DNA from: Thermodesulfovibrio sp.
GTDB lineage: Bacteria > Nitrospirota > Thermodesulfovibrionia > Thermodesulfovibrionales > Thermodesulfovibrionaceae
NCBI GenBank assembly: GCA_025060625.1
Contig: JANXBR010000002.1
Location: 1-46,165, forward strand
DNA length: 46,165 bases
Reading direction: 5' to 3'
This document shows positions 1 through 46,165 of this stretch, in pieces. The notes beneath the pieces are model-generated. The model saw only the letters and a list, made by a program, of their open reading frames with translations, ran no database searches and was not told where the DNA came from. The translations under genes were made by a program, and so were the position numbers. Each line of letters opens with the position of its first letter. Positions within the stretch are counted from its first letter, which is position 1.

Positions 1-821
1 GAAGACCTTAGAATACTTCTTATAATGCTTCTTACTCCCTCTGTTGTTACATTTATAAAGCTGAGGGGATCATCCTTATGCATATCATAACCTGCTGATA
101 CAAGAATAAGTTCAGGCTTGATTTCTCTTATTTTCTGAGGCATTATATCCTGAAAAACTGTGAGATACTCCTTTGTCCCTGAACCAGCCCTTAAAGGAAC
201 ATTATATGTGCAGCCTTGTCCTGCTCCTCTTCCCATTTCAATTTCTCTACCTGTCCCGGGATAAAATGGAAATTGATGTGAACTGAAATAAAATACAGAA
301 CAATCATCTTCAAATATATGTTGGGTTCCATTACCGTGATGAACATCAATATCTAATATAAATATCTTTTTAAAGCCTTTAGTTTTTGCATAAGCTGCAC
401 CAACTGCAATATTATTAAAGATACAAAATCCCATAGCACTGTCTGATTCAGCATGATGTCCCGGGGGTCTAACTGCGCAAAAAGCTTTATTAAAATCTTT
501 ATTTACCACTCCATCAACTGCTTGAAGAACAGCTCCCACTGCATAACATGCAACCTCATATGAATGTTCACTTAGATATGTATCAGGATCAAGATACCCA
601 GGAGGGGAGTTTTTTATTTTTTCAATGTAATGTTTTTCATGAACCAGCGATAGTTCTTCTTCATTCGCTCTTCTTGGTTTAATGTGTTGTATTTTTTCCC
701 AGATTTTTTGATTTTTTAAATGATTTACAATGGCTATAAGCCTTTCTTTTGACTCTGGATGACCTTCTGGTGTTTCATGTTTTAGAAAAATATCATCATA
801 TATAAAGGCTACCTTATCCAT
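1..821 (-). CDS. Histone deacetylase family / acetoin utilization-like protein (partial, runs off left edge)
   Basis: Manual reverse translation from ATG at 821 gives MDKVAFIYDDIFLKHETPEGHPESKERL...RPPGHHAESDSAMGFCIFNN...DIDVHHGNGTQ...SAGYDMHKDDPLS, which are class II HDAC motifs. Absent from the ORF track because it is truncated by the window edge. Confidence 0.92.
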   Translation of the reverse strand, partial: MDKVAFIYDDIFLKHETPEGHPESKERLIAIVNHLKNQKIWEKIQHIKPRRANEEELSLVHEKHYIEKIKNSPPGYLDPDTYLSEHSYEVACYAVGAVLQAVDGVVNKDFNKAFCAVRPPGHHAESDSAMGFCIFNNIAVGAAYAKTKGFKKIFILDIDVHHGNGTQHIFEDDCSVFYFSSHQFPFYPGTGREIEMGRGAGQGCTYNVPLRAGSGTKEYLTVFQDIMPQKIREIKPELILVSAGYDMHKDDPLSFINVTTEGVRSIIRSILRS

Positions 822-1148
822 AGGTAATAATACTCACCAGAAATATTTTATGTCAAGCTTGCACTTTTACTCAAAACGCTATATCTTGAAATTTATTGTT
901 TCCTCCTAATTTAAATAAAGTTAAATCATCTAACATTATTTTAAGACTAAATAAAAAAACCCAATCAGAGACAACTCCCGTAATCAGTTCGTAAAAATAA
1001 ATTTAACAACTGATTTTACCGAAGAGCCTTATAATTCTATTCAAAGTATAGAATAAAAAATCATTTTCGTCAACAAATTTTATTAACAAATTTAAAAAAA
1101 ATTATAATATTTCAACAAGCTTAATATTTTCTGAAAGTTTATTTTTTG

Positions 1149-3278
1149 CTAAAACCACATTAGTTTATCGAAATCTTTTGGGGGAATATGAATCTTTATA
1201 AAACCAATAATTGGAGCGCGATCAATCAAGTAACTATTTTTAAAGACTTCTATAAAGAGATATATTTTTTCTTCTTGTCCTATACTTAAAATTTCAAAAG
1301 GTATTTCTATTTCAAATATTTGATCAAAAATGACACTGTCAATTTCGTTCTTTTTTACCCATATTTCATTTTCCTGAAAAAACACTTCTGCTAATTGAGC
1401 TTTAATATTGTTGTAAACTATCTTTATTCTTCTGGGTTCAATGATTTGAATCTGTATTCTTAAATCTTCCAAATCTTTGAGTGAAGAAAAAGGATCAAGT
1501 CTAAGAAAGAGACTCTCTCTGTTAAATCCATAATACAAATATGCAAAAAGACTTTCTGACCTATGCATACTGCCGCCCATTCTTTGCAGGTTAAACCTTC
1601 CTGCCTCAAGCCATTCAAAATAACCTGTTACTTTTCCATCAATCTTCGGATATATAAATCCCTTTGGCTCTATCTCTGGTTTAATTTCTCTCATTTTTCT
1701 ACTTATAGGGATATAGAGGAAAGATGGTGGTTCTTTATTTATTTTCAGGTATACACTCATTAGATGATGCCTATAAATTTCATCAAAAACCTCTTTTGTT
1801 TCTGTATAGTGTTCATCTCCATACCACCAGTTCCAATCACTGCCTTCTGAAATATATATTTCTTCCCATGCATTAGATAGGTCTCTTTCTGGATTTTCTT
1901 TTTGATATGAAATTAGATCCTCTCTTACTTTGTATAGATAGTCCCAGGATGTGTTATCCTCTTCATGTCCTATCCAAATTGAAAAATTTGCATAAATCCA
2001 TGAACCTGGAAAGATTTTTCTTAAAGGTTGTGAATGATTTTGCTTTATATATTCTGAAAAGGTTACAGTTTTTATGTCTTTACACTTATGCAAACTTCCA
2101 TATAGTTTTTCAAGAAAAGTATTTCCATCTTTTTCATAATACTCCCAACAATTTTCTCCATCAAGAATTACAGTAACAATCCCAGAACCTTTGTGAAAAT
2201 AAATTCTCTTCATAAAATCATCAACTGCTTTTTGAGCATCCCAGTTTGAATAGACAAAACCTATTAAATCTGAAAGAATTCTATCTCTAAAAAAAATTTT
2301 TACTCCTTCAAATTCATACATTTTATATAAAATAGATGGATTAGTTAAATTCTCCCCTGTTCTGAATTTTTCATTTATTGATTTACTCAAGATCTCCTCA
2401 TCTGTTGCTATCCAATTTATTCCTGATTGAGCAATCAATCTTATTACTTCTTCACTTACAGCACCTTCAGAGGGCCACATTCCTTGAGGTTTAAAACCAA
2501 ATATCTCTTCAAAAAAGAATATAGCTTTATCTATCTGAATCTTTGCATCCTCTGGTGCTTTAAAATTAAACTTTGGCAATGTTGCATTAGGCATACATTC
2601 TTTTGCTTTATAGTTGTCATAAATCAAAGGAAGTATGGGATGATAGAATGGAGATATGGAGAGTTCAATCTGACCTGATTTAGCCATTTCTCTGTAGGAG
2701 GGAATTATTTGCCTTATGATCTCAATATGTTTCTCAAGAAGAAGCTTTTTTTCTTCCTCTGTGAAGTTTAACTGTTTTTTTTGTAACTCTCTGAGAAAAT
2801 CATCCTTCTCCCTGTGTAAAGGATCAATCCATACAAGATTAAAAAACACTTGAATATCTCTAAATTCTTGAGGGGTAAATTTTTTTGATATTTTAATTGG
2901 ATCACCATATATCTTTCCCCTTTTCTCAAGCAGTTGTCTATACCTGGGAAAGGGATATATCATGGTTTTCCAATTTGCAAGGAAAAAGTTTTCAAGAATA
3001 AATGCCTTTTGTTCGTCATTAAGTTCTTCTGCAGGAATAATACTATGTTCAAAGAATATGTCAGTTACTCCTTTTTCATACTCTATAAGCTGTTTTAATA
3101 AAGAAGGAACCAAATTGAAAGTAATCTTCAACTCAGGAAACTTTTTTAAAATAAGAAGCATATCAAGGTAATCTTTTGTTGCATGAAGTCTTACCCATGG
3201 AAGCATAAATTTGTTTTTTAAGGGATCATAGTAGTAAGGTTGGTGCATATGCCAGAGAATTGCTAAATTAAGGCTCAT
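1149..3278 (-). CDS. Glycoside hydrolase family 57 protein (alpha-amylase/glucanotransferase-like)
   Basis: 709 aa; N-terminal LAILWHMHQPYYYDP, plus GMWPSEGAVS and DGENCWEYY motifs typical of GH57. Confidence 0.9.
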   Translation of the reverse strand: MSLNLAILWHMHQPYYYDPLKNKFMLPWVRLHATKDYLDMLLILKKFPELKITFNLVPSLLKQLIEYEKGVTDIFFEHSIIPAEELNDEQKAFILENFFLANWKTMIYPFPRYRQLLEKRGKIYGDPIKISKKFTPQEFRDIQVFFNLVWIDPLHREKDDFLRELQKKQLNFTEEEKKLLLEKHIEIIRQIIPSYREMAKSGQIELSISPFYHPILPLIYDNYKAKECMPNATLPKFNFKAPEDAKIQIDKAIFFFEEIFGFKPQGMWPSEGAVSEEVIRLIAQSGINWIATDEEILSKSINEKFRTGENLTNPSILYKMYEFEGVKIFFRDRILSDLIGFVYSNWDAQKAVDDFMKRIYFHKGSGIVTVILDGENCWEYYEKDGNTFLEKLYGSLHKCKDIKTVTFSEYIKQNHSQPLRKIFPGSWIYANFSIWIGHEEDNTSWDYLYKVREDLISYQKENPERDLSNAWEEIYISEGSDWNWWYGDEHYTETKEVFDEIYRHHLMSVYLKINKEPPSFLYIPISRKMREIKPEIEPKGFIYPKIDGKVTGYFEWLEAGRFNLQRMGGSMHRSESLFAYLYYGFNRESLFLRLDPFSSLKDLEDLRIQIQIIEPRRIKIVYNNIKAQLAEVFFQENEIWVKKNEIDSVIFDQIFEIEIPFEILSIGQEEKIYLFIEVFKNSYLIDRAPIIGFIKIHIPPKDFDKLMWF

Positions 3279-3604
3279 CTTTCTTCTTTTTTAAATTGAA
3301 AAACCATTTCTCCTGGTTTTACAAGTCCGAACTTTTCCTTAGCATATTTTTCTAAATAGGAACGATCATTTTTTAAGAGTTCTATTTCATTCTTAAGATG
3401 TGTATTCTCCATTGAAATTTCATTTATCTCCCTTAAAATTCTCTCTTCATTTTTCTTTAACTCCATATACTTCAAATAACCCATATCACCAAAGAAAAAA
3501 CTATAACTGAGAAAAAGCATAACTAATGAGAACAGTAATAGAAACAATCTATCTTTTTTCTTTCTCTCTCTTAAAAGTTGTTCCTTCAGAGAATATTTCT
3601 TCAT
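3275..3604 (-). CDS. Septum formation initiator family protein (FtsB/DivIC-like)
   Basis: 109 aa, one TM helix followed by a coiled coil and ...YLEKYAKEKFGLVKPGEMVFQF; located next to enolase, as is common for ftsB. Confidence 0.85.
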   Translation of the reverse strand: MKKYSLKEQLLRERKKKDRLFLLLFSLVMLFLSYSFFFGDMGYLKYMELKKNEERILREINEISMENTHLKNEIELLKNDRSYLEKYAKEKFGLVKPGEMVFQFKKEER

Positions 3605-3606
3605 TT

Positions 3607-4887
3607 TTAAAAACCAAGATTATAGAAAGCTGAAAGTCCTCTGTATTGAGCTACATCATTTAGCTCTTCCTCTATCTGCAAAAGTCTATTATATTTAGCA
3701 ATTCTCTCACCCCTTGAGAGAGAACCAGTTTTTATAAAGCCTGTATTACATGCTACTGCCAAATCTGCTATAGTTGTATCTTCTGTCTCACCAGAACGAT
3801 GAGAGACAACCGCCGTGTATTTGTTATTCTTTGTAAGTTCAATAGCTTCCATAGTTTCAGATAATGTTCCAATCTGATTAAACTTGATTAAAACCGAGTT
3901 TGCAATTCCTCTTTTCATTGCTTCTTTTATTATTTTGGGGTTCGTAACGACTAGATCATCAGCTACAAGTTGAATTTTATTTTTGAGTCTCTGACTAAGG
4001 AGTTCCCATCCTTCCCAGTCTGCCTCACTCATTCCATCCTCTATTGAAATTACTGGATATTTATTAATTAAGGACTCATAGTAGTCAATCATATCCTTTG
4101 AGCTAAGTTTTTTACCTTCAATTTTATAAAATCCCTCTTCAAATAATTCCGATGCTGCCACATCTAAAGCTATATAAACATCTTTGCCAGGTTCATATCC
4201 AGCCTCTTTTATTGCTTCTATAATCAGTTTTATCGCCTCTTCATTTTTTTCAAGCATTGGAGAAAATCCACCTTCATCACCAACTGCTGTGCTTAGTCCC
4301 TTCTTTTTGAGAATTCCTTTTAGTGTATGGAAAACTTCAACACCTGCTCTAAGAGCTTGAGAAAATTTTAAAAAACCAGCAGGTACAATCATAAACTCCT
4401 GAATTTCAAGATTATTATCTGCATGAACACCACCATTAATAATATTCATCATAGGCACAGGTAGAACCTTTGCATTAGTTCCTCCAATATATCTATAAAG
4501 TGGTAGTCCCGATTCCTCTGCTGAAGCTTTACATACAGCCATTGATACAGCTAAAATAGCATTTGCACCGAGCTTGCTCTTATTTTCAGTTCCGTCAAGT
4601 TCTATTAGGAATCTGTCAATACCCTCTTGATCAAACGATTCCATTCCAATAATGTTTGGAGCAATTTCATTTATTATATTATCAACAGCTTTTTTGACAC
4701 CTTTTCCGAGATATCTCTTTTTGTCTCCATCTCTTAATTCAAGTGCCTCTCTTGATCCAGTAGATGCTCCAGAGGGAACAGTAGCTCTTCCCATAAAACC
4801 GCTGTCAAGGTAAATATCTACTTGGACTGTTGGATTTCCTCTTGAATCAAGAACTTCTCTCGCTGTTATGTCAATTATTTCTCCCAT
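3607..4887 (-). CDS. eno: Enolase
   Basis: 426 aa; [58 protein letters not shown]. Confidence 0.98.
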
Positions 4888-4915
4888 GATTAAGCCTCCT
4901 CCTTTTAGATAAAGT

Positions 4916-6115
4916 TTAACTATAATATCTCAAAATAACAAATTCAATCAATGCAATGAAAAATATAATTATACAACCTGGAATAATTTTTCTATAAACT
5001 CCAAGCATATCTGCTTTAAAATACTCTTTTGTAAGAATCAAACAAAGATGAAGTGGTGAAATTAGCACGCCTACATATCCTGAAACAAAGGCAATGGAGA
5101 TTTCATGAGGTACAGTCTCTTTTAAATGTAAAATTAAAGGGAAAGTGCTACCTACAAAACCTACACTTATTCCTGTAATAACTCCAATGAATAGGGGTAG
5201 TGTTATAAAGATGAATAAGTGGGGAATTTTAGACTCCGTTATTGCCTTGGCTATTCCATCTACAGCACCAGATATTTGAAGCATTTCCTTGAAAATCATA
5301 ACTCCAGCCACAAGAATAATTACATCCAGAGTAAAACCATATTTTATGATTGAGAAAGTTTCTTTAAAACTCTTTTTATGATATAGGCATACTATTAAAA
5401 GATTAATAAAAAGAGCAATATAGAGTTCAATCTTAAAAAATATTACTGGGATAAGAACAAGCAATATGGGAGTAAAGCTTAGTAAATTTCTGATATTATT
5501 TTGTGTTTTATTTAGTCTTTCATCACTTTTTATTTTCTGCATACTGAGTAAGAAACCTGTGATGAATATTAAGAGAGCAACTGGCAAATTTAGTATTATG
5601 AGATTTCCAAGAGAAACACCAGAAATGGCTGATGCAAGAACTATTCCTGGATAAAGTGGTAGAATCAACTCCCAGGGATGCCTATACCAATAGTTTATAA
5701 ATGCCTTTTCTTCTTTTGAAATATTAGTGTTTCTTGTAGCTAAATCAACCATCGGCGCTGAAAGATATGCTCCTCCAAGGGAAGGTAACATACCAATTAT
5801 CAGAGGCATTGATACTATTGAAAGCTTTTTGTTATTAAGCATAGACTGAGAAGTTTCTGTCATTTTCTCCATTGTTCCTGTTTTTCTTAAAGAATACTCA
5901 AAGGACTTAATCAGAGTAAGAGACAAAAAGAGATTTACTGAAGTCTGAGAAGTGAGTGTTTTAAGAAGGCTTAATGTTAAATTTTCAAAATCAAAGGGAT
6001 AAAGTAATAAGAATAAAAAAGACCCTGCTAATAGAGCATATCCTACACTGATTTTTTTACGAAGCAAAAATAGTATAAAAATAAAGATAAAGGAAACCTT
6101 TAAAATATCAATCAT
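4916..6115 (-). CDS. DUF401 family membrane protein (putative permease)
   Basis: 399 aa, many TM segments; [13 protein letters not shown] and [10 protein letters not shown]...[14 protein letters not shown] as in DUF401 proteins. Overlaps lpd by 4 nt. Confidence 0.8.
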
Positions 6116-7479
6116 CTTATTTTATGAATTGCTTCACCCGATAGATCCTTAATAGCCTCTCCTATGCATTCAGAAAGCGTAGGATGAGAGTGAATTAACT
6201 CATCTAACTCTTTTATTTTTATCTTGAGTTTCACCGCCAGTGCAAGCTCATGAATTAATTCTGAGGCAAGTGAACCAACTATATGAGCACCAACTATGGT
6301 TTCAGAGTCTTTATCTGCAATTAATTTTACAAATCCATCAATTTGTCCAACTAAATGAGCCTTGCCGAGAGCTCTAAAGGGAAAAATTCCTTTTTTTATG
6401 TTCAATCCCTTCTGTATGGCTTCTTTTTCCCTTAATCCAACTGAAGCAACTTCAGTGACTGTAAAGATTGTTGAGGGAATAGCGCTGTAGTCCATCTTTT
6501 TGTTCTGTCCCATGGCATTTTTCGCTGCTACTTCTCCCTCCCTATATGCAACATGGGCGAGCAACCAACTCCCAGTAACATCACCTGCTGCATAGATATC
6601 CTCAATATTTGTTTGCATTCTTTCATTTACCATAATCTCTCTTTTATTGCCAAGTTTTATATCTGATATCTTAATACATTCTGTATTAAAACTTCTTCCA
6701 ACAGATACAAGAACAATCTCTCCCTTTAATTTTTTTTCATTTGAGAGAGTTATCTCAACGGAATTATCAAAAATCTGTAAGTCTTTTATACTAACTCCTG
6801 TGTGAAACTCTATTTTTCGCTTCTTGAAAAGTTTTTCAACTTCCTTTGAAACTTCTTCATCTTCCATAGGTAAAACTCTTGGCATAACTTCTACAATACT
6901 TACCTTACTTCCTAAAAGATGAAATATCCATGCAAACTCTGTTCCAATAGCACCAGCTCCAATAATTATAATTGACCGAGGTATATTTCTTAGTTTCCAT
7001 AAATCATCACTTGAGAGAATGTTTATATCGTTAAAATCAAGTATAGGAAGCTTTGCAGGTTTTGATCCTGTTGCAATGATTATCTTATCAGCCTGAATTT
7101 TCTCTGAAGTTTCCCTTAAAAACACTGTATATGGAGCAATTAAATCTGCCTCTGCGTTGATAATTTTTATACCAGCTTGCTTTAAAAGCATACTTAATCC
7201 CTTTTTTTGAATATCAACCACGCTGTCTTTCTTCTGCATTAAATCTTGCAAATCAATAGAAACTCCCGAAAGGTCATTTCCATTAATAATTTTTTGATTT
7301 TTGGTCTTCTCTAATAATTCAAGATGATGAATTATGGTTTTTGTTGGAATACAACCTTTATTGAGACAGGTTCCTCCAATTTGGTCCCTCTCAATTAATA
7401 ATACCTCCGCTCCACCTCTCTTCAGAAAGAGAGCAGCAACATAACCTGCCGGACCACCTCCAATTACAATAGCTCTCAT
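6112..7479 (-). CDS. lpdA: Dihydrolipoyl dehydrogenase
   Basis: 455 aa; GGGPAGYVAAL, GGTCLNKGCIPTK redox-active disulfide, C-terminal HSHPTLSE. Confidence 0.95.
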   Translation of the reverse strand: MRAIVIGGGPAGYVAALFLKRGGAEVLLIERDQIGGTCLNKGCIPTKTIIHHLELLEKTKNQKIINGNDLSGVSIDLQDLMQKKDSVVDIQKKGLSMLLKQAGIKIINAEADLIAPYTVFLRETSEKIQADKIIIATGSKPAKLPILDFNDINILSSDDLWKLRNIPRSIIIIGAGAIGTEFAWIFHLLGSKVSIVEVMPRVLPMEDEEVSKEVEKLFKKRKIEFHTGVSIKDLQIFDNSVEITLSNEKKLKGEIVLVSVGRSFNTECIKISDIKLGNKREIMVNERMQTNIEDIYAAGDVTGSWLLAHVAYREGEVAAKNAMGQNKKMDYSAIPSTIFTVTEVASVGLREKEAIQKGLNIKKGIFPFRALGKAHLVGQIDGFVKLIADKDSETIVGAHIVGSLASELIHELALAVKLKIKIKELDELIHSHPTLSECIGEAIKDLSGEAIHKIR

Positions 7480-7868
7480 TGTCTTTCTTCTTCAAGATAA
7501 CTCTCATAGTCTTCATAATCCATTAAATCTTCTAATTCTTGAGGATTATCCATCTCAATTACAACAATCCAGCCTTTTCCGTAAGGGTCCTCATTGATAA
7601 TCTCTGGATGATCAATTAATTCTTCATTAATTTCCACAACTGTTCCACTAACTGGAGCTATTATGGGAGAAGAAGTTTTTGTAGACTCAATCTCTGCCAT
7701 CTCAGTATCTGCCTCAACATGAGCATCAATCTCAGGAAGTTCAATATAAATAATATCTCCTAAGGATTCTTGAGCATAGTCAGTGATACCAACTTTTACT
7801 TTTTTGCTCTTACCTGAAACCTTTACCCAAGTATGCTCCCTATGAAATTTGTAGTTTTCTAAGCTCAT
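7476..7868 (-). CDS. gcvH: Glycine cleavage system H protein (lipoyl carrier)
   Basis: 130 aa; HREHTWVKV, GITDYAQESLGDIIYIELPE, lipoyl-Lys context EIESTKTSSPIIAPVSG. Confidence 0.93.
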   Translation of the reverse strand: MSLENYKFHREHTWVKVSGKSKKVKVGITDYAQESLGDIIYIELPEIDAHVEADTEMAEIESTKTSSPIIAPVSGTVVEINEELIDHPEIINEDPYGKGWIVVIEMDNPQELEDLMDYEDYESYLEEERQ

Positions 7869-7981
7869 TTTTCCTCCATTTCCATAAAGTTTTTATTTTG
7901 ATTATTTAATTTGCCGAGTAATAATTTGTCAAGTAAAAAAACAAAGATCTATTGTTTTTCTTAAAGTTAACCTTTGAGGAT

Positions 7982-9232
7982 TTATTTTATTCTCTTTATT
8001 TTAGCACCAAGTTGAATAAGTTTTTTATCAAGCTCTTCATAACCACGATCAAGATGATAAATTCTATCTATCACTGTCTCATCTTCAGCAATTAGTCCTG
8101 CAATGACAAGAGATGCTGATGCTCTTAAATCAGTTGCCATTACTGGTGCGCCTTTAAGTTTTTTTACACCCCTAACGGTAGCGGTATTTCCCTCTACTGT
8201 TATATCTGCTCCCATTCTTCTTAGTTCAGCCACATGCATAAATCGGTTTTCAAAAATTGTCTCTTTTATAACACTTGTTCCATTGGCTACAGTCATCATT
8301 GCCATGAACTGTGCCTGCATGTCTGTTGGAAATCCTGGATAAGGCATAGTTTTTATGTCAACTGCTTGAAGTTTTTTAGGTCCAACTACCCTTAATCCAT
8401 TTTTTGTTTCTTGAAAAGATATTCCAGCATCCTTCATCTTTAAAATTATAGCATCAATGTGTTCAATTCTACATCCTTTCAGCAATATATCACCTGCAGA
8501 TGCACCAGCAATTGCTATAAATGTACCTGTCTCAATTCTATCAGGTATAATTTCATATTCCTGAGGAGGTTTAAGTTCATCTACTCCTTCTATTTTAATT
8601 ATGCTTGTTCCAGCACCTTCTATTTTTGCACCCATTAATACTAAATATCTTGCCAGATCAACGACCTCAGGTTCTTTTGCAGCATTTTCAATAATTGTGG
8701 TTCCCTTAGCTAAAGTTGCAGCCATCATTAAATTTTCTGTTCCTGTTACAGTGGGAATATCAAAGTATATCTTCGTTCCTTTAAGTCTTGATGCTTTAGC
8801 AATTATATAACCTTCTTGAAGAGATATTTTAGCTCCCATTTTTTCAAGTCCTTTCAGATGAAGATTCACAGGTCTTGCACCTATTGCGCATCCACCTGGT
8901 AAGGATACTTTTGCTCTGCCAAATCTTGCAACAAGTGGTCCAAGAACTAAAATGGATGCACGCATAGTTTTTACAAGGTCGTAGGAAGCTTCAAACTTAT
9001 TTATTTTTGTGGTATTAATATTACATGATTCATTAAATTCAATCAGTCCTCCCATCTTTCTTAAAAGTTCAATCATTGTAAAGACATCTCTCAGTCTCGG
9101 AATTCTTTTAAAACTATGCAAACCCTGAGCAAGAATAGTGGATGCCATGATGGGAAGAGCTGCATTTTTAGCTCCACTTATTGTAACTTCACCTTTTAAA
9201 GATTTACCCCCAAAAATAAGTAACTTATCCAT
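7982..9232 (-). CDS. murA: UDP-N-acetylglucosamine 1-carboxyvinyltransferase
   Basis: 416 aa; [45 protein letters not shown]. Confidence 0.97.
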
Positions 9233-9273
9233 AGATAAAATATATTAAACTAAAATAGAGGGAGAAGGTAAAT

Positions 9274-11382
9274 ATGCTAACCATAGAGGATGTAGTAAAA
9301 AAGGTTTTGCAGTATAGACCTAATGCCAATGTTGAACTAATTAAAAAGGCTTATATTTTTTCAAGAGAGGCTCATTGTTCCCAAAAAAGAAAAGAAGGAA
9401 TTCCCTATATATATCATCCCTTAGCAGTTGCAGATATACTTGCAGACATGAAACTTGATTCAACAACCATAGCAGCAGGACTTCTTCACGATACGGTAGA
9501 GGATGCTGAAATATTAATTGAAGAACTAAGTGAAATGTTCTCACCTGATGTTGCTTTTCTTGTTAATGCTGTTACCAAATTAAGTAAACTTCAATTTTCA
9601 ACCCTTGAAGAGGCTCAAGCAGAGAGTTTTAGAAAGATGTTTCTTGCTATGTCAAAGGACATAAGGGTAATATTGATAAAGTTTGCCGATAGACTTCATA
9701 ACATGAGAACGATTGAGTTTCTCCATCCTGATAAACAAAAAAGAATAGCAAAGGAAACTCTTGAGATATATGCTCCCCTTGCAAACAGACTGGGAATTGG
9801 ATGGATGCGCTCAGAGTTTGAAGATCTTGCATTTAAGGTGCTCTATCCAGAGGAATACAATGACCTTGTTAAAAAGGTAGCAAAAAGAAAGGAAGATCAA
9901 CAGGCATATATTGACTATGTAATAAAAATTCTTTCCGAAAAAATTTCATCAATGAATATTCCATTCAAAATTTATGGAAGAGTGAAACACTACTATGGGA
10001 TATATCAGAAAATCATTAAACAAAAAATTCCCTTTGAACAGGTTTATGATGTAATTGGAATAAGAATAATCACCGATACAGTTCCACACTGTTACGATAT
10101 TCTTGGAATTATTCATTCATTGTGGACACTGATTCCCGGCAGATTTAAAGATTTTATCAGTCTCCCAAAATCAAACTACTATCAATCACTTCATACAACT
10201 GTCATAGGTCCTGGCGGCGAAAGAGTAGAGTTTCAAATTAGAACCGAGGAGATGGACATCATAGCAGAGGAAGGTATTGCAGCTCACTGGAGATATAAGG
10301 AGAGAAAAGATTTAACCGAGAGAGAGGCAAAACTTGTCTCCTGGCTCAGAGACCTCATCAAGGAAATATCTGACCCAAAGGAACTACTTGATGCTATAAA
10401 GGCAGAGGTTGTGCCTGACACAATTTATGTCTTTACTCCAAAGGGCGATGTAAAAGAACTTCCTGTGAATTCAACTCCTATAGACTTTGCATATTCTATA
10501 CATTCTGAAGTTGGAGCAAAGTGTGCTGGAGCAAAGGTCAATGGAAGAATAGTTCCTCTTAACTATCAACTCCAAAGTGGTGATGTGGTTGAAATAATAA
10601 CAAGTCCCCATCAAAAGCCAAGAAAAGACTGGCTACAATTTGTTGTTACTCAAAGAGCAAGAAACAGAATAAAACATTTTCTAAGACAGGAGGAAAGACA
10701 ACAGGGAATTGAGATAGGAAAACAACTTCTTGAAGCTGAGTTGCGCAAAAACGGAATTCAGCTTTCTATTCTTAAAACTGAAAAAATGGAAGATGTTTTA
10801 CAGTCTTTTTCAGTTCAATCTATTGAAGATTTGTATCTTCTTATTGGACACGGTAAGATATCAGCTCATCAAGTTCTTAATAAACTCACTCCTGAAATTC
10901 CACAGGAAGAGGTTGTTGTAACCAAAAAAATTCCTGCAAAAAAAGAACATAAACAGTTCATATCTCTCAAAGGGGTTGATGAAGTTTTATACCATATTGC
11001 CAAATGCTGTATGCCAGTACCAGGAGATGAAATAATTGGTTTTATCACAAGGGGAAAGGGTATATCAGTTCATAGAAAAGATTGTATTAATATAAAACAT
11101 TTAGAAGATGATAGATTAATAGAGGTTTTCTGGACAGCAGATGATAGTTCAAGGATTCAAACAAAGATAAGCATAGAATGTATTGATAAACCAGGAATTC
11201 TTGCAACAATATCTGGTCTCTTATCGGCAAATCAAGTTAATATAACAGCAGTAAAGGCAAATTCTACTTCAGACAAAAGAGCATTAATTAATTTTATTAT
11301 TGAAGTAAAGGATAGAAATCATCTTTATGAAATCATAAACAAAATCTCACAGATAGGTGAAGTTATATCAGTAAAGAGATAA
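9274..11382 (+). CDS. RelA/SpoT family (p)ppGpp synthetase/hydrolase
   Basis: 702 aa; HD region HPLAVADILADMKLD...LLHDTVEDA, synthetase YQSLHTTVIGPGGERVEFQIRT, TGS and C-terminal ACT. Upstream SD-like agggagaagg. Confidence 0.97.
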   Translation: MLTIEDVVKKVLQYRPNANVELIKKAYIFSREAHCSQKRKEGIPYIYHPLAVADILADMKLDSTTIAAGLLHDTVEDAEILIEELSEMFSPDVAFLVNAVTKLSKLQFSTLEEAQAESFRKMFLAMSKDIRVILIKFADRLHNMRTIEFLHPDKQKRIAKETLEIYAPLANRLGIGWMRSEFEDLAFKVLYPEEYNDLVKKVAKRKEDQQAYIDYVIKILSEKISSMNIPFKIYGRVKHYYGIYQKIIKQKIPFEQVYDVIGIRIITDTVPHCYDILGIIHSLWTLIPGRFKDFISLPKSNYYQSLHTTVIGPGGERVEFQIRTEEMDIIAEEGIAAHWRYKERKDLTEREAKLVSWLRDLIKEISDPKELLDAIKAEVVPDTIYVFTPKGDVKELPVNSTPIDFAYSIHSEVGAKCAGAKVNGRIVPLNYQLQSGDVVEIITSPHQKPRKDWLQFVVTQRARNRIKHFLRQEERQQGIEIGKQLLEAELRKNGIQLSILKTEKMEDVLQSFSVQSIEDLYLLIGHGKISAHQVLNKLTPEIPQEEVVVTKKIPAKKEHKQFISLKGVDEVLYHIAKCCMPVPGDEIIGFITRGKGISVHRKDCINIKHLEDDRLIEVFWTADDSSRIQTKISIECIDKPGILATISGLLSANQVNITAVKANSTSDKRALINFIIEVKDRNHLYEIINKISQIGEVISVKR

Positions 11383-11967
11383 ATCAATCTCTATAGCACC
11401 TTTTCTTATTATTTTCGGAGGCTCAACAGTGGCATCAACTATTGTTGAGGGCACACCAGGAAGTTTTCCCCCATCAATTAAGAGGTCAATATCTGAGTTT
11501 TTAAAGTATTTTATTACATCTTCTATACAATCTGAGGCAGGATAACCAGATATGTTGGCAGAAGTAGCTGTAATTGGAAATTGAGATTTTTGAATCAGTC
11601 TTAAGGCAAAAGATTCTCCAGGCATTCTTACAGCTACTTTGTTTTCCTTAGTTATTCTCTTTGATAAACTCTTTTTTGCAGGAATAAGCAATGTTAGAGG
11701 ACCTGGCCAGTATTTATCCATAAGCCTTTTTGCTGAAGCAGGTATGGACTCACTAACCATATCAAGATGTCTCAGGTCTATAATAAGTGGAAAGCTTTTT
11801 TCCTCTGGACGTTTTTTTATCTCAAATACTTTTTGGAGAAGTTCATTGTTGTCATATTTTACACCAATTCCATAGAGAGTCTCTGTTGGATATATTATAA
11901 TTCCTCCCCTTTCAAGTATATCTAAAACTTCTTTTATTTCTATTTCTTCAGCTTTTACCAGCTTCAT
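11368..11967 (-). CDS. L-threonylcarbamoyladenylate synthase (Sua5/YwlC/YrdC family)
   Basis: 199 aa; GGIIIYPTETLYGIGVK, KKRPEEKSFPLI, ITATSANISGYPA, PSTIVD. Confidence 0.95.
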   Translation of the reverse strand: MKLVKAEEIEIKEVLDILERGGIIIYPTETLYGIGVKYDNNELLQKVFEIKKRPEEKSFPLIIDLRHLDMVSESIPASAKRLMDKYWPGPLTLLIPAKKSLSKRITKENKVAVRMPGESFALRLIQKSQFPITATSANISGYPASDCIEDVIKYFKNSDIDLLIDGGKLPGVPSTIVDATVEPPKIIRKGAIEIDLSLY

Positions 11968-13804
11968 TTAGCCTTTCAAGTATTATTTTGAGTTTTTTTA
12001 AGTCTTCCTTTTCAATTTTTCTATCTTTAAAATAAATATCCTGAAACTCCTTGACAAACCACTCTGCCTTTTGTTTTAAAGGCAACTTATCTATTGTTGA
12101 GATAAATTCCTCCAGTCCTTGATTCTTTTTCCTTTCATAACCATATTTTTTCATTATACTAAAAAATCTATTTAAAGGGTCTCTCATTAATTTAACATGG
12201 CGATATACTTTTAAAAATGAGTAAATTAGAATGAGAAAAAAAGGTAATATCAATATCCATAGATTAAATTCAATTTTTGGAATCTTGATAGACTTTGCCA
12301 GTCTAAACTGGGCTTTTATATCGTATTCAAGTACAATACTGTTCCATAAATAATCAATAATATGGAAAAAAAAGAACTCTCTGGTTTGTATGAATTTACC
12401 GGATGGATCAAATCTAAGCCATTTACCATCAAGCCATGCTTCAACCCATAGATGTGCATCTGAAGCTCTTACAACATAGTATCCTCCGATAGAATTGTAT
12501 GTTCCTCCTTTAAATCCTCCTACAACCCTCGCTGGAATACCTTTAATTCTCAACATAATTGCCATTGCAGTGGCAAAATATTCACAATTTCCTTTCTTTT
12601 TGTTAAATAAAAAATCTTCAATTGAGTTATCTCCCACAGGAAGATCCCTGAGAGAGTATTGATAGTTACTTAAGAAGTTTAAAATACTCTCAACAGTATC
12701 TCGCTGATTAACTGCCTTTGATGTAATCTGTTCTGTAAGCATCCTAACTCTATCTGATATGTTATACGGAAGGCTGAGATAAACTTCCGAAGGTCTATCT
12801 TCATAAATCTGGTATTTTATACGAGAAGTAGCATCATATTTTAGGGCTTTTCCAGATGAAAAAATAACTCTGTAACTTCCTGGATATTCATAAACTATAT
12901 TCTTGGTAAAGACATCAATAGGATAATCAAGAGTTGGTAGGTAGTTTTCTGTTAAAGGCTCAAGAATTATTGTATAATCAATCCTTTCACCACGAATCTT
13001 TATTCTATCAGACTTAAAAAACTTTCTTTGCCAAGCATTACCATCAAAGGTATCAAAGGTAATAATTCTCCAGTATAGTTCTTCATCTGGTAGTTGTTTT
13101 ATCTTTACTCTCATTACTATTGTGTTGTCTTCCTCTATCTCACGAATAGAACCAAGATTTACCGTTGAAGAGAATCCTGTTTTTGTTTTTGGAGAAAAAC
13201 CTATATCCATCAATGGAAATGGAGTTCTCGGTAGAATAATGAAAAAAAATGCACTTAATGGTATTGATAAAACTGAAATAAAGATTGCCAGCTTCATGAG
13301 ACTCAGAAGGATTGTAAAATCTATAGAACCTTCTGTTAATTCTTTCATATAGGCAAGCAATAGTATGGCAAAGACGGTAAGAATTAGCATTATTAGAAGT
13401 CTTAAAAAAAATATCCATGAAATATCAAATAGTGAAGAACTTCCGAGAAGTAACAATGAAAGTAGATAAATTTGAAGATATTCTCTTGATGTTTTTTTAG
13501 TCAAAAATCTTATAGAAAGAATCAGTGTTAAAGATTCTATTGATGGTAAAAGAATATCCTCATGTGAAAGGGTCAAAAAGGGCATAATAATTAGAAAAAC
13601 AGATATCGCATTAAGAATCCAGATCGGTGGGGAAATTTTTTTAACATGAAGAAGAATGGATAGAATCATTATTAATATAAAGGCGAAGTTTACATAAGAA
13701 GAAATATGGGGAATAATGGCTGTAAAAGATACGGTTGCAATAAAAAAACTCAGAAAAAATATATAATTTTCAGCCCTATTCAGGGTTATATACCGCAAGG
13801 GCAT
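11948..13804 (-). CDS. Transglutaminase-like membrane protein (TgpA/DUF3488 type)
   Basis: 618 aa; N-terminal TM segments, GNCEYFATAMAIMLRIKGIPARVVGGF and DAHLWVEAWLDGKWLRFDPS (Cys-His-Asp transglutaminase-like). Confidence 0.93.
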   Translation of the reverse strand: MPLRYITLNRAENYIFFLSFFIATVSFTAIIPHISSYVNFAFILIMILSILLHVKKISPPIWILNAISVFLIIMPFLTLSHEDILLPSIESLTLILSIRFLTKKTSREYLQIYLLSLLLLGSSSLFDISWIFFLRLLIMLILTVFAILLLAYMKELTEGSIDFTILLSLMKLAIFISVLSIPLSAFFFIILPRTPFPLMDIGFSPKTKTGFSSTVNLGSIREIEEDNTIVMRVKIKQLPDEELYWRIITFDTFDGNAWQRKFFKSDRIKIRGERIDYTIILEPLTENYLPTLDYPIDVFTKNIVYEYPGSYRVIFSSGKALKYDATSRIKYQIYEDRPSEVYLSLPYNISDRVRMLTEQITSKAVNQRDTVESILNFLSNYQYSLRDLPVGDNSIEDFLFNKKKGNCEYFATAMAIMLRIKGIPARVVGGFKGGTYNSIGGYYVVRASDAHLWVEAWLDGKWLRFDPSGKFIQTREFFFFHIIDYLWNSIVLEYDIKAQFRLAKSIKIPKIEFNLWILILPFFLILIYSFLKVYRHVKLMRDPLNRFFSIMKKYGYERKKNQGLEEFISTIDKLPLKQKAEWFVKEFQDIYFKDRKIEKEDLKKLKIILERLNEAGKS

Positions 13805-14627
13805 GGAGCATTCTCCTTAGATGACCCTGTCCTGTATCAGGGGAGAATATTTCATCTCCAAGTCTTAAACCTACTGGATTGCCTCTTTTTGAAAATTCAA
13901 TTAGAGCAAAAGTTGCTTTGCTAATCCTTTCTTCAATAGTTCCACTAAAATCATTTAGATTGATAAGTATTGGGTTTCCCTGAAATGGTGAAAACTCCTT
14001 TGTTTTGAGAGAATAAGTTTTGGCGGATGCTTTCCAGTGAACATACTTTAAAGGATCACCATCCACATAGTCTCTTACTCCTATTAGATCACCATCATAG
14101 GATTTTCCCCTTGATATACTTGAGTCTACCCTACCCTTTCCGTCTTTCCCTAAAAAAGATAAGTCGCATTTTAAAGGATGAGGAAATACTATTAATTCAA
14201 GATTTATTGGAATTTTGGCAGTCCTTCTAAAAAAATAAAAGGGAAAGTAAGAGGAAACTTCTATTTCTTCAAGATTATACTTACCTCTTCTTGGAAATAT
14301 GGTATTGAAACTAAATATTCCCTCACCCTTTAAGTAAGGTAATACCAATTCATCTTGAAATATTTTAATTCTCAAGAAAAAAAAGCCAAAAAAATATTTA
14401 CTATTTGCCCTGATTTTGAGTTTAACAGGCTTTAGAGCAAAAATATCATCTACTTTATACACAGAGACATATAGATTTTTTAGATTAAAAACAGATAAAA
14501 GCCCACTCAAACTCATTATGCTTAAAAGGAAAGAAACCAAGAGAAACAATAGGTTATTTCCTGTGTTCACAGCTCCAAAGCCTATAAGTAAAGTTATTAA
14601 TATATATATCCAGCCAGTATTTGTAAT
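13776..14627 (-). CDS. DUF58 domain-containing protein; N-terminus likely upstream of the ORF-track GTG at 14570
   Basis: ORF track gives 264 aa from GTG at 14570. In-frame upstream reading gives ITNTGWIYILITLLIGFGA-VNTGNNLLFLL, matching the conserved DUF58 N-terminal TM. DUF58 core GVRDYVDGDPLKYVHWKASAKT. Start drawn at candidate ATT at 14627. Confidence 0.8.
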   Translation of the reverse strand: MTNTGWIYILITLLIGFGAVNTGNNLLFLLVSFLLSIMSLSGLLSVFNLKNLYVSVYKVDDIFALKPVKLKIRANSKYFFGFFFLRIKIFQDELVLPYLKGEGIFSFNTIFPRRGKYNLEEIEVSSYFPFYFFRRTAKIPINLELIVFPHPLKCDLSFLGKDGKGRVDSSISRGKSYDGDLIGVRDYVDGDPLKYVHWKASAKTYSLKTKEFSPFQGNPILINLNDFSGTIEERISKATFALIEFSKRGNPVGLRLGDEIFSPDTGQGHLRRMLHALAVYNPE

Positions 14628-14629
14628 CT

Positions 14630-15559
14630 TTACGGAGGAGTGGAAATATTTTGAAGTATTGATATTATCACCTCTTCTTTTGAGACAAACTCATCCTTCA
14701 ATATTATACGATGTGGAACAACAAAGGGAATTAGCTCCTTGACATCCTCTGGAATTACATAATCCCTTCCACAAAACTTAGCATAAGCTTTCGCAGTATA
14801 GGTAATAGCAAGACCAGCTCTTGTGGAAAGTCCCAATAAAATCCTGTCATCCTGTCTTGTTAGATTTATAAATTCAAGAATCCAATTAATAATTTTATCA
14901 GAAATATAGACTTTTCTTATCTCATCCTGAAATTTTAGAATTTCATCCTTTTCCATTATGGCAGTAAGGCTATAAAGTCTCTCTCTTGAACTACCTTCTT
15001 GAAGAATCTTTTTTTCTGCCTCCTTCTCAGGATAGCCTATACTTATTTTCATCATAAATCTATCAAGTTGACTTTCTGGAAGGGGAAAGGTTCCATAAAT
15101 CTCTATTGGATTTTGCGTTGCTATAACAAAAAAAGGTTTGGGAAGCTTGTAGGTCCTTCCATCCACTGTAACCTGTTCTTCTGCCATTGCCTCAAGTAAG
15201 GCTGATTGAGTTTTAGGTGTTGCTCTATTTATTTCATCAACAAGAACTATGTTGTTTAGCAAAGGACCTGGTTTAAACTCAAACTCACCAGTATTTTTAT
15301 TGAATATGGAGAGCCCTGTAATATCTGTGGGAAGTAAATCGTTAGTGCATTGGACTCTTCCAAAGCTTAGATTAAGTGCCTTTGATAGAGAGATTGCAAG
15401 AGATGTTTTACCAAGCCCTGGAAAGTCTTCAATTAATATATGACCTCTTGAAAATATGGAGATAAGAGAAAGGATAATTGCTCTGTCTTTGCCTTGAAGA
15501 CACTCTCCAATGTGAGATATTATCTGAAGTATTTTCTGATTTTTTATTCTTTCAATCAT
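14630..15559 (-). CDS. MoxR family AAA+ ATPase
   Basis: 309 aa; HILIEDFPGLGKTSLA, VLVDEINRATPKTQSALLEAMAEEQVT, ATQNPIE. Confidence 0.97.
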   Translation of the reverse strand: MIERIKNQKILQIISHIGECLQGKDRAIILSLISIFSRGHILIEDFPGLGKTSLAISLSKALNLSFGRVQCTNDLLPTDITGLSIFNKNTGEFEFKPGPLLNNIVLVDEINRATPKTQSALLEAMAEEQVTVDGRTYKLPKPFFVIATQNPIEIYGTFPLPESQLDRFMMKISIGYPEKEAEKKILQEGSSRERLYSLTAIMEKDEILKFQDEIRKVYISDKIINWILEFINLTRQDDRILLGLSTRAGLAITYTAKAYAKFCGRDYVIPEDVKELIPFVVPHRIILKDEFVSKEEVIISILQNISTPP

Positions 15560-15561
15560 AT

Positions 15562-15585
15562 AGAGGGGGGACTTAAACCCCCTCT
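15562..15585. other. Perfect 8-bp G/C inverted repeat (hairpin) upstream of moxR
   Basis: AGAGGGGG (15562-15569) / CCCCCTCT (15578-15585) with 8-nt loop; + strand is followed by TTTATTTT. Confidence 0.6.
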
Positions 15586-15591
15586 TTTATT

Positions 15592-16491
15592 TTAACCTTC
15601 TAAATAGACCTTTTCAACAGGTGGTGCGACTTGTTTTTTACGGGATAGTACTCCTGGTAACCATACAGAAGGACCGGAGACCTTTACATTAAAAGCTTTC
15701 TCAATCTTGGATGAATCTCCTGAATAGAACAACTCTGTTCCTTCTTTGACTATATCTGTTGCCATAAAAATAACCATATCATAACCCTTGCTATTCTTAA
15801 GATCATTGAGGTATTTTACAAATTCATCTTTACGTTCATAGACCTCTTCAATGTCTACAACTTCTGTCTGTCCAATTCCCACTTTAAGTCCCTTAAAATC
15901 ATAGTCTTTAAAGTCTACATGAACTACATCGGCAATTGGTTTTCCTTTAATACTTGCCTTTGCCTTCTTCAGTTCCACACCAAACTTTGTAATATCAGAA
16001 ATTCCAGCTGCCTGTGCAAGTTCATTAGCAACCTTTTTGTCTTCCTCAGTTGTTGTGGGAGATTTGAATATTACAGTATCAGATAAAATGGCGCTGAGAA
16101 GCAATCCCGCATATGTTTTATTTGCCTTTACTTCATTGGGAAACATCTTTGCAACTATAGTTGCTGTGCTTCCTACTGGCTCAACATGAATGAAAATTGG
16201 ATCTGGATAATTAAAGTTCATTTTGTGATGGTCAATTATAGCAATAATCTTCTCTGCTCCATCAACCCTCTGTTTCTCCTCATTGTGATCAACAAGGACA
16301 AGTGTTTTACCTGAAGCATTTTCTAAAATTTCAGGTGCGGAAACACCGAACTGTTTAAGGGCGAACTCGGTTTCCTCATTAATTGGTCCAGCTGTGGCTG
16401 GTTTGTAACCTTTAATCCCTGCATAGACAATAGCTGAACAAACGGTATCTGTGTCTGGTGCCTTATGGCCAATAACATAAATATCGCTCAT
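15592..16491 (-). CDS. ppaC: Manganese-dependent (family II) inorganic pyrophosphatase
   Basis: 299 aa; IYVIGHKAPDTDTVCSA, LVDHNE, IIDHHK, C-terminal PSVWLPGVLSRKKQVAPPVE. Confidence 0.95.
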   Translation of the reverse strand: MSDIYVIGHKAPDTDTVCSAIVYAGIKGYKPATAGPINEETEFALKQFGVSAPEILENASGKTLVLVDHNEEKQRVDGAEKIIAIIDHHKMNFNYPDPIFIHVEPVGSTATIVAKMFPNEVKANKTYAGLLLSAILSDTVIFKSPTTTEEDKKVANELAQAAGISDITKFGVELKKAKASIKGKPIADVVHVDFKDYDFKGLKVGIGQTEVVDIEEVYERKDEFVKYLNDLKNSKGYDMVIFMATDIVKEGTELFYSGDSSKIEKAFNVKVSGPSVWLPGVLSRKKQVAPPVEKVYLEG

Positions 16492-16590
16492 CTTACCCTC
16501 CTAAAAAAGTTTTTTTAAAAATTGTAAAATTTTGACAATTTCCACTTTAAAAAGTCAAGAAAAAGGTCATTAAAATTTAAAATAAAGTTA

Positions 16591-17055
16591 TTAAAGATTG
16601 TCAAGCAAATTGCTTACTGAAAGTTTTAAAAGGGGATGAATAAAATCTGGTGCAATCTCATTAAGAGGTCTTAGCACAAACTCTCTCAAATGCATCAGAG
16701 GATGAGGGATAGTCAATTCTTCACTATATAATATGAGATCATCAAAAAAAATTATATCTATATCAATTACTCTCGGACCATATATTATTGTTTTTACTCT
16801 TCCCATTTTCTGCTCTATCTTTTTTATTTCTCTTAAAAGTTCAAAGGGAGGAAATGAAGTTATACATTCTACTGCCTGGTTCAAAAACTTTGGCTGTTCC
16901 AGATATCCCCATGGAGAAGTTTCATGAATTGAAGATTTCTTCAATATCACTAATCCAGAAGACTTTAATTCATTTTGGGCATCTTCAAGATTTCTCTCTC
17001 TATCTCCAAGATTGGAACCAAGTAATAAGAAAACTCTATGCATAAAAGTTCTCAA
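16591..17055 (-). CDS. folK: 2-amino-4-hydroxy-6-hydroxymethyldihydropteridine pyrophosphokinase
   Basis: 154 aa; LLLGSNLGDRERNL, ETSPWGYLEQPKFLNQ, GPRVIDIDIIFFDD, IPHPLMHLREFVLRPL. Confidence 0.95.
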   Translation of the reverse strand: MRTFMHRVFLLLGSNLGDRERNLEDAQNELKSSGLVILKKSSIHETSPWGYLEQPKFLNQAVECITSFPPFELLREIKKIEQKMGRVKTIIYGPRVIDIDIIFFDDLILYSEELTIPHPLMHLREFVLRPLNEIAPDFIHPLLKLSVSNLLDNL

Positions 17056-17087
17056 AAGTTAATATCAATTTATTCAAACTATCTTTG

Positions 17088-17594
17088 CTAATCCAAAGGA
17101 GACACATTTTGTCCTTTTAACAGGATAGGTAAAAAGGACTTTGAATTAATATGACATATGGCAACAGCAAGAGCATCAGCACAGTCATAGGAAATCTTTT
17201 TATCTATTTGCAAAAAGTTATTAACCATACTTTTGACCTGAATTTTATGTGCCCTTCCATAACCTGTTAGTGCCTTTTTTATCTCAGTAGAACTATACTC
17301 ATATACAGGAATCTCCTTTTGGGCTGCTACTAAAAAGGCTATTGCTCTTGTATATCCAAGAATAAAAGAGGAGGAAACTTTTTTCCCTACAAATATTTTT
17401 TCTATTGCCATTTCATCGGGAGAATAATCTTCAACTATACTGAGTAGGATATCATAAATAGTTTTGAGTCTCTGAGGCATGTCCGTTTCATGGGAAAGAT
17501 GAACTGTATTTGCATGAATTAATCTCATCTCCTTAGCATCTACAATTCCGTATCCAAAATGTCTGCTACCAGGGTCAATGCCTATAACTGTCAT
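17088..17594 (-). CDS. ruvC: Crossover junction endodeoxyribonuclease RuvC
   Basis: 168 aa; [50 protein letters not shown]. Confidence 0.95.
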
Positions 17595-18196
17595 TATTTG
17601 CCCTTTCTCTTTGTTGCTGGCATCTCAAAGAGTATATCCTCTACAAGTTCGCACAGTATGTGTCCAAGTGTAATATGGGTTTCTTGAATTCTTGGAGTAT
17701 CTTCTGAAGGAACTGCAAATGCATAGTCAACTTTTGATATCAATTTTTCACCCTTACTACTGGTAAAAGCTATAGATTTAAGTCCTCTTTTTTTTGCTAC
17801 TTCAATTGCCTTAATAACATTCCTTGATGAACCAGAGGTGCTTATGCCAATTACAATATCTCCAGACTGTCCTAATGCCTTAACCTGCTTTGCAAAAATT
17901 TCAGAATAATCATAATCATTTGCTATTGCTGTAAGTACTGCCATATCTGTATTTAAAGCAATTGCAGGCAGTCCAGGTCTTTCTCTTTTAAATCTATTAA
18001 CAAACTCTGCTGCTATATGGGATGCATCTGTAGCACTGCCTCCATTTCCAAAAATCAAAATTTTGCCACCTTCATTTAGAGACTTTGCAATAATTTCTGC
18101 AACTTCCTTAATCAGAGCAATATTTTCTTTAAAAAAATGCTCTTTAACTTTAATTGACTCTTCGTAGGCTTTTCTTATTTTGTCTTCTATTTCCAT
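17594..18196 (-). CDS. gmhA: SIS-domain phosphoheptose isomerase
   Basis: 200 aa; [60 protein letters not shown]. Confidence 0.92.
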
Positions 18197-18681
18197 TATC
18201 CTTCCTCCTTAAAACATGGATAGAGTTTGTCATAAGTTACAAGAATATGTTCTGGAACCACTCGCACATCCTCAAGTATGGTCATAAATCCCACATCTCC
18301 TGCCCATCGAGGTACAATATGCCAGTGAAGGTGCTCATCAATGCTTGCTGAAGCTACCACTCCTATATTAAGTCCTATATTAAATCCATCTGGATGAAGC
18401 ATTTTTTTCAAACATTTTAAACCTTTAACAGTAAGAACCATGCACTCTGTAAGCTCTTCTGTGTTTAGTTCTTCAAGGCTGTGCACATGTCTATAAGGAA
18501 CAACCATAAGGTGTCCTGAACTATAGGGATATTTATTCATAATAATAAAGGCAAGTTTGCCTCTGTAAAGAATTAAATTATCTCTATCTTTTTCTTCTCT
18601 TGGTTTGTCACAAAATATACATCCCTTTTCTTTAGGACCCAATATGTATTCAATTCTCCATGGTGCCCATAGAACCTTCAT
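18196..18681 (-). CDS. HIT family protein
   Basis: 161 aa; CIFCDKP, HLHWHIVPRW (HxHxH-type motif EHLHWHIVP). Confidence 0.92.
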   Translation of the reverse strand: MKVLWAPWRIEYILGPKEKGCIFCDKPREEKDRDNLILYRGKLAFIIMNKYPYSSGHLMVVPYRHVHSLEELNTEELTECMVLTVKGLKCLKKMLHPDGFNIGLNIGVVASASIDEHLHWHIVPRWAGDVGFMTILEDVRVVPEHILVTYDKLYPCFKEEG

Positions 18682-19391
18682 CTAAGTCTCCTTAGAGCTT
18701 CTTGTGCATCTTCCCATGTAAGCCATTTGTCTTTTTTATTTCTAAGCAAATAAGCTGGATGAAATGTGGGTATAACAGGAATTTGTTCATAAAAAAAGAG
18801 TTTACCTCTCAGTTTAGATATATGCAAATCCTTAAGCTTTCCATGCATTCCCATTAATGCATAGGTTGCAACCTTACCAAGACTCATAATAACTTGGGGG
18901 TACACTATCTCTATCTCTCTTTTTAGATAATCAAAGCATGCAGATATTTCACTTTCAAAGGGATCTCTATTCATTGGAGGATGACATTTAACAGAATTTG
19001 TTACATAGACCTCCTTTCTGCTGAATCCCATTTTCTCTATGAGACTTGTTAAAAGTTTTCCTGCTTCACCAACAAAAGGTCTTCCTTGAATATCCTCATC
19101 AACTCCTGGTGCTTCTCCAACAAACATAAGCTTTGCCTTAATACTACCTTCTCCGCATACTGCATTTTTTCTTGAACTGCTCAATGGACATTTTTCACAA
19201 TTTCTAATTTCCTCATTCAAAACATCAATGAATGTCTTGTTATTTTCTGAATTATACTCATCTTGAGAAGGTAAAAGATCGCCTGAGTTCTGTCTAAATA
19301 ATGATTGAATAAAACTCTCGGGCAACTCTTTAAATCCAAGAGTTTTATAAAAATTAAGAATATCAACTATTTTGTCTATCTCTCTCCCCAT
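18678..19391 (-). CDS. Type-4 (Fe-S) uracil-DNA glycosylase
   Basis: 237 aa; CEKCPLSSSR, MFVGEAPGVDEDIQGRPFVGEAGKLL, TNSVKCHPP, PTFHPAYLL. Confidence 0.93.
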   Translation of the reverse strand: MGREIDKIVDILNFYKTLGFKELPESFIQSLFRQNSGDLLPSQDEYNSENNKTFIDVLNEEIRNCEKCPLSSSRKNAVCGEGSIKAKLMFVGEAPGVDEDIQGRPFVGEAGKLLTSLIEKMGFSRKEVYVTNSVKCHPPMNRDPFESEISACFDYLKREIEIVYPQVIMSLGKVATYALMGMHGKLKDLHISKLRGKLFFYEQIPVIPTFHPAYLLRNKKDKWLTWEDAQEALRRLR

Positions 19392-20227
19392 CTTAGTTTT
19401 TCTCTTAATACTCTGAAATAGTCTCTACCTAAAGGAGCTATAAGATAGGTTTTTTCATTAGCTATTCTGCATCTAACCCTATCATTTTTCTGTAAAGGAA
19501 AACCTATCTGCCCATCTATTGTTAAAAATATATCTCTTACATTTGATGTAATAACTATGTCAATTATAAAGTTATCTGGAAGAACCAGAGGCCTAACACT
19601 TAAAGTATGGGGACATATGGTTGTAAATACTAAACCTTTTAAAGTTGGATAAAGAATTGGACCTCCTGCTGAAAGATTATAGGCAGTTGACCCTGTTGGT
19701 GTAGATACTATAACTCCATCAGCTTTAATTGTTGAAACATAAACATCGTTTATGATTAATCCAAAATCCGAAATCTTTGCCATTATACCTTTGCCAATTA
19801 CAATATCATTAAGTCCGAGATAATCATTTATAATTTTCTCATCTCTATAGATTTGAGCACTTATCATGCTTCTTTCTTCTATTTCATAACTTCCTGATAA
19901 TATCCTCTCAAGGCTTTCAAAAAGTTCAACTCTTGAAATCTCTGTAATAAATCCAAGTTTTCCCATGTTTATTCCAATTATTGGAGTATTTTTTCCACCG
20001 ATTATTCTTGAAGCAGAAAGCATCGTACCATCTCCTCCAAGAACCACTACTGCATCGGAGTTTTGAATTGCCATTATCTCAGAGTGATTAAATCTTGAGA
20101 AAAATCCTACAGAATGAAAAACGATACATTCAATACCCCTATTTTTCAGCCAATCCTGAACATTAATAGCTGTCTCAAGAGCAGAATTATCATTTTCTTT
20201 ATAGAGAATTGAGAGTCTTTTAAACAT
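19376..20227 (-). CDS. nadK: NAD kinase
   Basis: 283 aa; VVLGGDGTMLSASR, GINMGKLGFITE, VSTPTGSTAYNLSAGGPI. Confidence 0.95.
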   Translation of the reverse strand: MFKRLSILYKENDNSALETAINVQDWLKNRGIECIVFHSVGFFSRFNHSEIMAIQNSDAVVVLGGDGTMLSASRIIGGKNTPIIGINMGKLGFITEISRVELFESLERILSGSYEIEERSMISAQIYRDEKIINDYLGLNDIVIGKGIMAKISDFGLIINDVYVSTIKADGVIVSTPTGSTAYNLSAGGPILYPTLKGLVFTTICPHTLSVRPLVLPDNFIIDIVITSNVRDIFLTIDGQIGFPLQKNDRVRCRIANEKTYLIAPLGRDYFRVLREKLRWGER

Positions 20228-20635
20228 TTAAAACTCCATTTCAAAAACTCTTGTTGTATGATTAACTAACTGTATTGTAATCTTCAATGCATTCTCTGGT
20301 AAATCATTAATCTTCTCAGCCCACTCTATGACACATATGCCAGTTTCAAAGTATTCCCATAGGTCAATATCCTCTTCTTTTATGTTATCAAGTCTGTAAA
20401 GGTCAATATGGTAAAAGTTTACCTCTGGATAGTTAGAAACTATAACAAAACTTGAACTTGCTATATCTTTTTCCTCTATACCAAAGAATGAAGCAATTCC
20501 TTTCGTTAAGACAGTTTTCCCTGTTCCCATCTCTCCATAAAGAGCTATTACATTAATCCCCCTTTTTTTAACAAAGCTTCCTATCATTTCTCCTAAGATT
20601 TTTGTTTCTTTTTCAGAATAGGTAAATATTTTCAT
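20228..20635 (-). CDS. tsaE: tRNA threonylcarbamoyladenosine biosynthesis protein TsaE
   Basis: 135 aa; LYGEMGTGKTVLTKGIA, SSSFVIVSNYP, HIDLYRLD, VIEWAEKI. Confidence 0.93.
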   Translation of the reverse strand: MKIFTYSEKETKILGEMIGSFVKKRGINVIALYGEMGTGKTVLTKGIASFFGIEEKDIASSSFVIVSNYPEVNFYHIDLYRLDNIKEEDIDLWEYFETGICVIEWAEKINDLPENALKITIQLVNHTTRVFEMEF

Positions 20636-21075
20636 TTTTTTAAGTTTCTGTAAAGAAAAAAAATAAGTCCAATACTTATAGATAAATCAGCTATATTGAA
20701 AGCTGGCCAATGAAAATTTTTCAGATGGAGATCTATAAAGTCTATCACATAGCCATGAACAACTCTATCAGTGATATTCCCCAGTGCTCCCGCGATTATT
20801 GGAGAATAGATAAACCAGTTATCTAAGTCTTTTAGATACATAAAAAAAAGACAGGCTGTAATTAATAGGGATATGAAAATAAAAAAACCTGATCCAAGAA
20901 ATTTAAACAATCCAAAGGCTGTGCCTGTATTCTCCACATAAACTAAATTTAAAAAAGGTAAAAGCCTGACTATTCCATCGGGAGCTAAAAATTTAATGGC
21001 AAGATATTTGGTCACTTGATCAAAAATTAAAAGAAATATAACTAAAATTAAACCTTTAAGAAGATTTGAGGACAT
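20632..21075 (-). CDS. lspA: Lipoprotein signal peptidase
   Basis: FDQVTKYLAIKFL, VENTGTAFGLF, GALGNITDRVVHGYVIDFID, FNIADLSISIG. The track ORF extends to 21174 inside ileS; internal ATG at 21075 (MSSNLLKGLILVIFLLIFDQ) is the likelier start. Confidence 0.9.
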   Translation of the reverse strand: MSSNLLKGLILVIFLLIFDQVTKYLAIKFLAPDGIVRLLPFLNLVYVENTGTAFGLFKFLGSGFFIFISLLITACLFFMYLKDLDNWFIYSPIIAGALGNITDRVVHGYVIDFIDLHLKNFHWPAFNIADLSISIGLIFFLYRNLKK

Positions 21076-23803
21076 AATAACATCGCTGGCATACATCAGA
21101 AATCTCAAGTTTACCAACAGTTGGTGAGTAGTTCCAGCATCTCTGACACTTATCTCCCTCAGCCTTGAAAACACTAATGATGAGCTCTTTATCCTTTGAA
21201 TCTAAATCTGTTAACTCAACCTGAGATACTATAAAAAGTGTAGGAAGAAAATCTCTGTAAGGCATTAAAAACTCTTTTAATTTGTGATTTATAGAAAGTA
21301 TAACCTTAGCCTCAAGAGAATTACCTATTAACTTCTCCTGTCTCTTTATCTCAAGAGCTTTATTGACCTCATCCCTTATCTGGATTAATCTTTCCCATCT
21401 TTCCTGTAACCCTTCATCTATATAACTTTCTTCTTTTTCTGGCATTGTATCTAAAAATACACTTTCAGTTTTTCTAAAAGGAAGATGTTGCCATGCCTCC
21501 TCTGCTGTAAATGAGAGAATGGGAGCGATTAATTTAATCAAAGAATCTGCTATTTTGTATAAAACCCACTGACCCACTCTTCTTTCAATAGAATCAGATT
21601 TAAATGTATAGAGCCTATCTTTTAATATATCAAGGTAAAAAGAACTCATATCATTTACACAGAAGTTATGCACTGTATGAAAGACCTGATGAAACTCAAA
21701 ATTTTCATAAGCATTCCTTACTTTTTCAATTAAAAGTTGTAGTCGCATCATTGCCCATCTGTCTATCTCAAGCAAATGTTCTGAGTAGTCTTCTCCATCA
21801 TAATCATAGATATTTCCAAGAAGATATCTTATGGTGTTTCTTATCTTTCTGTATGCCTCTGTTAGCCTCTGGAGAATCTCCTGAGAGAGCTTTATATCGT
21901 CTCTGTAGTCTTCTGCAGAGACCCAGAGTCTTACAATATCAGCTCCGTGATTCTTTATAATCTCCTGAGGAGATATAACATTTCCAAGAGATTTCGACAT
22001 CTTTCTTCCCTGACCATCAACTGTAAATCCATGAGTAAGAACAGTCTTATATGGTGCTTTTCCTTTATTACCAAGAGAAGCAATTAAAGAACTCTGAAAC
22101 CATCCTCTATGCTGATCACTTCCTTCAAGATACATATCAGCAGGCCAGCTAAGTCTGGGATCTCTCTCAAGAACTGCAGCATGACTTACACCAGAGTCAA
22201 ACCATACATCAAGAATATCTTTTTCTTTATCAAAATCCTGTGAGGCACACTCTGGACATTTATAATTAGGAAGCAAATCATGAAGATTCAGTTTAAACCA
22301 GACATCAGAACCTTCTTTTTCAACAAGCTCACATATCTTTTTAAAAAGCTCTTCTTCAATGACCACATATCCACACTTTTTACATACAAATAAAGTAATC
22401 GGAACTCCCCATGCTCTCTGACGGGAAAGACACCAGTCAGGTCTTCTCTCCACCATTGAGTAAATTCTATCTCTGCCCCATGGAGGAATCCATCTTACTT
22501 TATCTATCTCATTGAGTGCACGGTTGCGAAGATCTTTATGGTTCATTGAGATAAACCACTGGGTTGTTGCCCTGAAAATTATTGGCTTTTTACATCTCCA
22601 GCAATGTGGGTAAGAGTGAGTAATCTTTCCTTCCCAAAGCAGTGAACCATTCTCTTTCATATGCTCAATTATTAATTTATTTGCTTTGAAGACATTTTCA
22701 CCTTTAAATAGGTCCACTTCCTCGGTAAACCTACCTTTATCATCAACAGGAGCATAAATATCAAAGCCATATTTAAGACCAACCTCATAGTCTTCCTCTC
22801 CATGTCCAGGTGCGATATGGACGACTCCTGTGCCTTCACCGATTTCCACAAAATTAGCCACTACCACCCTTGATAATCTATCAATAAAAGGATGCTTGGC
22901 TCTTATTCCCTCTAGCATTGAGCCTTTTATCTCAAAAAATGGCATTTCATCAATCTGGATTTTTTCCTTTAGGTTATCAATGGCTTCTTTAACTATTAAG
23001 AGTATACCCTTTGAAGTTTTAACGCCAACATAATCAAAATCTGGATGAACAGCTAATGCTAAATTTGCAGGAAGTGTCCAGGGAGTTGTTGTCCATATGA
23101 CAATATAAACAGGTAAGTCTTTAATTGGCAGTTTTTCTTTATCAACCACTTCAAAGGCAACAAATATTGATGGAGACTCTTTATCAGCATACTCAACCTC
23201 TGCATCCGCCAGTGCTGTAACACATGAAGGACACCAATAAACAGGTTTTTTACCACGATAGACATAACCATTTTTGACAAAGTTGAGAAATTCTTTAACA
23301 ATAGTTGCTTCATATTCGTTTGACATTGTTATATAGGGACTATCCCAGTAACCAAACACTCCAAGACGGATAAACTCTTCTCTTTGAATATTAATAAATT
23401 TTTCTGCATATTCTCTACAAAGTTGCCTCTTTTTAAAGATATCAATATTTTCTTTTTCCTTACCAAGTGACTTGTCTACCTGAAGCTCAATAGGCAAACC
23501 ATGACAATCCCATCCAGGAACAAAAGGACAGTATTGACCAAGCATGGAATGATATTTGATAATTATATCCTTAAGAATTTTATTTAACGCATGACCAATG
23601 TGGATATGACCATTGGCATATGGTGGACCGTCATGAAGAATAAAACATTTTCTACCGATAGATTTATTTTTATTCTCAAGATTTTCGTATATTCTGTGTT
23701 CTTTCCAGAACTTCAAAATAGCAGGTTCCCTCTCAGCAAGATTTGCCTTCATTGGGAATCCTGTCTGTGGTAGATTTAGGGTATCTTTATAATCCTGAGA
23801 CAT
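21056..23803 (-). CDS. ileS: Isoleucyl-tRNA synthetase
   Basis: 915 aa; DGPPYANGHIHIGHALNKILKD, GWDCHGLPIE, KMSKSLGN, C-terminal Cys4 CQRCWNYSPTVG...CQRCYYVL. Confidence 0.98.
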   Translation of the reverse strand: MSQDYKDTLNLPQTGFPMKANLAEREPAILKFWKEHRIYENLENKNKSIGRKCFILHDGPPYANGHIHIGHALNKILKDIIIKYHSMLGQYCPFVPGWDCHGLPIELQVDKSLGKEKENIDIFKKRQLCREYAEKFINIQREEFIRLGVFGYWDSPYITMSNEYEATIVKEFLNFVKNGYVYRGKKPVYWCPSCVTALADAEVEYADKESPSIFVAFEVVDKEKLPIKDLPVYIVIWTTTPWTLPANLALAVHPDFDYVGVKTSKGILLIVKEAIDNLKEKIQIDEMPFFEIKGSMLEGIRAKHPFIDRLSRVVVANFVEIGEGTGVVHIAPGHGEEDYEVGLKYGFDIYAPVDDKGRFTEEVDLFKGENVFKANKLIIEHMKENGSLLWEGKITHSYPHCWRCKKPIIFRATTQWFISMNHKDLRNRALNEIDKVRWIPPWGRDRIYSMVERRPDWCLSRQRAWGVPITLFVCKKCGYVVIEEELFKKICELVEKEGSDVWFKLNLHDLLPNYKCPECASQDFDKEKDILDVWFDSGVSHAAVLERDPRLSWPADMYLEGSDQHRGWFQSSLIASLGNKGKAPYKTVLTHGFTVDGQGRKMSKSLGNVISPQEIIKNHGADIVRLWVSAEDYRDDIKLSQEILQRLTEAYRKIRNTIRYLLGNIYDYDGEDYSEHLLEIDRWAMMRLQLLIEKVRNAYENFEFHQVFHTVHNFCVNDMSSFYLDILKDRLYTFKSDSIERRVGQWVLYKIADSLIKLIAPILSFTAEEAWQHLPFRKTESVFLDTMPEKEESYIDEGLQERWERLIQIRDEVNKALEIKRQEKLIGNSLEAKVILSINHKLKEFLMPYRDFLPTLFIVSQVELTDLDSKDKELIISVFKAEGDKCQRCWNYSPTVGKLEISDVCQRCYYVLKSS

Positions 23804-24206
23804 AAATAAAAGAATAACACAAGATTTTTTTAAAATTCAAATTTATAAAAAATTAGGTTTAATATGCCAATTTACAGATTAAGTCATGAAAAATTCTAAA
23901 TATCTTTGAGTTCAGATTGAATTTCCAAAAAATTAATTTTTTTAGGGCTTTTTAAGTTTAATAAGGCTTAAATAGGGATTGGTCATACTCATCAAGATTA
24001 GAACAAAAGACTTCTTTTAGTGAATGAAAGCCTTTTTAATAAATATTTTTCTTAAGATTTCTTTAATTCAAGAACTTTAAAATTATATAATTTACCAAAA
24101 CCCCCTAACATATTAATTCCATAAACACAGCATACAAAATCTGCTCTTTATTTTAGAGTATAAAACAAAGCGTGTTGAGATTTATAAAAAAAAATTTTTA
24201 AAAAAA

Positions 24207-24242
24207 GTTTAAAGTGAAATGAAAGTTGATATAATATAAAAA
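24207..24242 (+). promoter_or_regulatory. Candidate promoter of the bcs operon; predicted start site falls on the bcsA ATG
   Basis: TATAAT at 24230-24235 with weak -35 TTTAAA at 24208-24213 (16-nt spacer). The ATG at 24242 is 7 nt past the -10; no SD visible upstream. Confidence 0.45.
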
Positions 24243-26524
24243 TGAATGAAAGGTCCATAAAAATTTTCAATTTCTTGCTTATTCTCATTTTATCTGTATT
24301 TATCTTTATTACCTCCTTTGTTTACCTTGACATATTTCAACAGGCGGTTTTAGCCTATAGTCTACTATTTTGTTGCTATCTATTAACAAAAATAAAAAAA
24401 CAAGATGACTTTTTAAGGTTTTTAATCTTATCCATAGGGCTCTATCTTACCTTAAGGTATTGGATTTTCAGAACTTTCTATACTATAACCTATGAAGGCT
24501 TTTTTGAGAGCCTTACTATTTTATCTCTTTATATAGCAGAAACCTATGCCATAGCCATTCACCTTTTAGGAATGTTCGTTAATATTAATCCTATAAAAAG
24601 ACAACCTCCTTCTCTTCCTGAGGATAAAAAATACTTGCCTACTGTAGATATCTTCATCCCCACCTATAATGAACCTATAGACATAATAAGAGTTACAGCC
24701 ATAGCATGTAAAAAAATCAGATATCCTGAAGATAAAATAAACATTTATATTCTTGATGATGGTGCAACTCAACAGAAAAGAAATGATCCAGACCCTGAAA
24801 AAAGAAAGGAGGCTTGTAAGAGATATGAAGAATTAAAAAATCTTGCTAAAGAATTAGAGATAAACTACATTACAAGGCAAAAAAATGAGCACGCAAAGGC
24901 TGGTAATCTAAATCATGCTTTATGGCTCACCTCAGAGGGTTATCATGAATTAGTCACAAAAGATTCTGAGTGGTTTTGCTATGGCAAACCGCCATCTAAG
25001 GGAGGAGAATTAATCTTAGTTTTAGATTGTGACCATGTTCCCACCTCTGATTTTTTAGAAAAAACCGTTGGCTTTTTCCTTAAAGATGAAAAACTATTTT
25101 TGGTGCAAACACCTCATTTTTTTATCAATCCTACGCCTATTGAGAGAAATCTTGGCACCTATATAGAATCACCTGGTGAAAATGAGATGTTTTATGGTGA
25201 AATTCATCAGGGACTTGATTTTTGGAATTCATCCTTTTTCTGTGGTTCAGGAGCAATTTTAAGAAGAAAGTATCTTCAGGAGGCAGGAGGTTTTTCAGGA
25301 AAGACCATTACCGAAGATGCAGAAACTTCTTTAACCTTACATGGTAGGGGATACAATAGCGTATATCTGAGAAAACCATTGATATGCGGACTGTCTCCCG
25401 AAACATTTGATGATTTCATCACGCAAAGAAGTAGATGGACTCAGGGCATGATTCAGATTTTAATGTTAAAGAATCCATTTAAACAAAGGGGACTTAAGTT
25501 GTATCAAAAGCTTTGTTATACAAATAACTGTGTTTTCTGGTTTTTTGGGCTCGCCCGAGTTATTTTTATATTTGCTCCACTTCTTTATCTGCTTTTTAGT
25601 CTTAGAGTTTATAATGTATCTATTGAACAGATTTTATCTTATGCATTACCTCATTTAATAGGCTCTTTGAGTATCTCTAATTATTTATATGGCAAAGTAA
25701 GGCATCCCTTTTTCTCTGAGGTTTTTGAGACTGCTCAGAGTTTTTTCCTTCTTTTCCCCACTATTGGTGCAATATTAAATCCTCGTGCTCCTACATTTAA
25801 GGTTACACCTAAGGGAACAAGCCTGGAAAAAAGTGTAATAAACATTAGAGTAGTCATTTTTTATGTGCTTTTGATTTTATGTATACTTGGATTTATTGCA
25901 GGTATAAATAAATGGATTTATTCACCCCTTGAAAGAGGAGCTGTAGCAGTTTGTATTGCCTGGAATATTTTTAATATATCAATGATAATAGCCTGTATAG
26001 GTGCTCTTTATGAACTAAGACAAATCAGAAGGTATCATAGAATTATTACTGAGGAGGACGCTCTAATAATTATTCCCAATACTCTGAGAAGTTTAAGGGC
26101 AAAAATAGTAGATATATCCTTAGGAGGCATGGCTCTTACCTTTAAGGATAATTTATTTATACCATTTTTGAATAGCAAACTTGAAATAGTCACATGGAAT
26201 AGTTTTGGTGAAGAGTTTAGATTTTTAACAACTGTAAAAAGGGTTGTTAAATATAGAGATTCATTAACGGTAGGATGCCGATTTGAAGGTGAAGAGGAAA
26301 GTAAAATTATAAAATTTGTCTATGGTGACAGTGGCAGATGGGAAAAATTCTGGGAAAGGAGAGAAAAGGCAAAGGGTATTGTTTCAGGTTTCATCTATCT
26401 TATTAAAACAGGCTTTATAGCTTTAGGACGAAATATAAAGGCTCTGATAATTTTTGTATTTTCTGAAATAAAAAAATATAAAAATCTGGGGGTTTTATGG
26501 AAAGAATACAACACTTCAAAGTAA
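24242..26524 (+). CDS. bcsA: Cellulose synthase catalytic subunit with PilZ domain
   Basis: 760 aa; ILDDGATQQKR, LDCDHVPT (DxD), TITEDAETSL (TED), QRSRWTQG (QxxRW), FFCGSGAILRR, PilZ RRYHR...DISLGGM. Confidence 0.97.
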   Translation: MNERSIKIFNFLLILILSVFIFITSFVYLDIFQQAVLAYSLLFCCYLLTKIKKQDDFLRFLILSIGLYLTLRYWIFRTFYTITYEGFFESLTILSLYIAETYAIAIHLLGMFVNINPIKRQPPSLPEDKKYLPTVDIFIPTYNEPIDIIRVTAIACKKIRYPEDKINIYILDDGATQQKRNDPDPEKRKEACKRYEELKNLAKELEINYITRQKNEHAKAGNLNHALWLTSEGYHELVTKDSEWFCYGKPPSKGGELILVLDCDHVPTSDFLEKTVGFFLKDEKLFLVQTPHFFINPTPIERNLGTYIESPGENEMFYGEIHQGLDFWNSSFFCGSGAILRRKYLQEAGGFSGKTITEDAETSLTLHGRGYNSVYLRKPLICGLSPETFDDFITQRSRWTQGMIQILMLKNPFKQRGLKLYQKLCYTNNCVFWFFGLARVIFIFAPLLYLLFSLRVYNVSIEQILSYALPHLIGSLSISNYLYGKVRHPFFSEVFETAQSFFLLFPTIGAILNPRAPTFKVTPKGTSLEKSVINIRVVIFYVLLILCILGFIAGINKWIYSPLERGAVAVCIAWNIFNISMIIACIGALYELRQIRRYHRIITEEDALIIIPNTLRSLRAKIVDISLGGMALTFKDNLFIPFLNSKLEIVTWNSFGEEFRFLTTVKRVVKYRDSLTVGCRFEGEEESKIIKFVYGDSGRWEKFWERREKAKGIVSGFIYLIKTGFIALGRNIKALIIFVFSEIKKYKNLGVLWKEYNTSK

Positions 26525-28713
26525 TTCTTGTTTTTGTCCTTTTAGGAATTTTTCTCCTCTGCCCAGAAATGTCTCTATGTCAGGACAGTTTAAAGTTTAG
26601 CATTCCCTTTTCCAAGGTGGCACCTGTAAATACTACTACTCTTACAGGTGCATCAAATTACATAAAGGTAAAAGTGCCTATTCCTGAAAGATGGCAGATG
26701 AAAAAGGCTGTGCTTAATTTTTCCTATGTAAATTCAACAGCTTTGCTTCAAAACAGATCAAGGCTTGTGGTTTGGTTAAATGATCATCCTGTTGCCCAGA
26801 TAACTCTCAATCCACAACTGCCGCAGGGTAAAGTTTCTGTCAATCTTCCAGTAAAATTACTAAAGACTGGTTATAATGACCTAAACTTTACCGTTGCTCA
26901 TCATTATACTCTTGAGTGCGAAGACCCTTCTTCCCCTGAGTTATGGACAACTATTGAATTTGATAGAGCCTCTTTTGATTTTGAAATATCCCTAAGGAAA
27001 GTTCCTGAAAATTTATCGGCAATAGCAAATTTTCTTTTTGACTCAAGAATGTTTAAAGAAAGCGAGATTAACATAGTTATCCCTGATAAAAAAGATGAAA
27101 CAGTTGAGTTAGCAACTGTTGTTGCTTCTTCTATAGCATTGAGATTTGAGTATAGACCTGTAAAATTTTATATTTCCGATACTATAAAAAAGGGAATAGA
27201 CAATATTATTTTGGGTAATAGCGAATTTATTAAAACCTTAACGGGTGATTTAATTCAAGAAAAAGGTGCTATTTTGAAAATAAAAGCTTTCACTGAAGAT
27301 CCATATCATGCTGTTTTGATACTAAAGGGAGATGGGCTCGAGGACTTAAAAAAGTCTGTCTATACATTCGCTTCTTTAAAATTTCCCTTTCCAAAGGCAC
27401 AGTTTCTTAATGTTGACACTTTCAAGATCATTCCTCAGATACCAAAATCTGGTAAAGGAATGTTGTTTCCTGGATATGAATATTCCTTTAAAGATGTAGG
27501 ATTTTTCAATACAAATTTTAAAGGAATTGGTGCAAAATCCGTATCAATGGATTTTAAGTTACCCTCCGAAGCTTTTCTTAAACCTAATTCATTTCTATCT
27601 CTTAAACTTAATTTTAGCTATGGAAGTGGAATGAGAAAGGATAGTACTCTTAATATACAGGTTAATGGTAAGTTTGTGGCATCAATACATCTTGATAATG
27701 TAAAGGGTGGCTATATAAAAAATTATCTCATAGACATACCTTTAAGTCTTTTCAAGCCAGGATATAATTTGATAACATTTACCGCTGTTTTATCCCCACT
27801 TGTAACAGGTTATTGTGAGTTTGTGCAGACTGATAATTTACAGCTTACTATCTTTGAAGATTCCAAGATATCAGTACCTTCAGTTCCTTTTTGGACAGCC
27901 TTGCCAAATTTAAATTTACTGTTCACGGATGGATTTCCTTTTTCAAGACCTGTAGATTTTGGAGATTCTGCAATTCTAATTACTGACAATAGCACGGAAG
28001 CCATTTCATCAGCAGTAAATATGGCAGCTCTTTTATCACAGAAAGCTGGTTATGTTCCATTTAAAATTAAGATATCCTATGAAAAAGAAAAATTAAAGGA
28101 CAAAAATGTCATAGCAGTTGGTGTGCTTTCAAAAATTCCTGATGAATATTTAAAGGCTGGAAATATTAAATTGCAAGGTAATGGCAGCTTTGTATATCAT
28201 CTTGTAAAACATTTTGAAAAAGACCAAACAACTTTAAATACAAAGCTTCGTTCAATAATTGAAAACATTCTCCCCATATTTAAATCTAAATATCAATCGG
28301 TCTATAGTAGCTCTCAGATTAATTTCTCAGGCAAGGAAGAAGGTCAGTGGCTTGTTCTTTCTCAGTTTGAATCACCACATGAAAGTAGAAAAACTGTTGT
28401 GGTTATAGCTTCTACAGAATTGGAATCACTTTTAAAAGGTATCTATGCTCTTTGGGAACCTACGGTAAGTGGAAAATCGGGAGGTTCTCTTACAGTTTTT
28501 GACATACAGTCTCCTGAGGAGACAATCGCCTCATATTACTCAGAAAAAGTTTATTATGTGGGTAAAATGGGCTTTTTCAGTGGTATAAATGCTTGGATTT
28601 ATGCTCATCCTGTGCTTTTTACCATTATTATGTTAATAGTTATATTGGTTTTAGCTTATTTTATTTTTAAAGTTTTAAAGAATTTTAAAAGGAAAAGACT
28701 AAGTGAGAAGTAG
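26497..28713 (+). CDS. bcsB: Cellulose synthase regulatory/periplasmic subunit BcsB
   Basis: 738 aa; signal peptide, LNFSYVNSTALLQNRSRLVVWLNDHPVAQI, C-terminal TM helix; overlaps bcsA by 28 nt. Confidence 0.95.
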   Translation: MERIQHFKVILVFVLLGIFLLCPEMSLCQDSLKFSIPFSKVAPVNTTTLTGASNYIKVKVPIPERWQMKKAVLNFSYVNSTALLQNRSRLVVWLNDHPVAQITLNPQLPQGKVSVNLPVKLLKTGYNDLNFTVAHHYTLECEDPSSPELWTTIEFDRASFDFEISLRKVPENLSAIANFLFDSRMFKESEINIVIPDKKDETVELATVVASSIALRFEYRPVKFYISDTIKKGIDNIILGNSEFIKTLTGDLIQEKGAILKIKAFTEDPYHAVLILKGDGLEDLKKSVYTFASLKFPFPKAQFLNVDTFKIIPQIPKSGKGMLFPGYEYSFKDVGFFNTNFKGIGAKSVSMDFKLPSEAFLKPNSFLSLKLNFSYGSGMRKDSTLNIQVNGKFVASIHLDNVKGGYIKNYLIDIPLSLFKPGYNLITFTAVLSPLVTGYCEFVQTDNLQLTIFEDSKISVPSVPFWTALPNLNLLFTDGFPFSRPVDFGDSAILITDNSTEAISSAVNMAALLSQKAGYVPFKIKISYEKEKLKDKNVIAVGVLSKIPDEYLKAGNIKLQGNGSFVYHLVKHFEKDQTTLNTKLRSIIENILPIFKSKYQSVYSSSQINFSGKEEGQWLVLSQFESPHESRKTVVVIASTELESLLKGIYALWEPTVSGKSGGSLTVFDIQSPEETIASYYSEKVYYVGKMGFFSGINAWIYAHPVLFTIIMLIVILVLAYFIFKVLKNFKRKRLSEK

Positions 28714-29737
28714 TCTAATAATAGTTTTTATGATTCTTTTTACATTTGAAATGAGCTTTGGAGACATTCTTGACAGATGGGCTAATTATAAAAAAACTTT
28801 CCTATCTGAAGACGGCAGAATTATTGATTTCCAAAACAACTCTATTACTCATTCTGAAGGACAGGGATACGGCATGCTATTAAGCCTTCTTTTTGACGAT
28901 AAACAGACCTTTGACAAAATTTGGAGTTGGACAAAAAACAATCTTATGGTAAGGAAGATGGATAAACTTTTTGCCTGGAGTTGGGGTCTTCATCCATCTG
29001 GTAAATGGCGAGTCTTAGATTATAACAATGCTACTGATGGAGATACTCTTATTGCCTATTCATTATGCCTTGCAGGTGAAAAATGGAAAATAGATGGCTA
29101 CATCAATGAAGCAAGAAATATTATAAGTGATTTAAGAGAACTTTTGATTATTAAAAGAGATGATTCCCATTTTCTATTACCTGGATACTATGGATTTTAC
29201 AAAGAAGATTCTTTAATCATAAATCCCTCTTACTATATACTGCCTGCATATAAAGTTTTTGCTAAATATGATGATAGAAGCTTTTGGGGAAAATTCTATT
29301 CCGATAGCATAAGACTTCTAAAAAATTTGAATTTTGGACCCTATAAATTACCCTCTGACTGGATTGTCTTAAAAGACAAAAATATTTACATTTTTTCTGA
29401 AAAAAAAGATACCTTCGGAATTGAAGCCATAAGAATACCTATTTATGCCATCATGGCTAAAGAATTCGAATTAATAGAAAAATTCAGAGATTTTATAGGC
29501 TTAGTAGAAAGAATCGGATATGTGCCTGAAGACATTGATCTAAAAGAAAATCGCCTATCCTATAAAGAAGGAATGGCTATGCATTACATAATAGTTTCAA
29601 GTTTGGCAAAACATTTTGAGAAAAGACAGTTAAGTGAAATTTTAAGGCAAAAGGGTCTTAAGAAATTGGAAGAAGAACATAAAAATTATTATTCCCATAC
29701 TCTCTCATTAATAGTTCTTGCTATGGAGGAAAGATGA
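28703..29737 (+). CDS. bcsZ: Periplasmic endoglucanase, glycoside hydrolase family 8
   Basis: 344 aa; signal peptide, HSEGQGYGMLLSLLFDD, AWSWGLHPSGKWRVLDYNNATDGDTLIAYSL; GTG start overlaps the bcsB end. Confidence 0.93.
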   Translation: MRSSLIIVFMILFTFEMSFGDILDRWANYKKTFLSEDGRIIDFQNNSITHSEGQGYGMLLSLLFDDKQTFDKIWSWTKNNLMVRKMDKLFAWSWGLHPSGKWRVLDYNNATDGDTLIAYSLCLAGEKWKIDGYINEARNIISDLRELLIIKRDDSHFLLPGYYGFYKEDSLIINPSYYILPAYKVFAKYDDRSFWGKFYSDSIRLLKNLNFGPYKLPSDWIVLKDKNIYIFSEKKDTFGIEAIRIPIYAIMAKEFELIEKFRDFIGLVERIGYVPEDIDLKENRLSYKEGMAMHYIIVSSLAKHFEKRQLSEILRQKGLKKLEEEHKNYYSHTLSLIVLAMEER

Positions 29738-32094
29738 AGACATTAATATATTTTTTACTAATTCTTACTCTTATAGATAATGCCTACTGCCAAGAGGGAA
29801 AGCAAGAGAACATTCTTAGAATTGAGAAATTTAAAGATAGTTCAACGATAATTCAAAATCCTATCCAATCTGAATTTTTTCCTTCAGTGGAAGAAAAAAA
29901 GGAAAAAATATCTTTGGAAACCTCAAAGCCTGCATTTTCGAGGATAACCTTAAATAAGAAAGTTTCAGAAAGTTTAGAGCTAAAAGGGGCTTGGAAATTA
30001 TATGAAGAAGGGAATTTCAAGGAAGCCTCTCTGAAATTTAAATCTCTTCTTAGTTCCTCTAACACAGAAATCTCTCTATCTTCAAGATTGGGACTTGCCT
30101 ACAGTTTGAAAAATCTTAGTTTAATTGATGAGGCTTTAGAGAATTTTGAATATCTATACAGTGAAAATTATAAAGAGCAGGAGATGGCAGAAAATATAGT
30201 TGATTTATTGATAATAAAGGAACAGTTTGAAAAAGCCGAGAAGTATGCAATCAAGCACTGTATTAAACCCTATCTGTTTTTTGAGCATGCTAAAAAACTA
30301 AAGAGTCTTAATGAAAAAAATCTTGCAAAGGAAAAGTTTTTGTCTCTTCTTTCCTGTTCAGAAAATGATATTAAATTAAGAACAGGAATACTATATGAGG
30401 TTGCCTCTTTAACTGATTATGACGAAATGCTTGGTATAGTTGAAAGGGAAAAGAAAAATTATAAAGATATAGAATATTTAGCAAAAATTAATCAATTGGA
30501 GGCAGATTTACATAGAAAAAAGCTTTCTAATATAGATATATCCTCTCCTTTAGTGGTTGAGTTGTCAGAAAAAATACTTAAAATTTTTCCTGATGACAGA
30601 GGAGCTAAAAGCAATCTTGCATGGCACTATTACAATGTTAAGAATTATGAAAAGTCTCTGAAAAATTTTTTAGAGCTGAATAAGGAGTATCCTCAAGAAG
30701 AGGAATATCTACTGGGAATTGCCTATTGTTATAATGCTTTAAATAAAGACCATGAATTAATAGAGTTGATAGAAAAAAATAAAGTTAGCTCTGAAAGACT
30801 AAATCTCCTTAAAGCGGATGCATATATTAGAAAGGCTGACCGGCATACTTTAAACAAAGAATATGGACAAGCTTTTTCCACTATACATAAGCTCTCAAAG
30901 CAAGAGGACAAAATTTCAAAACAAAAGGCTGCCTCATGGTATTGCAAGCAAGGCTTTTCCATCTTAGCATCCCATGTAGAATCTTCGGACAAAAATAGCT
31001 GCTACCATAGAGAACAGTTTCCTCAAATTGAAATAGCAGGCTTTTATAGGTATAAATCAGGTGATGAAGGCTTTTCCAAACTAAAAGAACTGAATGTGCC
31101 ACTTTCATTTTACTATCCTATCCGAGAAGGACAAAAACTTACCTTAAGAATTATTGAAAAGTATGTCTCTTCAGGTTCATCAGGAGAAAATCCCTATATG
31201 GGTAAATATTACAATTACCTGAACGGAGGCACACAGATAAATAAACCTATAACCTCAAAATGGCTTTTGCAACCTGAGATTAAATACGAAATAGAGGGCT
31301 ATCCTCATTTTAATTTGTTAATTGGAACAACGCCATTAAATGGAACAATATCTCCTATGCCTGTGTTTTTATTTGATATTAATTTCAAAGACTTTTGGTT
31401 TAATATATATCAAACTTCAGTGGAAGAATCTATCCTATCCATACAGGGACAAAGAGATCCCTATTCATCTGCTAAATGGGGAAGGGTATTAAAGACAGGC
31501 GTTCAGGCAGGATTAAATTTTGATTTGTCAAATTCATACTGGTTTACAATCTCTGGAGAGTTTGACTATATCTGGGGAAAAAATGTTTGGGAAAACTACT
31601 CCCTTACTGGTAATATGAGTATTGGTAAAACAATTCCCCTAAAGGAAAATAGCCAAGTGGATTTAGGACTTTTTTATGTAATCAAACATTTTAACAGAAA
31701 TAGTAATTTTTTCACCTATGGTCATGGGGGTTATTTTAGTCCACAGTTTTTCAGCATGGTGGGACCAACCTTTAGATATAGTTTAAAAGAATGCTGTGGC
31801 ATTGCCTTAGATATTAAAGCTTCATTTGGTTACATATATTATAGGACAGATTCAACTCCTCATTATCCAAAATTTTCTGATAATGAGATTCTATTTAATT
31901 CCTCAGCTATACAAGATATTAGGGGTTACTATGAGGGAGAGAAAAAATCAAAATTTGGTGGAAGCTTTGAAGCAAAAGCAAGACAAAATATAAGTAAAAA
32001 TATGGCAATCTACGGATATGGCAGAGGCAATCTTTCAGGTGGATACAATGAATGGAGCATAGGAGTAGGATTTACATACTACTTTATTCCGTAA
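29734..32094 (+). CDS. bcsC: BcsC-like TPR/outer-membrane beta-barrel cellulose export protein
   Basis: 786 aa; N-terminal TPR-like repeats, C-terminal BcsC-type barrel (GFYRYKSGDEGFSKLKELNVPLSFYYPI ... MVGPTFRYSL ... WSIGVGFTYYF); 4-nt overlap with bcsZ. Confidence 0.85.
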   Translation: MKTLIYFLLILTLIDNAYCQEGKQENILRIEKFKDSSTIIQNPIQSEFFPSVEEKKEKISLETSKPAFSRITLNKKVSESLELKGAWKLYEEGNFKEASLKFKSLLSSSNTEISLSSRLGLAYSLKNLSLIDEALENFEYLYSENYKEQEMAENIVDLLIIKEQFEKAEKYAIKHCIKPYLFFEHAKKLKSLNEKNLAKEKFLSLLSCSENDIKLRTGILYEVASLTDYDEMLGIVEREKKNYKDIEYLAKINQLEADLHRKKLSNIDISSPLVVELSEKILKIFPDDRGAKSNLAWHYYNVKNYEKSLKNFLELNKEYPQEEEYLLGIAYCYNALNKDHELIELIEKNKVSSERLNLLKADAYIRKADRHTLNKEYGQAFSTIHKLSKQEDKISKQKAASWYCKQGFSILASHVESSDKNSCYHREQFPQIEIAGFYRYKSGDEGFSKLKELNVPLSFYYPIREGQKLTLRIIEKYVSSGSSGENPYMGKYYNYLNGGTQINKPITSKWLLQPEIKYEIEGYPHFNLLIGTTPLNGTISPMPVFLFDINFKDFWFNIYQTSVEESILSIQGQRDPYSSAKWGRVLKTGVQAGLNFDLSNSYWFTISGEFDYIWGKNVWENYSLTGNMSIGKTIPLKENSQVDLGLFYVIKHFNRNSNFFTYGHGGYFSPQFFSMVGPTFRYSLKECCGIALDIKASFGYIYYRTDSTPHYPKFSDNEILFNSSAIQDIRGYYEGEKKSKFGGSFEAKARQNISKNMAIYGYGRGNLSGGYNEWSIGVGFTYYFIP

Positions 32095-32159
32095 ATTAAA
32101 TAAGTCAGTGGGAGGAGTTCTTAGGCATTAGGTTTTGTGCACATTTTGAATAAAGGATA

Positions 32160-32171
32160 GCCTTATAAGGC
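32160..32171. repeat. 12-bp perfect palindrome GCCTTATAAGGC
   Basis: Direct reading; it is its own reverse complement. Confidence 0.6.
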
Positions 32172-32176
32172 AAGTG

Positions 32177-32201
32177 TATCATTGAAAGGAAAAAAATGAT
32201 A
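32177..32201. other. Small inverted repeat (TATCATT/AATGATA), possible hairpin downstream of bcsC
   Basis: 7-bp arms at 32177-32183 and 32195-32201 with 11-nt loop; no strong T-tract. Confidence 0.35.
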
Positions 32202-32283
32202 GAGGGAATATAATTTTTATTTTTAGGTCTTTATGTATTTAGAGTAATCCAGAGAAAATTTAAAGTAGGTTAAAACTAAGAAA

Positions 32284-32570
32284 CTACTGTGCATCTACTA
32301 ACCTTGAAATTCTTTTTAGTCTGATCTCAAAATTTTCTATATTTATTATTATCTTTCTGCTCATTTTTCCACCAATATCTTTTGTAATTACTGGAATTTT
32401 GTATTTTTCAAGAATCTCAAAGGCAACATCTATGTTTCGGTCGCCTATGAGACTTTTTTTGTTATCTCATCCTAAACACAAACTACTAAACAGGACCCTA
32501 AGGTTGTTACAATAGCTATATTGCCGTTTCCAAAATAAATAGTTCCTGGTAATAAAAAATTGGTGCCCAT
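32284..32570 (-). pseudogene. cheD: Degenerate cheD (chemoreceptor glutamine deamidase) remnant with internal deletion and frame change
   Basis: Frame A (32570-32472): MGTNFLLPGTIYFGNGNIAIVTTLGSCLVVCV*; frame B (32457-32284): KSLIGDRNIDVAFEILEKYKIPVITKDIGGKMSRKIIINIENFEIRLKRISRLVDAQ*. These match CheD N-terminal LGSCV and C-terminal IGxRNI...DxGGxxGRK motifs; the middle is missing. Confidence 0.8.
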
Positions 32571-32935
32571 TAAATTTTTCTTTCTCTTCAGAGAAAAATT
32601 CAGTTCCCGTTGAGATAATCTCAGGCTCAATGGCAATTTCATGAATTAATATTGAAAATAGATTATGGTCATTAATTTTTGTCGTAATAAGTTTGCCAGC
32701 CATTAAATCTATTACTAATTTAGTAACAGAAAATTATAGATTTTTCCCTCTACACTGCATAGATATATCCCTCATGAGATTGGTGATCTATGTAAAGTTT
32801 TTATTTATATGAGTTTCAACAAGCTCCTATCCTTTGTCCGTCTTAACTTTTTAAGATCTCTAATTATTAAAAAATTGTTGAAATAGGATCAAAAATCTCA
32901 TTCTTAAGATTGGCGATAAAACTCTATTTAAAAGA

Positions 32936-33019
32936 TTAACTTTCAAGAAGTTTTTCGTTCATATCTTTTAGTTTACTAACAAGGCATTTTATTATTTTGT
33001 CCTGTTCTAAGATATCCAT
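32936..33019 (-). CDS. Hypothetical 27-aa small ORF immediately downstream of the hybrid kinase
   Basis: MDILEQDKIIKCLVSKLKDMNEKLLES; SD GGAG 6 nt upstream of ATG; begins 30 nt after the kinase stop. Confidence 0.4.
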   Translation of the reverse strand: MDILEQDKIIKCLVSKLKDMNEKLLES

Positions 33020-33048
33020 ATTAAACTCCTATCCTAAAAATTATTAAA

Positions 33049-35724
33049 TTAAATTGAAAGGTTTAAAAATTCCCTAATCTCCTTTTCTGTCTCCTTCCAC
33101 TCTGTAATCAGATTTTCAATTAAACTTCTTAAGTGTTCCTTATTAAATTCTTTTTGTTTGTTTATCAAGTCAGCAATTTTCCCAACCATAATGAGTCCTG
33201 AAGAATAACTCGAACCTTTAAGTTTATGGGCTGCTTTTTTTAGTCTTTCAAAATCTCCATTTATATAGTGATTTTTAATCTCTTCTATATAAAAGGGTAA
33301 TGTTTCAATACTTAGTCGGAGTAAATTTGATACAAACTCTCTACTAAGTTGATTTTCTTCAAACATTTTATAGTCAATTCTGCTTATTTGCTCAGTTTTT
33401 TCTTCAATTTTATTTGATAAAAACTCTTTTACAATATGTCTTAAATCACTTAATTTAATAGGTTTTGAAAGGAAAAAATTAAAACCTTCAGATATTGCCT
33501 TTTTCTTTTCTTCTCCATTTGTATGTGCAGAAAGGGCTACAATAATAGCTTTTTCATTACTCTTTTTTATTAATCTTGTTGTCTCATAACCATCCATCTT
33601 AGGCATCTGAATGTCCATAAAAGTTATATGAGGATTAATATTTTTGTGAAGTATTATGGCAGTTTCTCCATTTTCTGATTCAAATATTTCTGCATTAGGA
33701 AGAGTTTTTTGAATCAGGTATTTGAGAAGCTTTCTGTTTGTTTCTAAATCATCTACAACGAGAATTTTAAAGGGCTCATAACTGAGAATAATGTCAGTTT
33801 CTTTTATTCCTCTTACTTCTGATTCTCTCTCCTCAAGGGCTTTCATTAATCTTCTCGTATTTATCGGTTTTTGAAGATATGTATCAGCAATTTTGAAAAA
33901 CCTATCAACAATTTGTTGAATGTTTTCAATGGGTTTATAAATAACGACAACTTTATTTATTTTTCCTCTATTTTTAAAATCTATAATTATATCAAAAAAT
34001 TTATCAATTTCAATGGATTTAATGTCTGAATCAAGAATGAGAAAATCAAAATGCTCATATTTATTAATTAATTCTAAAAAATCTCTTTCATTTGAAGGAA
34101 TAATAGCCTCTACTCCCCAGTATAAGAGATAATTCATCATTGATACGAATCTTTTATCAAGTTCAAATATAAGAAGAGCTTTTTTACCTAAGAGTTTTTC
34201 AAAGTTTTGCTCTGAGGTATCTTCAACAATATCAAAAATTAACTCAAAAGAGAACTTACTTCCCTTTCCTAATTTTGATTTAACCTTTATATCGCTTCCC
34301 ATCAACTGAAGAAGTCTTTTTGTAAGAAAAAGACCTAATCCGACTCCAAATTTTCTTTCAGTTAAATTTTCTTCTACCCTGTAGAAAGGTAAGAAAATCT
34401 TATCAATTTTATCTTCACTTATTCCTATTCCAGTGTCAGATACATTAAATTGAACTTTTGCTTTATTTGGGGGCATATTTGTTCTATCACATATTATACC
34501 GAACTCTATAAAACCTTTTTCAGTGTATTTTATTGCATTGGAAATAAGATTTATTAGGATTTGTTTAAGCCTTAATTTATCAACGATCACCTTCTCTGGA
34601 AGAATTGGTGATATGTAAAGATAAAACTCAAGTCCTTTAAGATAGCACTCATACTTAAGATGATCAACTACATCAAATATTAGTTCAGGAAGATTTGTCT
34701 CCTCTGGATTTAACTTGAGAGTATAGTTCTCAAGCTTTGAAATCTCAAGTAAATCGGTAATAATTGACATAAGACTCTCACACATATTTTTTATATTTTT
34801 TAGATAATCTATGTAAACCTCCTTTAAATCGCTACTAAGAAGAAGTAAGTTGGTATAACCAAGAATATTACTTAAAGGAGTTAAAAGTTCATGTCCCATC
34901 ATTGATAAAAATCTTGACATTACTTGATAGGCTTTTTCTGTTTTTTGCTTTTCACTCTCTAATCTTCTAATTAAATCATTTCTTTCTTGAATATCAAAGT
35001 ATATTCCTAATATTCCAGATACTTTTCCTTCGCTATCTGAAAATGAGGCTTTATGAAACTCCACTTCCCTAAGGGATCCATCCTTTGTTATCATCTTGAA
35101 TGAGTAAATCTGCTTTTCTGTTTTTTCTAAGATCATTAGGTCCTGTTCATTATAGACCTTTGCAATCTCATGGGGATAAAGTTCAAAAACAGTTTTACCA
35201 ATTGCATCTTTTTTGCTTATACCAGTGAAATCCTCAAAGGCTTTATTTACATAGGTGTATTTTAAGTTTTTATCTTTAACAAAAATTGGCAAGGGAATTA
35301 AATCTAATATCTTATCAACAAGAGGTTCTAATCCTGTATGGGTTATAACTAAATCTTCCGATTTCCTTAACTTAGCCACATAGTATTTTTCCTTCTCTAT
35401 ATTGATTTGATAGAGTGAAAATGTAGCCTTTATTTTTTTTCCATCTTTTCCATGACAGATAACATAGAAATTTTTTCCTATTGATTTGGATTTTTCAGAA
35501 TTAATCAAGATATCAAAGACTTTATCTGAGCACTCAATATCTTCAGGGAAAGATAGAATTCTATTAATATCAATGCCTATTATTTGTTCAAGTTTATACT
35601 CAAAGAGTTCTTCACATCTTTTACTCCAAAAAACAATCTTACAGGCTTCGTCAATAATGATAACACAGTCACAGACTTTATCTAATATCTCTTCAAATAT
35701 CCTATTTTTAATTTTTATCTTCAT
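33049..35724 (-). CDS. PAS-PAS hybrid sensor histidine kinase with two receiver-like domains and C-terminal HPt (BarA-like layout)
   Basis: 891 aa; MMGHELLTPLSNILGY H-box, NLISNAIKYTEKG, VSDTGIGIS, REC KILVVDDLETN...TFMDIQMPKMDGYETT...LSKP, HPt AAHKLKGSSYSSG. Confidence 0.95.
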   Translation of the reverse strand: MKIKIKNRIFEEILDKVCDCVIIIDEACKIVFWSKRCEELFEYKLEQIIGIDINRILSFPEDIECSDKVFDILINSEKSKSIGKNFYVICHGKDGKKIKATFSLYQINIEKEKYYVAKLRKSEDLVITHTGLEPLVDKILDLIPLPIFVKDKNLKYTYVNKAFEDFTGISKKDAIGKTVFELYPHEIAKVYNEQDLMILEKTEKQIYSFKMITKDGSLREVEFHKASFSDSEGKVSGILGIYFDIQERNDLIRRLESEKQKTEKAYQVMSRFLSMMGHELLTPLSNILGYTNLLLLSSDLKEVYIDYLKNIKNMCESLMSIITDLLEISKLENYTLKLNPEETNLPELIFDVVDHLKYECYLKGLEFYLYISPILPEKVIVDKLRLKQILINLISNAIKYTEKGFIEFGIICDRTNMPPNKAKVQFNVSDTGIGISEDKIDKIFLPFYRVEENLTERKFGVGLGLFLTKRLLQLMGSDIKVKSKLGKGSKFSFELIFDIVEDTSEQNFEKLLGKKALLIFELDKRFVSMMNYLLYWGVEAIIPSNERDFLELINKYEHFDFLILDSDIKSIEIDKFFDIIIDFKNRGKINKVVVIYKPIENIQQIVDRFFKIADTYLQKPINTRRLMKALEERESEVRGIKETDIILSYEPFKILVVDDLETNRKLLKYLIQKTLPNAEIFESENGETAIILHKNINPHITFMDIQMPKMDGYETTRLIKKSNEKAIIVALSAHTNGEEKKKAISEGFNFFLSKPIKLSDLRHIVKEFLSNKIEEKTEQISRIDYKMFEENQLSREFVSNLLRLSIETLPFYIEEIKNHYINGDFERLKKAAHKLKGSSYSSGLIMVGKIADLINKQKEFNKEHLRSLIENLITEWKETEKEIREFLNLSI

Positions 35725-37681
35725 TTTTTATATAGTAATCAATTTTTTTGGGATTCCCGAGATAGAAACCTTGCATGTATTTAACTCCCAGTTCCCTGAG
35801 TACTTCAAGCTTTTCCTCTGAATCAACTCCCTCTGCAATTACTTTTATCCCTAAAACCTCAGCCATCTTTACAATAGAAAGCACTATGTGTCTGTGAGTA
35901 ATGTCTGAGACTATTTCTTTTGTGAGAGACATGTCAATCTTTATTGAGTCAGGGTCAATTTCTTCAAGAAGTTCTATATTTGAAAATCCTGTTCCAAAGT
36001 CATCTAAGGATATGTAATATCCATGATATTTAAGACGATTTATGTTATCTCTTATCTCTTTTAATTTAAAAATCTCTTGTGTTTCAATTAGTTCTATTGC
36101 TATATTTTCTGAACTAACTCCCTTTTCTTTACATTCCTTTCTTATAAAATCAACAATCTGGGAATCAAAGAGTTGAACAAGAGAAATATTAATATGAATT
36201 GGCTTATTAAGAACTCTTTGAGCTTTTATTGCCTCTTTTATCACATATTTACCTACTTCAATAATCATTCCTGTTTTTTCAATCATAGGAATAAACTCAG
36301 CAGGAGATACCTCCCCAAGTTTTGGGTTATTCCATCTTAAAAGAGCTTCATATGAATGGATTTCATTATTTTCTATATTAAATATCGGTTGAAAGACAAT
36401 ATAAAACTCATTATTATCAATAGCCATAGATATTAAATTTAAAATCTCTTTCTGTCTCTCTTCATATTTGTGCATCTCCTTAGTATATATAGTAATTTTA
36501 CCTTTACCCATACTCTTTGACCTATATAAAGCTAAGTCACTTTTTTTCATTGCATCATAAAAATTATCAAATTTGGATACAAGATGAACTCCTATTGATA
36601 CAGTAACTCTGACATTTGAATGAATCAAACTATAGATTCCCTCTATCTTTTCTTTTATGTAACTTAATAATTCTTGAAGTTTGCGGTATTCATCATATTC
36701 GCCAAAAATCATAAATTCATCACCACCAGTTCTTCCAACAAAAATTTTATTCTCCTCGGATATCTTCATTAATCTCTCAGCAAACTCCATTAAAAGATAA
36801 TCACCCATATTGTGTCCGAAGAAATCATTTATTTCCTTAAAGTTGTCTATATCTATTATTCCTATAAATAGTCTCTCTTTATTTTGAGCTTTAAGCTCAC
36901 TGAAGGCTTTTACTATATAATATCTGTTGGGAATTCTTGTTAGATAGTCATAGTGAATGAGTTCCCATAGTCTTTTGGAAGTTTTATTTAGTTTTTCGCT
37001 TATTTTGGCAAATTCATTATTCCCTTCAATTTTTTTTGGATTTACATAGTGACCTCTTACAATGGAATCAACCTGTTCTGATATTATCTTTAAGTTTTTT
37101 GTTACTGACATGTTTAATAGAAACATTAATATAAAGCTTGCAATCAATATGATAGCTAAGTGTATCGTATATCGTAAAGACAAAAATTTAATAATCTGTG
37201 ATTCAAAGACTTCTCTTTTTATACTCATGATTAAATAGCCATAAGGTTCCTCTTTAACAAAAATCGGATTTATGCATATAATTTTATCTTTTGAATTTTG
37301 ACAACCTAAATTTACTTTTTTTATGTCTACATAAGTGTCTATATTTTTCTCTCTATTTGAAGCTACAACTAATCCAAAAAAGTTTACCAGATCAATAGTA
37401 TCTATACTTTGGTGAATGGAGAAATTTTTGATAATTTTCTTAATTTGTTCAATATCTCCAGTTTCATAAAAATACTCAATTTGTTGCTGAATTGTATTTT
37501 GCATTAGTTTTGCATCTTCAATAATCAGATTATTATTTATAAAGCTTAGACTGAATCTAAAATCAAAGAATATTAAGATTAGATTCACAATCAGAGCAGA
37601 AAAAACAACCATTAGGGGAATTAGTAATGAAATCTTATATTTTTGGAATATCTTATGAATTTTATTCTCTATAAAGTTCAT
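35708..37681 (-). CDS. Membrane GGDEF-EAL protein with periplasmic sensory region and HAMP-like linker
   Basis: 657 aa; two TMs flanking an extracytoplasmic region; RTGGDEFMIF; YEALLRWNNP, ELIET, DDFGTGFSN, DSIKIDMSL, AEGVDSEE, MQGFYLGNP. Confidence 0.96.
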   Translation of the reverse strand: MNFIENKIHKIFQKYKISLLIPLMVVFSALIVNLILIFFDFRFSLSFINNNLIIEDAKLMQNTIQQQIEYFYETGDIEQIKKIIKNFSIHQSIDTIDLVNFFGLVVASNREKNIDTYVDIKKVNLGCQNSKDKIICINPIFVKEEPYGYLIMSIKREVFESQIIKFLSLRYTIHLAIILIASFILMFLLNMSVTKNLKIISEQVDSIVRGHYVNPKKIEGNNEFAKISEKLNKTSKRLWELIHYDYLTRIPNRYYIVKAFSELKAQNKERLFIGIIDIDNFKEINDFFGHNMGDYLLMEFAERLMKISEENKIFVGRTGGDEFMIFGEYDEYRKLQELLSYIKEKIEGIYSLIHSNVRVTVSIGVHLVSKFDNFYDAMKKSDLALYRSKSMGKGKITIYTKEMHKYEERQKEILNLISMAIDNNEFYIVFQPIFNIENNEIHSYEALLRWNNPKLGEVSPAEFIPMIEKTGMIIEVGKYVIKEAIKAQRVLNKPIHINISLVQLFDSQIVDFIRKECKEKGVSSENIAIELIETQEIFKLKEIRDNINRLKYHGYYISLDDFGTGFSNIELLEEIDPDSIKIDMSLTKEIVSDITHRHIVLSIVKMAEVLGIKVIAEGVDSEEKLEVLRELGVKYMQGFYLGNPKKIDYYIKNEDKN

Positions 37682-38627
37682 TTAGTATCTTTATATCAAT
37701 TAGTTTAGAATAATCAACTGGTTCTTTTAATGAAAAATACTTCTCGATCAATCTGAGCTTTTGTTCAAGCTCTCCTTTAAGCAATAACTCCCTGTTTTCT
37801 TTTTTATCAAAAAACTTTATCTTATCAAAATTAAATATATCATGCAATTTTTCCATTGAAATTTTATAGTTTTCACTTAGATATTTATCATACATATCAC
37901 TATTTGATATTTTAAATTCATCAATTATTTCGAAATAATGATTAATCATATCTTTTATCTTTTTTTTGTTTTTTAAGAGAAAATCTCTCCTTACCAGAAC
38001 AAAGTCATAAACTTCTCCAGGAATCTGCTTACTTGAGAATATTATATTTCCTCCTAAAGCAGATATGATTCTTGAAGCTATTGGCTCATAGGTAATGACA
38101 GCATCAATATCTCCCTCAGCAAAACTCTTATAGTGCTCATGGGGTTCAACATAGACTAAAAAGAAGTCCCTTTCATCAAATTTATTAATTTCCAGAAATC
38201 TTTTGAACATATATCTTCCCAATGCTGTATTTTCAAGTCCAATTCTTTTTCCTTTAAGAGCTGAGGGTTCTTTTATGTCTTTCCTGGCAATAATTAAGTC
38301 TGCTCCTTCAGATACTGATAATACAATCAAAATAGTATAAGGATCATTTTCTGTGTAATTTCTTAAAACTTCATCTGTTGTAAGACATAGAGAGTTTATT
38401 AATCTGTTTCTGTAAGCTCTTAATACTTCACTGGTTGAGTTAAACTCTATAACTTCAAAATTTTTATCAAGTATTTTGGCATCCTGTAAATAATACAAAA
38501 AGCCATAGCCAAGCCAGTATGAAGTGCCAATTTTAATATCTTCATTATACAGTGTGCTTTCAGTATATATCAAAAAGGCAATAATTAAAATAAATATAAC
38601 AGCAAACAATACAAATCTATATCTCAA
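37662..38627 (-). CDS. TauA/NMT1-like periplasmic substrate-binding protein, probably membrane-anchored
   Basis: 321 aa; N-terminal hydrophobic helix without lipobox; IKIGTSYWLGYGFLYYLQD, ALKGKRIGLENTALGRYMF, GDIDAVITYEPIASRI; overlaps the GGDEF-EAL gene by 20 nt. Confidence 0.9.
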   Translation of the reverse strand: MRYRFVLFAVIFILIIAFLIYTESTLYNEDIKIGTSYWLGYGFLYYLQDAKILDKNFEVIEFNSTSEVLRAYRNRLINSLCLTTDEVLRNYTENDPYTILIVLSVSEGADLIIARKDIKEPSALKGKRIGLENTALGRYMFKRFLEINKFDERDFFLVYVEPHEHYKSFAEGDIDAVITYEPIASRIISALGGNIIFSSKQIPGEVYDFVLVRRDFLLKNKKKIKDMINHYFEIIDEFKISNSDMYDKYLSENYKISMEKLHDIFNFDKIKFFDKKENRELLLKGELEQKLRLIEKYFSLKEPVDYSKLIDIKILNELYRE

Positions 38628-38652
38628 ATTAGCAAACTCCGAATAGTTTTTA

Positions 38653-39207
38653 TTATATTTTATCTTCTAATAACTCTCTTTTTATACAGTCATTACATAT
38701 GATGTCAGATATCGTTATATTTGTAAATTTATAGTATTTAATTGCCTCTTCAATCTCAATCCAGGAGTTATTATAATGGAATCTGTTACATATGCTACAT
38801 CTTAATATGGTTTCTTTTCCTTTAATATTTCCAAATAAAAATGGATGGTTAATATGATCTCTCACTTCTTCCACCTTTATAATGTAATGATTAATCAATA
38901 TATCACCATTTCTTAAAGGAATGACCTCCATCTCCATAAATCGCTTTTTATCATGGGAGTCACATCTGTAAGGTCTTGTTATATTAATACCAAGATTTTT
39001 TGCCAGATTAATGATTGACTCATACCACATCTTTACTGAGTCTCCTTTAATGTATTCCATTATGTTTTTTCCTTTTATGTTGTTACTTAAAGTATTCCTG
39101 TCTCCATCATTTTCCCTTAAAAATTTATCCCAATTTGGATGTACATCTATTATTATAAAATCCTTATTTATTACATAAGAATTTTGAACTTTATTTTTTT
39201 GTTGCAT
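38653..39207 (-). CDS. PAS-like domain protein with C-terminal CxxC...CxxC (putative zinc-binding) motif
   Basis: 184 aa; PAS-like N-terminus (SYVINKDFIIIDVHPNWDKFLREN...), C-terminal CSICNRFHYNN...IICNDCIKREL. Confidence 0.65.
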   Translation of the reverse strand: MQQKNKVQNSYVINKDFIIIDVHPNWDKFLRENDGDRNTLSNNIKGKNIMEYIKGDSVKMWYESIINLAKNLGINITRPYRCDSHDKKRFMEMEVIPLRNGDILINHYIIKVEEVRDHINHPFLFGNIKGKETILRCSICNRFHYNNSWIEIEEAIKYYKFTNITISDIICNDCIKRELLEDKI

Positions 39208-39228
39208 TTTTAGAATAATAAAGGTTTT

Positions 39229-42138
39229 TTAGTCTTGTTTTTTCTTGGGTAGTTCCATAATGGTTCCCACTACTCCAATAATTTTTCCATCCTCATATAT
39301 TGGATTGCCAGTTGTTTTAATAGTTATCTCCTCCCCAGTATATTTTTTAAAAGGAAATATTAGGTCATAAGGAACTCCCTCTTTTAAGCATTTATTAAAG
39401 GCTTCGTAAATCTCCTTTGCTCTATCTCCATAACATTTAAGGGATTTTTCAATCAATAAAAGAGGATCATCTTCATACTCTCTCTTTTCAAGACCATGAA
39501 TAAGATAGACCTCATCGGTCCAGTACATCTTGTGATTTATAATATCAAAATACCATCCACCAATATTAGCAATCTTATGCGTTTCCTTCATTATTTTTTC
39601 CTTTATCTCAAGAGATTGAGTTACCCTCTTGTACTCAGTAATATCAATAAAAACTAATACAACTCCTGTGCTGTCAGATTTTTTATAAATGAAGGGATTG
39701 ATTTTCATCAAATAGCTGCTTCCATCAGTTGTCTCTATTTCGTGAGATATCGGTCTTCCATCAATAATTGCCCTTTTAATATGAATATATGGTTCAAAAT
39801 CTATAATTTTGTGATTTATATGATTGATTGGTGCTCCTATATCAATGTCTGCTATATCAAATATATCTTTAACCTTTGGGGAGTATTTCTTTATTCTCAA
39901 ATCTGGATCAAGCATGATTATCCCTATCTGAGAGGATGTTAAAAGGCTCTCTAAGTCATTTTGCAGTTCAGTTAGTTCAATTATTTTATTTTGCAATTCA
40001 TTGTTGACTGTGTAAAGCTCTTCATTAGTTGCCTGAAGTTCTTCATTGGTTGCCTGGAGTTCTTCATTACTTGCCAGGAGTTCTTCATTGGTTGCCTGAA
40101 GTTCTTCATTTGAAGTCTCAAGTTCTTCAATTGTAGCATGAAGTCTCTCCTTTGTTCTCTGAAGTTCATTTTCAAGTTCTTTAATATAACTTTCTTTTAG
40201 GCTCAACGATGAATCTTCAAAAACCTCCACCTCTTCAGAAATTTTTTCTTGAGTTTTTTGACTAATCATTAATATGCAGAAATAATTTTCTTCAGATTCA
40301 TCTATAGGGATTATTTCAAATTGAACAGCTTCTTTTTTCTTCGGGATTTTTTTTGTAATCTTTACTCTCTTAGAGAAGTCTATTGATTTTTTTATCATGC
40401 TAATAAGTATTTTTGAAAAATCTTTTTTGATTACTTTCTCTAAGTTTAGACTTGGTACACCAATCGGAAGGGTAAAATATTTATCAACATTTCCATCTAA
40501 ATAGATAAGGTTCAAATTTTTATCTACTACAGCGATAGCATCAAAAAATTTTTTAGAGATTGCTTTTAAGATTATTTCCGTATTAAGTCCCTTTTCTTTG
40601 TGATAAGTATCAGCAAAATATTGATAGATAATATTTTTTCTTAAATTATCCTGTGTTTTTTCTACTGAGATTCTTTCAATAGGAATTTCCAGGGCCTGTC
40701 TTATGTTTTCTCTTGCTTTGTATATTTTTAGTTTTGAATCCAGAGTTTCAAAGAGTTTTGTATGTTCACCTATTGACTCGCTTGTGCCAAGAACCAGTGT
40801 TCCTCCTTTCTTAAGAGAGAAGTAGAATATTTTTATTAGCCTGTTTTGAGTCTCTGGTTTTAAGTATATAAGCAGATTTCTACAACTTAATAGACATATG
40901 TTGGTAAATGGTGGATCTTTAAGAATGTTATGTTCAGCGAAAACTATTGATTCTCTGATTCTTCTCTTTATTATGTACTGATTATCACTCTTTGTGAAGT
41001 ATTTACTTAAAAATTCATGGGGCACATCGGCAGCTATGCTTTCTGGATAAATTCCCAATGAGGCAACTTGTAAGGCTCGCCTGTCAATATCGGTAGCAAA
41101 AATTTTAATTTTGCGACTAACCCTCATTTTTTCCATTACATCATTGAATAGAATAGAGATTGTATAAGCTTCTTCCCCAGTTGAACAACCAGCTACCCAT
41201 ACTCTCAGCCATTCATCATCAAATTTTTCTATGATATCAGGAATATATTTTTCTCTTAACTCTTGAAAAACCTGAATGTCTCTGAAAAAGCTTGTTACTC
41301 CAATGAGAAAATCTTTATATAGTAGTTCAATTTCTGTAGGGTTTTTGTATAAATAGTTAAGATAGTCTACTATGTTTTCCACTCTGTTAATTGCCATTCT
41401 TCTTTCAATTCTTCTTATAATGTTTGAAGGTTTATAGAGAGTAAAGTCTACATTATGGTTTGCCTTAAGGAGAGCGAGAATTCTCTGGAGAATTTCATCC
41501 TTCGTAATAACATCATCTTTTTCCTCAACAATGTAGTTTGTCGGATACTTTGGCATGGAAATAATCTTTTTAGCAATCTCTACTGGATTCATAACAAAAT
41601 CAACAACTCCAGTAGATATAGCTGATTTAGGCATACCATCAAACTTAGCTGATTTCTCATCTTGAACAAAGATTATTCCACCATGTTCCTTAATATCTCT
41701 TATTCCTCTTGCACCATCCGTTCCTGTTCCTGATAATATCACAGCTATAGCCTTTTCACCCTGGTCTATTGCAAGTGAACGAAGAAAAGTGTCAATGGGA
41801 AAATTAAGTCCTGTTAAATCGGATACATCCTCTACAACTAATTTTCCATTGGATATGGTCATTTTCTTTTTTGGTGGTATAACATAGATATTTCCTCCTT
41901 CAACTATCATACCATTTTTCGCCTCATGAACAGGTATTTTTGTTCGCTTTGATAAAATTTCTACCATCATGCTTTTGTAATTAGGCGAGAGATGTTGGAT
42001 GATTATTACTGCTATGTTGTTCTTTATTGGCAAATTTTGAACAAAAGACTCAATAGCCTCAAGTCCTCCTGCTGAAGCACCAAGACAAACAAAGTAATCT
42101 GGAAATTTTGATCTTTGAGTTAAATTAGAGTCATTCAT
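39229..42138 (-). CDS. CheB methylesterase-CheR methyltransferase-PAS fusion protein
   Basis: 969 aa; CheB GASAGGLEAI, IIQHLSP, LSGTGTDGARG; CheR RRIERRMAINRV, LIGVTSFFRD, WVAGCSTGEEAYTI; EELQATN heptads; PAS domains. Confidence 0.97.
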   Translation of the reverse strand: MNDSNLTQRSKFPDYFVCLGASAGGLEAIESFVQNLPIKNNIAVIIIQHLSPNYKSMMVEILSKRTKIPVHEAKNGMIVEGGNIYVIPPKKKMTISNGKLVVEDVSDLTGLNFPIDTFLRSLAIDQGEKAIAVILSGTGTDGARGIRDIKEHGGIIFVQDEKSAKFDGMPKSAISTGVVDFVMNPVEIAKKIISMPKYPTNYIVEEKDDVITKDEILQRILALLKANHNVDFTLYKPSNIIRRIERRMAINRVENIVDYLNYLYKNPTEIELLYKDFLIGVTSFFRDIQVFQELREKYIPDIIEKFDDEWLRVWVAGCSTGEEAYTISILFNDVMEKMRVSRKIKIFATDIDRRALQVASLGIYPESIAADVPHEFLSKYFTKSDNQYIIKRRIRESIVFAEHNILKDPPFTNICLLSCRNLLIYLKPETQNRLIKIFYFSLKKGGTLVLGTSESIGEHTKLFETLDSKLKIYKARENIRQALEIPIERISVEKTQDNLRKNIIYQYFADTYHKEKGLNTEIILKAISKKFFDAIAVVDKNLNLIYLDGNVDKYFTLPIGVPSLNLEKVIKKDFSKILISMIKKSIDFSKRVKITKKIPKKKEAVQFEIIPIDESEENYFCILMISQKTQEKISEEVEVFEDSSLSLKESYIKELENELQRTKERLHATIEELETSNEELQATNEELLASNEELQATNEELQATNEELYTVNNELQNKIIELTELQNDLESLLTSSQIGIIMLDPDLRIKKYSPKVKDIFDIADIDIGAPINHINHKIIDFEPYIHIKRAIIDGRPISHEIETTDGSSYLMKINPFIYKKSDSTGVVLVFIDITEYKRVTQSLEIKEKIMKETHKIANIGGWYFDIINHKMYWTDEVYLIHGLEKREYEDDPLLLIEKSLKCYGDRAKEIYEAFNKCLKEGVPYDLIFPFKKYTGEEITIKTTGNPIYEDGKIIGVVGTIMELPKKKQD
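40018..40143 (-). repeat. Six tandem 21-bp units encoding a heptad coiled-coil (NEELQAT-type) linker within cheBR
   Basis: Units start at 40018, 40039, 40060, 40081, 40102, 40123; core ttcttcattggttgcctgaag. Confidence 0.9.
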
Positions 42139-43705
42139 CTTTAAAATTTAATGGTAAATAAACCTTAACTTTTGTTCCTATATTTGGTACTGACTCAATC
42201 TCAACTTTACCCTCATGAGCTTCTACAATACCTTTAACTTCAGATAGCCCTACTCCAAGAGCATTGATAGCAAGTTTTGTAGTAAAGAAAGGCTCAAATA
42301 CTCTATCAAATATTTCTTCTTTTATACCTTCCCCTTGATCCTCTATCTCAAATATAATCCAGCTATTTTGTTGCTCAGAGAGAACTTTATATACTCTAAT
42401 ATAAATTTTTCCACCTTCTGACATTGCCTCAATGGAGTTCTTAATAATGTGATAGAGAGCATAGGATATTAATTCTGAATCAACTATTATTTTCTCAGCA
42501 TTTAAGTTTTCATAGTTGATTACTAAATCAATGTTAGATGGAATAATATCTCTACATCTATCAAGAGTTAAAGATATAAGATTTTCTATCGTGATAGGTC
42601 TCTTTAAAAGTATTATATTTTTACTTACGTTTAAAATCTTATTTATTAAATTTGTTGCCTTTTCAACAGATTTAATAATGATATCAAGTTCTTTCTCATA
42701 TTTGCTAAGATCAGGTTCATTTTTTAGCATCTGAGCAACTACAAGTATAGGCATGTTTATATTATTCAAATTATGAGCAATTATTCCGGATATGTTGTAT
42801 ATAAATCTAATCTGTTCTTCTCTCTTTTCTCTTTCAGCCCTTTGAAGTTCTTCTGTTATGTCTCTTTTTACTGCTATGAAATTGATAATTCTACCATTTT
42901 TGTCAAATATGGGAGATATGAAAGCCTCTTCAATAAAAAATTCTCCATTTTTGTTTTTGTTTATGAATCTTCCCCGCCAAGCCTTGCCTTCTTTTAGCAT
43001 AGCCCATAGTTCTTTATAGGTTTCTTTTGGTGTCTTTCCTGATTTTAAAACTCCAGGATCTTTACCCATAAGCTCCTCTTTGCTGTAACCTGATACCTTT
43101 GTATAGTTTTCATTCACATAAACAATTCTATTTCTTCTGTCTGTTATTACTATTGAGACAGGTGCTGCTTCAATAATTGACATATATGTCCTTATAAGAT
43201 TTTCTCTATCTACTATATCTGAAATGTCAGTTATTGTTAAAAGAAGGCTATTTTTATCAATAGTTGGTCTTGTTAAAATAATAGTATTGTAAATTTTATG
43301 TTTTCCTTTTATCTTCAATTCCATTTTCTTTCCTATTTTTTCATTGAAGTAGTCTCTGAAATTTAGAATAAATTTATTTTTATCATCTGAGTCAACATAA
43401 TTGACAAAGGGAGTTCCCACTATTTCATCTGCTTCTTTACCAATTAAATTTTTAAATGCTTCATTACAGTTTTTTATTATTCCATTAATATTTATCGTCA
43501 CATATCCTATAGGTGCTGAATTAAAAAGTTCTATATATTGATTTTTTATTGTGTCAATCTCAAGATTAAGTCTTCTAAGCTCCTCGGTTTGCATCTCCAA
43601 CTCACGCTTATGGATTAACAGTTCCTGAATTAGTCTGTCTTTTTCAAGTTCATTGAGATTAGTTTCTAAGATGTTGCTATTTATCTCTATCATTTTAATC
43701 ACCAT
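42131..43705 (-). CDS. PAS-PAS sensor histidine kinase
   Basis: 524 aa; PAS repeats, IIAHNLNNINMPILV H-box, HIIKNSIEAMSEGG N-box, FEIEDQGEGI, GVGLSEVKGIVEAHEG. Confidence 0.95.
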   Translation of the reverse strand: MVIKMIEINSNILETNLNELEKDRLIQELLIHKRELEMQTEELRRLNLEIDTIKNQYIELFNSAPIGYVTININGIIKNCNEAFKNLIGKEADEIVGTPFVNYVDSDDKNKFILNFRDYFNEKIGKKMELKIKGKHKIYNTIILTRPTIDKNSLLLTITDISDIVDRENLIRTYMSIIEAAPVSIVITDRRNRIVYVNENYTKVSGYSKEELMGKDPGVLKSGKTPKETYKELWAMLKEGKAWRGRFINKNKNGEFFIEEAFISPIFDKNGRIINFIAVKRDITEELQRAEREKREEQIRFIYNISGIIAHNLNNINMPILVVAQMLKNEPDLSKYEKELDIIIKSVEKATNLINKILNVSKNIILLKRPITIENLISLTLDRCRDIIPSNIDLVINYENLNAEKIIVDSELISYALYHIIKNSIEAMSEGGKIYIRVYKVLSEQQNSWIIFEIEDQGEGIKEEIFDRVFEPFFTTKLAINALGVGLSEVKGIVEAHEGKVEIESVPNIGTKVKVYLPLNFKDE

Positions 43706-45447
43706 TAATTATTAGTTTTTAATTCTAAAGGAATTGCTTCTGAAACAAGACTTTTACCTTTTAAATCAAATAATACAAAACACTGGTTACCTGCAAAATT
43801 GAAGAAAAATTCATCTGTAAGATGATTAACTATATCAAGTCCGTACTTACTGTAGTATCCTGTCTCAATAGATGTTCTATCAAAACCTTTACCTTCATCT
43901 TCAATGGTTATGTAAATTTGTTTTTTAGTTAAAGATATAACTATTGTTAGTTTAATAGACTTATTGACGGTCTTTTCAAGTTTGGCAATAAATTTTTCAT
44001 AGTAGCTTTCTTCATGAATTTCTGAGTCCTTAATATCAGTGGTGATACCTAAATTTCCATGTTCATGGGCATTAAGAAGAAGTTCACTAAGAACAACTCC
44101 AACTTTATTTGATATATTTTTAAATCTTTTTGACCTATTAAGCCTATCACAAAAAATTTTAATAAATCTGTTTATATCTTTAAGAGTAGAATTGATCGTA
44201 AAGGTTTTCTTAAAGTATCCATCAAATGAGACTTTATTAATAAATATTGCTGTAACATCATCAGGTATTTCCTCAAGCTCATCATTTAATTTTTTCAGAA
44301 AATTTTTCATATATTTAGTCTTTGGAATACTTTGTATAAGTTTATGATAGTAAATCTTATTTTCCCTATCCTTTGCCTCAATAATACCATCTGAAACTAA
44401 AAAAACTTTTTCTAAGTTATCAATTTTTATTATATCAATTTTAAAATCATTAGTGTTTTTATTTATTGGTGTGTTATTTGGCTTTATAATTGTTAATTTT
44501 TTATCTATTACCAAAAACATAGGCGGCATTGAAAAATTGGAATATAATATCTTTTGATCCCTAAAATCTATCTCAATAAATAAGGCACAGACTATCTCTT
44601 CATCAAGCAGAATAGTTTTTATGAAATCAAGGAACTTTTTAATAGTTTTATTTATTATTGGAAAACTTATACGAGTTGTATATTTTGATATGAGATAATT
44701 TAAAATAGCCGCTGAATTTATTGAAGTAATTGAAGAGGAAAATCCCTTTCCCATTGTATCAATTAGATAAATAAAAACTCTTCTATCATCAATCAATCTT
44801 ATTGAGTAACAATCGCCACTTAAAATCTCCCTCGGTTTATAAAAAGATTTAAAGTAGTAGATATTATCTCCAACCTCAAATTTCTTAAGAAATGTGGCAT
44901 CTTTTAAGTCATCTTTAAGAATATTAACTTGTTTTTTGTATGCCTCTTTCTGATGATATTCATTATACTTCTCTTTATATTTCATTAGTTCAATTTCCTT
45001 TTTCTGCTTATCAATAAGTATCTTTTTGAGAAGTATTCTATGAACAGCATACTCAATTGCTTCAAGTAGTTTGGTTCCCATCGCAGGTTTCTTGAGATAT
45101 CTATCAACACCAAGATTTACAATTTCTGCAACTGGAAGCCTATCTTCAACAGTAAGTAATATAGTACAAATATCAGGATTATATTTTTTTGCAATTTTTA
45201 TAAGTTCTACACCTGTTAGGTCGTTCATCCAATAATCTGTTATGAGGAGATCTACATGATGGTTTTCAAGATAATATGAAGCATTGAGAGGAGAGTTTAA
45301 ACATAATAAATTAGGAATATAAGGAGATAAAAACATCTCAAGAGAAGCTGTTGTAAGATAATCATCATCAACAACCAAAACCCTTATCTCTCTTAAGATT
45401 TCAGAGGTTTCACTATATCTATATGCATGGGATGTGGAGGTAATCAT
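43705..45447 (-). CDS. Response regulator with PP2C/SpoIIE-type phosphatase and C-terminal RsbW-like HATPase
   Basis: 580 aa; REC VLVVDDDYLT...LLITDYWMNDLTG...LKKPA; PP2C SGDCYSI, DTMGKGFSSS, LVSDGIIEAKD; HATPase ELLLNAHEHGNLG, EDEGKGFD, YGLDIVNHL. Confidence 0.95.
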   Translation of the reverse strand: MITSTSHAYRYSETSEILREIRVLVVDDDYLTTASLEMFLSPYIPNLLCLNSPLNASYYLENHHVDLLITDYWMNDLTGVELIKIAKKYNPDICTILLTVEDRLPVAEIVNLGVDRYLKKPAMGTKLLEAIEYAVHRILLKKILIDKQKKEIELMKYKEKYNEYHQKEAYKKQVNILKDDLKDATFLKKFEVGDNIYYFKSFYKPREILSGDCYSIRLIDDRRVFIYLIDTMGKGFSSSITSINSAAILNYLISKYTTRISFPIINKTIKKFLDFIKTILLDEEIVCALFIEIDFRDQKILYSNFSMPPMFLVIDKKLTIIKPNNTPINKNTNDFKIDIIKIDNLEKVFLVSDGIIEAKDRENKIYYHKLIQSIPKTKYMKNFLKKLNDELEEIPDDVTAIFINKVSFDGYFKKTFTINSTLKDINRFIKIFCDRLNRSKRFKNISNKVGVVLSELLLNAHEHGNLGITTDIKDSEIHEESYYEKFIAKLEKTVNKSIKLTIVISLTKKQIYITIEDEGKGFDRTSIETGYYSKYGLDIVNHLTDEFFFNFAGNQCFVLFDLKGKSLVSEAIPLELKTNN

Positions 45448-45764
45448 TCTGACTTTGTAACTTTGAAGATATCAATAAGCCCAAGGATCTCAAATAAAAG
45501 ATAGAGATCTTCGTTTTTTGCAACAACATGTATATTTATCTTATCTTTCTGTGTCACTTTTAGGAGAAATCCTATAATTGAAGATGTAACTGCATTGGAT
45601 TCTTCAAAAACTATTTTTATATCTCGGAAATTATTAGATATCATCTCAACTATTTTCTCTCTTATAAGGGCATAATCAGCAATATTTTGGACTTGACCAT
45701 AAATTCTTATTAAGTTATTTGAGACACTGACTTCAATATTTGTATCTTTCCCAAAAATATTCAT
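45444..45764 (-). CDS. STAS-domain protein (anti-sigma factor antagonist-like)
   Basis: 106 aa; IKIVFEESNAVTSSIIGFLLKVTQ...LYLLFEILGLIDIFKV; SD gaggaggatgca upstream. Confidence 0.85.
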   Translation of the reverse strand: MNIFGKDTNIEVSVSNNLIRIYGQVQNIADYALIREKIVEMISNNFRDIKIVFEESNAVTSSIIGFLLKVTQKDKINIHVVAKNEDLYLLFEILGLIDIFKVTKSE

Positions 45765-45789
45765 TGCATCCTCCTCCTTTATAATTTGT

Positions 45790-45818
45790 ATTATATAAAT
45801 TTTTTTTTCAATTGTAAA
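45790..45818 (-). promoter_or_regulatory. Sigma70-like promoter of the STAS/REC-PP2C/HK/CheBR/... operon
   Basis: On - strand: TTTACA (45818-45813), 17-nt spacer, TATAAT (45795-45790). Confidence 0.65.
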
Positions 45819-45967
45819 GTCTCCGCCTTTCCTCTGTGGTTACTATATTATTGAAAAAGCAAAGAAATACATACTCCCTAATTGGATCATAAATGTAAAA
45901 AGTAATATACAAAATTTTTACCATAGCAATAAAATTTTAACAACATTAGTAAAAAAAGAAGGAAGTA

Positions 45968-45996
45968 TTGACATTTTTTTTAAAAGTGGATAAAAT
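45968..45996 (+). promoter_or_regulatory. Sigma70-like promoter of cydA
   Basis: TTGACA (45968-45973), 17-nt spacer, TAAAAT (45991-45996). Confidence 0.75.
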
Positions 45997-46027
45997 TAGT
46001 CAACAATTTAAAATTTAGGAGGGAGGT

Positions 46028-46165
46028 ATGGACACAGTTTTATTAAGTAGGCTACAGTTTGCCATAACTGCTGCCTTTCATTTTATCTTTGTTCCCCTTA
46101 CTCTTGGATTGTCCATCCTTGTAGCTTATATGGAGACAAAGTATGTTAAAACTGGAGACAAAGAC
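46028..46165 (+). CDS. cydA: Cytochrome bd ubiquinol oxidase subunit I (partial, runs off right edge)
   Basis: [48 protein letters not shown] aggaggg upstream. Confidence 0.9.

Follow-up and report, generated by a model that had tools for sequence, protein, structure and literature searches.

The eight minus-strand genes analyzed here are best explained as a composite multi-input signaling operon that most likely has c-di-GMP as its common output, a reading that we hold with moderate confidence. Its parts are known and their combination is unusual: partner switching, Che-type methylation, a phosphorelay, and a c-di-GMP enzyme gated by a substrate-binding protein are brought together in one probable transcript. 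The window is the entire 46,165-bp contig G000:C107 of a draft Thermodesulfovibrio genome, which is 66.6% complete and in 184 contigs. The Thermodesulfovibrio group consists of heat-loving sulfate reducers of the order Thermodesulfovibrionales. Our genus sample has 16 genomes, i.e., the host and 15 congeners, 11 of which are nearly complete and 1.8–2.0 Mb in size. Published Thermodesulfovibrio genomes span 1.87–2.05 Mb, and the G+C content of strain N1 is 34.4% (PMC5165239).

Eight intact open reading frames run from position 45764 to 33049 on the minus strand. Their coordinates, strand, order, and domains agree with a preliminary description of this DNA, which had placed eight genes in series. 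The tight packing that it reported is likewise borne out, as all seven junctions are either overlaps (1–20 nt) or gaps no longer than 25 nt. Specifically, overlaps occur at the STAS/REC-PP2C (4 nt), REC-PP2C/PAS-kinase (1 nt), PAS-kinase/CheB-CheR (8 nt), binding protein/GGDEF-EAL (20 nt), and GGDEF-EAL/hybrid kinase (17 nt) junctions, and gaps at the CheB-CheR/PAS-Cys4 (21 nt) and PAS-Cys4/binding protein (25 nt) junctions. All of the key catalytic and phospho-acceptor motifs that we checked in the eight genes are in place. The earlier domain labels agree overall, with two adjustments: the hybrid kinase has only one receiver domain by Pfam, and the STAS and PAS-Cys4 proteins have no Pfam hit, the former being assigned by its fold and the PAS part of the latter by weak homology only.

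A strong Shine-Dalgarno sequence, AAAGGAGGAGG, lies ahead of the STAS gene, and a GGAG lies ahead of the TTG start of the binding-protein gene. The promoter-like site TTTACA-17-TATAAT (45790..45818, minus strand) matches the consensus at 11 of 12 positions and ends 26 nt 5′ of the STAS ATG, a resemblance that does not imply activity. The region holds no excess of such sites (74 observed vs 78.7 expected), and two minus-strand matches of equal quality are located within the operon at 38573 and 34013. Hence, the one good sigma70-like promoter proposed previously is a well-placed candidate that may not be the only one. The operon contains no gene for a transcription factor, sigma factor, MCP, CheA, or CheW, as had been noted, and with MCP, CheA, and CheW all absent it differs from a classical Che adaptation module. 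Convincing membrane segments were found in only two proteins, the binding protein and the GGDEF-EAL protein, and periplasmic input would therefore enter solely through these two.

The first module (A) consists of a STAS-only protein and a response regulator. The STAS-only protein (106 aa; 45444..45764, minus strand) is of the anti-anti-sigma type and weakly matches the SpoIIAA models. Its AlphaFold model, built with 24 homologues, has a pLDDT of 92.9, and the closest PDB structures in a fold search are those of SpoIIAA, RsbV, and RsfB; as modeled, the protein has the SpoIIAA/RsbV fold. Ser61, located in the motif TSSxIG, is invariant across the homologues, and both the STAS and the REC-PP2C-kinase families retain their phospho-acceptor and catalytic residues in different phyla. 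The response regulator (580 aa; 43705..45447, minus strand) has the Pfam architecture REC-PP2C(SpoIIE)-HATPase(RsbW-like). The receiver Asp, the metal-binding Asp motifs of the PP2C domain (GD, DxMGKG, SDG, and DDVT), and the N-box and G-box of the RsbW-like kinase are all intact. Twelve relatives from other families of the order, with 28–33% identity, retain the catalytic residues.

A scan of GTDB contigs returned no locus with the window REC-PP2C-kinase as a lone query and 72 loci with an alignment query, chiefly from Nitrospirota, Deferribacterota, and Campylobacterota. A recognizable STAS gene is present at 47 of the 68 loci examined, and STAS plus REC-PP2C-kinase is a conserved pair in these three lineages. 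Several Campylobacterota have STAS followed by a protein of about 658 residues and then the REC-PP2C-kinase; the only one of these proteins that was scanned, from L104, is a nitrate/nitrite-sensing MCP. In most relatives the pair is accompanied by HDOD-like or MCP genes, not by c-di-GMP enzymes. At L107, a GGDEF-EAL gene directly precedes the pair and overlaps the PP2C gene, and STAS is followed by PAS and MCP genes; at L110, a GGDEF-PAS-PP2C-kinase fusion is flanked by STAS genes; and at L151, a REC-GGDEF-EAL gene is near the pair. CheB-CheR, binding-protein, PAS-Cys4, and bcsA/bcsB genes occur at none of the 68 loci within flanks of up to 10 kb.

The second module (B) comprises a cytoplasmic PAS-PAS-histidine kinase (524 aa; 42131..43705, minus strand), assigned by Pfam, profile matches, and motifs, and a CheB-CheR-coiled coil-PAS-PAS fusion (969 aa; 39229..42138, minus strand), assigned by Pfam and motifs and devoid of a receiver domain. 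As in the CheB-CheR-PAS family, the fusion carries CheB, CheR_N, CheR, coiled coil, and PAS in a single chain with both active sites intact (GAS, QH, and GxGxDG of CheB; TSFFR and GCSTGEE of CheR). None of the 15 congeners has such a fusion, the matches there being separate CheB or CheR proteins. Fusions with 36–41% identity are found in other families of the order. In 10 of the 12 loci read further, a PAS/kinase or PAS-GGDEF-EAL gene comes directly after the fusion gene, and nine of these 10 partners match the N-terminal half of the window PAS-kinase; in G088 and G095, the gene directly following is a PAS-GGDEF-EAL. CheB-CheR-PAS together with a PAS partner is thus a common module in Thermodesulfovibrionales. 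Our literature search found no functional study of CheB-CheR-PAS fusions.

The PAS-like/Cys4 protein (184 aa; 38653..39207, minus strand) contains a C-x2-C...C-x2-C arrangement. None of 150 genomes from the order encodes a homologue, and distant homologues with 23–30% identity exist in two other Nitrospirota families. Its single-sequence AlphaFold model is uninformative (pLDDT 38). The C-terminal CxxC...CxxC resembles the motif CSYCKKIRxDxGxW...FSHGxCxxC, which is found at the C-terminus of a CheB-CheR-PAS protein in G048 and at the C-termini of HAMP/membrane sensors adjoining binding proteins in G037 and G075. In the window, the PAS-Cys4 gene sits exactly between the CheB-CheR-PAS and binding-protein modules.

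The remaining genes form modules C and D. The NMT1/SsuA-like periplasmic substrate-binding protein (321 aa; 37662..38627, minus strand) starts with TTG and has an N-terminal membrane segment. Its Pfam families are NMT1/NMT1_2, and the nearest solved chains, with weak similarity, bind taurine or sulfonates; no transporter genes were found in the window. The membrane GGDEF-EAL protein (657 aa; 35708..37681, minus strand; Pfam and motifs) has a periplasmic region between its transmembrane segments. Its GGDEF, EALLRW, and DDFGTG motifs are intact, and the RxxD inhibitory site is absent. The best homologues of the binding protein in the order (31–33% identity) directly precede a membrane sensor gene in five genomes; the sensor output is GGDEF in G067 and kinase-like in G017, G105, G146, and G049. 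Between the periplasmic regions of the GGDEF-EAL protein and of a relative's binding-protein partner, homology was not detectable, with 26% of shuffles scoring as well. The last gene encodes a cytoplasmic hybrid kinase, PAS-PAS-HisKA-HATPase-REC-HPt (891 aa; 33049..35724, minus strand; Pfam and motifs). Its phospho-acceptors, i.e., the HisKA His, the receiver Asp, and the HPt His, are all present, and its HPt domain with the motif HKLKG may transfer phosphate to the receiver of the REC-PP2C-kinase.

The operon is assembled from modules that recur separately, and in other combinations, in relatives. In relatives, modules A and B each lie directly next to GGDEF-EAL enzymes and module C next to a GGDEF enzyme, an arrangement that speaks for c-di-GMP as the common output. 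The earlier view of a compact multi-input unit with c-di-GMP turnover gains from these linkages, and integration of the inputs into c-di-GMP is plausible and strengthened by the comparative evidence. In G037, one strand of contig C8 encodes, in order, CheB-CheR-PAS, PAS-HK-REC, an NMT1 binding protein, HAMP-Cys4, Cache-HK, and REC-HD; in G096, CheB-CheR-PAS is accompanied by a GNAT-like gene, a binding protein, a HAMP protein, and kinases. Modules B and C therefore associate elsewhere, and module A is the unusual addition. The full eight-gene set is present in no other genome examined, so conservation gives no support for the co-function of all eight.

Based on these data, we propose how the operon may work. 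The binding protein would capture a small periplasmic solute and relay the signal to the GGDEF-EAL protein, tilting it between c-di-GMP synthesis and breakdown in the manner of NspS-MbaA. Phosphate from the cytoplasmic hybrid kinase would pass through its own receiver and HPt domain to the receiver of the REC-PP2C-kinase, which would set the phosphorylation of STAS Ser61. In Pseudomonas aeruginosa, phosphorylation of the receiver by HPt shifts the balance from kinase to phosphatase activity, so that STAS stays unphosphorylated; when the receiver is not phosphorylated, STAS becomes a substrate of the kinase and, once phosphorylated, binds the diguanylate cyclase HsbD (PMC5085249). In the operon, STAS would in turn switch its partner, the most likely new partners being a c-di-GMP enzyme or an anti-sigma factor encoded elsewhere. 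CheB-CheR-PAS and the PAS kinase would act as a regulatory or adaptation module. The first candidates for methylation would be the MCPs of the host, whose complete che cluster is on a separate contig (C130). We infer co-transcription, protein contacts, the direction of phosphate flow, the ligand, the methylation target, and the physiological output alike.

The preliminary description had the operon converge on cellulose as a dedicated local c-di-GMP controller of the neighboring cellulose synthase, which we now regard as unlikely. The bcsA-bcsB-bcsZ-bcsC operon (24242..32094, plus strand) is indeed adjacent on the single contig, outside the signaling operon, and BcsA carries the PilZ domain ascribed to it, recognized by Pfam and containing RxxxR and DxSxxG. 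The bcs genes of Thermodesulfovibrio, including a GGDEF gene upstream, have been described (PMC5165239). Three congeners have such a GGDEF gene directly upstream of their bcs operon; it is missing in the window, and the bcsA homology to the nearest relative, G011, ends sharply at 24217. These two features leave room for a species-specific cellulose role, for which the support is adjacency alone. The comparison of gene order and bcs linkage that had been suggested speaks against the cellulose link: the neighborhood is not shared with bcs in relatives, an outcome that the preliminary description itself had named as refuting its view. The marker proteins of the operon are missing from all 15 congeners, including the 11 nearly complete ones, irrespective of absence or presence of bcs; six of the 15 have bcsABZC, never adjoining the signaling operon. 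Neither bcsA nor bcsB homologues lie within the flanks (up to 10 kb) of the 68 STAS/PP2C loci. The two units are oriented tail to tail and separated by a decayed copy of other genes, and at least seven further places in the host genome encode GGDEF. That copy, a non-working histidine kinase-cheD remnant with stops, frameshifts, and a deletion (32299..33023, minus strand), fills the gap downstream of the hybrid kinase gene (about 32300–33020) and was passed over in the preliminary description. At the level of whole genomes, bcsB and STAS/PP2C co-occur with a nominal Fisher p of 0.024; we dropped this as evidence because the three genomes with both come from a single genus, two of them having the loci far apart on one contig (about 256 kb in G017 and up to 2.3 Mb in G029). 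The cellulose link is largely unsupported, and the position beside bcs looks like an incidental feature of the host genome.

The locus itself bears on whether the genes are a functional unit at all. The flanking genes ileS and cydA are widely separated in congeners, so the operon site is a rearranged locus. This synteny breakpoint, the abrupt stop at 24217, and the draft state of the genome would fit an assembly join or the insertion of unrelated signaling genes into a variable locus. Set against this reading are the seven tight junctions, genus-specific sequence on both flanks of the same contig, and the co-occurrence of CheB-CheR, PAS-HK, binding protein, Cys4, and kinase in G037; we consider it very unlikely. 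Gain of the operon by lateral transfer, or its retention by the host alone among the sampled congeners, is probable. The G+C content is 27–32% in the operon genes and 31–38% in most window genes, and since third-position G+C is similar, composition cannot settle a foreign origin. The search for a plasmid origin gave no full-length match among 72,556 plasmid records. Alternatively, the partner switch may act on a sigma factor, with the c-di-GMP enzyme and CheB-CheR as parallel outputs sharing only the transcript. HsbA and HsbR/CrsR target anti-sigma or sigma factors (FlgM/FliA for HsbR/HsbA and RpoS for HsbR/CrsR; PMC6482189, PMC5085249), the REC-PP2C-kinase unites the same activities as HsbR, and the pair stands without an adjoining c-di-GMP enzyme in most relatives. 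Pfam detects no sigma or anti-sigma gene in the operon, and several genomes have c-di-GMP enzymes in linkage with the pair or fused to it. We regard this explanation as possible but not probable. It is highly improbable that CheB-CheR reversibly methylates an operon protein (GGDEF-EAL, STAS, or kinase) instead of chemoreceptors, which would give a built-in c-di-GMP adaptation memory coupled to the partner switch.

A shared c-di-GMP output remains our preferred reading, and the analysis corrects the cellulose interpretation. In Nitrospirota and Campylobacterota, CheB-CheR-PAS, binding protein/sensor pairs, and STAS/PP2C pairs are each found with c-di-GMP enzymes in some cases, and this points to an output for the CheB-CheR-PAS family, which is poorly understood. 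With the systems joined in one probable transcript, cross-talk among pathways that are mostly investigated separately could be tested in one small set of proteins.

Compared with CheB-CheR-PAS fusions of Thermodesulfovibrionales, the window protein is 36–41% identical across its CheB, CheR, coiled-coil, and PAS portions and likewise has an adjoining PAS-kinase with a related N-terminus; here the PAS-kinase is upstream instead of downstream, and the fusion, which the congeners lack, is joined with STAS/PP2C and binding protein/GGDEF-EAL. The G037:C8 locus, from another family of the order, has the same series of CheB-CheR-PAS, PAS-HK, NMT1 binding protein, Cys4 motif, and kinase. It differs in having no STAS/PP2C in the stretch read, an HD protein in place of GGDEF-EAL, Cys4 fused to a HAMP membrane protein, and wider gaps. 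Like NspS-MbaA of Vibrio cholerae and Sinorhizobium meliloti, which makes or degrades c-di-GMP depending on ligand (PMC8967002), the window has a binding-protein gene overlapping a gene for a two-TM GGDEF-EAL protein without RxxD, a site also missing in MbaA (PMC8967002, PMC9993111). The overlap is 20 nt here and 16 bp in V. cholerae (PMC9993111). Different from NspS, the binding protein is NMT1/SsuA-like and outside the PotD/PotF family, so a polyamine ligand is not expected, and the periplasmic region is shorter. In SypE-SypA of Vibrio fischeri, too, a kinase/phosphatase under receiver control acts on a STAS-only protein, and the system affects polysaccharide/biofilm output. The SypE receiver is central (PMC3610818) whereas here it is N-terminal in the order REC-PP2C-HATPase, and the syp genes are inside the polysaccharide locus they serve whereas here such a locus is merely a convergent neighbor. 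As in HptB-HsbR-HsbA-HsbD of P. aeruginosa, REC, PP2C, and RsbW-like kinase are in one protein with intact catalytic residues and predicted phosphatase and serine kinase activities, next to a STAS-only protein of modeled SpoIIAA fold with a conserved phospho-acceptor Ser. HPt input from hybrid kinases and a c-di-GMP enzyme as one target may be further likenesses. Unlike that system, the operon has its HPt domain fused to a hybrid kinase encoded in the same operon, no gene for FlgM or another anti-sigma factor nearby, and, as its c-di-GMP protein, a membrane GGDEF-EAL protein that is paired with a dedicated binding protein.

Over window 24217-31677, the bcs cellulose genes are 98.6% identical to those on contig C39 of the congener G011 (L030), whereas ileS of the window genome shares only 72-78% identity with its G011 counterpart. 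Homology to the G011 contig ends sharply at window coordinate 24217, and the initial 0.5 kb of bcsA diverges from it by ~11%. The near-identity may mean that bcs has recently been exchanged between species, or else that the contig is misbinned. In the congener G015, bcsB (L034:7941-10880) is interrupted by insertion of a 200-aa ORF that probably represents a mobile element. This ORF also occurs in a longer form at L034:15204-16556.

Between the signalling operon and bcs lies a decayed histidine kinase-cheD pair (window 32299-33023, minus strand). The remnant has 67-73% DNA identity to the intact pair (L048:266-1572), which lies at one end of the che cluster of contig C130 (G000:C130) in the same genome. 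The same cluster contains a 93-aa STAS-like gene (L048:7872-8153) flanked by cheY and cheA. On the cydA (cytochrome bd) side of the operon, a promoter-like site, TTGACA-17-TAAAAT, is located at window 45968-45996 on the plus strand. The divergent cydA starts at 46029 (+), within window 45966-46165, and its 60-bp upstream region is kept in congeners lacking the operon.

The Cys4 motif, CxxCKKIRxDxGxW...FSHGxCxxC, of the operon's PAS-like protein (window 38653-39207, minus strand) recurs at L198:5716-8985, L206:6410-7429, and L042:407-1438. Its carriers include CheB-CheR-PAS proteins and sensors adjoining binding proteins, and the Pfam scans made gave the motif no name.

Campylobacterota have a recurrent cluster in the order STAS, ~658-aa protein, and PP2C-kinase (L104, L112, L113, L132, L134, L135, L142, L143, and L154-L156). 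As the 658-aa protein at L104 is an MCP with a NIT domain, the cluster suggests that partner switching is linked to nitrate/nitrite chemoreceptors. Within L110:2345-8844, a 1060-aa GGDEF-PAS-PP2C-kinase fusion has one STAS gene on either side, followed by a GGDEF-PAS-HisKA_2 kinase. This fusion is a partner-switch protein joined to a c-di-GMP enzyme in one chain.
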